From Eutreptiella sp. 'Long Island Sound 2002' (lineage: Eukaryota; Euglenozoa; Euglenophyceae; Eutreptiales; Eutreptiaceae), in contig OZ038379.1 in assembly GCA_964036045.1 (NCBI GenBank), positions 71,826,719 to 71,890,718 of the forward strand: 64,000 nt of DNA. Direction: 5' to 3'. The notes beneath the pieces are model-generated. The model had not been told where the DNA came from, searched no databases, and was given only the letters and a program-made list of their open reading frames with translations. This document shows positions 1 through 64,000 of the stretch, in pieces; position 1 is the stretch's first letter; the number at the start of each line of letters is the position of its first letter. The position numbers and the translations under genes were made by a program.

Positions 1-2790
1 GGTTCTCTCCTAGAGAATGGCACTCGACGACCCAGTCCAGGGAAGCTCGTCGCTATTCAGAAGTGGAAGCGCCCTGAGGCGATCACGGAGTTGAGAGGAT
101 TCCTGGGTTGTTGCAATTTTTACCACACTTTTGTGCCGAATTATGCCAAATTTGCTGCCCCCCTGACTGAATTATTGAAGGTAGGGAGAGATGCGGGCAA
201 GGCAGGTTCAAAGGTTCGTGTCAAGTGGACTGACGAGTGCGAGGAGGCCTTCCATCACTTGAAAGCAGCCCTCTGCGAAGTCGCCACGTTGCATGTGCCC
301 CAATTTGACAGACCCTTCTACATTAGAACTGACGCTTCTAGGTACGCGATCGGAGCTGTTCTTGAACAGGTTGATGAAGCCACCGGCGATCACTACCCTC
401 TTGCATTTTGGTCTCGGAAGCTAGCCCCACGCCAAATGCAATGGTCGCCGCGTGAGCAAGAGACTTACGCCATCATCTGTGCATTAAAAAAGTACCAATC
501 GTGGGTTGGCACCAATCGAGTCGAGGTCCTGACGGATCATCGATCTCTGGAGTATTGGGCCACCGAACACATTGATACTGTCGCGAGCCCAGCTGGTCGA
601 CGGGCCAGATGGCACGAATTTCTCTCTCTGTTTGACCTCCATGTGTCGTATTTGCCTGGAAAACACAACACGGTAGCGGATGCTCTGAGCCGATGGGCTT
701 ACCCCGCCTCAGAGGGGCTGCAAAGTACCAACATCCATGGTACGGAGCAGGACCGCCATGTCATCATCGAATGGGATCAGGAAGAAAAGAAACTCATTCG
801 ACGTGCATGCATGCAGTGTGCTGTTGAACAGCACGCATTGCCGTGTCACGACATCACGGCCATCACAGATCCGGCGCATGCTCATGAGATCTGCACCAAA
901 ACACTGAAAGTCGTGGAAAAAGTCACCGATCCCTCCTCAGGGAGTGTGAAACGGTATGACTATACCCGACGAGTAAGTCGGTTTCGGTTGATCCAGGGTA
1001 TTAAGCGTCGAGATCCGGCCAAAACTCCACCCCTGCCGAAAGATTCCCTGATCATCCGTGACTGGACGTCCGATTATCTGCAGGATCCCATGTTTAAAGA
1101 GGTCTTTGGAAATCTCAAATCCAAAGATGCTCACAAGGATGGGATTTTTCCTGAGTACTCGTTGGATGGGGGGAAGCTGTGGATGGAGGGTAAATTGTGT
1201 GTGCCAGACGCCCTAGCCCCCCGAGTGTTAAACTGGTGGCACAAATGGGAGTCCCCCCACGCACATGGCCGTCGACTGTGGTCGATGATTAAACATAGGT
1301 TGTTTGGCTCACGGCTATATACTCACTGCATGAAAGTAGCCGCCGGATGTGCTCAATGTGCTGTCTCGGCGCCTCCCGGCGCGAAGAAGCACGGCCATCT
1401 GAGGCCTCATCCTATTCCGGAGCGCCTCTTTAACAGAGTCACCAGTGATTTCTTCTATCTCGGTGAACTCGATGACGAAGAGTGCCATTGGACTAACAAA
1501 AAAGTCAATGGTGTGCTCCTTATTCAGTGCCGTCATTCCGGCTACATTCAAGTGTTGCCTTGCAACATTGAGTCGATGACTGGCAAGGCTGCCGCCAAAT
1601 GGTGCGCGCAGACCTGGATGGGAGGCTGGGACGTCCCATCCGAGGTGGTGACGGATTCAGGCAAAGAGTACACCTCCGAATGGTGGAGAGAATTATGTGC
1701 TCCCCTTGGAATCCACCACCTCCGATGTGAAATCCATTCGCATCGAGCGCTGCCTGGCGAAAGAGCCGGCCGCTCAATTATTAATATGCTTCGTAAGGAG
1801 CTCGCGAGTGAAAAGGATTTCCATTGGATGGAAGTTCTCTTCGCATTGCTTCGCCGTTACCACAACACGCCTTTGTATCATGGCCTTTCTCCAAATGAAA
1901 TTGTCTTTGGACGAAAGAAGTGTTGGTGGAACATGCCGTTGAATAATCCTCGCCCCTGTAAAGATGCTTCGCTGTTTTTGGACGAAGTCCAACGAGCAGA
2001 TAAATCTGTGTCGAAATTAATCGAGAAGCATCAGGCTGACTGGCTTTGGGTTCAGAATCAAGGCCGAAAAAACCCCCACAATTTTGAAGTCGATGATCGA
2101 GTTTGGCTTCGAAAATCCGAAACCACCCTGGACGGAGATGATAAGCTTCTTCCCTTGTGGGAGGGGCCATTCGCTGTTACAGCGCGTCTTGGTGAGAACA
2201 GGTGGAGGATTCGTGTGGATGTCAGCAGGGAAATTGACGTTTCGGGCGATCGCCTTAAGAGAGAGATCCCCTCCCCCAAGGATCGGGTTAAACCCCTTTT
2301 TTGGACTGCGAAACATTTGTCTGATCGGGTCATCGAAGGGGGAAAGTACGAACTCAAGAGGATTGTTGAAGCAAGACGTGACGCCAAGGGCGAATGGGAA
2401 TTTCTGTGTGAGTGGAGGGGCTTTGATTCCAGTCACAACAACTGGGAACCAGCCCAATCTTTTGTCCATGGATACACCAAGGGGTTCATTGACTTCCTGA
2501 AGAAGCACCCCGAAATAGGCGTACTCCTGACAGACTGTTTGTCGAAACCAGACAGACAGGTGGAGAGCGACGGAAAACGACCTGTGGTGAATCGAGATCC
2601 AGCCTTTTACGGCCCTCAGCAGCCACATTCCAGGGCTGATCCGTCGATCCCCCCTCCTGCGGTCAGGCCAGCCCAGGAGCCAAATGAGGACCAAGCTTCA
2701 AGTTCGGCCGCTGATTTGCAGCGCCCAAGCCGTACGAGGGCCAGGCCAGACAGGTTGGTGGTCACATGTATTCGTGCTTGGCCGAATTGA
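1..2790 (+). CDS. pol: Ty3/gypsy chromovirus-like pol, 3' part (RT end, RNase H, integrase, chromodomain); 5' end outside window
   Basis: The frame is open from base 1, so there is no true start here. Domains in order: RT thumb/connection (LRGFLGCCNFY near 91); RNase H with the DAS-type aspartate (RTDASRYAIGAVLEQ near 330) and LTDHRSLEYW and VADALSRW; integrase with an HHCC-type zinc region (H residues near 1241-1265, CAQC near 1351), core aspartates in SDFF (near 1444) and TDSGKEY (near 1654) and the glutamate in PGERAGRS (near 1756); an RVWLRKSE beta-barrel; and a chromodomain at about 2343-2480 (YELKRIVEARR...FLCEWRGF...NNWEP). It ends with a polar tail at TGA 2788-2790. No stop or frameshift interrupts it, so this copy may be fairly young. 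Chromodomain integrases in this family direct insertion to marked chromatin. Identification is secure; activity is not shown because the 5' half is outside the window. Confidence 0.93.
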   Translation, partial: GSLLENGTRRPSPGKLVAIQKWKRPEAITELRGFLGCCNFYHTFVPNYAKFAAPLTELLKVGRDAGKAGSKVRVKWTDECEEAFHHLKAALCEVATLHVPQFDRPFYIRTDASRYAIGAVLEQVDEATGDHYPLAFWSRKLAPRQMQWSPREQETYAIICALKKYQSWVGTNRVEVLTDHRSLEYWATEHIDTVASPAGRRARWHEFLSLFDLHVSYLPGKHNTVADALSRWAYPASEGLQSTNIHGTEQDRHVIIEWDQEEKKLIRRACMQCAVEQHALPCHDITAITDPAHAHEICTKTLKVVEKVTDPSSGSVKRYDYTRRVSRFRLIQGIKRRDPAKTPPLPKDSLIIRDWTSDYLQDPMFKEVFGNLKSKDAHKDGIFPEYSLDGGKLWMEGKLCVPDALAPRVLNWWHKWESPHAHGRRLWSMIKHRLFGSRLYTHCMKVAAGCAQCAVSAPPGAKKHGHLRPHPIPERLFNRVTSDFFYLGELDDEECHWTNKKVNGVLLIQCRHSGYIQVLPCNIESMTGKAAAKWCAQTWMGGWDVPSEVVTDSGKEYTSEWWRELCAPLGIHHLRCEIHSHRALPGERAGRSIINMLRKELASEKDFHWMEVLFALLRRYHNTPLYHGLSPNEIVFGRKKCWWNMPLNNPRPCKDASLFLDEVQRADKSVSKLIEKHQADWLWVQNQGRKNPHNFEVDDRVWLRKSETTLDGDDKLLPLWEGPFAVTARLGENRWRIRVDVSREIDVSGDRLKREIPSPKDRVKPLFWTAKHLSDRVIEGGKYELKRIVEARRDAKGEWEFLCEWRGFDSSHNNWEPAQSFVHGYTKGFIDFLKKHPEIGVLLTDCLSKPDRQVESDGKRPVVNRDPAFYGPQQPHSRADPSIPPPAVRPAQEPNEDQASSSAADLQRPSRTRARPDRLVVTCIRAWPN

Positions 2791-4394
2791 GGAAGCCATC
2801 CTACCACATTCTGCTCAATCCACTGTTCATTCTTTCTGTTTATGTCCTGATGTGGAGAACTGCGAATGTTTGATAATTTGACGTCAATCAACTTTTCTTT
2901 GGTCTCCGTTCGGCAGACAAGGCGTAGATACGCTGACGGAGTGTGCTGCCGTGTTCAGAAAAAACCAAACTCAGGCTTAATTCAGGCAGATTCGGGGTAA
3001 TCTTGTCTCTGTTGGTCTGTGCATCTTTGGAATTTGGCTACTCGTGCAGATGGAAGCAAATGTACATAATCAAAACACCGGCCGGTGACATTCACCCCTA
3101 CAGGCACCCCCTGTAGTACTGGTTGCACCAGATGCGACGCCAGGAACTCAGATCTCACCTTCATTTGCTGTGATGCTGACGCCAAAGTCCAGATTCAGAT
3201 CCAGGATCCTCAAATTTACCTTGAATTTCTCAGGTTTGTCCATCATTCTGCCACTGTTGTACGAAACCCAGACGTCAATTGTTCAGACAATCTTCAGATA
3301 GGAGCTCTAGGGACTTCTAACAGCAACCTCTGAAGTCCGTAAGCTTCGTTGTATTTTTGGCACACGCCAATGTGAGCTCAATCCGACCTGAAACTGTCGA
3401 AAATGGTGAATCCAAGTGTCTTGTGGGACTCCATCGAAAGATTGGCCTTGTCCAAGTCGATTGACACCACCGCCACTGTAAATTCGGTGTCTCTCAGTTA
3501 TATACTGTCAGTAAAGCGCCTTCAGTGATCCTTCGGCGCGTTACATGCCAAGGATCCAGGGCCAGCATGTCCCATCATGATGCATCATCACATGATCCAC
3601 ATTTTGATAGAATCTGTTAGATGCTCGCGAACCAACGTGCCAGAAAGCACAATTGAGCTGAATAAACGACAATATATATTAACTTTAGTCTAAACGAAAG
3701 TGTTAGTAGTTTCAGTTCTAGACATTCAGCTGCATTTCACCTCCATCTCATGAATTTGCTGATTTTAGGACAATTTAGATTGATTTCCTTGTCATCTCTT
3801 CTCATTCCTTGAAGATCTGTTTAGATCTAAGTGAACAGAAGAACATCTCTACCTTCGGTGGTTCACTTAGGGTCTGTAGACTACATGTGTATTTGTTTAA
3901 CCTCTCTGTGATTGCTTAATCTCCTTCATCTCAACTCAGATTGACTCTCAATTTTGTGATCATCCACCAGATGCGCCAATTCTGAGCCACATGCTGCACT
4001 TTTCAGAACGAGAAAAGCGGGATTAACACGATGTAGAGTTCGGCGAGGACACCGTAGCGTGCCCGCGACAGCGAAACTGTGCTAGAGCGCTGAGATGTCA
4101 CTCCAATTCTTGATCCCCCCACTCAATCCACCAATAATCTACCTCATTCTCAACCAATGCATGGTTTGGTATCGATTCTTGATACGTTTACATGCTTTTT
4201 AGCCCCTAACCTAATGTTTTACAGCACGGAGGACTGTTCGTCACTTCTCATTCTGTCTCATTTCAGGTTCATCCAGCCTGATTCAGTACCAATTCAGCCC
4301 AAATCAGGTCAGATTAAGCAGATTTCGCCCCATCGAGGCTACATTTCTATTTTTTTTGGGACTTACCCGCACTACGTTCTTCGTTGACGTAGCG
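2791..4394 (+). other. Non-coding tract between gypsy pol and its LTR
   Basis: About 1.6 kb of AT-balanced sequence with no ORF I consider real. It is probably the 3' untranslated part of the preceding gypsy element, which is long for that position. I see no internal repeat or RNA gene. Confidence 0.4.
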
Positions 4395-4410
4395 ACACAC
4401 CCCAGTGTGT
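4395..4410. other. Small hairpin before polypurine tract
   Basis: ACACAC (4395-4400) and GTGTGT (4405-4410) form a perfect 6-bp stem with a CCCA loop immediately upstream of the polypurine tract. This is seen directly; its function is unknown. Confidence 0.4.
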
Positions 4411-4424
4411 TTTTGGAGGGGGAG
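4411..4424 (+). promoter_or_regulatory. Polypurine tract (plus-strand primer) of gypsy element
   Basis: A T-run followed by GGAGGGGGAG abuts a TGTAAG boundary, the usual arrangement of a polypurine tract at the 5' edge of a 3' LTR. Inferred from position and composition. Confidence 0.6.
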
Positions 4425-4681
4425 TGTAAGTGCGGCTAGCCCCATCTGCTCAGATTTTCAGACATTCTGCCCAGATTGGCTACATTTTGGTCATTTTCTT
4501 TGCTTCGGCGGAATTGCCGCCTCGCAGGTCAGTCACAGGATATTTCCTATATATTTCTGATATGCCGGATTTGATTCCGCGGTCCATTTCCCGTAAATCC
4601 GCCGCGTTCCGCTATTTTAGCTGGGATCGCCATTTGCCGCTGACGCGCGCTCGCGGGCCAGATCGGCCAAACATTTTTACA
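4425..4681 (+). repeat. Probable LTR of the Ty3/gypsy element (~257 bp)
   Basis: It begins TGTAAG right after the polypurine tract, and a matching TTACA ends at 4681, giving a 5-bp terminal inverted repeat TGTAA/TTACA. No second copy is in the window, so the boundaries are inferred. I could not recognise a clear tRNA primer-binding site just downstream. A gag-like ORF begins 111 bp after the LTR, which suggests either an LTR shared between two tandem elements or the 5' LTR of a second element. Confidence 0.55.
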
Positions 4682-4792
4682 TAATTGGATTATTTAATTC
4701 TTTTCAGACAGTTTTGGACACTCAGATGTATTTAGAATAATTCCCCTCAATTTTCTTCATAGACTGGGATTTTCTGCCAGACCACAATCAGC

Positions 4793-5666
4793 ATGGACCT
4801 TGCTTCTGTTGTCGCTGCTCTCGCCTCCGTTGGTGTCCGTGTATCTGGTTCTACCCCCAATAACAACATCCAGGGAGACTCCTCGCGTGCCTGCCCCACT
4901 GGTCTTGCCGGCCCCGAGCCCTCCGGCACCCTCAACGACCCAGGGCAGCACTTTCATGGTAGCAGAGGCTACCTGAATGTTGTTCCTATGGTGTCCCAAC
5001 CACAGCTAGCTCCCCAGTACGGCCCCGTAGACTCCGCCACCTCCGGAGACGTAACGATTACGCTGCCGTGGTGCTGTGCGAACGAGGCCTTGAGAGGAAT
5101 GCCTTGCGCAAGCCCTAATTGCCCAAGAAGGGCACAAATCAGCAGCTGTGGAGGCCCAGATTACAATCAAGATCCCAGTCGAAATTGGCCATCAAGTAGC
5201 TGGAATCTCCCAGCTTACGCTAATGGCAACGCTCCGGTGGAGCTTACGGACCTGGCAGGTACTAATACTCCTTACCAATGTCCACATTTTGAGACCATCG
5301 ACGCCGACATTGACGACATTGAGATGGGTGGTCCAGGTGAGGTACCTACCTATAATCGACCAGCCTCATGGGCACAATGGGACAACCATTTGTCTTCCGA
5401 AGTGACCCGTAACCTTGAGGCGCTTGAGGCCCTTTGTCTATTAGCCACGTCTAAGCTGATAGGACAAGAAAGAATCGCCTCTGATTTTTTATTCGAATAT
5501 TTTCTCCTCCTTCAAGAAGAAATTAAGACCAGGATGTGTTGGTGTTCTCAAGAAGATGAATCTTTTGCCATTTTCTTGCAGATCTGGGAGGCAAGCCCCT
5601 TCCCGAAGGAGAAGACCAAGGCACCTGTTGCCGGGCCCTCTGCCCCTCATCCTTCTGTTTCCATCC
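4793..5666 (+). CDS. Gag-like ORF downstream of LTR, 3' truncated
   Basis: An open frame starts at ATG 4793 (MDLASVVAALASVGV) about 110 bp after the LTR. The protein is polar and Pro/Ser/Asn-rich in its first half, with scattered Cys (CCANEALRGMPC), an acidic stretch (DADIDDIEMGG) and a more helical C-terminal part (NLEALEALCLLATSKL). It has no motif I can name; the gag assignment rests on position behind an LTR and leader. From 5667 the DNA is Penelope-like sequence in reverse orientation, so the remaining codons to the stop at 5680 are not original. It may be the gag of the element whose pol lies at 1-2790, in a tandem copy. Confidence 0.4.
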
Positions 5667-5892
5667 GCCAAGGAATATAGGTGCATGCATGCGACGGCTT
5701 CCAATAGACACTTGTGCGTAGGGGGGCGAGTGATAACACCCATATGTCCAAAAAAGCAATTCCACAGCGACTCGCTTTATCCACAAAAGTAAAGGCGAGA
5801 TGTTTGGGGTATACCTTACATAAATGCGTGTTCAAATCCTGCACACTGAGACTCAAAGGGTGAACAGCGAAGCCGTCATCAATATAGCGCCA
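5667..5892 (-). repeat. Inverted 226-bp fragment of the Penelope-like RT
   Basis: The reverse complement matches 8852-9077 of the full element downstream almost exactly. Read on the minus strand it encodes the RT segment from just after YIDD to the Penelope-specific YWKP motif. Together with 5892-6378 it forms the 5' partial copy typical of Penelope-like insertions. Confidence 0.85.
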
Positions 5893-6378
5893 TATACTTC
5901 GCGCATGGCATCATTCAGCGGTACAGCTGTCGTGGCCGCGTGTATTGCATTGCATACAAAAAAGGTTACCTTTCTTGAAGGGTAAAACACGTCTATTTGC
6001 GATTTTGAAGCCTTTGGCCTAGCTTCGTAAATTTTTCAGGAGACACGCGCGCACAGCGCTGAGAATGAAGTAGGTCGCAACAACCTTGGTGTTTGTTTGG
6101 CGCAGTAACATCCACGAGTTGCAATTATTGTGATTATGTGGCATGAAACAATGTGCAGCACACACTGTGCATGAATGATGATTGCCTGTCCTGTAGAGCT
6201 ATGTTTTGCTGAGGAGGCCCACTTTCAGGGCAAAATCGATACTTTGAAGCACATGGAATAGACATCCCGAGCATTGGCCAGTGTCCACATTGAGTGCAGG
6301 GTTTGAGGTCGGTTGCGGCTTTGCCTAACTCAAGTGAGAGTGAAACACCAAATATTTGGGGCCACTTCAATTTCATTA
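5892..6378 (+). repeat. Direct 487-bp copy of the Penelope-like 3' end (pseudo-LTR)
   Basis: It matches 9389-9874 nearly base for base, and both copies end at the same sequence CACTTCAATTTCATTA. It is the left pseudo-LTR of the element; the full copy begins immediately after it at 6379. Confidence 0.85.
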
Positions 6379-6408
6379 GCGCTATGTTACCGCCATTACG
6401 TTACACTT

Positions 6409-7422
6409 ATGGCCAAGCAGAATATGAAGCACGACATGAAGGGATCAAATGATCGTGCCGACGCTTCATTCAAACGTTGGGATTTACAACATGTGCCCAA
6501 GTCTCTTCTCAAATGCACTTTGCAACATTTGTTTGCTCACCGCGCTCTCCGAACCAAAATGAATGCTAGGAAGAAGATCGTGTGGAAGTCGGAAAACTCA
6601 CTTCAAATTCATCAAACAAAGTTCCGTCAAGGAAAAGAAACACTCACAATGGTCATTGGTGAAAATGAACAAACCAGAATACATGAGTTGGAATATGAGC
6701 AACGCCTTGGATACATTGCCAAAGACATCGTGGAAGCGAAAACCAAATGCCATGAAACATTGGTGGACTTGGTCAAACAATATGATGAATATTTCACGGG
6801 TGTTCACTCGTTTATGGCAGAGTTTGACTCGGGATTAAATCCATTGAACATTGACGAGGACGACCCATGTGCTATTCCGAACATGCTTACCGAAGCAGGT
6901 CTAACTTCCAAGGCGAATGCCCTCAAGGATGTCGCTTTTGGGAAACAATTCACGGTGCGTCTTTTGAATGATGAGTACGAAAAGTGGGAAGCATTCAATG
7001 AGGCAAAAAATGTCTCACGAGTGACAAAGGTGAAGGACTTGGAAAATAAACAACGAATTCACGATAACATTGAGAAAATGCTTGGCGTGGAAAGAGAAGA
7101 ATTTCGAGACCAAGCACATCTCAACGAATCGCTCCAATTTCATGTGTCGGCCATCTCGGAAGCATTGCAAGCCTTGATGATTGCGAAGGAATCAAAAAAC
7201 GGGAATCCCAAAAGTGGTACCACATCCGGCGGCGCCACAAAAACCAAAAACAAAAAGAGAGGTGTGAAACCCAAACAGAGAACTCGCCCACGCCCACGGA
7301 GACCTCGTTCCGGAGCCGATCCAAAGAAGGAGAACAAGGACGAGAAGAAAAGGAAGCGACAAGGCAAGAGCGGCGAAACACCGAACGGAAAAAGAAGAGG
7401 AAGAAAGAATGGAGGCAAGTGA
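6409..7422 (+). CDS. Penelope-like element ORF1: coiled, basic protein
   Basis: 337 codons from ATG 6409, the first Met inside the full copy (MAKQNMKHDMKG); upstream codons belong to the pseudo-LTR. The middle is rich in charged helices (KVKDLENKQRIHDNIEKML), consistent with coiled coil. The last ~80 residues are extremely Lys/Arg-rich (KTKNKKRGVKPKQRTRPR and onward), suggesting nucleic-acid binding or nuclear targeting. No GIY-YIG, zinc finger or known catalytic motif is visible. It ends at TGA 7420-7422, and the RT frame is open across that point, so the two frames overlap. A -1/+1 shift or independent start for the RT is possible. No disabling mutation is seen here. Confidence 0.6.
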   Translation: MAKQNMKHDMKGSNDRADASFKRWDLQHVPKSLLKCTLQHLFAHRALRTKMNARKKIVWKSENSLQIHQTKFRQGKETLTMVIGENEQTRIHELEYEQRLGYIAKDIVEAKTKCHETLVDLVKQYDEYFTGVHSFMAEFDSGLNPLNIDEDDPCAIPNMLTEAGLTSKANALKDVAFGKQFTVRLLNDEYEKWEAFNEAKNVSRVTKVKDLENKQRIHDNIEKMLGVEREEFRDQAHLNESLQFHVSAISEALQALMIAKESKNGNPKSGTTSGGATKTKNKKRGVKPKQRTRPRPRRPRSGADPKKENKDEKKRKRQGKSGETPNGKRRGRKNGGK

Positions 7423-9569
7423 AGAGAAATCAAAATACCATAAAGGATGTGGCGGTAAGCGAACCGCAGGTTCTACATGGTGACAACATTGATGAAGTGC
7501 CTCCACACCTTTCCCTTTTGTTGATGTTGGGTAATAAGTTTGTCCCCTTTCCCGATACGAAACGCTTCTTGTCAAGGTTATCTAAATCGGTACCACATGA
7601 ATTGGAGGACCTCAAACGGGTACTCACATGGACGGCTTTTGATGATAAATTTCCAAACACCTCAAAAGATTCCTATCCTTCGTTTGATGCCTTTCCTTAT
7701 AAAAGAATGTTTGTGAAGAAAGGTACGACCCCGAATGCGAGTGTTGAAGAGAAAATACAACAAGAGGTATGGCGCATCGATAAATCGATTGGAACTGTGT
7801 TGCACCAAATTCGGCATTACATTGATCATTTGAGTAATTCTTACACAACACGAGGTGTGAAATTTAATGCTCATTTGTTGTAGTCATTTTCGAATAAACA
7901 CATTGTCATGGCGTCCGATAAGGACGGTGGATCTTTGGTTGTGTCACGAAATGCATATGTGTACGAGGCCACGGCTCACATGCGTGGTCAATTGCATGGA
8001 CACGATGTGTATTTACGAGTGGGAGAGGTGAGTGAGGTTTCACTTTGGGAAGACAAGGCGGAGGAGTGGCAAAATAAGCTTAAGCAAGTCATTATGCCAT
8101 TCTTGCCACCGATGATGTCGGAGTTCCTACAAAATTTCTTGGACTTTCAACATAAACCCCGCCTCCCGAATTTCTACTTACTTCCAAAAACACATAACGA
8201 GGGATTCGCCCTAAAACCAAATGGGCGTTTTCCAACACGACCGGTGGTGGGCATGTTTCGTTGGGCAACAACACCATCATCCATCCTACTTGCCACTATG
8301 GGCACAATCTTGCTCAAGATAGATCGACACCATGACCCCCTCTGCTCCCCCATTTTAGATACGCTGGACCTACTCAAAAGGTAGAGGAAATTTTCTTCTG
8401 ACCCGGGGTGGGGGGCGGATGGGAGAGAATGGTGCATATCCACTTTCGATTTTGAGAGTCTATACACGAATTTCCGTTGGAGCGATGTCTCCATGGCAAT
8501 GGATTTTTGGCGCGCCTACTTTCTTCAACATGAATCCGACGCTCTACCCATTTCGAGCCATGAACGTGTATTTCTACATTGTTTGTTTGCCGAAATGCCT
8601 TGGGATCAATTTGTTGAGTTGAAAACATCGTTCCCATATATGAATATGGACTACCAGGAGCATATGTACCTTGGAAAGCTTCTCATGAATGTAGTGTTTA
8701 CGCATTGCATCTTCCTCAACGAGGGAGTGGCCATCTTTTTGCAATTGATTGGTTTTGCCATGGGAACGAACTGCGCTCCATCGTGGGCCCAATTGGTTCT
8801 TAGGGCATATGAGAGACGCTCCCCCCTGCCTCGTGACATTCCATTATGGCGCTATATTGATGACGGCTTCGCCGTTCACCCTTTGCGTCTCAGTGTGCAG
8901 GATTTGAACACGCATTTGTGTAAGGTATACCCTAAACATCTCGCCTTTACTTTTGTGGATAAAGCGAGTCGCTGTGGAATTGCTTTTTTGGACATATGGG
9001 TGGTATCACTCGCCCCCCTACGCACAAGTGTCTATTGGAAGCCGTCGCATGCATGCACCTATATTCCTTGGCGGGCGAATGTGCCCCGACACACTAAATG
9101 TTCATGGATTAGAGGCGAATGCATTAGGTATCTACGTATTTGTTCCCACGAGCGCTTTTATACCTTTTGCCTACGAAGGTTAACTACGGCGGTGGAATTG
9201 TTGGATTATCCTAAACACGTGGTCACACAAATGATTCTTTCATGGGATGAACGTTCAAAGGTATTGATACCACGACCTGAACGGGTATTGGCACATGTGG
9301 ATGATGTGCAATGCTCGCTGAGTCAAGTGGAGAGCCACGAGTCGAATGTCATTGGGGGTGGAGGGAGGGTGGGAATCCCCCGAGTGCATATACTTCGCGC
9401 ATGGCATCATTCAGCGGTACAGCTGTCGTGGCCGCGTGTATTGCATTGCATACAAAAAAGGTTACCTTTCTTGAAGGGTAAAACACGTTTATTTGCGATT
9501 TTGAAGCCTTTGGCCTCGCTTCGTAAATTTTTCAGGAGACACGCGCGCACAGCGCTGAGAATGAAGTAG
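7419..9569 (+). pseudogene. Penelope-like reverse transcriptase, interrupted by two in-frame TAG codons
   Basis: One continuous frame broken only by TAG at 7881-7883 and 8382-8384; the frame is unchanged across both. Penelope-like hallmarks in order: LLMLGNKFVPFP (N-terminal region), ASDKDGGSLVV, NFYLLPKTH, then FDFESLYTNF just after the second stop, QLIGFAMGTNCAPSWAQ, the catalytic RYIDDGF (YIDD at 8853-8864), GIAFLDIWV and SVYWKP with a following ...RHTK...IRGECIRYLRICS segment. These last motifs separate this family from LINE and LTR RTs. The apparent start near 7419 is GTG and uncertain. No GIY-YIG domain follows the RT; the C-terminal end is short and basic. Both stops could derive from CAG or TGG by single transitions, so decay is the simplest reading. 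Confidence 0.88.
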
Positions 9570-9874
9570 GTCGCAACAACCTTGGTGTTTGTTTGGCGCA
9601 GTAACATCCACGAGTTGCAATTATTGTGATTATGTGGCATGAAACAATGTGCAGCACACACTGTGCATGAATGATGATTGCCTGTCCTGTAGAGCTATGT
9701 TTTGCTGAGGAGGCCCACTTTCAGGGCGAAATCGATACTTTGAAGCACATGGAATAGACATCCCGAGCATTGGGCAGTGTCCACATTGAGTGCAGGGTTT
9801 GAGGTCGGTTGCGGCTTTGCCTAACTCAAGTGAGAGTGAAACAGCAAATATTTGGGGCCACTTCAATTTCATTA
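9389..9874 (+). repeat. Right pseudo-LTR of Penelope-like element
   Basis: A near-identical direct copy of 5892-6378. It contains the end of the RT ORF and the 3' untranslated region and defines the 3' end of the element at 9874. Confidence 0.85.
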
Positions 9875-12467
9875 CCAGCCCAGGCCCCGTGGACTCCCCC
9901 GCGGCACCGCCCTGCTGGTAGTTACAGAGGTGACGCACGACCCACACATGGCAGTGCACGGGCTGGAGGACCAACCGGAGGACACGGGACATCTGGTGGT
10001 ACACCAGCGCGGGGGCCCGGTGTGGCTCAGGGAACATGTCACGGCGCTCAGGTCCTGGGCAAGCACGATCCCTGGAGCAGAGGTCCGACTACACGACCAC
10101 CCGGGGGTCCGCCCCGGCGATACCAGGGTGCTGAGCATGGACCAACTGACCCCCAGCCACGCCGACGTCCGCTGGCACTCTGTCGACCTCAACGCGGGGT
10201 GGCTCAGCCCCTTCGGGTACTACTGGATCCCGGAGGTCTGGGGCCACACCTCCTCCGATGCGTCGGGGGGCAGACCCTGCAAGCACGCCACCAGCGTCGC
10301 TCTCGCCGCCGACCTCACCCGCACGTGTGCGGTGGCCATCTCGGGCACGGTGCCTGACGGAGAGGGAGTGGCCGCCTCCCTCCCCCTGCAATACGGCGCC
10401 CACCAGCCATGGGTCCACACGGTGGACGCCGAAGTCATCCTCCACCTCCTGGGACACGCGAATCGCGAGCAGACTACGGGGCTCCCCGCGGTCGCGGCGA
10501 AGGTAGTCAACCAGATGCCCCTGCGATGGCTCCGGGACGGCCCGCGCACGCGAGGGCAACACGCCGAGCACCCGTTTTGGTATGCCCGAACCACCTCCCA
10601 CAACAGCGACGCCCTACTACACAAGGCGGACTGGGCGGCGTCCCAGGACACCGTCCTACAGAACGGGCCCCCGGGCCCCAGCCACGCCCTGCTCATCGTC
10701 GCCGGTAATGACGGCCACATCGACCTACGGCCCCGCACGATGCGAGCGCTCGGCGCCATCGCGCAGCGGACACAGACAGACCATGCGCTGACGCACCGAG
10801 GGCACACACCTCTGGGCGCAGCCCACGCCACAGCTTATGTATACACCGGGGACCTCACCGCGACGGCCACCAACCACCGGGCGCTGCGGCCCAGGGACGG
10901 CCACACGCCGGTGCAACGCAGGCTCCGCGTCTGGAAGGAGCGGCTCTCCGGCATCGCCATCCTCCCGCAGCCGTGCCTCCTCTGCGGCGGCCAGGAGGAG
11001 ACCCTGGTGCACATGCACGTGGGGTGCTCCCACTCACGGCTTCTCTGGCCCCACTACCGCCAGGCGGTGCAAGAGGCGGCCCGCCACCTCCCGCCCGGAG
11101 ACAAGGCTCCATGGGTGGCCTCGTGGCGCTCCGCAGGCGCCGCATGGATGGCACTCCTCCGCTCTGGGCTGGTGCCTGAGGCAGCAGAGGCGCAGCTCCG
11201 CGCCATAGCCCGCTACGACCCGCCAGGAGGAACCTCCGTAGACGATTTCCTCCACCACATGCTCTGGCTGGGGGATTTCGCATGGGGGCTTCGCAATCAC
11301 CTGCTGGAGCAACTCCTCCACGAGCCCCTAAGCGCGGCGGCCCGGGTGCACCGATGGCTCAGCGCGGCAGAGGGCAGCTGCCCCCCCCCTCCCCCGCGCC
11401 CTGGCAAGGACTTCCTAGCCTCCCTCCGTGTCGTGAATGGCACCCTGGAGTGCCCGACGCAAGAGGACCCCCACCCGTACCGGGACCTGCTGGGGGGTTT
11501 CTCGAAGCACCTACAAGACGCCCTCTTCCCACCGTGGATCATCGGGCGCGGCTCCATGACCGCATGGGAGGCCCGTATAGTGGGCGAGGAATGGGCGCGC
11601 GAATGGGGCCGGTGGTGCGCCGCCAGGAGTGCCCCTGAGACCCCCACACAGCGGTACGCCGCCATCCCGCTCGGAGGGTGGGGGCCGCACACCCAGGCGC
11701 GGCCCACCATGATCCGCGGGGCGGGCCCCGACCACCCGTGGGACGCGGCGGCAAAGGAATGGCTACAGGCAGCCACAGGGCCACAAGGGCGGTGGAATGG
11801 GGACGTGTCCTCGCTCATCCGAGCGCCCACCCCCCCCCGCATCGTCCTCCACACCGCCAACGTACTCCGGGCCACGGAGATACACACATGGGGACGCGAT
11901 GCGGCCACCATATGGTGGCTCCCCCCGGAGGATGGAGCCGCCCGGCTCGCCGTGGCGCACTTCAAAACTGGGGGGCCTGTGTACGACGACGCCCTGTCCC
12001 GGCTGGGCGACACACTGGGGCCCTTACTCCTCATGCTCCCTACCGACCTTGCAGCCGCGCTGCGCCAAGAGCTGGACAGCTGCGACGGGCTGTGTGTAGG
12101 GTGGGAGGCAGTCGCGGACGTCAGCCTACTGGCCCTCCTCCACAGGGACGCCGCGGACGAGTGCCGATGGGGCACGCTGGTGCCCCACCTCACCAGGCGC
12201 CACATATACATGGCAACCCCCCCCAGGGGGCACCCCAGCCCGGCGTGGGAGGACCTCATCGCCGCCTTCCACGACCACGGGGTTCTCCCAGACGTCACGT
12301 GGCAGGAGGTCTGGCAGAAGACGCTCAGCAGGGACTACCGGCGCCGCGTCTGCGCCCGCCTGCTGGAGCTCCGGGACCCCCTGTGCCAGAGGTGGGAGGA
12401 CCTCTGGCTCAGCCGTCTCGGCCCCTGGTCACCGCCCTCCCACCACCCACACACCTGCCACCTCTGA
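9875..12467 (+). CDS. GC-rich LINE ORF2 C-terminal part: RNase H-like, zinc finger and long tail
   Basis: An uninterrupted ~864-codon frame entered from the PLE junction, with no true start. An RNase H-like region lies at about 10230-10640, with the acidic residues in order: SSDAS, GEGVA, TVDAE and finally SHN...KADWAA. A LINE-type zinc finger follows at about 10973-11035 (CLLCGG...HMHVGC). Then comes an unusual ~470-residue tail rich in Trp, Pro, Ala and Arg. Near 11950-12110 the tail has an HF...YDD...DSCDG pattern that weakly recalls Ulp1-like proteases. RT and endonuclease are missing, removed at the left junction. Absence of stops over 2.6 kb is partly a GC effect, but the motif order supports the frame. 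It ends at TGA 12465-12467. Confidence 0.65.
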
Positions 12468-12773
12468 GGGGACTGTGACACGGTGTCCTCCGCAGCGCCG
12501 ACAGGCGCCAACAGGTGCGCGCAGTGCTCCCAGGTGACCGCGTGCCCCTGGCTCGAACCCCCCGCGGGCCCGCACAGGCGCACGGAAGAGGGGGCCTTGC
12601 ACCGGCGCATCGGGGGGGCACACGCCCCCTCACACGAACTCGCGGGCCCCGCGGGCGCCGCCCTCCTGTGGATCCACGTGCACCTGCGAAACCCCACGTC
12701 CGTCGCACACCTGTCGCATGTGTTCGCGCCCTGACCCCCATCCGCCGCCGCGCTTTACAGACCCCGCAGCACC

Positions 12774-13073
12774 ATGCCTCACCGACGGGGGGACAGGCTG
12801 GGGAACGCCAGAGCCCGCCGCCGAGCGCAGGAGGCAGCCATCCGGGGCCTAGTAGGGGACGCGGTAACGGAGGCGCACGAGGCGCACGCTGCCGCCCAGC
12901 GCGACCCGACGGGCAGTGCGAGGGCTTTCCTCAGCGAGGCCGCCCTCCCGGTCTGTGCCCTGATCGGAGCAGGGGCCCCTACGCTGCTCCCGGCGATGCC
13001 CCGGATCGTGAACGCTGCCCAGCCGGGGCTCATCAGCCCGGAGGCGGCCCTCTACGGGCACTGGATGGAGTGA
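12774..13073 (+). CDS. Small hypothetical ORF, 99 aa, in GC-rich LINE context
   Basis: It starts at ATG 12774. The protein begins basic (RRGDRLGNARARRRAQ) and then has alternating alanine-rich helical and hydrophobic segments (ALPVCALIGAGAPTLLPAM). The composition is more protein-like than the overlapping frames. It may be a detached C-terminal piece of the preceding LINE ORF2. No family is recognised. Confidence 0.3.
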   Translation: MPHRRGDRLGNARARRRAQEAAIRGLVGDAVTEAHEAHAAAQRDPTGSARAFLSEAALPVCALIGAGAPTLLPAMPRIVNAAQPGLISPEAALYGHWME

Positions 13074-13145
13074 CGCACGTCCAACCCTTCAGGCCGGCCC
13101 CTGTCCATAAGGGACAGCCTGCGGCTGACGGGCGCGGGATCCGCC

Positions 13146-14018
13146 ATGTCCCTCCACAGCAGCGCCCCAGTTCCGCTGCACGCCCTCAGGACGCGCTGCC
13201 CCGCGGACACGGCCCCGTACCTGAACCAGGCGCGGGCCACATACCCAGGAGGAGTGTCCGAGCTGGACGCGGCACTCCACCTCCTACATCAGCCGGACGA
13301 GGACCTGGAGGTGGCCAAAATCACGGTATTCGTGGAAGGCGCAGACGAGGCGCCAAGCCCCCCCCCGCCCGACCAACCCGGTGTACGACGGCACCAGACC
13401 AACCCTCCCGTACACCGTCGTGTGCGAGGCGTTCCCCAGGGAGCCCGCCTGGTGCCCCGCCCTCCCGCCGGCGACGCACGCAACCCGCGGCTGGGCCAAC
13501 CCGCACCTATCCCCCCCCCTCTCCAGGACCAGGGGAGCCGACCACAGAGGGAAGGTCCTCTGGCAAGAGCGCCCGGGCACCCCCCTGCTCCTCCTCGTCG
13601 TCGCGACCCGGGGAAACCCGGACCGGGTCCTGGGGATCATCCCCACCCACCTGTACAGGGCAGCCCCCGTAATCGGCCCCCCCTCCTGGCGCCCGCGGCG
13701 CGGGACGGGGTACACACCTTCCTGCGAACACAGGAGGTCACCGCCGTTACGGGGGTCCACCTAGTGGGGCTCCCCTCGGCACCACCAAACGACCCCCGGG
13801 GGCCCAGCGCCCTGAGCCCCGCCCCAGACTGGGAGCTTTGGCGCGACGTGTGGGCCGCGTGGCTCACCCGCCCCCCGGCCCAGTGCCGATGGATGGCCGC
13901 TGTCCCCCGCCCGCACAGGGATAACGCCACCACCGGCCCCCCCTTCCCTCCCCCCCTCCCCCCTGCAGAGCACTGCACAGCACTGCCCAGGGCACAACAC
14001 AGATACACCGGGAGGTGA
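13146..14018 (+). pseudogene. Unidentified GC-rich ORF with two apparent frameshifts at C-runs
   Basis: It starts at ATG 13146. The sensible protein sequence runs in this frame (ELDAALHLLHQPDEDLEV) to a C-run near 13360, then reads best in the +1-related frame (GTPLLLLVVATRGNPDRVLG near 13590) to another C-run near 13678. It then returns to the first frame (DWELWRDVWAAWLTRPP near 13830). The frame changes are judged from amino-acid texture only. It may belong to the LINE unit on either side; no domain is recognised. The C-run positions suggest indels in homopolymers, biological or technical. Confidence 0.35.
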
Positions 14019-14064
14019 TGGAGGGGGCACACCTGCCACCACGCATGCCTACCAGGATAACAGG

Positions 14065-16322
14065 ATGTCGGACTCTGATGGCTCCCCCCAGCGGGACGAC
14101 CGCCACCACCGCCGGTCCCGCTCCCGCTCCCCGGTCTCCCCGGGATGCGCGGGGGAGACCCTCGCGGAGTGCGAGGAGCGGCGGCTGGCGGATGCGGCGG
14201 TGCCGGTCGGATCGCCCGCTGAGCAGCCACGGGCAGCCTCTGCCGACACCGGGCCGTCGACCCGGGGACCTGCGCCGGCAGAGTAGACCACCCCCGCCGC
14301 CCTGGCTGCAAGCCCTGCCGCCCCACCCCCGGAGGGGGCCCGAGGCGCACAGGGGGCCGTGACCTCAGCCCCAGCAAGCCGCGCCGCAGCCCCGACCGCG
14401 GCCCCCGGCGCGCCGCCAGCGCGGGGCGAGGCCCCGGTGCGGGCCCGGGGCGCCTCGCCGGGAGCCGCCGCAGCCTCAGAAGAGAGCGGTGAGGGTGCAC
14501 AAGGAGCCGAAACCACGGCCCCGGCGAGGCGCGCCACCGCCCCGACCGGCCACGCCACGGCCCCCAGCGAGCTGCGGGCGCGGGGGACACACCCCGCGCG
14601 GGCCCAGAGCGCCTCACCGGGGGCCGCCGCAGCAGCAGCAGTGGGCAGGGAGGGCGCCAAGTACTGCGCCCACGCCAACCCCACGCACACCCACACCAGC
14701 CTCCCCAAGCCGTTTTTCCCCAAGGCCGCCTTCCCTGCAGGGCGGACGCGGCACGTCTGCCCCCCGGCATCCGAGCGTTCGCCGCCCGGCGTCACGCTGC
14801 CGCAGCTGCGGCGGCAACAGGACGCCCGGCGCGTGATCCGGGAAGGAGGGGACAGCGCGCAGGCGGGGCAGGGCGCCGGCCAGGGGAGCGCAGAGCGGGG
14901 GGCAGGAGGCGCCAGGGGGAATGCCCAGGGATGAACGCAGGGGGCAGGCCTGGGCGCACGCGGCAAGGAGCGAGGGCGAAAGCGCGGACAAGGTACCGAG
15001 GCCAGCGGCAGCGGAGGGGGACAGAGCGCGGGCTGCGGACGGCAGAACGCAGGACAAGGAGCCGGGAAAGGGCAAGGGTACGACAAGGGCACGCAGGGGC
15101 ACGAGCAGGTCGCCAAGGCGGGCAGTCACAGAGCGCAGGGAGTTGAGCGAGGCGCGGTCAGCGAGCGTGGGCGCAGCCAAGGGCATGGACACGGGCACGG
15201 GAAGGATACGGGCGCCAGTAGGGCAGGCCAGGGCACAGGGGACAGGGGGCAGGACCCGCAGCGCGGACAGGGGGACAAAGGCGTGGGGGCAGGGAAGGGA
15301 CCCAAGGGGAAGGGCAAGGGCGCCGTGGGCCATCAGGGACAGTCAGGACAGGGCTCGGCAGCCGCGGGGGGAGGACGGAGCGAAGGGAGGGGGACGGGGG
15401 GCGGGGCGCCCCCACAGCCGGACGTGCAGCCGGTGCGGTACATCCCCCCCGGCATCCAACAAATGCCGGCGCATGACACCCACCACCGGTACCACCACCG
15501 CGCCCACCTCCACAACATCGACCCCGACGCCGGAGACCTCGTCCCCGCCAAACCCCCCCGACCCCAGCACAAGCCGGCCCCCCCTGCGCTGAGGGCGGAG
15601 CCGGCGCGGATGGCTGCAGCCTCGGCGGCGGGGGGGCGGGACGCGGCGCAGGCGCCGCGGGCACAGGGGCCGCATGGGGGGCCGGCGAGGGGGGCAGAGG
15701 GAGCCCGGCCCTGGGACCGAGACTCGGACACGGTCCCAGGCCCCCTGGGGGGTGAGGCCCTCCTGCTGATTGTGGAGGTGTACGCTTGGCTGAGCTGGGC
15801 CTACTCAGGGACGACCAAGGGGATGAGGAACCGGCCCTTCCATGCCGTGCTCCTCGGGAGGGAGGGGGGGAATCAGCAGGTGCCCCCAGGGGGGTGGGCG
15901 GCCCGGGAGGACCACGAGAGCCTCCTCCGGATGGTGATTCGGGCGGGGTGGCCCGACAGGGAGCAGACGTGGCCGGCTTTCCTGGAGGGGGGAATGGTGC
16001 TCCGCATCACGGACGCGGATGCCAACAACTGCTCCCCCAGGCTTTGCGCAACGCCCTCACCCACTGGGGCTACCGCCGACGGAACCCGCCACCGCGGCAG
16101 CCCCAGCCCCCACACCGTACAGGCGATGGGCGCGGGGGGGGGAGGCAGGTGACAGTGCCGCGGGACGCCCCCCCCTGCGGAGCCGGGCCCCCCAACCCCC
16201 ACCCCCCCCCACCGTACAGTGCGGCGGAGGGGCGCGCGCCACCTCCAGTGGGAGGGAGGACGAGGGCACAGGGCCCGAGGGGAGGCCCACTGCCCCGCAG
16301 CCCGCTAACCGCTGACCGCTGA
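14065..16322 (+). pseudogene. LINE ORF1-like protein: SR-rich start, Gly/Lys-rich middle, folded C-terminal domain; interrupted
   Basis: It starts at ATG 14065 with an acidic/SR-type N-terminus (SDSDGSPQRDD...RRSRSRSP). The same frame continues through TAG 14284-14286 and TGA 14932-14934, past a long Ala/Pro tract and a Gly/Gln/Lys-rich stretch (GAGKGQGYDKG, GKGPKGKGKG). It reaches a more globular segment near 15750-16010 (LLLIVEVYAWLSWAYS, ESLLRMVIRAGWPDREQTW). Near 16030 the sensible frame appears to shift (LLPQALRNALTHWGYRRR), ending near 16322. RNA-binding low-complexity regions followed by a small domain fit a LINE ORF1, but no named family is seen. The three breaks make this copy inactive. 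Confidence 0.4.
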
Positions 16323-18988
16323 CCCGGACCACCGCCCCCAGCACGCACCGCCCCTCCCCCCCACCCCGGCCAGCCGGCACCGCGCGGCGGCGGCGGGGAG
16401 AGCAGGGGACCCGAGCGAGGGCCTGCGCGAGGGTCTGGCGCCCAAGGGCTAGGGGGAGGCGAGGGAAGAGTACGCCCCCCCAGTCAGCGGCTGGCCTCCC
16501 AGGACCGGAACCACCAGGCCGCCCCCCCGCGGCCGTCGAGGGCGGCGCCAGGAGGCCAGGGGGGAACAGGCGGGAACCCTCCCTCCCCTCCACCCCTCCT
16601 CCCCCCTTCACCCCCCCCCCCGCCCATGGGCGGCCGGAGGCCGGCCAGAGAGACGGCGGCCCCGCAGCCCCCCGGAGGGGCCGCTGCATCCAAGGGGGGA
16701 CGCCACAGCCGCGGCGACTGCAGCTGCGCGCCAAGCGCCCCCGGTCGGCCGCCCGCTCACTCCCGCATAGCTTGCTGCCGGCCGGCGGCTCTGCGCCGGC
16801 GCCGTGGGCCGCATCAGCACGATGGCGCCCGGGAATGGGCAGACGAGGCGGCCCGCCTTGATGCCCGCCTGGGGAAGGCGGGGGAGCAGGCCGTAGCGTG
16901 GAAACCTCTCGCCCACCCTCCCCCGCACTGACCCACCGGCGGCCGACCAGACCGCGCCCGGCGCCCACGACCGCCCAGCGACCCGTGTATACCAAGGGGG
17001 GGTGCACCGGAGAAGAAGGGGGACAGGCGCGGGGGCCCCGGGCGCCCCCCAGGATGGAGGAGAAGGGAACAGCGGCAAGGACCCCCCACCCCTCTCCCCC
17101 CCAACCCCCCCGGCCTGCGGGCCACGGGGGCACCGACCCTGTGACCCTTCCCCAGAAAGGACCGTGACGCCCGGGGGGGGACGCAGCTGGACCCGCACGC
17201 CGCGCGCCCCCGCGCCCCCCGCTGCCTGCCCCCGCGGGGGTTGTGGCAGGCGGGTGAACCCGCGCCAGCGCGCAAGAACGGCGCACGGGCCACGCCCGGG
17301 GGCGGCGCACCACAACAAACCGGAGCAGAATGAGGGTTGCGCCCCCATGACCCGAGCATCGCCAATGAAGCCCGCAATGTTGCCCGCCCAGGGAGGGCAG
17401 AGGGACGGACCGAGGCAACACAAGCCCCCGGCCCCCCGGCCCCCTGGTCACCCCCCTGGAGGGGCGGCTCACGGGCCGCCCCTCCCACCCCCCCCCCGCG
17501 CCAGGCTGGCCCGCTGGCGGCAGGCCGCACCCGGCGTCCGGGGCTGCCCCACGACCCCGGCCGAACGCATGCACCTGGAAGGGATGCGCCGGCGACGAGA
17601 GGGGGGCTGAGCAGAGGGCCGCAGGCCGCCCCCCCCAGAGAGGGAGGAGGGGAGCCACGGCGCGACCCCCCCCCCTATTCCCCCACCCCCCCAAACGACT
17701 CGCAAGCCACGGGAACGCCAGCCGCCATCCCCTCTGAGGCAGAGGCGGTGATCCCGCCTCCCCCCGGCAGGATCGCGGCGCCCGGGAGGGAGGCCGGAGC
17801 AGGGCCCGCCCCCACGCCCCAGCCGCCTGCTCCCGCAGGAACCACGATGGACCAATGAACCCGCGCCAACGCAACATGGCGCCACACGGACCGCGCCCGA
17901 AAACAGCAAACGAGCACGCACCAGAACAGTATGGGGGTCACGCCCTCCATGGCCAGAGCGACGTCCAGAACACCCGCTTTGTTGCCTGCCCAGGGGAGGC
18001 AGAGGGACGCACCGAGGCAAGGCGACCCTCAGCCCCACTGGCCCCTCTACCGCACAGACCGGGGGAACGGCACACAGCCCCCCCCCCCCCCACCCCCCGG
18101 CGCTGGAACGCTCCAGACGCGCAGGCCCACCCCACGGGGAGCACACAGCCCCCATCCAAGTAGGGGGGAAACGGGACCGGGCGCCCCCCCCTCAAAAAAA
18201 CAAACCAAACGGAGCACGGGACCGGGGCAGGAAGCGCAGAGAGGCACGGGCCGAGTGGAACGGCCCTACCAGCACCCAGAACCAGGACCGCGCAAAGTAC
18301 GCGCGCCACACCATCCAGGGGAGGGGGGGGGGGCGGACGCCACCGGAGCGCGAGCGCACACACACACAAAGGACACGCGGGGAAAACCAGAAGGGCAACC
18401 GGACCAAGCCCGCAGAACGCACAGACCGCATGGAATGGCGTACCAGCGAGCGAGGGCAAGAGACAACCGGACAGGACGGCCCGCCACACACAGCGCAGGA
18501 CACGCAGGGCGGGAAGGGGGAACCGGGGAGGACACGACAACAGGCACTGGCCCGGGGTCCCCGAACCGGCCGCGAGCGCCGCGCACACACGACCAGGGCA
18601 CTGCACCCGCAAAGGCAGTAGTGGTGCCCCAGGCCACGCACCAGTCCCAAGGCTAGGGAGCCTTCGCGCCAGCCCACGGGGGTCCCACTGGCGACGAGCC
18701 AGTAGCACGGGCCCGGCGGCGCCAGCGCCCCGGGTGACCACACATCAGGGGGGCAACGCGGTGGGTAAGCACCTGCAGCTACGGCTGCTAAGCGATGCAC
18801 TGACCGGGGAGGGGCGAAATGGGGAAGCCGGGGAGGGACAGGGCTCCGAGCCCCGTGAACCCGGAAGACTCCGCCACCAGGCAGGAGGTGTGTCATGAAG
18901 GGCCCCCCACTAGGTCCTGGTGGGGAGGATATCACCTGGCCCGACCAGGTGGCCCCCCGGGGCGGAAAGGCGTCTAGTACTGGCAAAA
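16323..18988. other. GC-rich tract without a convincing gene
   Basis: About 2.7 kb of very C/G-rich DNA with many open frames on both strands that look like composition artefacts (Pro/Gly/Arg/Ala throughout). It contains degenerate tandem repeats (listed separately). It may be LINE untranslated sequence. Confidence 0.4.
17240..18165 (+). repeat. Degenerate ~600-bp tandem duplication in GC-rich tract
   Basis: Segments around 17250-17460 and 17850-18050 share order and wording: GAACCCGCGCCA, then a GCAGAATG/ACAGTATG block, then TTGCCTGCCCAGG-type sequence followed by GGCAGAGGGACG. The spacing is about 600 bp. They are diverged but clearly related. Seen by eye; the exact ends are uncertain. Confidence 0.5.
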
Positions 18989-19009
18989 TCAAACCTCAAA
19001 CCTCAAACC
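18989..19009 (+). repeat. (TCAAACC)3 microsatellite at LINE junction
   Basis: Three perfect 7-bp repeats. They sit exactly where GC-rich untranslatable DNA gives way to a LINE RT frame, so they may be the 3' tail of an upstream LINE or filler at a 5'-truncation junction. Confidence 0.7.
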
Positions 19010-20401
19010 ACATTCCGCACTGGAGCAGGCCTCGGCCCCTTCCTGGAGCCATGCAGCGGGGCCCCCGAGGGAGGAGAGGAAGAGCCCTTCCTGTACCTCC
19101 TCGTGACACTCCCCCTAGCCCTCACAATTGAGCAGGATTACCCGGCCTACGCACCCTACCCCCACCTCTCCCCCCTAGTGGGCTTCGCGGACGACACCAA
19201 CCTCACGGTCACACACACCCCACAAGAACCCCACAGGCCGGACGACGGACCGACAGTCACCCAGCAGGCAAACAACTTACTGGATGTGACCATCTTCTAC
19301 CTCTCCCGCAACACCCTCGTCATCCACCCTACAAAGTTGGTGGCCATGATCAAAGGGTCTGCCACAGCCCCCACCCTGGGGCCATGAGGGCTGCCCATGC
19401 ACGTCGTGGAAGCCACAACCCACCTGGGAGTGATCCAGACCACCAACCCCGAAGATACCAACCTTCCCCCCAAGTTGCAATCACACCTGGCCCATCTCCC
19501 CCAATATGCGTCCCCGGCCACCAAGGCCCTCTCCCTATCAGACCAAAGCCTGGCATACTACCTCACGAAGGTCTTGAACGCCTCCATAGGCTTGCAGGCA
19601 CTCGACCTGACGCACCCCACCACCGCCCTCCAGCCAGCCACACGTGCCGTCACCAAGGCATGGGCAGCACACGGGGGCTGGCTCACCTTCATACCCACTC
19701 GAGCCATCGGTGCGGCATGGCCCCATTATGGGGACGCCATAGGTAACGAGGTGAAAGCGGCCTACACCAGGCACCCCGCTCTCCTCCTTCACCGCATGAT
19801 GCAGAACCACTCCCGGGAAGTTCGTGAAGTCGCCACGATCCGCCTCGAAGCCGCACAACGGGCCCGCAACACATGCCCACACTGGATACTCCCCAAGACG
19901 GGCATGCTCACCAACATCAACACACACATATGGAACCACCTGCAGCTTTTACTCCCTTCCCCGCAACACGCTATACTCACCAACCACACATCCCCAGAGG
20001 TTGGACCCCTGGCGGTTCTCTGTGGGGACCTCCACCATCACCCGAAAGGCACCATTGATACTAAAGGCCTCGTCGGGGCCTCCATCACAGTAGTATACTC
20101 CACTCTCCGCCGAAATGCGGGTCCTTCACCGCAGCGGGGCACACCACACTCCCTTCCTACAACTTCCCGAGTGGCCTCAATACCGCCTCTTCCGCCAGTA
20201 CCTCACACAGACGGCACGGGCAGCGGGGCAGACTCTGCCTGGAAACCAAGAAATGAAAAGAGCCTACCGGGACTTCAAAAAGCAGCACCCCTGTCCCGTG
20301 CCGGCGATACCGCCCTAAACGCCCACTGGCTCGAAACACGAACCCGTCCGCCCGGTGACAGGCCCAGTCCCACCGCTAACCCTACTAATGGCCCCAAACG
20401 A
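19010..20401 (+). pseudogene. GC-rich LINE ORF2, first half (RT palm and post-RT), 5' truncated
   Basis: The coding frame begins inside the RT just before motif 4/5 (GAPEGGEEEPFLYLL) and contains the catalytic GFADDTNLTV (FADD at 19184-19195), then a post-RT region (THLGVIQ...LAYYLTKVLN). TGA at 19385-19387 interrupts without frame change. The frame reaches the target-site duplication at 20387-20401 and, counting across the 9,450-bp insertion interval (divisible by three), continues in register at 29852. This ORF2 is therefore the target into which the AlkB-bearing LINE inserted. The upstream RT motifs and endonuclease are absent. Confidence 0.7.
20387..20401 (+). repeat. Left target-site duplication, 15 bp
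   Basis: AATGGCCCCAAACGA, identical to 29837-29851. The pair brackets the AlkB-bearing LINE. Confidence 0.95.
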
Positions 20402-20678
20402 TCACACTTTCTGAGTGTCTTTTTTTGTTCGATTGACCCTCAGAAATTTATTGATGGATCCACCAGCAGTCCAGGCTGTTCGGTGATCAACAAAAATCGT
20501 GGGCTGTTCAAGTTCTGGGCTGATCCCGTGAAGCCGTGGATTACCAACAAAGGTCCCAAAGCCGCAATTTGGAGCCGAGGCAAGCGCAACAACCTTGCCG
20601 TCAATTTATTTGCCTAGCGCAAAGCCGCAATCGTGAGCGCCGTCCTTTGCCTAGCTTCGCAACGCCGTTTTCTTGGCA

Positions 20679-23471
20679 ATGTCGCAAGTTGGGCTCAAGG
20701 AACGTTCCGCAAAGGACAAGACCGAAAGCAAACAGCTAAAGTCCGTGAAACGTTTCATTGCTCGAACTCAGGCTAAAGTGGACGCCAAACAGACTCAAAG
20801 TCGGCTTCTCCCTACGCTTTCGCCCGCCAAACGCGAGAACGACCCATTTCACCCTTCACTCGACCTTTCCCCGTCACATGAAGAAGGCACGTCATCCAAT
20901 GTCATTTCAGACGATGAACAACCCGAAGATGTCGCAAAAGAACTCTTCCCACTCGCCGAGACAACGGCTCACACTGTCAAAGGAAAAGGAGCCCAAGAAC
21001 CACAACATCAAGTCCAAGCGCCCGCCCCGCCAACCACCTCCGAGAAGGTGCAAGACTCCGTGCCCAAAGGCACGCACGAGAACACCGAAGCGCCCGCTCC
21101 GCCAACCAACTCCGAGAAGGTGCAAGACTCCGTGCCCAAAGGCACGCACGAGAACACCGAAGGAAGCCATCGACGTGATGCCGAAGAGTCGAAACAACAA
21201 GAAGAAAGTCGCGAAGACCCGTGTGGAGATTCGGCAATGAACAACAACGCCGCTCTCAAAGACAACGCAAGGAGAACCAATGAGGTTGAGCCCGACAACT
21301 CCCTCTTAACGCCACGTGAGGAGCAATCTACGCCAAGCGCTATTCCGTCTCCCGAAGGAACACACGAAAAGGCCGAAGACGGGGAAGACCCTACTCCCGA
21401 TGAAACGGATGGTAATTCCGGAAAACCCTTCTTCAACCCTTCCCTTGCCCCGGATGGTGTCTTTGCAAAATTCTTGGTTAAACATAAAGGTGAGATCAAC
21501 ACACACGATCAACAAGCACTATGGGGAGAAACACATGTCCATGAAACCTTAGGAGTTGATACAAATCAACTCGTGTTAGAGAAACACCACAGGCAAGTGA
21601 TCTATGATCAAGTACACCCAACAATAGACCTTTGCGCGAGCGACGGGTGCACCTTTTTCCAAGACATTGATTGCTCCGGCAACAATGCCTACTCCACAAT
21701 TGGACATGACAATTTTAGGTACCTCAAAGACATCCTACATCACCACCCAAAGTCTTACATTTTTCCACACCCACAAGATTACTACAACTCCAAATACAAA
21801 TACGGCAACACATGGACCGAGTGGGCCCATGCCATCAACGAAGCCTTGCAAGAAGCCTTTGATTCCGGTGTAGTGTACGAAGGCTCCTTCATTCTCCCGG
21901 GAATGGAAGACAACCTTTCGGCGGAGACCCTCTACATGAACCCCTTGAACCCCGGCATGATCTCCCTTGCCCCTTGGGTGTGTGGAGTAGACCGGCTTTC
22001 GGACGCCAACACGTACAACCCATCACCTAATCCCGATGGCTCCGTGCGGCTCAACTTGCTTGACTCTCCACAATACCCATATTTTCACCTTCACCTCTCC
22101 ACCCGTCACAAGCACCACGCACACATCCGCTACGGCGACATCATGCACCCTCACACCTCCCTGCAATGGGCCATAAATAAGGTGGACGGCACCGTCCAAG
22201 TGGCCGCGGTGCGCACAACGCTACGATTCGAAGTTGCACGGCATTTGCTCCCGAACTTCACCGTCTCTTCTCCAAAAGAGCTTTCCAGAAAATCCAAGCG
22301 GGAACGAAGAGAGTATAGGCGGCGCCGTGGCAACGCCCGTGATTTTTTTGTCCTCGTCAACCGCCTTTTTCATTTCGAAAACGACCACATCTCGGTCAAC
22401 TCCAAAAATGCTTTCTTTCCGGAGGAACGCATACAGCCTCTACAATCATCCTCCGAACATATGTTGCGCTTCGATTACACCATACCAACCCCCCTCGCCG
22501 AGAAGCTTCTCTCCACCATCTTACAACACCCTTTGTGGACGCTCGGCAAAGTCTTTTGCATCTGTGGTTCCGATCTAGGGAAGGACAAAACTTTCAAAGT
22601 TGTACCTTCAAAAGCATACAAGCAGGCCACGCCGGACTTCAAACAAATTGACGTGTGGAAATCCCTCCTTACTAGCGAAGCCGCACGACGGTGCGGTATC
22701 CTAGAAGCCATTCCCAGAACACAACACGAATTTTACGTGTGCATGAACTATCACAACACCCCCCTGCTCCCCCAGCGAGACTCCCTCACTTCCATGAGCT
22801 ACATGCTCTTCCAAGAGAATAACCTGGTCACGTATCGGGGCACTACGGGAGCCATGATCTCTTGGGGAGGATACTCCTCTTGGCGCTCGAAACACCTGGG
22901 ACACAAAGTGGACCTCTCCGCCTCTCCCCGGAAAATGCACAAAGATGCCCCTCCCCCACCCTCCCCGGTGAAGGCTTGCTTCAACCCCCTCCCTGAACCA
23001 CCTGATCCAGAACTGGTAGAAGTACACGCCCCGTCATCCACGCCGGAAATTGATGTAATGTTCGGGGTCTCCCTGCTTGGGAAAATTCGGCACATTTCCT
23101 TGTTCAGCGCCCTCATGGCTAAGGTGCGAGTCTACCGAGTGAAATATGCTCATTACGAATCCGCGCTCCTTGCAGAAGGCTTCACCGTGTCCCAGCTCGT
23201 CTTTCAGCCCGAGTGCCCCGACACGGCCGCGCGTGACAACCTTTTGGCTCCCGCCAACCCCCTGGTTTCGGAAGCCCAGGATTTCCTATCACGAGTCATC
23301 GAGGCGGCGACTGCGTACGGCAGCGCGGAACAACTAAGTCTCGCGAGGGACCATTACTTGTCCACAAGCAAGCCTCTCTCCCTCACAGAAAAGATCGCAC
23401 AACTCCACCTCCAAACAGGGAAAGTTTTCGACCCCATCCCGGAAATAACAGGAGCCTTCATATCCAATTAA
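20679..23471 (+). CDS. LINE ORF1 protein, 930 aa
   Basis: ATG 20679 is the first Met (MSQVGLKERSAKDKTE). The first ~250 residues are disordered, Lys/Glu/Pro-rich and include two tandem 24-residue repeats. From about residue 290 the protein becomes globular: IDLCASDGCTFFQDIDC, WTEWAHAINEALQEAFDSG, HLHLSTRHKHHAHIRYGD, a basic patch (KELSRKSKRERREYRRRR), FFVLVNRLFHFEND and IARTQ-type basic residues near the start. No RRM, CCHC or esterase motif is visible, so it is not one of the familiar ORF1 types. It ends at TAA 23469-23471; the frame then continues open into the AlkB domain, and the last residues (TGAFISN) look like the beginning of that domain. In an intact copy ORF1 and AlkB were probably one protein of ~1,130 residues. 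Confidence 0.8.
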   Translation: MSQVGLKERSAKDKTESKQLKSVKRFIARTQAKVDAKQTQSRLLPTLSPAKRENDPFHPSLDLSPSHEEGTSSNVISDDEQPEDVAKELFPLAETTAHTVKGKGAQEPQHQVQAPAPPTTSEKVQDSVPKGTHENTEAPAPPTNSEKVQDSVPKGTHENTEGSHRRDAEESKQQEESREDPCGDSAMNNNAALKDNARRTNEVEPDNSLLTPREEQSTPSAIPSPEGTHEKAEDGEDPTPDETDGNSGKPFFNPSLAPDGVFAKFLVKHKGEINTHDQQALWGETHVHETLGVDTNQLVLEKHHRQVIYDQVHPTIDLCASDGCTFFQDIDCSGNNAYSTIGHDNFRYLKDILHHHPKSYIFPHPQDYYNSKYKYGNTWTEWAHAINEALQEAFDSGVVYEGSFILPGMEDNLSAETLYMNPLNPGMISLAPWVCGVDRLSDANTYNPSPNPDGSVRLNLLDSPQYPYFHLHLSTRHKHHAHIRYGDIMHPHTSLQWAINKVDGTVQVAAVRTTLRFEVARHLLPNFTVSSPKELSRKSKRERREYRRRRGNARDFFVLVNRLFHFENDHISVNSKNAFFPEERIQPLQSSSEHMLRFDYTIPTPLAEKLLSTILQHPLWTLGKVFCICGSDLGKDKTFKVVPSKAYKQATPDFKQIDVWKSLLTSEAARRCGILEAIPRTQHEFYVCMNYHNTPLLPQRDSLTSMSYMLFQENNLVTYRGTTGAMISWGGYSSWRSKHLGHKVDLSASPRKMHKDAPPPPSPVKACFNPLPEPPDPELVEVHAPSSTPEIDVMFGVSLLGKIRHISLFSALMAKVRVYRVKYAHYESALLAEGFTVSQLVFQPECPDTAARDNLLAPANPLVSEAQDFLSRVIEAATAYGSAEQLSLARDHYLSTSKPLSLTEKIAQLHLQTGKVFDPIPEITGAFISN
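21018..21161 (+). repeat. Two tandem 72-bp (24-codon) repeats in LINE ORF1
   Basis: Copies at 21018-21089 and 21090-21161 differ at very few bases; each encodes APAPPT(T/N)SEKVQDSV plus PKGTHENTE. The unit length keeps frame. It lies in the disordered N-terminal region. Confidence 0.95.
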
Positions 23472-24083
23472 TTTTCCTCAGAAGAAGAGGAAGCCCTGGT
23501 AATGTCCTACAGTGCAGATGAAAATCACCAGTGGCTGTCCGAGGGGCACTGCACAATGCTTCATTTCGGATTCAGGTACAATCCAGAATCAAAAGAAGTT
23601 GAACCTTTTGAACCGACCCCTCCTGAGTTTTTTCAAGCGATTGGGCTTCGGGCATTCTCTGCCTGCGCCCAGGTGCTGCCCTCCTCTGTCTTGTGCCCCA
23701 ATATGTGGTCAGTGGCTCGATACAAACCTGGCAGTGGCCTGAGGAGCCACGTAGACGTCCCTCAGCTAGGCCCTTATGTCCTGGATGGCTCCTTTGGGTC
23801 AGGTGCGGAAAAGGTTTCCGAACCGCGTCCCCTCCCCGGATCCACCCTCGTTAAGAAAAGGCAAAAAGTCTTCCTACAGCGCCGCAGCCACTTCCTAATT
23901 TCTGGGGAAGCCCGCGACAAATGGAAACACCAAATCCCAGCTCGCGACTATGACACAGTGGAGAAGCGGCGCATTCCCCGAGACTCCAGGGTATCCCTTG
24001 TCTTCCGTCACACTGGTGCAGGAAAGGACCTCCATACAACATCCTCAGAGCCCCCTGACCCGAGGCAACATGAGACGAATTAA
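23472..24083 (+). CDS. AlkB-type 2-oxoglutarate/Fe(II) dioxygenase domain carried by the LINE
   Basis: AlkB enzymes use Fe(II), O2 and 2-oxoglutarate to remove alkyl groups from nucleic acids. From Met 23502 (193 aa) the hallmarks are LHFGFRYNP (residues 20-28), NMWSVARYKPGSGLRSHVD (67-85) with iron ligands H83 and D85, a distal iron ligand H143 in KWKHQIP, and R163-V-S-L-V-F-R169, the family's RxxxxxR 2-oxoglutarate/substrate motif. Spacing and order fit AlkB. The frame is the same as ORF1; after TAA 23469-23471 it reads FSSEEEEALV, which resembles the usual acidic N-terminal helix of AlkB domains. The TAA therefore probably falls inside the domain and is either a nonsense change or a readthrough site. 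Alternatively translation restarts at 23502, which would lose the first helix. Ends at TAA 24081-24083. No other break is seen. Confidence 0.88.
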   Translation, partial: FSSEEEEALVMSYSADENHQWLSEGHCTMLHFGFRYNPESKEVEPFEPTPPEFFQAIGLRAFSACAQVLPSSVLCPNMWSVARYKPGSGLRSHVDVPQLGPYVLDGSFGSGAEKVSEPRPLPGSTLVKKRQKVFLQRRSHFLISGEARDKWKHQIPARDYDTVEKRRIPRDSRVSLVFRHTGAGKDLHTTSSEPPDPRQHETN

Positions 24084-24414
24084 TGAGCCTACACTCGGCG
24101 TCACCCTTCTGTGCACACGAGACGTGGTCTTCGCTTTAAGACCCCGGATACCCTCGATCACCACTATTGCATGTTCTCAGGCATGGCAAGGCCATCGCTA
24201 TACCACTCTCCCTGTGCGTAACATGAATTCCTTAACCCCTGTGACCGTCAGGTATGCCCTGATAGGGCTGATCTGTGCTCACTGTGTACCAGACCACAAA
24301 TTCCTGTGGTTCACCTTGTGGGAAGCTCTGATGAGTCTACCGAATGCTACCCGTCCCCAAATTCTTTCTGCCCCCCTCCCGCCCGTCAGTGCCACCGCAG
24401 GAGAAGTAACATGA
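24070..24414 (+). CDS. Small ORF linking AlkB and ORF2, 114 aa
   Basis: Starts at ATG 24070 within the end of the AlkB frame (14-bp overlap) and stops at TGA 24412-24414, overlapping the ATG of ORF2 as ATGA at 24411-24414. Both Met codons sit in the same context (AACATGAGACG). The protein is mildly basic with a Cys/His and aromatic segment (LIGLICAHCVPDHKFLWFTLW). It may be a real coupled ORF, or only a spacer permitting termination-reinitiation into ORF2. No family is recognised. Confidence 0.45.
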   Translation: MRRINEPTLGVTLLCTRDVVFALRPRIPSITTIACSQAWQGHRYTTLPVRNMNSLTPVTVRYALIGLICAHCVPDHKFLWFTLWEALMSLPNATRPQILSAPLPPVSATAGEVT

Positions 24415-27400
24415 GACGGTGTAAAGAGATCCTCGCCCGCCTGGGCGTGCACGGTGCCTCCCTCACCGCCACTGTCTCTCGCATCGCGGAGATTCTCCCT
24501 GTGGAGCAAGCACACATCAATCCGAGAATATTGGTCCCAGACACAAGTGTCTCTACAGACCTGGCTATACACCCCTCTCTTCGCACTGCCTGTGACACGG
24601 CCTTACACCACTCGCCCAAAGCATACGCACAAGCACTTCACTCTCGGGTTTCCTGCACTAGAACAGTGCAAACCCAACCCCTCAATACAAAATGAAGACC
24701 CTGCCCACATACCAACGCTTCTGACACCGGACTCCCCACTGGGTACCCGCTATTCCTCCATTCAGACGCCCTCCTTCCCCCCTCCCCCCCAAGTGCACCA
24801 GCCCTTCAAACCTAAACGCTTGCGCCGCCCCCTCCCTTCTCTTCCCTCCGTCCCGGCCATCCGTGTCGTGTCCTTCAACACGGCAAAGAGCCAGAACGCA
24901 ACCGCGGCAATCTTGCATTTCCTAAACGAGGGTTATGACATTATACTCCTTCAGAAGCTAAACTCTCCCCCTCTCCTCCCACAGCGGTACGCCTTCGACA
25001 ATGACCGCGCTAACCTCTTCTCAAATGTCTGCGGCCACAAACACGGGGTGTCGGTCATTGCAGGCCCGCGCATCGCGAGATATACCAGCTGTGTCCCGCC
25101 CAGAGACAGCGACGGCCTTATCTGTGGTGCCAAAATATCCCTTCCGGAAGCAATTCCCCTGCACGTCTTCTCAGTTTACTCCCCCCGCTGCGCACGGGGG
25201 CCCCAGCTCCGTACCGTGACACCATACAGCGAGATCTTGCTTCTATTTTCAACGATCATCCCAATCAGATCCTGGGGGGTGATTTTAACTGCGTTCTGGA
25301 TCCCGAACTTGACCAGCACAGCTTGGTCGATCTACATGAGTGGCACTGGCTCACGGGGGAGGTGGAATACCTCCCATCTAGGTTGGTGGACACTTTCAGG
25401 TCGGAGCACCCCTCCCTCAGGCAGTACACCCGCTACGCAAGCGACCGCTGGGACAGCGAAGCAAGGCTGGATTACATCTTTGCGTCCCCTCGCCTAGTGT
25501 CACACTTTCCCCTCCTGGATGCGTCGATCCTCACGGACTACACCATCTCTGACCACCACCCAGTGGTTGCGGTCTTCCAGTGCCCCTCCCCAATCCTACT
25601 GTCACAGCCCCCACTCCCCCCTCGCATTTTTCAGAAGCTTTCTAGAGACGAAAAGCAAAAATTTTCCAACAGCATACGGCTCATTTCCGACTGGTGCCGG
25701 GACCTCCAGGACGCCCCTGCCAGGGCCCCATTGGAAGAGATCATCGCCGCCACTGATTCTCTCCTTATGCAGGTTGGGTCTGCGTACCACAAAATCACGC
25801 GTCCGAAACCGCAGCGCAAGGACCAAGAGAGCTACGGCAAGCTCAGGAAATTATTACGCTCACCCCCGCCTCCTTCCTCCCCGGCATTTCCCGAGCACAT
25901 TGCGGAAGTTCAGTCTGTGGTAAACACCTTACGGTCCTCGGACGAAACCAAAGCGAAGAGAAAGCTTCACAGTAGTCTGGTCCGAGGGGTCCAGATGAAA
26001 ACCACTGTTGCTCGCACCCTCTGCCCCAAAGACCTGGAGCCTCTCGTAGTCAGAGATCCAGCCACCAAAGAGCTCCTGAGTGACCCAGCGGATGTAGCTA
26101 AAGTTTTTGGGGAGACCCTGCTTCATCTTGGAGGGCATCCAGATTACGCCCCCCCCCAGGACTTCGTCGACGAGGTCCTGTCCCACTCGCCCACATGCCC
26201 CGTTTCTGCCAGGAGCGACCACATACCTCCTGTGACCTAACAGGAGTTCCAGAACCACTTAAAGCACAGTAAGCCATCAAAAGCCCGGGGACCGGACAAA
26301 ACAAAAAACTACATCCTGGCCCTCTGTCCGGAACCCATTCAACGTTTTTTCCACTCCATTTTAAACCGCTTCCTCCACTCGCCGCTACCGCCGCACTGGC
26401 TATGCGCGAAAATATGTTTGCTTTATAAAAAAGGCGCCCCTTTCTCCCCCTCAAACTACCGTCCTATTGCCCTCTTAAACTGTATTTACAAACTCTTGGC
26501 CACTTTTGCCTGCAAACACCTGCGAGCTCAGGCTTTTGCACACGACATCCTTTCAGAAATCCAGCACGGTGGTCTTCCCGGCCACCAATGCGCTGATCAT
26601 CTGTATCACCTCAAGGCCCTTTATGCAAAATCGAAGAAGAGCTACTCGCTGTTCATCGATTTCAATAAAGCCTTTAATTCTGTGCCCCATAGCACACTCT
26701 GGACCGTCCTCGAACGGGCTAATTTTTCTACCTCCACAATTTCTCTCATAAAGCAATTATACTCCTTCCCACAAGACAGCCCCATCATCAATGGCCGCAC
26801 TCCCCACGCATACCTCCAAACCAGGGGCCTCCGACAAGGATGTCCCCTCTCCCCCCTACTCTTCATTCTCTATCTCAACTCCCTCTTCCACCATTTTGTT
26901 GCCACTGTGCCCCCCCCCCCCCCCGAGCAAATGCCCGCACTGGCCACCACGCCTACATCGACGACATCCTGATCAGAAGTGAGGACGTCATCTACGTCCA
27001 AAACAGTCTCAACTACTTCGATGGGCCAGCCAGGGACTGGGGTCTGGACATGAATGTATCTAAGACCGAAGTCCACGCCAATGGCACAGCCCCCCAAAAA
27101 GAGTTTCTGACACCCAGGGGCTCGGAGTTCCACACGTACAACAAAAAAACGGGTCGCCCGCACACATGCTATAAATACCTGGGGGTTTATCTTTTTACTT
27201 GCCACCAGGCAAAGGGCCTGTTTCACATGCTCAAGGCGGAGATCCAGAGTTATTTTGCCCGGCTCTCTCCCTTGCCTCTTACACTTAGTGAGAAGGACCG
27301 CCTGACGAACTCTCAGCTGGTCCCAGCACTCGCCTACCGCTTAATCACCCACTCTCTTTCCCCCAACCAGCTCGAAAAGCTTCAGGCACTCATCTGGGCG

Positions 27401-29728
27401 GGGGTTGCGTCTCGCAGCGTCACACGTCTAGTCTCCCCCAAAGACCGTTTCGCGGCTCGCCCAAAGGGAGGGTTGGGAATGAAGTTCCTACCGCACAGCG
27501 TCCACGTTGCCACCGTGAACTATGGGCTACGGGCCCTTTGCGGCCTTGCCCCAAAGTCAGTTGGCCGTCTGTACGTCCAGTCTCTACTTAGCTCGAACCA
27601 GAGGGCCTCGGACCCAGTGCAAAACTCTTTTATGGACTCCATCCATGCCCTCGGCATATCTTTCCACAGCATAGGCCCGTGGAGACCCACTGCTATTCGA
27701 GATCTAACGCCTGGTACCCAGTTAACCGTTAGGTTCAAGTCAGGACAGGCCACAGAAAGAGTGACCGAGGCCACCTCCAAATGGGCCAACGTCTTGTTCC
27801 ACGACGGGGTCTATTCGGTGGATACCCGCACGTCCTACACCATGCACATGCCATGCCACGCCGTCATGGATTACTCCCGTCCCTCTCACTTCCAGCTAGT
27901 CCCTGAATTTTTGCGCCCTCAAGAGACCATCCCCGAACCCCCAGCGCCACCGCACAACGCACACACACTGGGAATCAGCCAACACGGCCACCTCTTCGCT
28001 CTGCAGGCACAACACTACCTAGAGAAGAAGTCTCTCGACGAGTGGGGATGCCACGATGCCGCGGAGGCACTAACCAGGCCGCCGACCCCCGGCCTACAGC
28101 GAGTATGGCTATATTCCGATGGCTCCTCCGGTGAGTCCGGCCATGCGGCCGCCGTCACGGCCTTTCTACCCGACGGTACAACCAGAGTCCTGTGCCTATC
28201 CTCACCGCATCCCTCTTCTCTGGGTTCGGAGTTCTGGGGGGCGGTAGCAGCCATTCGCTGGATCCACAGGGAATTTTCCCAATACGAAGTATGTTTGTTG
28301 ATTGACAACGAACAGGTGGTGTCCACCCTCCAGAAATGCCAAGTCTATGGGCCCAGCCCGTTCCAAGACGACACATGGACCGTCGCCGTACACAGCGCCC
28401 TACTTCTCATCACCAACCCCCTCCACATCATGTGGATTAAAGGTCACGCGAATTTCATTGGCAACGAAATCTGCGACCATTTCTCTAAACGGGCAGCTCA
28501 CAGCCTGATTTTTACCCCGGACCTCCTCCCCCCCCCCCCACTGGGTTCAGTGGCGGTACACCACCTGCCTGTCCTCCACAAGTTTAAGGTGCAGCAATTC
28601 TGCCACCTGTTGCCGCAGCATTCCCATAGCAACATAGCGGTGGGCCCCAGCGTCAGCCTGTACAAGAAAACTTCCTGGTTTTCGTCCCTGTTTTTCAAAC
28701 TGGCGGCCGGGTGCTACAATGTGCACGGGTACCAGTGGAGCAATATGCTCCACGACTACCACTGTTCCAGGTGCGGACAGCAAAATCCTTTCGACCCTTT
28801 ACCATGCCTGGCCTTCTGCAAATCGTTGGACCAGCACGTCCAGGCATACGTCTCTTCCTGGGGACCCCTTTTCAGCCCCATTGTCCTGCACTGGTGGCTC
28901 TCTGGACCCTCAAAGGCTGACCGCAGGAACTTCATGAGAACTCTGGTACCTAAGTCCCTATGGTCCTGCCTCTCCAAGCCGATCCCGGGATCCACTCGCG
29001 CCGAGCACAGAGCCATGCTTGGCCTAGCCCTGGAGGAACGCGTAAAACACCTGGACAAGGCTGTCCACCAAGCACATGATTGGCTATGTTCGAATCCTCT
29101 ACCTTGGGACCCAATACTTTGGGCGCACCCCTCCGACCCCCTCAACCCTTTCTCGGTTTCGCACGGTGCGTTCGGAACCTCCGTCCGCATGCCCCCTCGG
29201 ACCCGCCCCGTATACCAGCACCCCCCACCTCTCCCCAAACACGCCTTAAAAAAACCGTCCAAGCCAGCGTCAGCCAAAGCACAACCAACCACTCGCCGCG
29301 CGCCGAAAAATTCCAAACGCCCGTCCAGCCGCGCATCCGCACCACGACCCCTCCCCCCTCGGCCATTCCCCGCCCTCCTGAGCACTCACGCCCACGGCCA
29401 CCACAAAAACGCCAACGATCACCACAAACCCATCAGGCCACAATCGTTTGGGCGCCCCCAAAACGTGCCAAGACCGCTCTCCCCCTCCCACCCCCACGCT
29501 CCAAGACACGCTACCGTCAAACACGCCTACCTCTCCCCTCTAGGCCCACCGCTACTAGGTGCCCAGGCCCGTCTGCCCCTGCCCCCCCCCACTCCAATGC
29601 CTCCCGGGACATCGGAAATTTTTCCCGCCCGTCCAGCGATCTTCTGTCTCCTCCTCTCGACCCCTTCAGCCCTCCGCCCCTTCCTGAACCCCCCCCCTCC
29701 CCCACAGGGTAAATCAGCGTTCATCTAA
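24411..29728 (+). pseudogene. LINE ORF2: APE endonuclease, reverse transcriptase, RNase H; disabled
   Basis: Starts at ATG 24411 (MRRCKEILARLGVHG). Endonuclease: IRVVSFNTAKSQ near 24860, DIILLQK near 24940 where the catalytic Glu of the usual LQE is Lys, GGDFNCVLD at about 25275-25300, RLDYIFAS near 25466 and SDHHPV at 25548. RT: ARGPDKTKN, NYRPIALLN, FIDFNKAFNSV, GLRQGCPLSPLLF and AYIDDILI (YIDD at 26954-26965). RNase H at about 28100-28505: YSDGS, GSEFWG, LIDNEQ and KGHANFIGNEICDHFSK. A Cys/His-rich C-terminus follows near 28765. Breaks: frame changes near 24.66 kb, near 25.24 kb and at the C-run around 26909-26924, and an in-frame TAA at 26238-26240. Normally ORF2 nicks the target and copies the RNA in place. 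Confidence 0.9.
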
Positions 29729-29836
29729 CCAAACCATCAGAGCAGCCGTGTACATATCTTTATATGTTGTTGTAAATACTTTCATTGGGGGACGTCAGCC
29801 CCAGAACAAGTTGATGCGGTTAAGAACATTCCAAAA
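29729..29836 (+). other. 3' UTR and tail of the AlkB-bearing LINE
   Basis: 108 bp ending in a short A-run before the right target-site duplication. The segment 29806-29828 also occurs, reverse-complemented, as the core of a 30-bp insertion in the gypsy 3' LTR, which confirms this as the LINE 3' end. Confidence 0.85.
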
Positions 29837-29851
29837 AATGGCCCCAAACGA
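29837..29851 (+). repeat. Right target-site duplication, 15 bp
   Basis: AATGGCCCCAAACGA, identical to 20387-20401. Confidence 0.95.
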
Positions 29852-31824
29852 GGCCAAACCCACGCAGACCACCGTCATACACCACGGGGCAAAATGCTCA
29901 TACCAAAACACCACATGACCGCCCAGGACCTATCGGCCGTCCCTGACGACTCCCAACACATGCCAAGCAAATGTTGGGCGTGTGACCCCAACTCACCCAC
30001 CACACCATGGCCCGTATTACACCTCATAGCACGCCACCACACCCACCCCACAGCCCACCTACCACCACAGACCTACGCACGGGTGGCCCCGTGGTTCCAC
30101 CGAGCTGATACGAACCCCACAGTGGCGTGGAACCCGGACCACAAACCCCAATGGCTATTCACCACAACACCCACCTGGCCCCGCCCTGACCCCGCAGGAA
30201 TTGCAATCTGTTACAGCATATAGGAACCAGGCAGCAGGGGCAAGCACGAGCACCCCTATTATCCGCTCCACCACTCCTGCCACACATCAGAACACCTAAC
30301 AAAAACCCTCACATGCCGGGACCTGAACCCGGACACAGCCTACATCCTCCGCTACATCTACTCCTACCTCACACAACGACAACCAGAACACAGACTCATA
30401 GCCATGTCACCCAGCGCGAGGCGCATCATCTCCAAGTGAATAGGGGTGTGCGCCACCCCCATCCCGCAGCCCCAAAACCCGGTGGCCCACTTCACCACGG
30501 GCGTCGCCATATATGCCTACCTACCCATGAACCCATGCCGCCTCCCACAACCATCACCGGCGGACCTACTCTTCTTCACCGACGCCTCAGGCGAGTCCGC
30601 CCTCACGCCCCACACCGGGGGGGCCAACCTGCAACTGACCCACAGCGAGGGACACTACCACATGGACCACCACAAGGGCCACCCACCTACAGGGCCTCCT
30701 TCCGCGGGGAACTGGGGGCCATGGCCGACGCCATCGCCAAAACTGCGGTCAACCTGCCCGCCCTCCTCCCGCAAGTTGTCCGGGTCTGGTTCGTAGTGGA
30801 CGCCACTGTAGACACACACCTACTCCTTCGCATAGCACGACAGCCACTCCACAAAGCCACCGCGTCGAGCCTCAGCACCCAAGCACTGCTGCTCTGGAAA
30901 CCGCTTCGCAGCCTTCTCGCCTACGTCCAACTTAACATCGTGAAGCAGGAGTCCCACAGGCACCAATACAGAAATGGTAAGGTCGACATCCAGGCAGTTC
31001 ACCCTCGCAGTACGCACCTACCGACCCTCCAGGTGCCCAACCTGGACCGAAACCACACACACTTCCAGCACATACGCCCCCAAGCCGGAACTCCATCAAA
31101 CCCCGGACTGGGTACCGAAGGACGCCCCCTATACCTCACAGGACAGAGCATACCATTACCCGAACCCCCTCGAACATCTCGCCGGCGTGCTCGGCGACAC
31201 AGACAGCCGAGCGCACATCCAAGAGCTCCAGGAGAAACTCAAAGTCGTCTCTACCACTCGGCGCTACGACCAGCGTGCGTCCCAGCCCATCTGCAGATAC
31301 GACCTATCTAGCCTCTCAGGGGACAACTACGATTCCTCATCAGGGTCGCCCGATGGCTCGCCCGCAAGCACATCCACGTCCCGGAAGAACACACCCGCTG
31401 CCCATGCGACCACACCACCCTGAAGGACTGGGAACACTTCAAGATATGCCCCCTGCATACGGGCAGGGACACACTAGTGGGGTGGTCCCCGGGGGAAACC
31501 CTACAGCAACACAAAGGCTGGCCCACCCACAGCCACACACACCAAGCAACGGAACACCTCCTCACGGATCCCCTGATCAAGGAGGCCACTATGAGAGGGG
31601 CGGTGACAGAGGCCCTGCTACGGCACCTCACCAAACACGCGGAGGTCCTGATGGGGGCAGTAGCACACCTCCAGCTAGAGGCAGTCTGCAGAGCAGCGGC
31701 CCAAATGGTACACCGCAAGCGCCTCCTGTTGACACGCACAGAGCAACTTGCAGACCACAGTACCAGGGAACACATGCTGCGTCTCATCCATTACCATGCC
31801 GTGCATGACCCGGAGGTCCACTAA
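29852..31824 (+). pseudogene. GC-rich LINE ORF2, second half: RNase H and zinc finger
   Basis: Continues the frame of 19010-20401 after the LINE insertion. In-frame TAG 30221-30223 and TGA 30437-30439 interrupt. RNase H: LLFFTDASGE near 30560 (first Asp), then after a frame change FRGELGAMADAIAK near 30700 (Glu), WFVVDATVDTH near 30790 (Asp) and SHRHQYRNGKVDIQA near 30955. A zinc-finger-like CPCDHTTLKDWEHFKICPL follows near 31400-31460. Further frame changes lie near 31.0 and 31.3 kb. The terminal segment (31.5-31.82 kb) is helical and ends at TAA 31822-31824. It is the same domain order as the RNase H-zinc finger fragment at 9875-12467, so the two are probably related families. Confidence 0.65.
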
Positions 31825-34217
31825 CCTGCTCTGCGCCCCACACACGCCCCCCACCTCCGTCGACAGGCCTCCAAAACACCACCAGAGCACCCCAGAAGAC
31901 AACCCACCGCAAGACCCCCCCACCACAAGCCCCGAAGACACCCCAGGACCAACCACCTCTCAGCCACGGGACCACCCGGCACCACCAAGCCCAGCCAAGC
32001 CTGTCCAAGACCACCCACACATCGACGTCTGCCCGGCACCGCCAGACCCCCCCAGACCGGGCCCCCCCTCCCCTCACACCGGCCACCATCAGGGACCCCG
32101 ACTTTCTCCGAGCAACCCTCCAAGGAAGGGCCCTAGACACTCCCTTGGGCTGATACCGCCTACAAGAGAGCTGGACCAAGCTCACCGTCAAGGCCCTCCG
32201 GGACCTAGCCACCCCGGAGAAAGGTCCCCACGAGGCCATCGTAGACGAGGTCCTCTGGAGGGCCCGCAAACACACCCAAGACCAGCACATCTGCATTCCC
32301 CCCCATTGAGTGGGGCCAGGCCCTGACACACGACACCGACACAAACGTCACACGTTGAGGAACCACACGCCTACGACGAGCCCCAGCGGAGAAGGACCAC
32401 CCAGCAGACCCGAACCATCCGGAACAGTGGGAACAGGCCATCACACACCAACTCGCAACACCGCCCTTCGCGCCGCCGGCCTCCGCACCCCCGATGAAGA
32501 CCGCCCCCCCCCACCTACAGACAGCGACCACCCCCCGCCGGAAGTCTGGTGTACAGTTCTCGAGCGCGGGCACTACTACGGAGTGGCCGCAACAGCAGCG
32601 TCCCCCGGCCAACAATGGGTAATCAAGGGGACCGACACCATGCTCCTCCTAGGGGCCGCCATACCAGGGGCAATAGGAGACCCAACCACCCCGCACAAGG
32701 TCCTGAGGGGAGTCCTCCAGTCGGGGGACAAAGCCCCGGGCCGCGCACTGGCCCAAATTACCTACCACCTGGGACTGGCCATGCTCTGCCTGTCCCAGTG
32801 CATCAAGTGCCGCTGGCCGTCCACAGGGACCGTGCCCTGGATCTGGGCCATCGCCACCGCCCACACACAAGTCGAGGCGCGCCCCGACACGCGGAAGGAC
32901 CCCCCCCCGCTACAACACTCCCTCACCTGCGGGTACCACGCCATCGACAGGGTCCTCCGGCGCAAGGGCCTTAGCCCACCCCTACAGTACCCTCTTCCCA
33001 CCACCGACCAAGAGGTGCCCCAAATACGGACACTCATCTGCGAAATCATTGCCACGGCCGCAGAAGACGGCAAGCTCATCCTCCAGACCTCCCCACCTAC
33101 ACGAGACCACAGCAGCACCCCGCTGCAAGCGGACACTTACACTGAGACAACACACGCGAACCCAGCCCCACCCCCCCCACTCTGCCCCTGCCCCTACCCC
33201 TCCCTCCCCACTCCCCACCCAGCAGCGCACACACACTCACCATCGCGCGCAGCCCCAGGCCCCGCAACACGGGCCTCCCCCATCCACCCGGTCACCCACA
33301 CACGCCGGCCACAGACCCTCCCGCCGAACGCCCCTCATCGCCCTTCACACCCGGCAACCCACACACACCTGCCGCGAAGAGCCCCTAGCCCCACGGCACA
33401 CCCACCCTGCCCAGTGACCCGCATACGCCCACCGCAAACCCCCCCGAAACCCCAGGCCGAACCCTCCCGGCCCCCAAACGCGGCCCACGCGAACTGTTCC
33501 CCCCCGCGGACGCCGACGTGCATGCCCTCACGCGTTGCAGGAGCCCAGCCGAGCCGAACCCGGAGGGCGGAGACCGCAGCCCCGCACCTCCCCCGCCCAC
33601 CGCCGCTAATCAGATCGGCCCACTGGGCCGCCAGGTCGCGGCAGGGCCCCTCCAGCCACGCGCTCCCAACCCGCAGCCCGAGGAGATGCCCTCCATCCTC
33701 CCGCAGTGGCCACAGCGGAGGCCGCCGCGGCCCACAAAGCCGCACCCGCCCGCATGGCAGCGCAACCCACATCCCCCAAAACCACCACTTCCTCCTCGTC
33801 CTCATCCCCTTCGACGTCCTCCACCTCCTCCTCCGACCTCCCCCTCCCCCTCATCCACAAAGCCACGTCCAAAGCCAAAGCTGCAGCCGCACGCTAAGCT
33901 GCCGGAGGCCCACCAACCCCCACACAGGCAATTCTGGCACCCCGGCAGCACGCCAGAAACCCTACCCACCCAGCACCGGTGCCCTCACACCTCCAGGACG
34001 AGGTTCTCCTCGACCTCGAACCGGACCTCAACATGAAACCCGACCCCAAACCGAAACCGGAGCCCAAAACGACAACACCGCCCACAAAAGCACCACCACC
34101 ACTACCACAACCAACAACATCACCAACACCACCCACACCAGCCCACACAGCAGCAAAAATCACAAAAGGCGCGATGGCAGCAGCACCGGAAGTGCCCCCG
34201 CCCTGACAAAACCCTAA
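31825..34217 (+). pseudogene. GC-rich ORF with possible Ulp1-like cysteine-protease domain, then Pro/Thr-rich tail
   Basis: It follows the LINE ORF2 stop directly. Sensible sequence begins near 32075 (TIRDPDFLRATLQGRALD), with a TGA near 32143 and a frame change near 32310. The frame 32310-34217 contains VWCTVLERGHYYGVAATA (His near 32570), QWVIKGTD (Asp ~21 residues later) and LQHSLTCGYHAIDRVL (Gln five residues before Cys, then Gly, near 32912-32960). The order His-Asp-Gln-CysGly is that of C48/Ulp1 papain-fold proteases, though the Asp-to-Cys spacing (~105) is long. After ~33150 it is low-complexity Pro/His/Thr/Arg and probably not structured. It could be a C-terminal domain of the LINE, a separate ORF, or chance similarity. 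Confidence 0.35.
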
Positions 34218-35488
34218 CCCAAACCCAAGCCAGGACCCCGCACCCAGTGCATCCCGAGCCTCCCTCCCCCCAGCGAGAGCCGTCACCACGGAGGCGACCA
34301 CACAACACGACCCCATCCATACCGTCGTCCACATCCCCATCTCCAAGGGCCCCACCATCCACCCCCCACAAACCACCATAAGGGGCGCCCAGACCGACCT
34401 GGGGACGTGGGACCCCTCGACTTTGGTCGCCGTCAAGCCGAGCTGCAAACACGCCCCCACTATCCACCAAGCCGTACAGCGCCAAGGGCTGCAAACGATG
34501 TCCAACCCTCAAGCCCCACCGGAATGCCAAGGGACCCTAGAGGCATACCCACAGCACCATCACCACCACCATTACCACCACCATCCCCATCGCCGCCAGC
34601 GCCCCCGACACAACCACCACCACCACCACCACCTCCTCCTCCTCCCCCAACACTACCCCCCCCACCATCACTACCACTGCCTACCACCCTACCCCACCGG
34701 GCCAGAAACCCGGTGCACGAACAGCACCAGCGCATGAGATTGCAGCACCAGCCACCAGGCGCTCCACCCCACTACCTTGCCTACCACCAAGGACCGTCCC
34801 CCCCTACCAAGAATGGTATCCGCCCGGCCACCACGTCCACACCGAAGGGGCCCCTCAGGTGAACCCCCGACCAGGACAACCCCCCCGGCAACAACTGGAC
34901 CCGTGCCACCTGCCGCAACCGCCGCCGCATCCACCTCAACGGGCGCCACACCCCTACGTGGCAGATCCATGGCGGGTATGGGACTTTCCCCTTCCCCAGG
35001 TGGCGGCAGCACCCGAGGCCCCCCAGGCCCCATCGAAGCCTCCTGACTGGCACGACTCGACCTGCGACGAGGCCCGATCCCGAAAACGGCGGCGCTCCCG
35101 CTCCCCCCCCCGCGCGTCGCTCCCGCCCCTGCCTCTCGCGCTCCCCGCAGCGCCACTGCGCCTCAACCGCTCACCCGCGCCGCTCTCGCTCCCCGAGGCG
35201 CGGCCATGACTCCCCAGAGCCCAGCTCCCGCCGTTCCCGTTCCCCCAAGCGCCACCACGCGCGCCACTGCCATCCCTTGTCCGCGTCCTTCTCCCCTCAA
35301 GAACAGCACCGCCCTTCCTGTTCGCCGCGCCACCGATACACATTCTCCGATCCCAGCCCCGCCACCGCCGCTCAAGGACCTCAAGCTCGGAGCCCTCCCC
35401 CCCCCTGGCCCCCGCCATCCTCGCCTGGTGGTCTGCCCCCGCCCTGTGGGAGCTCCGCCGCTCGGTGAAGTGGGCCCGGGGAGCCAGA
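34218..35488 (+). pseudogene. GC-rich LINE ORF1-like protein, part before the gypsy insertion
   Basis: Frames change several times. Recognisable texture: a His/Pro-rich tract near 34550-34680, an SR-type basic segment (CDEARSRKRRRSRSPPR near 35065-35110), then AILAWWSAPALWELRRSVKW near 35412-35470, which runs into the LTR at 35489. The reading resumes beyond the gypsy element at 49136. SR-rich plus a short globular end resembles the ORF1-like protein at 14065-16322. No named domain. Confidence 0.35.
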
Positions 35489-35753
35489 GTAAGAAAAAGT
35501 GTATTTCCCTGCCAAAAGGTTAGCCTTAGGTGTCATAGAGAGGCCTAAAGGCACAACACATTTTCATCTTAGTATTGGCCTTTCCAATAGGGGTGACAAG
35601 ACATTTTGACCTATAAAACTAAGCATTGATCTATGGATGTTGTGTGGACCCCTGACCCCCGAAATGATTGGACTTATTCACCATTTCCTGGACTGACTGA
35701 GGCGCTGACATTAATCTAGAGCCTATACAGTTTTCTATATTGTTTCATGAATG

Positions 35754-35843
35754 CTTAGCTATCCTATTGGTCTGCACCCTAGGGGGCTGGGGCACTTCTT
35801 TTTGAGAGGTCCCGAGTTCAATTCTTAGTCAGCCTAGACAAGT
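35754..35843 (+). other. tRNA-like segment in 5' LTR
   Basis: Counterpart of 48636-48723, more decayed: the box B-like AGTTCAATTCTT replaces GGTTCAACTCC, and the anticodon-arm-like stem is partly lost. Confidence 0.45.
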
Positions 35844-35945
35844 AGGAAGATCCCATGTGACATGGCAGTGACCTCAGCGCCACAAGCCATGCCACCTCAG
35901 CACCTATGAAACGCAAAACAAAGAGTGCACATCTCTAGATGGCAC

Positions 35946-35953
35946 TATAAAAG
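35946..35953 (+). promoter_or_regulatory. TATA box in 5' LTR U3
   Basis: TATAAAAG within CACTATAAAAGAGAG, conserved at 48824-48831 in the other LTR. The position, about 300 bp before the LTR end, suits the element's RNA polymerase II promoter. Confidence 0.6.
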
Positions 35954-36261
35954 AGAGAGTGCCCATGTGGGCAGTTTTGACATGATTGTAGGATACTTTC
36001 TAACTGTCTTTTCATAAATCTGTAGTTATTGTGAGTTTACTTTGTTGTTACACTATTTCGTTTGACTGCAGCCCTTGATGTTGTGGATTCTATCCTGTGG
36101 TCCCTTGCTTGCACTGTGGGCACTTGTATTTCTCTCCGATTTCATCAAAACATATTTATTTGGAAAACCTGAGCTACATCAAGAAGCAGCAGGAGCAAGC
36201 AGAGGCACAAACAAACCAATATCATCAAAGCATTAAACAGTGAAAGCCTGTTCTAACTTTC

Positions 36262-36272
36262 TGGTAGCAGAG
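36262..36272 (+). promoter_or_regulatory. Primer-binding site, initiator tRNA-Met type
   Basis: TGGTAGCAGAG starts four bases after the 5' LTR. It is complementary to the CCA-bearing 3' end of initiator tRNA-Met of the AGCAGAG...CTCTGCTACCA type. Confidence 0.8.
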
Positions 36273-36490
36273 ATTTTCAGTCTTTGCGTACCTGCCAGCC
36301 CGTGCAGTACAACCAGTACGTGGAGACTGACTCCACCAAAGGGCGAAGAAATATAACATGGACACCAAGGACAGGGCCGAGAAGACAGCGCTCTCAGTGG
36401 CACCACCAATGCGAGCGACAGCGCCCAAACCTGCTGGTGAACCTGACCCTGAGGAGCCCGTACCTTCGGTGCCCTTAAGTGGGCTAGGGG

Positions 36491-38300
36491 ATGATTCCCT
36501 GGAGGGCTTCGGAGCTGCCTTCAGATAGACTCTCTGTTGGAGGACCTGAAGGCAAAGAGAAGGAGAAGGAGAAGGAAGCAGTGGACATGGGTATCGAAGA
36601 GGAACATCCTGGAGATGAACACCGACCACCCGGCGAGACACCCTTCGAGTACCAACCTTCGGAGAGCGCGCCGAGCGCCTCTGACCACCCTGCAGTGCCC
36701 TCTCCAACAACCACTAAACTTCCAGCCACACACCCAGCGACATCGTTACCCACAACCACTCCATCTATGGCTGCGGGTCTAGGTTTTACTGGTATGCCTT
36801 GCCCCACCTACAGTTCTGACTCCAGCCGCTACTGTGCCACCTATGGCAACTGCAGTCAGCGAACCAGTGGCATCCAGCTCCACCTACATCGGTGTTCCTG
36901 AGCCTATGCCGCGCCGCTATGAGGATGACTATCACCGACCCGCGGCAGCCGTGTACATGACTGGGATACTTGGCTATGCGGTGCCCGAGCCTGGCTATCC
37001 CGAGCCAGCACCTGCTTTCACCTCCCTGAGTAGCCTACGTGGCCCTGAGTCTTGTGGTGGAAGGAGCAGAGGATCAGGAAGATCCTCAAACAAGTCCCTG
37101 ACGCGGTCAGAGATACGAGAAGCTCTTCGAGGAGCAGCTTCAGAACTAGTTGGTTATCTAACTCAAGAAATTCAGGCCAAATTGGAGCCCCGGATTCCTC
37201 CCCAACCGTCACCTACCACCATGGGAGCTTCACCTCATCGTCTACAAGCCAATCATTTGGTGGTGTGACTGACGAACACCCTGGGAGGCTTGAGGAGCCG
37301 ACATATGCCGACTCCTGCTGTGATACCAAGGAGCCCTTTCGTATGAAGAACGGCCGAGCAACCCTACAGCCACGTGGACAACTGCACGCGAGCCGAGGTG
37401 GACCAGTTAGGGTTGACAGCCCCAAGGGCGATGGTCGATGTTGAGCCCTACGGCTCCAATGACCTGGGCAGTGATCCCTCTGATGATGAGCCGCCATCTA
37501 TGACGTCAGCTTCACCCTCTGAGGACAATGACCCTAAGGACCCCGAGAACTCGAGCGGCAAGAAGAAGAAGAAAAAGAGGAAGACCAAGCGCCATGAGGG
37601 GCGCAGGTCTCAGGACGCTAACACTATCGCCACCACCAAAATCGTGGAGAACTTGCCAGAGTTCACAGGGAAGGACCTCAGCGAGTTCGCTGAGAACTTC
37701 GGCTGTTTCCTGAGGATGACCGGCCAAACCCGTGGTAGTGGCCGAGTGAAGTGCGATCTGCTCCTGCAGTGCTGCTAGACCAAGTACCTGGAGAAGCAGG
37801 TCAAGCAGATTGTGACGAAGTCCGCCACCTTTGCCGAAGTGTTGGTTGCCCTGGAGAGGCAGTACTCTTCTTACGAGACCGACCTCTCCATCCGGGCCGA
37901 GATCCAGAGCCTGGCGCTGCTGCCCAACAACCCCAAGCCTGCCAGGACTTCTGAGCTACTTGCCGACTTGGACCACTGGGTAGGGCGACTGAAGCCCGGT
38001 TTCTATGGCAGCAACAAGCTGCTATTCTGGTAGGTGGCCAAGCTCCCACAAGAAGGGTGGGATGAATACCGGGCAACGGCAGAGCGCAAGGCAAGAGCCG
38101 TCACCTACGAGGACCTGTCTGTGCTATTTTTGGAGCTGGCGCTGGAAAATGAAAGCGACCAGCACCTGAACGCCTACCGTCCCCGAGGAGGCGGCTCTGG
38201 GAGCCATGGCCGAGGGTACCAAGGACCCCGACCTTGACAGGGGACTACCCCCTAGAATGCTCGCTTCATGAGCAATGTCCAGGACCTCTTCTGGTGTGAT
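36491..38300 (+). pseudogene. gag: Gypsy gag (capsid region), frameshifted and interrupted
   Basis: The N-terminal half is disordered, acidic and Pro/Ser/Thr-rich, with frame changes near 36.8, 37.2 and 37.35 kb. It then has a Lys run (GKKKKKKRKTKR near 37560). A capsid-like region begins IVENLPEFTGKDLSEFAENF near 37640 and continues through in-frame TAG 37776-37778 and TAG 38031-38033 (YLEKQVKQIV, FAEVLVALERQY, YEDLSVLFLELALENESDQHL), ending near TGA 38235. This matches the Ty3 gag capsid pattern. The nucleocapsid part lies beyond a 2.4-kb insertion, at 40676 on. Confidence 0.7.
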
Positions 38301-39014
38301 GTCAGAGATGAGCAGGGTTGCCTGCTTCATGTCTCTGACTGCGACTCACCTATGAATTTGTGGGGCATTCTGCGGCCAAAACTGCATTTACGCTACCGCA
38401 CTGGATCTGAAACTGCCGCAGTGCCAAAAATTTGTCGTTCAAACATGAATTTTTGCAAAATCCATTGCTTGAATACATTTGATTCCTTGGCACAAAAGTA
38501 TCGATGTGTCATAACATGACAATGCTGTGGTTGAATCTAAAGATGCCTGCCAAAAGTCGTTTTAATATTGTTGTTCTGCTGTTTTTGTGCTGCTCAGCTG
38601 TAGTGCAGATCGCTCCGGACATTTTCGGCTATTGACTGCTAAATTTTGACACAACATTTCTGACTAAAGCTGTGCAATTGCCTTTGTTTTGCCTTGCTTG
38701 CAAACACAACGTTGAACTGGTGAGAACTGTTGAGAACTGAGGTCCCTGGTACTTGATTTGTGTTGCTCGTAAAGGTTTCGGAACAGTTGACAGTTGACGT
38801 GCTGTGCACTTGCTTGTCATGTGCCTTCTTTGCCCGGTCTTGGCTCTGTGAGTTTACTTTTTGCCTGATTTGTTGCAAAGCCTGTTCTGCAACCCTTGAC
38901 TGTCCCTGAAATAGGATCTCCTGTGGTGCAGAAGTACCCATTCCAACGGTCAGGCTTTGTAGCTCATCTTTGGCAAATAGTCTCAAACTTGCAGGCACGG
39001 GCCCTTTGCACCGC

Positions 39015-39420
39015 ACAATGCTCAAAAGAACTAGGCTTTACAAAGGTTGGCAGGTGTTTGAAATGACAATGAGAACTGAGGTGTGTGGTTAACTGAGAAG
39101 TCAGTTTGAACTGGTCCCACCCTACCATGCTCAAAAGAACTTTGCTTCACAAAGGTTGGCACAGGTTTTTGAACTGACTTTGAGAACTGAGGTGTGCAGG
39201 TAACTCAGAACTCGGCTTGAACTGGTTGTAGCGTACGAGGCTCCAAAGAACTTCGCTTCACAAAGGTTGCCACAGGCTTTTGAAATGACGATGAGAACTG
39301 AGGTGTGTGGTTAACTGAGAACTCGTTTTGAACCGGTCGCACCGTATGAGGCGCTAAAGAACTTCGCGTCACAAACGTTGGCCCAGGTGTTTGAAATGAC
39401 ACTGAGAACTAAGGTGTTGC
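39015..39420 (+). repeat. Four tandem ~111-bp units
   Basis: Each unit carries (A)AAGAACT, then TTCACAAAGGTTG, then TGAGAACTGAGGTG at ~111-bp spacing (starts near 39018, 39128, 39239, 39351). The units are diverged by about 10-20% by eye. Confidence 0.8.
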
Positions 39421-39469
39421 TGGAGCTGACATTGCAATCCGGAACGGTGAGATCCTGCAAGTGCCAGCA

Positions 39470-40012
39470 AACCAGCAAACCATTGCTGCACAACAACCCA
39501 CTGCACATTGTGCCAAGTTTGCTGACACCAGAGGCATGGAGCGCACTGCATGTTTTTTTGTGTTCCTCCATCCATTAGCTGTTGCTGAAATGCAGCGACT
39601 TTGCAGCTGCAAGACTCATTTTGCATATTACGATTCGTTGATGGTAGTCAGAGTTACAGTTCAGCCAGTGGCCTATTCTGAATTTGTAAGTTAATTGATT
39701 ACAGCTGTTTTTGAACCATCTGCTGAAGGTACAACACACAGCGATGACAATTTTTCTGTTGCTTCACCAGTTAATATTTATCAGCAACCCGCTGAAGTGC
39801 AACAACCCACTGCATGCTTGGCAAGGATTGATGGCAGCACAGGCATTTCCTGCATCCATTAGTTGTTGCTGCCATGCTGACATACAGCGAGCAATTTTGC
39901 ATGTGCGAGACTCATTTTGCATATTACGATTACGCACCCCTGTGAAGTGCAACAACCTATTGCATGCTTGGCAAAGATTGATGGCAGCACAGGCATTTGC
40001 TGCATCCATTAG
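39470..40012 (+). repeat. Three partial ~160-170-bp repeats
   Basis: Blocks near 39470-39640, 39785-39935 and 39945-40012 share AAGTGCAACAACC-type starts, a GATGGCAGCACAGGCAT block, CATCCATTAG and GACTCATTTTGCATATTACG. The third is cut short. Confidence 0.75.
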
Positions 40013-40675
40013 TTTGCACTATTGGAGGTGGCAGGATAGCACAGACACTGTGTCCACTGTTGCCTCTGTTGTTTAGGCACGTTGTGTTGATTTTGCAACA
40101 TTTGAAGTAATAAAACGCATGCGAGGCAGAGACTGCAAGAAGATCAGTTTTGGTCAGAGTTTAGGGCGGCGTACAAGGTTGACGACAGTTGGTAGGTGCA
40201 GTGATCGGTTGCTAGACATTTGGTGAAGCAAATGATCGGGCATTTGTATGATTTTGTTAGTGAAATGTTTGTTATGAAAAGTTGGGGTATTGACAAGCAC
40301 ATCACATTATAACTGCATGGTGCAAGACAAAAAGCACAAGGACAATGTGAATCGTGTGTAGATCAGGGTCAATCTATCTTGTCTACATACATTGCAATGG
40401 TTTCCATTTTGTATTGTGTTGGACAAGTAAGTAATTCATTTCTCCACACAAATTGAGTTTTTGTTTTGCCCGAAATATTGGATGTGCATGACATCTTGGC
40501 ACTCAAAATGAGCCATGCGTCAAAGGTTATTATGAATGATAGGCAAAAACCACAAAATATTCAGAACAAGCTTAATACACAACAAAGATGTGTCAAATGT
40601 GTCAACCATTTGGATAGAATCCGGGTTTTGGCCACTTTGTGCCCGGTAAAATCAAAGGTGTAGCGAGACTGTTTC

Positions 40676-42510
40676 GTGATCCAGGGGAAGAAGCAGGAGA
40701 CCAACACCGGCGGCAAAGCCAAGCTGCCGAACAACTACAGGTGCACTATCACCTGTGCGTTCCGTGGTGAGGAGAAGCACTACGAGGACAAGTGCTCCCA
40801 CAAGCAACGCCTCTCGGCGAACCTCAAGACTGAGAACGGCACTGGTAAGGGCAGTGGCAAGGGCAACGCGGACAAGGACAGTGGCAAGGGCAAGTCCAAA
40901 GGCTATGGCAAAGGCCAACGTGGCAAGGGCAAAGGTGGACGAGGAGGCTCTGACCGCAAGCCGGACAAGGACAAGAACGCGGACTACTCCGGAGGGAACC
41001 CCAATACTACGCCAGCAGGGACCTCTGAGCCCTCTGGTGGGCAATCAAACACGGGATCTACGACCTGTTCCCAGACGCAAGCCCAACAAGAACAAGGGAC
41101 TAAGCGTGCCAACAAAGATGGCGACCAGTCAAACGCCCGCAAATGCTCCCGTTTCATGCGCATGACGCGGAAACTGCAGAAGAAGAGGTTTGAAGTGACC
41201 TGCCCCGCGGAGTTCTGACAGGGACGCTCCAGGGGACTTACAGATCTGGTGTTCTGGGTACGTATCCGTCTTGGGGGACGTGAATACCTGGGGGTACTGG
41301 ATACTCGGGCCACTATATCTATTGTGGCCAAGAATACTTTAACTCGTGGGTACCTGAAGAACATCATGCCTACCACAGCCATCCGCATGGGGGATGGGCA
41401 TGGGTGCAGAGTTGTGGGGACTTTGAGGTCGGCGTGCCTATCAGATCAAGGAGCATTGCCCATCGGTTCTACGGGATGGACACCGAAGCCTTCGCCTTTG
41501 TACCGGGGACCGACTTCTTCGTCGAGCAGTCCTCAATTCTATCGCTCACCCTGCAAGCACTCTACGTCCTCCAAGTGAACTATGGTGACAGATGGGAATC
41601 TGTACCTCTGGAGCAGTCTGAACACACGTCTAGCCTCCTGAGGGTATGCAAGAAGGAGCCCTCAACCATGATGGTCGCCTCCAAAACAGAGGACTTTTAG
41701 CTCCTTGGGGATGTCTTAGACCAAGGTCTGAAGGAGCTGGGATACTCCCGGGAAGACCTGAACGTGGAGCTATTCGCCAGTGACAAGCAACATGTCCTGG
41801 ACCTCTACTGCAGCAAAGGGAAAAATTGCTGCTACAAATTTTACTAACCCTCTTTCAGAATGGCCTACGGGCACCCCAGGTTCAGTGAGCTGGGGAGAGT
41901 CTTGACCAAGGTGGCCCTGGAGCGTTCCTGTATGGTCCTGTGTTCCCCCGATCGGAGAGCCCATGGGGGAAATGAGCACTGGCGTACTCTTTTGGACAAG
42001 CTGACGCTCACCTCCATCCAGCTGCCGGACGACGCCATCGATGTCCCTTTGGGCCGCAAGACGCCCATCGGGAAACCAGGATGGGGGAGCATGCTAAGCG
42101 TGGTGGACGGGGGCCTAGCTCCAGTGCCCTGGTAAGCTCTTGACCCTGTTCTTGTCCAGGAAGTTCAACGTGAGAGCAGCTGCTACACCCTTGATGTCCT
42201 GAAAAATCAACTACGACCTCGAGACGCCGTAGAGACTACTCCTGGGGGAGACGAGTACGTCGTGTCTGACACTGTTGCCCCCAGCTCACCCTGCCGTGTA
42301 CCTAATCCTGATGTAGTCTCAGAGTGTGGGCTATCCGAGCTACCCAGCTCTATACAATCTGATGACAAGACTGAGCATGACGCCTTCTTCATGCAGATGT
42401 GCGTGGACGCAGTGGAGAACGCCGATTACGCTGCCCCACAGAAGCCCCTACTCCTCATGAGGGCAGAGGAGCCCCTGGACGAGGGGCTGGACCTCTGATC
42501 CAGGCTGAGA
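40676..42510 (+). pseudogene. Gypsy nucleocapsid, aspartic protease and linker, decayed
   Basis: 40676-41218 encodes a Cys/His zinc-knuckle-like CTITCAFRGEEKHYEDKC followed by a Gly/Lys-rich basic stretch (GKGSGKGNADKDSGKG). After TGA 41216-41218 the same frame gives the protease: VLDTRATISIV with the catalytic Asp-Thr at 41300-41305, but Arg in place of the usual Gly. A frame change follows near 41.40 kb, and further interruptions are TAG 41698, TAA 41844 and TAA 42133-42135. The linker then reaches TGA 42496-42498 just before the RT frame. Confidence 0.7.
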
Positions 42511-42516
42511 GAGTAC

Positions 42517-44547
42517 GTGGAGTCCAAGATGAGATTGGTGGCGGAAAAGCTATGCTACGCTAGGCCTACCCGCCGCGCCTGGCCGTTGAAGCAAGGGTCT
42601 ATGGGAGATATCTCCCAACTGCAGGAGGACCTCGAACAGAAGATTACTACCTGGCAACGGAAGGTGGATCTGAAGCTCATGAAGAGCAAGTGGGGTGCCC
42701 ATGTGAGGACCCCAGGGGAGGATGAACTCTCAGAGGAATGCGTATGCAAACCCCTTCGATTGTGCCTATGTTGTCAGGTACCACCTCAGACTGTGGAACG
42801 GGACCTTCTCTACGCCTATCAAGGGCTGAAGGATACAACCTACGACGCTGAGCCGGTTGAGGACCCCCCCCCGCTTCTATCCACCAAGGGGCAAGCAATC
42901 TACAAAATGACACAGAGTGACAAATTGGTACAGATGGACCTCAAGATGAAGCCCGAGTTCGTGGGTCACAAGATATGTAGGAGACCCTACCCGGCTCCTA
43001 AAGAGCAGGCTGATAAGATAGAGCGACAGATACAAGAATGTATCGGCGCTGGCCTGGTCCTGGAGTACAAGGATGGGGACTACCCCCAACATTGCAGCCC
43101 CTGTTTCTTGGTGGCTAAGCTTGGGTCTACAGCCAAACGGCTGGTAGTGGACTATGGAGAGCTGAACAAAAAGACGCTGAACCACTCAGGGTCCATTCGT
43201 AACATGGAGTCAACCCTCGAGAAGATAGCCTCCTGCCGCTACAAGACAAAGATGGACAAGCGGAGTGGATTCTGGCAAGTGGACCTGACGCCCAATGCCC
43301 AGGAGCTCCTAGCCTTCATCACTTCTCAGGAAAGGGTGTTCAAGCGGAAGGTCATGCCCTTTGGCGTAGCCAACGCACCCGCTCTTTTTCAAGAACTGAT
43401 GAACAAGATCCTATCCATCCTCCGTCGGAGACCTTTGATGCAAGAACTCATATCTCAGGGCGCCCAGATGGAAGCACACATCGACGACATATCCTCGGGA
43501 AAGAATACTCTAAAGGACCACCTAATCCTCTTGGGCGAGTTGTTTGCAGTCTGCCAGGAGAACCACACCAGACTCAAGCTGGAGAACTGTGAATTCATGC
43601 AGGAGACTATGCAGTACCTTGGGTTCGATATTTGCTATGGGTGGTGGACCCCTGCGGCCTCTAAAGCGAAACCCCCGATGGATGCTAAGGTACAACATGA
43701 CAACCCCAAGAAAGGACTCCATGATGTACGCAGTTTCATTGGGGCCTGCAACTTCTACTGCCGCCATATCAAAAATTTCACCTACACCAGCGCCATCCTA
43801 ACAGACCTCATTAAGAAGAGTACTACCTGGTGCTGGCACCCTCACGAACAACAAGCGTTTGACGAGCTCAAGAACAAAGTGGCCAACGCTAAGTGGTTGG
43901 GCGCGCCTAGAGCACAGGGAGAAATGTTTCTGGTGACTGATGCGGGCAATGTGGGTGGAGGTGGAACGTTGTTCCAGTGGCAAGCACTAGAGAAGGAGGA
44001 GTTCGACTCCGCCATTTCCCAATGGGGTACTGATGGACTAAACCGAGACAATACCCTCAAGCACAGCTACTCTGACGACAAATGGGTCCTGGTTCCCCTG
44101 GGTCATTGGAACTGGAAATGGAACCAGGCCCGGGGTAACTACTCTACCTATGAGCAGGTACTGCTCGCGGGTATGCTAGTGCTATCCTCACAGTCCCAAT
44201 TGTTGGGGAGTAGCCCAGTGGTTTGGCTGTGTGACCTAGAACCGGTTCGCACCTTCCAGAAGGCACCCCGACCTGAGAAGGCCAAGCGCATTCGCTGGGG
44301 GACCTACCTGATCCAGCTACGGCTCTCAGTACCTCATATCCAGGGCGTCAGGAACGAGTGGGCGGACTACATCAGCCGCAACAACTTTGATGACATGATT
44401 GGTGGCAGGTCTGAGGAGCTAGCCAAGGAGGCGTTCAGCCGTATGGATGTACACCCCCACCTGAACATGACCGTGATCGCACCTCTAGATGGACGCCAAC
44501 AGGTGGAGTACCTGAAAGAGTTTCGGGACATCTACAAACGCCTTTAG
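42517..44547 (+). pseudogene. pol: Gypsy reverse transcriptase and RNase H
   Basis: A 676-codon open stretch. RT motifs: RRPYPAPKEQADKIERQI (upstream region), GLVLEYKDGDYPQHCSPCFLV, RLVVDYGELNKKT, TKMDKRSGFWQVDL, FKRKVMPFGVANAPALFQ, and the catalytic box HIDDISS (43477-43488), with His where Tyr or Phe is usual. Connection: FIGACNFYCRHIKNFT. RNase H: MFLVTDAGNVGGGGTLF (first Asp), then NYSTYEQVLLAGMLVL and WADYISRNNF. Ends at TAG 44545-44547, beyond which the coding signal continues with a frame change, so the stop is a lesion and not the natural end. Confidence 0.88.
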
Positions 44548-46053
44548 AAGCGCCTGGAACCCGTCTGGTCAACCAGGAGCAGTGGAAGCAGGACAAGACC
44601 TACCTCTGGCATGAGGACCGGATAGTCGTGCCTAGCGACCGTACTCCAGCACTCGTCAAGTGGACCCATGAGTTCAGTCGCCATGTGGGAGCAGAGCGTA
44701 CCCTGAAGCTGTTCAAGCAGTGGTTCCACTCTACGTGGACGGACAATCAGCTGCGGAAAACCCTCGAGCCCATCGTGGACAACTGCTCGTGTCGGTCCTG
44801 TAGACCTGGGGATATCAGGGTCAGAGGTCTCTATTCGACACTCCCTATCCCCCACTGTGCCAACAGTGTTCTCTACGTGGACTACAAGGAGATGCCTAAG
44901 TTCGGCGGCTATGACGTTGCCCTAGTGGTAACCTGTGGGCTGACCAGGTTTATCAGGGTGTTGCCATGCACTAAACACATCACCGACGAGGAGACCATCA
45001 AGATACTCCCCGAAGAGTGGTTCTGTGTCTATGGAGCACCCAAAGAGATTAACTCCGACGAGGACGTCCGAGTACGCTCCGACACTGGCTGGTACAAGAG
45101 AGTCCTGAGGTCCCTCAATGTCCAGGTGTCAACAGAGATTCCCTACACTCATACGAGTAACCCCCTATGTGAGCCACAGATTCCAGTTCTCAAGGAGAGG
45201 GTGAGGATATGGTGCAAGACTGAGCGCATCAAAGAGTGGGTGAGACTACTCCCCGTCAAATCCTTGATGATGAACTCCCAAGAGAGTTCGGCAACTGGCT
45301 ATTCGCCCCATGAGCTGTTCATGGGACCACGGGCGTGGTTCCTACAAGCTCCCTATCCTGAGGAATCCTACTCCACTGCGGGTAAGTGGGGGAAGGAGCA
45401 ACAAGACAAGGTGGACAAGGCCAAGGCTATGCTCCAGACAGTGAGGGAGCGCCAGTGGAACAAGGGCGAACAAGCACCGGGTGCCAGCCTCCTACCAAGA
45501 GGGAGACAGGCTCCTGGTGCACCACAGTCGGCTACCTGCCTGGCCACGCTCCAAGAGCGATGACCCCTACTTTGGGCCCTACAAGATCCTGTCTGTGGAT
45601 GGTCACCACATCACCGTGCGGTGTTCTCCCCGACTTGGGGGGACCCTGGTGTGGGCTGCTGAACAGCTCAAGCGCTACTAGGACCCAGAGGACCTCTGTG
45701 GGGAAGAATGGGAGCTGAACAACGAGGCGATCGCTGCTCCTGACCTACAGGACGCTGCCAGCCCAATGGAAGTTGAGGGAGACATCCCCGACATGAATGC
45801 CGAGGAGATGGCTAAGGAAGGCTTCTACCTGGTGAAGTCGGTTATCCTACAGCGCTATCGCCAAGGGTGGTGTTTCTTCACCCTCTGGGAAAGGTTTGGA
45901 GTTGAAGAAGCTACCTGGGAAACTTTTTCTGCCTTTGTGCTTCCTGAGGGACGCGTGAATTCTGGTCTGGTAGACTACTTGTTCCAGAACAACCTAGGAG
46001 AGTTGCTGAGGCTCGCTGAAACGCCTGCCTCTCAGAAGAAGCCTAGGGACTGA
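44548..46053 (+). pseudogene. pol: Gypsy integrase and chromodomain-like C-terminus, frameshifted
   Basis: HHCC zinc region: THEFSRHVGAERT then CSCRSC (44660-44805). Core: VLYVDYKEMPKFGGYD (first Asp, ~44875), INSDEDVRVRSDTGW (second Asp, ~45055), and NPLCEPQIPVLKERV (Glu, ~45165). A frame change near 45.45 kb leads to YQEGDRLLVHH...FGPYKILSVD (C-terminal beta barrel). TAG at 45679-45681 precedes a chromodomain-like segment at about 45820-45940 (FYLVKSVILQRYRQGWCFFTLWERF...EATWE). Ends at TGA 46051-46053. Confidence 0.8.
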
Positions 46054-48316
46054 ACCCTTACGATGCCTGCCTCTGTGTGTGTGAGTGTGCTGATCCTGAG
46101 GACCTATGAGCAAGCTGCAGAAGTGGTGTACTAATTATACCCAAGTCTGCACCCTTGGTGAACCCCGCGGATGTCTTTACACGGTGACACGGGGTACGCC
46201 CCGGGTCTCTCCGCCCCTAGGTGCCCGTTTTCTGTGCTGGCACCAGACTTCCTTGGGGGAATACGCAGCGCTAACACCAAGGTATTGGTTTTCCTACCTA
46301 CCTGCCTACTACAGGGGAGGGGTGGCCAAAAGCTCTGAGGCATGAAGACGCCTGTTTGGCACGCAGTCAAAACCTAGACTACCACTGAAGCCTGATAAAA
46401 TTACAGGAAACAGGCAGGACAGTGACACACACACTACAGGTCCCACATTCACTACAGTGGCACCAGCCTTCGAAGGATGAGCGAGCGCAGTGCCCAAGCC
46501 TGCATCCAGGCTTACCACTCCTACACTCACACGCTACTCGGTGTCGTGGATGAACATGTCCCAGGCCCTAATGGCCCACCTGTGAAAGTACAAGAGAACA
46601 CAGCACTACTAAGCGACTGTGGCCTAACAGGGACGCCACTACGCGTTTCCCTGTCAGGGCTTGGAGGAAAGGAGTGCTCTGCTTGCGTGCACAGCGTGTA
46701 TGATGATGTGGTTGGACTGTCCTCGCCTCTCCCAGTTGAGGTACAGTTTGTTGATTGTGTGATCAGCGCCCAATTTAGCGTGGGCAGAACAATCGAAAGT
46801 CGCCAAAGGCAACTGCTGCTGCTCCAGTCACCCTGATCCTCCCACCTGAAAGCAAAGGCGGATGAACTCGGTAAGCGGCTGAGGAACCTAACCAGCCTCC
46901 ACGTGTAATACGCTTCTCAGGCTGGAAAATAATACACTGTCCTTTTACCGAGTTGCAAGCAAGCAAGCTTAAGGAACTCCACCCGTTCTCATATAGGCCG
47001 TGGGGTGGAGCCCCTGGGTAACCTAAACAAGTGTTATACGGTGCGCAACCCTTACCCTTTAATGCGCCATACACATGCACGGGTATGCACGAACTTGGCA
47101 ATCCACTACTTTAACCATTCCTCCTCTATCAATCCATACCAATCACAATCACGAACTCAACCAGAGGGGGGGCCCCTCCTGGGCTTACTCACCTTACGTA
47201 CCGCTGGAGAGCGAAGCAAGTGTGGGAGAAGACAAAAAACAGTCGGAGCAAGCGTTTATGCACGCGTGTGTATGTTGTAATCAGTCGATCTCACCTCTAA
47301 TCATCGTGCAATCTTCTAGTCTGTCCCTCTACTCTATGTTTGCTCTGCAACAGGGCGAATCCTCGGAAACAGGAGACAAGCAATGTGCATGCTGCATACA
47401 AAGCAATAAGAACCTGTAGGTTTATACCTTGTTCAGTGAAGTTCTTTCCGAATTCTGGAATTCTGTCTTCTTGATTTCTCCTAGAGGCATACGTGGAATC
47501 GCTACGTTTATCATTAATTGCATGTCTCGTCATTTCTTTATCATTACGTGACATACTGCTATAATCTTACTTTCTCTGTCTTTTCCGGCTCCCCATTAGA
47601 ATGCGCTCCGGCGCGCCGCATTTCTCTGCCTGTAAATCCAGCGATTTAAAGATTCCCGTGATGAAACAAAATTGCGTAAAACTGTGCATTTAATGCACGT
47701 GGAGATTCTTGACGGGTGTGTACCCTCAGAAAAATTCTAGGCCATCATTTGACGGATTTTGGTGTTTGCGTCGATCGTTGCGTGTTTGTCAGTCCCTCAA
47801 CCCTTCGTCCATTCTCTGCAGATATCCTGGAGCGCAAACAGTTGAGTAGGCCGTCTTCTGGCCCGAAAACTGACCCAAGGACCACTGTGCAGAACCCAAG
47901 ACCCCATTGAGGGCAAAATAATTTTCAACGCCACCCCTTTGCACTAAGGACAGATCAGGTCAGTCAGCAGGTTCAACGAGACCCCAGACAGCGTGCGCTG
48001 ATCGTATCCTGCGTAGGGTTTTGCGTATTGCACTGCGTTTTGCTATTTGGAGGGGGATGTGTATGCACACATGAATTGGCATGCCCATTTTAACCCCCTA
48101 CCAAGCCGCAGCTGCCCCAGCGACGCCAATGAGCGCAGTGGGAGCTGTACGTGTCTGTTATGACTAAGCAAAAACTGGCGACTGCCCTGACGCAGCGCCT
48201 TCTTTTCAATGTTAGGGATGTTATAGAAAATTTTAAAAAAGATGTTGAAGCCATGGGGAGGTAAAGAAAAATTCTCTTTTTCCTGTAAAATGCAACAGTG
48301 GTGGCCACCACAGCAC
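46054..48316 (+). other. Gypsy 3' untranslated region
   Basis: About 2.3 kb between the end of pol and the polypurine tract. No convincing ORF and no obvious repeat. The long 3' region resembles that of the first gypsy element. Confidence 0.5.
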
Positions 48317-48325
48317 AGGGGGGGA
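48317..48325 (+). promoter_or_regulatory. Polypurine tract of gypsy element
   Basis: AGGGGGGGA directly abuts the 3' LTR start GTAAG, where plus-strand priming is expected. Confidence 0.7.
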
Positions 48326-48579
48326 GTAAGGAAAAGTGTATTTCCCTGCCACAAGGTTAGCTTTAGTTGTCACAGAGAGGCCTAAAGGCACAACACATTT
48401 TCGTCTTAGTATTGGCCTTTCCAAAAGGGGTGACAACACATTTTCACCTAAAAAAACAAGCATTGATCTATGGATGTTGTGTGGAACCCTGACCCCCCTG
48501 ATGCTTGGACATATTCACCATTTCCTGGACTGACTGACGCGCTGACATTAATCTAGAGCCTATACATTCTTCTATATTT

Positions 48580-48639
48580 CCTCATGAAAGCTTATTTTGA
48601 TTGTTCTTAACCGCATCAACTTGTCCTCATGAAAGCTTA
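48580..48639 (-). mobile_element. 30-bp micro-insertion of the AlkB-LINE 3' end with 15-bp target duplication
   Basis: CCTCATGAAAGCTTA occurs at 48580-48594 and 48625-48639. The 30 bp between (48595-48624), reverse-complemented, match 29806-29828 (the AlkB-LINE 3' end) for 23 consecutive bases and end in an A-run. The 5' LTR has no such insert. This is a severely 5'-truncated LINE copy on the minus strand. Confidence 0.9.
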
Positions 48640-48723
48640 GCTATCCTAGTGGTCTGCACCCTAGGGGGCTGGGCACCTCTTTTTGAGAGGTCCTGGGTTC
48701 AACTCCCAGTCAGCCTAGCTAAG
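48636..48723 (+). other. tRNA-like segment with pol III-type boxes in 3' LTR
   Basis: An 88-nt cloverleaf-like region. Outer stem CTTAGCTA/TAGCTAAG (48636-48643 with 48716-48723); D-like stem CCTAG/CTAGG; anticodon-like arm ACCTC-TTTTTGA-GAGGT (48675-48691), whose central triplet would be TTT; perfect T arm CTGGG-TTCAACT-CCCAG (48693-48709) containing box B GGTTCAACTCC. A box A-like TAGCTATCCTAGTGG lies upstream. There are extra bases between the D and anticodon arms, so it is not a normal tRNA. It is probably a tRNA-derived (SINE-like) module or a pol III promoter captured by the LTR. Confidence 0.6.
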
Positions 48724-49135
48724 TAGGAAGATCCCATGTGACATGGCAGTGACCTCAGCGCCACAAGCCATACCACCTCAGCACCTATGGGACGCAAAAA
48801 GAGTGCACATCTCTAGATGGCACTATAAAAGAGAGAGTGCCCATGTGGGCAGTTTTCACATGATTGTAGGATATTTTCTAACTATCTTTTAATAAATCTG
48901 TACTTATTGTGAGTTTCTTTTGTTGTTACACTATCTCCTTTGACTGCAGCCCTTCATGTTGTGGATTTTCTTCTTTGGTCCCTTGCTTGCACTGTGGGTA
49001 CTTGCATTTCTGGTTGATTTCATCAAAACATAATTATTTGGAAAGCCTGAGCTACATCAAGAAGCAGCAGGAGCAAGCAGAGGCACAAACGAAACAATAT
49101 CATCAAAGCATTCAACAGCGAAAGCCTGTTCTAAC

Positions 49136-49890
49136 GTGAGGCGGTGCACATGATCCACACCTTCGAGGAAATCCTCACTCGCAACCCCGCCAACCCCAAC
49201 CAGACTGCCCCTGAGACCGCCATGCCGCAGGCGGCATGCGAAGCCATCCTCCGGGACGCGGTCCAGGGCCTCTGCCGCCCCCACAGCCCCGAAACCCTCC
49301 GCCGGTGGGTCCAGACCAACCACTCCCGGGTATGGGCCATCGGCGCCCCACAGGCCTCGCCACCCACGCACCACCAGCACAGGCGAAAGTGAAAGGGCAA
49401 AGGAAAGGCCCGCGGCAAGAAGCCGCGGCCAGGCCGAAGGTAACAGGCAGGCGCCAAGGGGGACAGGACAACGGGGGCAACACAACACGGGGACAAGGAA
49501 CCAACGGAGGACCACCAACACGGGGAAAACGAAAGTCCAGGGGCCGTGGCACTGGGGGAGAGGGAGCAACCACGGTCACCAGGACGCACACCACGTAGGA
49601 GGGGCAGGCCATACTGGAAGGACCAGCACCGCTCCAGCCCCCCACCCAGTCGACACCAGGCAACCTCCAAGGGGCACGGCCACACCAAGGCACCAGGCGG
49701 ACCACCCCGGAGGCGCACACCCGCCAAGACGCCCCGCCGCGGCTTGGACCTGACACCGCACAAACCGCACCAGGTTGCGCCCACCGACCACCAGCCCCAG
49801 GGGACGGATGGTACGTCCACACGGGGGGAAGGAGATACACCGGCACAGGGAACTGCCGACGACACCGCACAAATCACCACCACACCCTAA
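49136..49890 (+). pseudogene. GC-rich LINE ORF1-like protein, part after the gypsy insertion
   Basis: Resumes the ORF interrupted at 35488: MIHTFEEILTRN near 49150, then AACEAILRDAVQGLCRPH and ETLRRWVQTNHSRVWAIG. In-frame TGA 49390-49392 and TAA 49441-49443 interrupt; beyond them the same frame stays open through a basic Gly/Lys/Arg/Pro-rich tail (GKGKARGKKPRPGRR) to TAA 49888-49890. Texture and order resemble a LINE ORF1 C-terminus. Confidence 0.4.
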
Positions 49891-51533
49891 CCGCCAGGCG
49901 ACAACCCCGGCCACAGCAAGGGCCACCACACAGACGCAACGGCACGGGGGCAGGATGCAGAAGGGGACACGGCCGCAACACCAAGGAAGGGGGATGACAA
50001 GGTGGCAGAGGGACAGGACGGGAGGGGACCAAACACACCTGATGTCAGCCCGCGTCCCACACAACGAAGCAGGCCAGTCTAACCAGCGCCGACGCCACCC
50101 CACGCCCGAATATAGGTACGATGGACCCACCACAGACCACGTCACAGCAAAACACGGCACAACACAAAGCAGCACGGCGCACCGCAGCACAACACACCGC
50201 CGTGCACACTACCGCGACAAGGCACCCCACAGCACAACACAGTACAGCGCGATACAGCGCCGCGGGGCACAGCACGGCGCAGCCCGCCACGCCACGGCAA
50301 CACACAGCACAGCACAGCACCGCAGGACAGAGCAGGGTGCACCGCAGCAGGGCGCAGAGCAACCCGGCGCAGCACAGCAAAGCACAGCACAACACAGCAC
50401 GGCGCACCAAAGCACACCACAGCACCAAACCGAGGGACACTAACCGGGGGTCTAACCCGAACAAGCCGCCTCACACCCCGGAAAGGACGGGTGCGACAAT
50501 ACCACACCAGCCCACCACCCACCAGCTAGAGGCCACCACACGCCCGTCGGTACATCCTTCCCCCCCCCGCCAGAGCCGCCCCGCCCGCACAAACGGCGAC
50601 CAAAAAGTGAAACCCGCCACCACCAAACCGGAACCGCAGGGGCGGGGGGACACGGGACAACCCCACCCTCCCTAACCCATGACCTCACGAGACCGGCTGG
50701 CGCAACCGCCGAGCCGGCAGAACCAGTGCCTAACCCGACAGGACAGGCCACCAGCCCAAGCGTGTACAAACCACACCCGACCCATGGGGCCGGGGCCGGG
50801 GCCGGCCACCCACAACACCAACAGCGACCCGGTTAGCCACACCAAATGCCGACCAGTGCGTGCACCGGCCGAGAGAAGGCAGAGGGAGGAACAGGAAACC
50901 CCCCCCCCAAAAAAAAACAAAGAAGGGGGGAAGCCCTACCATTCCATGAACGCACACCATCCGGCCAACGGGAAAGGAGCAAAGCGGGGGAGACAGTCGC
51001 ACAACCGGGAAGCCGCGCACCAACTCCACAAGAGGTGGGCAACCCCCCAGCAGGGCAAGGCCAAAGGTGACACCCACAGGGCCCACCGATAGGACACCGG
51101 GGGACCACACCGCCCAGCCTGAAGACGCCCAGCCAAAAGCAGTGTCCCACCACAACCACACGGCCACCGAAGGTCCAGAGGAAAAGACACCCCGGACACG
51201 CCAGCGCACACCCGACCGGAGAAGTGGCGGGCCACCAGCCACAAGGGCGCGGACATAGCAAAAAAACAAACAGAAGAAACCCAAACGAAAGGAGGAGGGG
51301 GGGGCTGACACCAAGGGGCCCAAGACGGCGACCACCACAGAGCCACAACAGGACAGGGCTGAGAACGACACCCACAGACCCTGCACCCCCGCAGCCAGGA
51401 AGACCGCAAAAAAAAGGGGGGGGGGGAGAAGCCCCGCCCACGGCGACCCCCACACAACCCATGCCACAGGCAGTTGCACCAGGGGGTGGCGGGAAACGAA
51501 CAGAGTGGCGCAAGAGGGCACACGCCTCAACAC
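49891..51533. other. GC-rich low-complexity tract
   Basis: No gene I can support. It includes a pentanucleotide-type array (listed separately), a GGGGCC run near 50788-50806 and C/A-rich stretches that open long but meaningless frames on the minus strand. Confidence 0.4.
50140..50445 (+). repeat. Degenerate AGCAC/ACAGC simple-repeat array
   Basis: About 300 bp dominated by CACAGCA/CAGCACGGCGC permutations with frequent substitutions. Direct observation. Confidence 0.8.
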
Positions 51534-51835
51534 CCCAGCCAGAAATAGCGGGGTGCATGAGAAACACCCATACCCAAACACATGCACCACAAACCCCAGC
51601 CAAAAACGCTAGAGAGCAGCCAAAACCCATATCCAAACACACACACTCTAGACCCCAGCCAGGAATGGCCGGGTTACCGCGGAACCCAACCCCAAACGCA
51701 CGCACCACAAACGCCAGCCAGGAATGGCGGGGCGAAGCCAACACCCGTGCCCAACCACACACACCCTAGACCCTGGCGGGGAATGGCGGGGTCACCGCGA
51801 AAACCAGACGCAAACACAAACGCCACACAACAGTA
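51534..51835 (+). repeat. Minisatellite, five ~60-bp units in alternating types
   Basis: Units start (C)CCCAGCCAGGAATGG and end alternately in ACCACAAA or CTCTAGA/CCCTAGA, giving a ~119-bp higher-order dimer (A-B-A-B-A). Starts lie near 51534, 51595, 51654, 51713 and 51772. Confidence 0.8.
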
Positions 51836-53073
51836 GGAAGCCCAGTGTCCATACCCCGGGCACTGAGGCAGCCCGTGCCATGCAGGTGACCCGGCCAAAC
51901 GAGATCCAGAGCCAGGGGGTAAAGCTGCATCCTAAGGCCTGCGCCGCTCTCGGACTCGAGGCGGAGCGTGCGACATCCAAGCACCTCGGAACCCCAGTAC
52001 CAAGATCATGCAGACATGCATTGAGATCGGGATACGCGAGGAAGTCCGATGAATCTCTAGGGTTCCGCCCAAAGGAGGAGACGTGCATAAGCACGGAGCA
52101 GACCCTCCCGGCATGACAAGTACTTCGCGCTTGCGGCAAACAGCCCTCCAGCCGTTGCCCGGGGCCGCTTTGTCTGGGGCCACCAGTCAGGTCTAGCGGG
52201 ACGTAAGTCGCCTCCCCTCTTCAAGCGCGGAGCCTCTTCCTGTTCGTCACAGCGGCAACGCCAGCGGGAACCATGGCGCACCTCTCCACGACCGAGTGCA
52301 CCTACCTACCTACCTGACCTGTGAGGAGTAAAAATTCAGAGAACACGTCAGCCCACTCGGGCACTGTTTTGGGATCAGACTGAGGGATTTCAATCTGAAG
52401 TTTCGCCGTGGCGATGGCCTTTGTTTCCCTAACTGGGACACCTTGGTCACCTGGTCAACCTGAAGGGGGTGAGGCGTGTGTGGTTGCCAATGGTGCTAGC
52501 GCAGCCTGGCCATAGCTCTTCATCTCGTCGTCTGTGGTGTCAGCTACACTACAGACAGGTACAGCCTTCACCGGGGGCATGGAAAGGGCTAGGACTGGTG
52601 TCCATATGAGAGCTGCGCATGCCTCTGCAGCTTTTTAGATCTCTGATCAAACGTTCCACACCAGAAGACATGGTAGGGGTCGGCTTCTTCAAATCGGAGA
52701 GCCCCAGTTTGGCCTTTACTGCTGCTGACAGGGCACTCAGGCCAGGTCCTCATTAAGTGCAACCAGGACGCAGGAAAACAGCTCCCTGGTCACATCGAGA
52801 CCCAGCTTAGGGGCTGCCATGCGTGGAGGCAAACCTAGGTTCAAGCAAGAGGGTCCAGGAGCCGGCCCACCTGGACAGGGGTCACCCTCCAGGCACTCAG
52901 GTTCCTTTCATTTGCTCGAAGGCGTAGGTTCCCTCGACACCCAGTCGGGCACCCACTCTGACGATTGGGCTGACGCCAACACATCAGATTTGCCGCAAGG
53001 TATCTCGAAAGTGCAGTCACCCCAGGTAGCTCGGAACATTGGCCCCAAGGCTGCATCTTTCCCTCTCCCTTCC
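51836..53073. other. Unassigned sequence
   Basis: Mixed composition with no convincing ORF, repeat or RNA gene on either strand. The GC content falls at about 52.3 kb, where the GC-rich LINE material seems to end. Confidence 0.3.
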
Positions 53074-53761
53074 TTACAATTCTTCCCCAGGCTTTGACCT
53101 TGAAATTAACGCCACTTTGGTCATCTCTTCGAACCCTGAAACAGGCGTGGACTCGGACGCGGGCAGCGAGAAGACCACGGAAGCTAATACGACTGCCACA
53201 GGGTCTTTGTCTTCTACTCTCTTGAGGTTTGCTTGCCTTACGCCAGGCACCTCAGCACCTGGACCGACTCCCTCTGTATATATTTCTGTATTCTTTTCTG
53301 CCGCTCTTGGTTCTGCATGTTCTCCTTGAGGACCACTATCACAGGGTACACCACTAGTAGATGAAGGTCCAACCCTCACATTACCAGTCTTTGATCTGGT
53401 GCTTGTGATGGGTACAGTTCTGGCGCCGAGTGTGACAGACATCTGCACAGTTCAGGATACAAGTGTTTGTCGGTGTTCTTCGTGTTTTGCTTTAGTCTTC
53501 TAGGGCATTCCTCTGCTACCAGAAAAGGTTTCTGGTTTGCCGGCACTTGTGCCTGTTCCTTGCATTTGTCAAAGAAAATGTTGCTGATTTTCCCCATTGC
53601 AAAATACGGTCCGCACAAAGATAAAGTACAGCACGTCCAGGCACTGGATCAATGAAATCAGGATCAGTCCTTCCACAATCAAAACATGTGTAACAAAGAG
53701 GGGCTGCACAGAGACAATACAGGCTTAAATGCAATGCTTCAGTCAAATATGAACAAGGCAA
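53074..53761 (-). pseudogene. Degraded minus-strand coding fragment of unknown family
   Basis: On the minus strand three frames contribute protein-like pieces in order: YTCFDCGRTDPDFIDP with nearby YLCADRILQWGK (a possible Cys-rich zinc region), ISNIFFDKCKEQAQVPANQK, then after another shift a disordered Ser/Pro/Glu-rich part (SVTLGARTVPITSTRSK) to about 53074. The pieces join naturally only if frameshifts near 53.60 and 53.45 kb are allowed. It could be a gag or another mobile-element protein. No family is recognised. Confidence 0.3.
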
Positions 53762-54700
53762 ATGATTTTATAAAGAAGCCTTACATAGGTCTGGCCACCA
53801 AGATAGTCCCAAGCAGTTCACGTGCGGCCTTTTGACATGCAATTGAAATGCATGGGAATTCGGGGCAAGTAGGTTGGGCCAGACAAAGGACATGGCCTGG
53901 CCACGATGGCCAAGCAACTAAATTCAGAATCAGTTAAAAAGTAGGCCCAGAATAAGTAAGAAAAACAATTGAGTATAGGGGTCCTGAGGTGGGGGGCCAT
54001 TAGGCTTAACCAACAAGGCCCAAGGCATGAAATGCCTATGTTACTTTGGTATTACCTCAATTGAGGACGATAATTCCGCACGCTTGAGTGGTAGTGGTGA
54101 ATTTAATGGGGGGCTAGGGTTATAACCCTAGTAACTTTGCACAATGTACTTAAGGCTTCAAAAAGACTGACAAAAATGATGAAGTGTTAGTCTGCATAAC
54201 TTCCCAAGGATTTGGGGGCGCTTGGCCTGGATCAAGTACCCCAAGAAAGACACGGTAGTGACTTCTTCATACTAAATGCCCCCTGCACCCCTGCCATTTG
54301 GGACATTTTGGTCCGGCAGGCAAGCAAAATTGATCGATTGATCCGCAACGCGGATCCTAGCTTTTTGAATCAGCGATTCTCATCGGGACCCTGGTTCTTT
54401 TCATCCGTCCATTGTTCTCCCGGCAGATGAAATTGTGCACAGGGGCTCTAGACAAAAAGGTCGCGCGTGTCGCTGGACAGCGTGGAAAGAATAAATTGGA
54501 ATGAAGAAAAAAACGCACCAAAAGAAGAAATAAACACAGAAATGGTTTTTGCTGACCTCGAATCCCCTCCATGAATTCTCGCGCCGCTGTTTGGCCAGGT
54601 CAACAGAGAAATCCATACAACCAGACCACAACGAGAACCGAGGGGAGAACCAGACAAGACAGTGCAACCCATGCGTGCGCCAAAACAACTAGCAAAGTGC
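53762..54700. other. Unassigned sequence
   Basis: AT-richer DNA without a supported gene or repeat. Confidence 0.3.
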
Positions 54701-55385
54701 ATGTTGTAGGACTAGTCCAAAGGAGCGTGGACACGAGGAGCAACAGCAAAGAAGACAAAAAAGTATGTTCCGACGCGGCGAGGTATGGAGCCGCCAAGGA
54801 AAGGCCGCGCCGCAAGCAACCACAACACCAAAGCAGCACGAGGACAGCGCGGAGAAAGACAAAGTGACGAACTCAAGACTACGCTACTGGGGCGGCGAGG
54901 ATAAATATGGTAAACAAACGCCAAACAATAACAAGTAAAAGCGCTTGCTCCTGGGCGCCGCCGAAACCAAAGAGTGGAGTCACCGAATATAAAGCATAGC
55001 ACGCTAACAACCAATGAAATCCCTCATCCCCTTGTCTATTTATGCGACACGGTGCCCTCCTTGCCCACGGAGCAAAACGACGTGACGAACACCAGGGAGC
55101 GAAGCAACTACCGGACACGACGAAGAACCAACGAAAGGACACACCGCTAAACAACACACGGCAACGACACAACACCAAAGAAGCACTGGACCAACGCGGA
55201 AAAAGACAAATGGACGAAGTCAAGGCTATGCTACGGGAACGGCAAGAAAGCACATGGCAAGCAAACACCAAACAACCACACATAAAAGCGCTTACTCTTT
55301 GGCGCCGCCAAAAATCAAAGAGTGAAGTCACCAAGTGTAAAGTATGACACGTTAGCTACCGGTGCAACCTGTCATTCCCATGTCC
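54701..55385 (+). repeat. Two diverged tandem units of ~345 bp
   Basis: Matching blocks recur ~345 bp apart: AACACCAAAG(C/A)AGCAC, GACGAA(C/G)TCAAG, AAAAGCGCTT(G/A)CTC and AAAGAGTG(G/A)AGTCACC. The second unit holds an ACTCTTTG/CAAAGAGT inverted pair. SINE-like or satellite; no tRNA-derived head is recognised. Confidence 0.6.
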
Positions 55386-56224
55386 TTGGCTATTATACCA
55401 CGTGGTATTGGAGCGGTACCCAGAACCTATGGCCCATAGCCTGGAGGCCTGTGAGCCTTCACCGCCGTGTGGAAGCCGTTGACACCGGCTGTCAGCGGGA
55501 CATCCCTGTTCTCTAATCCGCGAAATCTGGAATCTGATTTCCAACCAATAAATTGATGTATAATTATAATAATTTTATTATCTCGGGCGATTTTCAGTCG
55601 GAAACCGGTGGAATGGCCGACTATTACCGCGATTTCTAATTGTCGTGAAATCGCCACCTCTTGTCACCTGTTTGTCCGCTTTCGTCGCTTCTCCGTGGCG
55701 AGTTTTGTGATGGATATTTCTCCAGTACCTTTGAGGTGCTAAAGGAACTCAAAGGCTGGATCTAGAGGGTCTTTCCTTGTACTTTTATCCCGTGTGTTCA
55801 CCAGAATTTTTCGCGGTTGCGTCTGAGAGGAAATCAGCGCGCAAGCTTCTCGGTCGATCGCTCGAACTCATGGTTCTCAAGGACCATGAGTTTGGACGGA
55901 ACCCTACATTCCCCCCCTACGCCTTTCATCCATGCCCCTTTCACATGGGCATATCACTTTGAATAGGGAAGAGGGCAATAGGGATGTTTTAGGCAGCCTA
56001 TGGGTTTTGCAAACCCAAGTTGTTTGCGTTCGCAAACGCTAACTTTGTGGCCTTTTGAGCATGAACATTAATAACCGAACACAATGCTCACAAGACCAAG
56101 AGCCCCAGGTGATTTTCGTTCTTTGAGCCAACTCAACGATGGCTCCACGCAATTCAATGGGTACCAAAACTCATTTTTTGAAAAAGGGCAGATTTTGGTC
56201 TAAGATTAGGCCAAAAAGGCCAAA
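55386..56224. other. Unassigned sequence left of the inverted-repeat element
   Basis: No gene. It contains a perfect 10-bp hairpin stem, AACTCATGGT (55865-55874) with ACCATGAGTT (55883-55892), of unknown meaning. Confidence 0.4.
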
Positions 56225-56523
56225 CCCCGGAAGCTCGTGCTCGAAGCCTATGGGGAGGTGAGCCTCGAACAAAGACAATATGTAAAGTAGAGACCACCAA
56301 TGACATCATGGATGGCTTGGTTGATTTTTACAACCTTGTCTTCCATTTTATATAATATCGCCTTGTGAGCACGCCTGCCATACCGCCTCTTTGGACACGC
56401 GCTCATATGCAAGCACTAATGATACGAGTGGGCGGAGACAGTCTAACCATACTGGGCATATTTGAAGGCACCTACTATGGGCCTACTCCAAAGATGTTTA
56501 CTCATATTTTTGCTCCTTAATGA
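56225..56523 (+). repeat. Left terminal inverted repeat (~299 bp)
   Basis: The reverse complement of 63237-63540 with ~10% differences by eye; best matched through AATATGTAAAG...GATGTTTACTCATATTTTTGC-type blocks. The outer part (56225-56280) is less conserved. Confidence 0.75.
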
Positions 56524-58003
56524 CCCTAAATAATTTTTTTCATTTGAATTTCTTGAGTTATTATGTTTCCATGCCCATGGAGAAAAAGGGCCAATGTGTG
56601 CGCCTCAGTGCCATAAGTCAGGTCGGAAGGACCTGCAGGGCCCGTGGTTTCGTCATCAGAGGCCAAAAGGAGTGCTAGGGACCAGTGTGGTCGCCTGGGG
56701 GGCAATCGCCCTATGAATATATCAAGGAATATTGCAAACCCCCCCCCACTGTCCTGCTGAATCAGTTTCGAAACCAGGGCAGTGCAGGGGTCAGAGCGCC
56801 TCCTTGGCCTTGCCTTCCTTTGAATATAGGCAAGGCTTTTAAGGAGGGGGGTGAAGCGGTATGGGGTGCTTCACCCATACCCGCTGCCCAGCCAGTGGCG
56901 CTCTGTTCATCAGGATTTTTCCTGAGCTGATTCTCAGCCTATGACATCGTGACTTCTGTGGAAAATACCCCAGAAATCGTCATTTTTTGTCATTTTTGGG
57001 CTGGCGCCGACCTTCGTCGCCTGCGCGTCGCAGCCCCAGATCGAAGTTTTATATCTCGATTTCTGAAAATTATAATCAATTTTATTATTGATTTATGGGT
57101 TTTACCAATATAGGAATAAGCCGTGACCATTTTCGCGGCGTTCCGCGCGGGTCAACTTTTGACGAAATTGGTCATGTAAAGGATTTTTCCAGAAAATCCT
57201 GAGGCGATCCCAGGAATCAGCCAGGCGCCCAAGGAGTGGCCCAACAGTGGCCCTCTTCATATATAATATGAATCGGGGAAGAGACTCATCGTGATGGCTA
57301 CAGGACGCTTGGGGGGAAACCCGGGAAATGAGTGTTTTTGACTCAGAAATCACTATATTTCACTGTTTTTCGCCCAAAAACCACTGTTTGGTCCAGTTTG
57401 GGCAGGATCTCAGTGGAGATCCTGATGGCCACGACTTGTAGCTGTCAGTTCTTCTGATGGTGGCGACGCTGCCACCATCGTTTCGTCTTTTTTTCCAGGC
57501 TATTTTATAGTTTAGAGGTGATACATATACATTGTACATGTCAACGCATTTGTTTTGTTACATATACCATCTCTTTGTCCATAGACGCCAGATTGTGTCA
57601 TGGCGCGGACGCTCCCCTTGGAAGAAGGGTGAGCACGGATTCCAAGACCATTTACGCAACTCCAATAGAATGGGAATCTGAGATGTTCTTGCATTTCTTG
57701 GAGAGGTTGGGGTGATGGGTTGAAGGAATTTCAACATTTTCTGTGGACGCACGAATATCACCCCTCGAAAATGCTTCCAAATGGTCTTGGGTACCCGCTG
57801 CCATGCCTTGGTGTTATCGAGCCCCCCCCAAGGGTTTGCTCTAAAGATGGATCCTTGCCACTCTGAAAGAAGGGAACAAAAATATGTACAGCAACACATC
57901 AGAATATGTACACATGGGGTAAAGACTGGACTGAGGTAAGGGCATCACAGAACAAGAGACACCCAGTCCCAACTGATATCCCAATCCCAGGTCCGTATAT
58001 ATA
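56281..58003 (+). repeat. Tandem unit A, 1,723 bp
   Basis: Begins TGTAAAGTAGAGACC. Nearly identical to units B and C. Holds a GGGTGAAGC/GCTTCACCC hairpin (56849-56876) and a GATGGTGGC/GCCACCATC hairpin (57456-57479) followed within ten bases by a T7 run. No coding sequence is supported. Confidence 0.92.
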
Positions 58004-59727
58004 TGTAAAGTAGAGACCACCAATGACATCATGGATGGCTCCGTTGATTTTTACAACCTTGTCTTCCATTTTATATAATATCGCCTTGTGAGCACGCGTG
58101 CCATACTGCCTCTTTGGACACGCGCTCATATGCAAGCATTAATGATACGAGTGGGCGGAGACAGTCTAACCATAGTGGGCATATTTGAAGGCACCTACTA
58201 TGGGCCTACTCCAAAGATGTTTACTCATATTTTTGCTCCTCGATGACCCTAAATAATTTTTTTCATTTGAGTTTCTTGAATTATTATGTTTCCATGCCCA
58301 TGGAGAAAAAGGGCCAATGTGTGCGCCTCAGCGCCATAAGTCAGGTCGGAAGGACCTGCAGGGCCCGTGGTTTCGTCATCAGAGGCCAAAAGGAGTGCCA
58401 GGGACCAGTGTGGTCGCCTGGGGGGCAATCTCCCTATGAATATATCAAGGAATATTGCAAACTCCCCCCCCACTGTCCTGCTGAATCAGTTTCGAAACCA
58501 CGGCAGTGCAGGGGTCAGAGCGCCTCCTTGGCCTTGCCTTCCTTTGAATATAGGCAAGGCTTTTAAGGAGGGGGGTGAAGCGGTATGGGGTGCTTCACCC
58601 ATACCCGCTGCCCAGCCAGTGGCGCTCTGTTCATCAGGATTTTTCCTGAGCTGATTCTCAGCCTATGACATCGTGACTTCTGTGGAAAATACCCCAGAAA
58701 TCGTCATTTTTTGTCATTTTTGGGCTGGCGCCGACCTTCGTCGCCTGCGCGTCGCAGCCCCAGATCGAAGTTTTATATCTCGATTTCTGAAAATTATAAT
58801 CAATTTTATTATTGATTTATGGGTTTTACCAATATAGGAATAAGCCGTGACCATTTTCGCGGCGTTCCGCGCGGGTCAACTTTTGACGAAATTGGTCATG
58901 TAAAGGATTTTTCCAGAAAATCCTGAGGCGATCCCAGGAATCAGCCAGGCGCCCAAGGAGTGGCCCAACAGTGGCCCTCTTCATATATAATATGAATCGG
59001 GGAAGAGACGCATCGTGATGGCTACAGGACGCTTGGGAGGAAACCCGGGAAATGAGTGTTTTTGACTCAGAAATCACTATATTTCACTGTTTTTCGCCCA
59101 AAAACCACTGTTTGGTCCAGTTTGGGCAGGATCTCAGTGGAGATCCTGATGGCCACGACTTGTAGCTGTCAGTTCTTCTGATGGTGGCGACGCTGCCACC
59201 ATCGTTTCGTCTTTTTTTCCAGGCTATTTTATAGTTTAGAGGTGATACATATACATTGTACATGTCAACGCATTTGTTTTGTTACATATACCATCTCTTT
59301 GTCCATAGACGCCAGATTGTGTCATGGCGCGGACGCTCCCCTTGGAAGAAGGGTGAGCACGGATTCCAAGACCATTTACGCAACTCCAATAGAATGGGAA
59401 TCTGAGATGTTCTTGCATTTCTTGGAGAGGTTGGGGTGATGGGTTGAAGGAATTTCAACATTTTCTGTGGACGCACGGATATCACCCCTCGAAAATGCTT
59501 CCAAATGGTCTTGGGTACCCGCTGCCATGCCTTGGTGTTATCGAGCCCCCCCCAAGGGTTTGCTCTAAAGATGGATCCTTGCCACTCTGAAAGAAGGGAA
59601 CAAAAATATGTACAGCAACACATCAGAATATGTACACATGGGGTAAAGACTGGACTGAGGTAAGGGCATCACAGAACAAGAGACACCCAGTCCCAACTGA
59701 TATCCCAATCCCAGGTCCGTATATATA
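58004..59727 (+). repeat. Tandem unit B, 1,724 bp
   Basis: Starts TGTAAAGTAGAGACC, preceded by a short TA-rich bridge (GTATATATA). Differs from unit A at only a few dozen positions by eye and is closer still to unit C at its left end. Confidence 0.92.
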
Positions 59728-61443
59728 TGTAAAGTAGAGACCACCAATGACATCATGGATGGCTCCGTTGATTTTTACAACCTTGTCTTCCATTTTATAT
59801 AATATCGCCTTGTGAGCACGCGTGCCATACTGCCTCTTTGGACACGCGCTCATATGCAAGCATTAATGATACGAGTGGGCGGAGACAGTCTAACCATAGT
59901 GGGCATATTTGAAGGCACCTACTATGGGCCTACTCCAAAGATGTTTACTCATATTTTTGCTCCTCGATGACCCTAAAAAACTTTTTTCATTTGAATTTCT
60001 TGAATTATTATGTTTCCATGCCCATGGAGAAAAAGGGCCAATGTGTGCGCCTCAGCGCCATAAGTCAGGTCGGAAGGACCTGCAGGGCCCGTGGTTTCGT
60101 CATCAGAGGCCAAAAGGAGTGCCAGGGACCAGTGTGGTCGCCTGGGGGGCAATCTCCCTATGAATATATCAAGGAATATTGCAAACTCCCCCCCCACTGT
60201 CCTGCTGAATCAGTTTCGAAACCAGGGCAGTGCAGGGGTCAGAGCGCCTCCTTGGCCTTGCCTTCCTTTGAATATAGGCAAGGCTTTTAAGGAGGGGGGT
60301 GAAGCGGTATGGGGTGCTTCACCCATACCCGCTGCCCAGCCAGTGGCGCTGTGTTCATCAGGATTTTTCCTGAGCTGATTCTCAGCCTATGACATCGTGA
60401 CTTCTGTGGAAAATACCCCAGAAATCGTCATTTTTTGTCATTTTTGGGCTGGCGCCGACCTTCGTCGCCTGCGCGTCGCAGCCCCAGATCGAAGTTTTAT
60501 ATCTCGATTTCTGAAAATTATAATCAATTTTATTATTGATTTATGGGTTTTACCAATATAGGAATAAGCCGTGACCATTTTCGCGGCGTTCTGCGCGGGT
60601 GAACCTTTGACGAAATTGGTCACGTAAAAGATTTTTCCGGAAAATCCTGAGGCGATCCCGGGAATCAGCCAGGCGCCCAAGGCGTGGCCCAACAGTGGCC
60701 CTCTTCATATATAATATGAATCGGGGAAGAGACGCATCGTGATGGCTACAGGACGCTTGGGGGGAAACCCGGAAAAAGAGTGTTTTTGACTCAGAAATCA
60801 CTATATTTCACTGTTTTTCGCCCAAAAACCACTGTTTGGTCCAGTTTGGGCAGGAACTCAGTGGAGATCCTGATGGCCACGACTTGTAGCTGTCAGTTCC
60901 TCTGATGGTGGCGACGCTGCCACCATCGTTTCGTCTTTTTTTCCAGGCTATTTTATAGTTTAGAGGTGATACATATACATTGTACATGTCAACGCATTTG
61001 TTTTGTTACATATACCATCTCTTTGTCCATAGACGCCAGATTGTGTCATGGCGCGGACGCTCCCCTTGGAAGAAGGGTGAGCAAGGATTCCAAGACCATT
61101 TACGCAACTCCAATGGAATGGGAATCTGAGATGTTCTTGCATTTCTTGGAGAGGTTGGGGTGATGGGTTGAAGGAATTTCAACATTTTCTGTGGACGCAC
61201 GGATATCACCCCTCGAAAATGCTTCCAAATGGTCTTGGGTACCCGCTGCCATGCCTGGGTGTTATCGAGCCCCCCCCTAGGGTTTGCTCTAAAGATGGAT
61301 CCTTGCCACTCTGAAAGAAGGGAACAAAAATATGTACAGCAACACATCAGAATATGTACACATGGGGTAAAGACTGGACTGAGGTAAGTGCATCACAGAA
61401 CAATAGACACCCAGTCCCAACTGATATTCCAATCCCAGGTCCG
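59728..61443 (+). repeat. Tandem unit C, 1,716 bp
   Basis: Begins as units A and B and runs to CCAGGTCCG at 61443, where it meets single-copy sequence. It is the most diverged of the three near 60590-60680. Confidence 0.9.
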
Positions 61444-63236
61444 ACCCTCTCAGTGGCTAGCAGGGGCGGGGGGTCAAACACAACCCATGCCCTGCCCAGT
61501 CCGGACCCTGAAACCCTGCCAATAGGGAAGGGTGTCCCGCTCAGCCACAGGCGAGTTCCTGAGAACCAGGGGGCTCCAAGGCCAACAGTGGTACCCTATG
61601 CTCCCTTAAGGGCAGGTCCCAACTCCCCTCTGAGCCGGAGATAAGGACCCGCCATTATCCCCTAGGAGTTGGTAGCTGAAAATGGGCTGTTTCAGCCCAA
61701 ACTGACATTAGCTCGAAGAACTCCAAGATTGACCTCTCGTCCGGACCCGCCAGAGGTAGGGACGAGGCAATTGACCCTTTGCCTTTCAGGTACAAACTCT
61801 CTGGAGCCCTCACACAACCTGGTTCTCTCTGAGGTCCCGACATCAGAGCACCACGGGTTCGTCAAGTGGGGTCATGATGTCAAAATCACCAAAATTGGCG
61901 TCGTTCTCACGGGTGATTCGCCCGGCCAGGGCAAGGCCAATGAGCCGCAGGAGAGGAGACAGGACCTAAGACCCACACCTGAGTGCACGACTTGAAATTA
62001 GGTCCGGGTTCCTTACGGGCACAGAGATACGGGGCCGCCAATTGACCACACGGGGGGGGTGAAATTGGGGTCCCAAAAGGGGGTAATTTTGGCTGCTCAA
62101 AATGAGCCAAAATTGGGGGTGTCCTCAATAGTACATTTACACGCCGGCTCGGATATCGGATCCGCCATTCCACACGCCATCCATCTGGAGTCCAACAGAG
62201 ACTCCCATGCCCTTGGCTCTCAAAGATTTTCATGCCACTTGGCGTGGTGACAATCGAATTTGGGTCCACAACTGCGAAAATGGCAAAATTGGTCGTCTCG
62301 GTTGACCGTCCAGGGTAGGAAACATTGGCAATATTGACGTGCCAAGCCTTGATTCACAACTCTTGATATCCCCCATGGTCCCATGCCCTGGGTTATGGCT
62401 TGCTGTCACACTGGCTGCTTGCTGTTCATCGAGGGGATGAACACGCGGATGGGGCAGAAAGCAGCATGCGGTGCAACGGGGGAGATCATGGATCGCACCA
62501 AAAGTTGAATCACTCCAGATGAGCCGGAGGAGCAAATACGAAACTCAATGGTGTTTACCCCTTGGTCATATGCTACAATATTCGCCTTTCCTTCCGGCTA
62601 GATTTCGTGCCCCATGGAGATATGGTAGTTCCAATATGGTACACAATGGCAAAAACAGGGAAATTTGGCCAAAATAGCCCGCACTCATGATTCCATATCT
62701 CCATGGCCACGGCGAGGATTCTTTCAAACAAAGATGCTATAGACACATGGGACTCAGGTGTAGCCTGCCAACTATCAAGGTCGCCTCTAGCTATTTTTCC
62801 CATTGGAGGGAAAATGACACACAAATGGGGCAGAATGGCAACATACCCCAAATTGGGTGACTCACAACTCTCCCTTCGAGAGGAGAGGCGACATGGGGGA
62901 ACACCCCATTCGATGCGGGTTTATGTGCCTCTCGGAATCGCCCTTACCCTTGGTCAAGTGGGGCACGCAAGGAGGAGATGGGGTTTGTGGCCATTCTGGG
63001 CAAAACGGACAAAATTCACTGAAAAGTGGTCACTCGAAAAATCGTATCTCCATATCACAAAAGATATGAGCCTGGGGCTTTTGCATGGATGCAGACCAAA
63101 GCTTTGCTTCCCTTTTGCAAAAATGGTTGTAGTTCAAAGCATAATGGAAGCATTTTTAACACCCCAAGCCTTGAAGCACACTATTTATGGGAAAAAGTGC
63201 ATATATCGGCGATATTGGTAAGTACATATCTTTGGC
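61444..63236. other. Single-copy interior of the inverted-repeat element
   Basis: No supported gene. Includes a perfect 14-bp inverted pair, CCATGGAGATATGG (62612-62625) with CCATATCTCCATGG (62693-62706). Confidence 0.4.
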
Positions 63237-63540
63237 TCATTGAGGAGCAAAAATATGAGTAAACATCTTTGGAGTAGGCCCAAAGTAGGTGCCTTCAAAT
63301 ATGCCCACTATTGTTAGATTGTCTCCGCCCACTCGTTTCGTTAGTGCTTGCATATGAGCGCGTGTGCAAAGAGGCAGTATGGCACGCGTGCTCACAAGGC
63401 GATATTATATAAAATTGAAGACAAGGTTGTAGAAATCAACCAAGCCATCCACGATGTCATTCGTCGTCTTTACTTTACATATTGCCTTCGTTTGAGGCTC
63501 AATTCCCAATAGGCTTGTAGTACAAGCCTCCAGGCCAGGC
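63237..63540 (-). repeat. Right terminal inverted repeat (~304 bp)
   Basis: The inverted copy of 56225-56523. Confidence 0.75.
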
Positions 63541-63617
63541 TCCAGCGCGAGACTCCCCCGGGAGGATCCCGAGTGGAGACCCTTTGAACGCTCTTCGAAG
63601 GGGACGCCTCCTCCAAG

Positions 63618-64000
63618 ATGACGCTGGATCTGGAGGAGGTCGGCAGGGGCAGCAGTGGGGACAGTGGCCCCACCGCCTACCGGCGAAGGAGGGGTAAGGG
63701 GAAGACCCCCGAGAGGGCACGGAGGCCAGCGGGCGGACATCCCCACGACTCCGACCCCTTCTTCACCACCAGCGACGGGGATGGACGAGACCGCCGACAT
63801 CGCCGAGGAGTGGCTGGAGGAGGAGACCGAGATGTCCCCATGGAGCCGGAGGGTGAGGGTGAGGATCTCCCTCCTCCCTACCGCAGCTCGGAGTCTTCCG
63901 CGTGCGAGACCGAGACGACCAGGTGGGGCGACATGGATGAGGATGAGGACATGGACTTTGGTTACACGGAGAAGCCCCCATCCTTGGACCCACCAAGGGG
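63618..64000 (+). CDS. Start of an unidentified ORF running off the window
   Basis: ATG 63618 follows an in-frame TGA at 63585-63587, and the frame stays open for the remaining 127 codons. The protein is disordered: LDLEEVGRGSSGDSG, a basic stretch (RRRRGKGKTPERARR), HDSDPFFTTSDGDGRD, and an acidic end (DMDEDEDMDFG). The position just outside the inverted-repeat element and the texture would suit a retroelement gag or ORF1 N-terminus, but nothing identifies it. On the opposite strand the open frames look like shadows. Confidence 0.45.
   Translation, partial: MTLDLEEVGRGSSGDSGPTAYRRRRGKGKTPERARRPAGGHPHDSDPFFTTSDGDGRDRRHRRGVAGGGDRDVPMEPEGEGEDLPPPYRSSESSACETETTRWGDMDEDEDMDFGYTEKPPSLDPPR

Follow-up and report, generated by a model that had tools for sequence, protein, structure and literature searches.

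The window analysed here is a stretch of 64,000 nucleotides of contig OZ038379.1 (positions 71,826,719 to 71,890,718, forward strand) in the genome assembly GCA_964036045.1 of the euglenophyte Eutreptiella sp. 'Long Island Sound 2002'. It contains a complete non-LTR retrotransposon, assigned to a family that we call A, whose first ORF ends with a domain of the AlkB type. The features of the element, with coordinates counted from the first letter of the window, are the following.

20387..20401, + strand: 5' copy of the 15-bp target site duplication AATGGCCCCAAACGA, an exact repeat
20402..29836, + strand: complete non-LTR retrotransposon of family A, 9435 bp, its ends set by the duplication
20679..24083, + strand: ORF1, encoding ORF1p of about 1134 amino acids, broken by a TAA at 23469-23471 (open frames, comparison of copies)
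21016..21162, + strand: tandem repeat of two 72-bp units, N-terminal region of ORF1 (repeat search)
21465..22934, + strand: central domain of ORF1p, residues about 271-760, conserved in families A' and B
23442..24017, + strand: AlkB-type 2OG-Fe(II) oxygenase domain, the C-terminus of ORF1p (PF13532; ALKBH8 in PDB)
23469..23471, + strand: nonsense codon TAA of the window copy (comparison with unbroken copies)
23748..23756, + strand: HVD, the iron ligands His-x-Asp, kept in families A, A' and B
23928..23930, + strand: distal iron-ligand His (translation, family alignment)
23988..24008, + strand: R-x5-R motif, RVSLVFR (translation, family alignment)
24069..24410, + strand: 114-codon open frame at the ORF1/ORF2 junction, open in 18 of 20 sequences, the window copy included
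24411..29728, + strand: ORF2 (endonuclease, reverse transcriptase, RNase H), in several frames in the window copy; start from comparison of copies
25179..25556, + strand: part of the APE-type endonuclease domain, Exo_endo_phos (Pfam, 3.4e-6)
26427..27190, + strand: reverse transcriptase RVT_1, across two frames (Pfam, 5.2e-25 and 0.0026)
28100..28498, + strand: RNase H domain (Pfam, 3.4e-6)
29837..29851, + strand: 3' copy of the target site duplication AATGGCCCCAAACGA, an exact repeat

The element lies inside a C-rich segment (window positions 10000-20386 and 29852-36000, with 61-76% GC and an AT skew of up to 0.41), which contains long open frames, one of them with a weak match to zf-RVT (E 0.002), and a part that looks RNase H-like by eye (30190-31311); this segment is possibly another LINE. 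Pieces of Gypsy-type LTR elements occur at 1-2787 (matches to RNase H, integrase and chromodomain) and at 42499-45560 (reverse transcriptase, RNase H and integrase), the integrase match being below the Pfam cut-off in both, and a 111-bp tandem repeat of 3.7 copies is found at 39008-39417. Elsewhere in the assembly, which comprises 2.28 Gb and was searched as a whole, a chloroplast-type atpA is situated on a 50-Mb contig (L030), and the Euglenozoa-specific paraflagellar rod family PF05149 has a full-length match (E 1.2e-105) and 39 matches among 130 candidates; together, the two point to a photosynthetic euglenid. An assembly of Euglena gracilis is reported, in the accessible text of its description, to have 2.37 Gb in 46 chromosomes of up to 121 Mb, repeats making up 58.84% of it and LINEs 1.49% (PMC11252322); the present assembly differs in chromosome sizes, with contigs of up to 201 Mb.

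A preliminary description of the window, made from the letters alone, had proposed that an AlkB-type domain sits inside a single LINE insertion. This is borne out both by the exact 15-bp repeat at 20387-20401 and 29837-29851 and by the profile search then suggested, which does return AlkB: the frame at 23472-24083 matches the Pfam family PF13532 (2OG-FeII_Oxy_2) with E 4.7e-9, its score of 37.2 bits exceeding the curated cut-off of 31.2. The 203 residues of this frame include the HVD triplet, the distal His (within WKH) and the RVSLVFR motif at the positions listed above, and the sequence contexts FGFRYN and NMWSVARYKPG, all of them pointed out in that description, are likewise present in the translation. 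The interval 23472-24083 itself had been given as the extent of the domain; AlkB is indeed there, but the left edge reflects just the preceding TAA, the domain starting at about 23442.

A correction is also needed of where the domain belongs, as it had been placed between ORF1 and ORF2. AlkB and the preceding ORF1 share one reading frame, with only the TAA at 23469-23471 between them, and this position is occupied by a sense codon (Glu in L010) in those compared copies whose frame is intact. Among the 150 AlkB matches listed from the genome, 27 lie in open frames of at least 1100 amino acids with no stop inside the match, and in all 20 copies drawn from these 27 and fetched for their long frames (L009-L028) the ORF1 frame runs unbroken over at least 1118 amino acids (exactly 1142 in 12 of the 20) and has AlkB at its end. 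A database cluster of 113 member sequences (P0089) also represents a whole protein of 1134 amino acids with PF13532. Because the frame runs through AlkB in these copies and in the cluster, AlkB is the C-terminal domain of ORF1p and not a unit between ORF1 and ORF2.

An AlkB domain encoded as a separate ORF is ruled out by the same unbroken frames elsewhere. The ORF1 frames of 1118 and 1142 amino acids encountered among the 20 fetched copies differ by 24 amino acids, that is 72 bp, a difference that fits one versus two units of the 72-bp repeat. The central domain of ORF1p is conserved among the families and lineage-specific; no significant relative of it was found in Pfam or PDB, and no RNA-binding fold was recognised in it. 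The 114-codon open frame at the junction begins just ahead of the ORF1 stop and was compared in the window copy and 19 others; one locus of another family (family B, L034) has no gap between the ORFs, unlike family A with this frame.

As regards ORF2, the description of an endonuclease of the APE type, a reverse transcriptase and an RNase H stands, with Exo_endo_phos, RVT_1 and RNase_H all matched downstream of ORF1. The window copy has its ORF2 in several frames. With a TAA in ORF1 and frameshifts in ORF2, the window copy looks dead. The corresponding ORF2 of family B, 31-40% identical to that of the window copy (tblastn), is represented by an unbroken frame of 1584 amino acids (L032) that matches RVT_1 (2.8e-27), Exo_endo_phos (6.8e-10) and RNase_H (1.9e-7), and, in the PDB, an R2-type reverse transcriptase (1.1e-15) and L1 ORF2p (1.6e-15). 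Half of the 20 fetched family A copies give a single continuous alignment of 9.1-9.5 kb with the window element, at 95-97% identity, while the alignments of the other ten fall into at least two pieces or are cut short. Exact duplications of their own, 12-18 bp long and located at or a few bases from the same ends, are present in 12 of the 20 copies; one further copy has an 8-bp duplication, and in seven none was found. The duplications and the shared ends are as expected if the entire element, with its AlkB domain, is inserted by target priming. With a reverse transcriptase and an APE-type endonuclease in one ORF and with target duplications of variable length, the element is a genuine LINE.

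The domain is not peculiar to the window copy. When the genome was searched with the family A AlkB domain, the best 150 of 1489 first-look candidates were scored and all of them, the window copy included, proved to be at least 90% identical. Copies found via AlkB cannot, however, show whether AlkB is always present, and we therefore searched the genome with the N-terminus of ORF2 alone (the first 240 residues of ORF2 of copy L028), scoring the best 150 of 10530 first-look candidates. An AlkB match lies 100-1600 bp upstream and on the same strand in 97 of these 150 best copies (including the query copy and some near-identical duplicates), the AlkB places compared being the 150 family A matches listed and 22 from a genome search with PF13532. 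From the remaining 53 copies, which do not appear among the AlkB places listed, five were taken at random; AlkB is present in all five, its match spanning 203 residues in four of them and 105 in the fifth. The occurrence of AlkB in other copies, raised as a check in the preliminary description, is thus confirmed, and no copy lacking AlkB was seen among the 97 and the five, all of which come from the 150 best matches to an AlkB-bearing copy. The first-look counts of 1489 and 10530 are not usable as copy numbers, because words may be shared with other families; set against each other, they leave room for many ORF2 copies or families without AlkB.

The PF13532 search of the genome, in which the best 150 of 1107 candidates were scored, gave at least 151 matches. 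Five long-frame matches outside the family A list (L031-L035) all belong to a second family, B, in which AlkB likewise precedes ORF2. The ORF1 frame of this family has 956-1043 amino acids in four loci; the N-terminal part is out of frame in L034, and in L032 the frame extends past the fetched stretch. A third family, A', is known from a database protein of 1117 amino acids (P0103), whose central domain shares 60.8% and whose AlkB shares 46.3% identity with family A. The ORF1 products of A and B are colinear over 832 aligned positions (24% identity, E 2e-61), with AlkB in the same place and 30% identical between the two families, and A, A' and B all keep the same layout and the iron ligands. 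Searched against whole ORF1, PF13532 is matched with 3.2e-11 in one family A copy, with 2.8e-14 in family B and with 3e-6 in A', where the score of 28.0 bits falls under the cut-off of 31.2. A tree of 11 AlkB domains, with long branches, neither shows nor rejects a single origin of the LINE domains: the LINE sequences need two changes in the best tree, one change suffices in 18% of the bootstrap trees, and the p-AU value is 0.41. With the tree undecisive, the case for one fusion comes from the colinearity of ORF1p in A, A' and B.

The same genome search yielded several further AlkB matches of more than 60 bits in single long frames, as well as two loci that look like separate host genes, one ALKBH8-like (L036) and the other encoding AlkB with a CCCH zinc finger (L037). 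In Diplonema papillatum, a relative of euglenids, a dozen AlkB-type homologues are reported and read as regulatory demethylases in the accessible text of PMC10161547. A protein from a JGI metagenome that bears the name alkylated DNA repair dioxygenase AlkB (P0059) corresponds, by eye, to the C-terminus of a family B ORF1p; as it reads as LINE ORF1p, LINE fragments are annotated as cellular repair genes, and AlkB genes annotated in environmental data can therefore be pieces of such elements.

Among cellular proteins, the AlkB domain of the LINE is most similar to ALKBH8. Human ALKBH8 (3thp) is its best PDB match by sequence (E 1.5e-7) and also the top match of a profile built from families A and B (7.1e-20), followed by Schizosaccharomyces pombe P8A3.02c (2.6e-14); a DNA N6-methyladenine demethylase scores 1.6e-5 with this profile, and ALKBH2, 3, 5, 6 and 7 and Escherichia coli AlkB range from 1e-4 to 0.08. 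Run against a large protein database, the profile returned 86 proteins; of the 12 that were examined, ten look like LINE ORF1 products and two (P0081 and P0082) like cellular ALKBH8-type proteins. In a single hhalign comparison, the LINE domain matches these two proteins and the host ALKBH8-like gene (L036) taken together with 99.6% and E 7.5e-25. The likeness is accompanied by clear differences. Identity is 27-33% to ALKBH8-type proteins and 27% to the host ALKBH8-like gene. ALKBH8 proper has an RRM ahead of the AlkB domain and a methyltransferase domain after it. No methyltransferase domain follows AlkB in the LINE protein, PF13532 being the only Pfam match in the whole ORF1 of A, A' and B, and ORF1 of family A stops 24 codons past the second Arg of R-x5-R. 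An RRM ahead of AlkB was detected neither by Pfam (at E 10) nor by the PDB profile nor by hhalign, which is a weak test, as Pfam also found none in P0081 and P0082. By eye, the stretch just 5' of AlkB looks RRM-like.

The residues expected of an active oxygenase are largely retained. In the alignment, all three families retain the His-x-Asp...His triad and R-x5-R, and among 21 family A copies, the window copy included, H1032, H1092, R1112 and Y1023 are present in all 21, and D1034 and R1118 in 20. The Tyr of the N-x-Y motif is kept in all three families; its Asn, which we take to be a ligand of 2-oxoglutarate, is kept in B and replaced by Ala in A and A', which places a reservation on any catalysis predicted for the latter two.

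Selection was assessed by the comparison of dN/dS across copies that the preliminary description had suggested. Among the 21 family A copies, which had been chosen for a long ORF1 and a close match in AlkB, pairwise dN/dS is 0.60 for the N-terminal quarter of ORF1p, 0.23 for the central domain, 0.26 for the linker and 0.33 for AlkB; among four family B copies it is 0.16 in AlkB, 0.28 in the central domain (a value inflated by the out-of-frame part of L034) and 0.35 in the linker. Variants of family A were further split by frequency, which tells post-insertion decay apart from changes that arose in the active lineage. For AlkB, the ratio of nonsynonymous to synonymous variants is 68:38 for singletons and 5:11 for variants shared by at least three copies (Fisher p 0.026); in the central domain the ratios are 147:91 and 10:35, respectively (p 1e-6). 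A simple mutation model predicts more nonsynonymous changes than are found among the 16 shared AlkB variants (p 0.0005) and, by a slight margin, among the AlkB singletons (p 0.036); for the latter shortage the choice of copies may account. The shared variants suggest purifying selection on the AlkB domain, and selection appears to have kept AlkB in related LINE families.

What the domain does for the element can be approached from its sequence and its position. The explanation that we favour, with a probability of roughly 55%, is that ORF1p carries an Fe(II)/2-oxoglutarate oxygenase that would clear base methylation from the element RNA before reverse transcription. We infer here RNA binding by ORF1p, catalysis by AlkB, and methylated bases in the element RNA as the substrate: ORF1p, like LINE ORF1 proteins generally, would coat the element's own RNA; the tethered AlkB would oxidatively strip N1-methyl-A, N3-methyl-C and possibly N6-methyl-A that block or mark this RNA; and ORF2p would then copy the cleared RNA by target-primed reverse transcription, leaving the duplications of 12-18 bp. 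The evolutionary counterpart of this scheme, an old fusion of an ALKBH8-like oxygenase to ORF1 that would have been kept as an active eraser in cis within the element's own ribonucleoprotein, an epitranscriptomic enzyme encoded by a LINE that would either let the element's reverse transcriptase read the RNA or hide the RNA from host marking, is a proposition that we put at even odds. The roles suggested in the preliminary description, reversal of methylation on the RNA or cDNA of the element or a countermeasure to marking by the host, are plausible. Since N1-methyl-A and N3-methyl-C stop reverse transcriptases, an eraser residing in the particle would directly serve the LINE. The kinship to ALKBH8, whose known substrate is the wobble uridine of tRNA, counts against this explanation. 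A less probable substrate is N6-methyl-A since, according to the accessible text of PMC7873242, L1 in human cells is promoted by m6A and suppressed by ALKBH5; by this analogy, an m6A eraser would not obviously be of benefit to a LINE.

The foremost alternative, unlikely in our estimation, is that AlkB acts on DNA, in alkylation repair or removal of N6-methyladenine at the nascent cDNA or the target site, and thereby helps integration or escape from silencing. Relatives of AlkB do act on DNA as well as on RNA, and the A and B profile also matches, though more weakly, a DNA N6-methyladenine demethylase in the PDB (E 1.6e-5), but ALKBH8 (7.1e-20) and P8A3.02c (2.6e-14) rank ahead of it and of the DNA-acting AlkB and ALKBH2, and LINE ORF1 proteins are bound to RNA. 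Next in order, and rather improbable, comes a purely structural role, in which the AlkB fold would bind RNA or help ORF1p to assemble but would have lost its oxidising activity. The Ala in place of the N-x-Y Asn in A and A', and an identity between these families that is lower in AlkB (46.3%) than in the central domain (60.8%), would be at home in such a scenario; less so the iron ligands and R-x5-R kept in three families and in at least 20 of 21 family A copies, and the AlkB dN/dS of 0.16 in four family B copies. Ranked after it, and quite improbable, is an ALKBH8-like task carried over into the element, with tRNA or other host RNA being modified and the translation of the element or the host thus tuned. 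ALKBH8 is the best match by sequence, by profile and by profile-profile comparison; against such a task speak the lack of a methyltransferase domain (PF13532 being the sole Pfam match and family A ORF1 ending 24 codons past R-x5-R) and, in what is a weak test, of a detected RRM, and a role in cis in the element's own particle takes fewer assumptions.

Finally, a host AlkB exon captured by chance in the window copy alone, a notion to which the broken state of this copy (the TAA in ORF1, ORF2 in several frames) and the seemingly separate AlkB genes of the host (L036, L037) could lend some colour, is highly implausible given the best 150 genome matches at 90% identity or more, AlkB upstream in 97 of the 150 best ORF2-found copies and in five of five fetched from the other 53, the layout shared by A' and B, and the mere 27% identity to the host ALKBH8-like gene. 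A captured exon unique to this copy is contradicted by the distribution of AlkB over copies and families.

The euglenid element resembles other LINEs with an APE endonuclease and RNase H, such as Ingi/L1Tc of trypanosomatids (I clade), in having an endonuclease, a reverse transcriptase, RNase H and target duplications, and differs in its central ORF1p domain without a significant relative in Pfam or PDB; we know of no AlkB in those LINEs. TET/JBP dioxygenases travel with fungal KDZ DNA transposons, which offers a parallel of a 2OG-Fe(II) oxygenase moving with a transposon, although one of another oxygenase family, in a DNA transposon and as a separate gene. The preliminary description did not recall AlkB as a component of LINEs, and among the papers listed from the open literature, as covered by titles and the openings of abstracts (subscription papers and repeat databases being outside this scope), we likewise found no AlkB in a LINE. 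Plant RNA viruses share with the euglenid element the combination of an RNA-based parasite and an AlkB of its own; they copy RNA into RNA, whereas the euglenid AlkB resides in a structural-type retrotransposon protein, and the two are likened here by description. Members of Alphaflexiviridae, Betaflexiviridae and Closteroviridae carry AlkB, postulated to serve genome maintenance (cited in the accessible text of PMC9289625).

For retrotransposons in general there is a precedent, AlkB having been reported in an LTR retrotransposon: the same source describes an AlkB borne by a Ty3/Gypsy element of the orchid Phalaenopsis that binds RNA and demethylates RNA in vitro (PMC9289625). Both are retroelements in which an AlkB-family domain has persisted through repeated copying. 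The orchid case, as far as that text goes, concerns an LTR element of one orchid lineage, with AlkB as an extra separate ORF that falls among ALKBH5/9/10-like plant proteins (PMC9289625), whereas the euglenid element is a non-LTR one, with an ALKBH8-like AlkB fused to ORF1p in at least three diverged families. An abundant LINE with a tethered enzyme offers a testable system for asking whether target-primed reverse transcription is limited by methylated bases. Should the domain prove active, RNA-based parasites with an RNA eraser of their own would include LINEs in addition to plant RNA viruses and a single LTR lineage, and methylation of retroelement RNA would emerge as a recurrent battleground or barrier.
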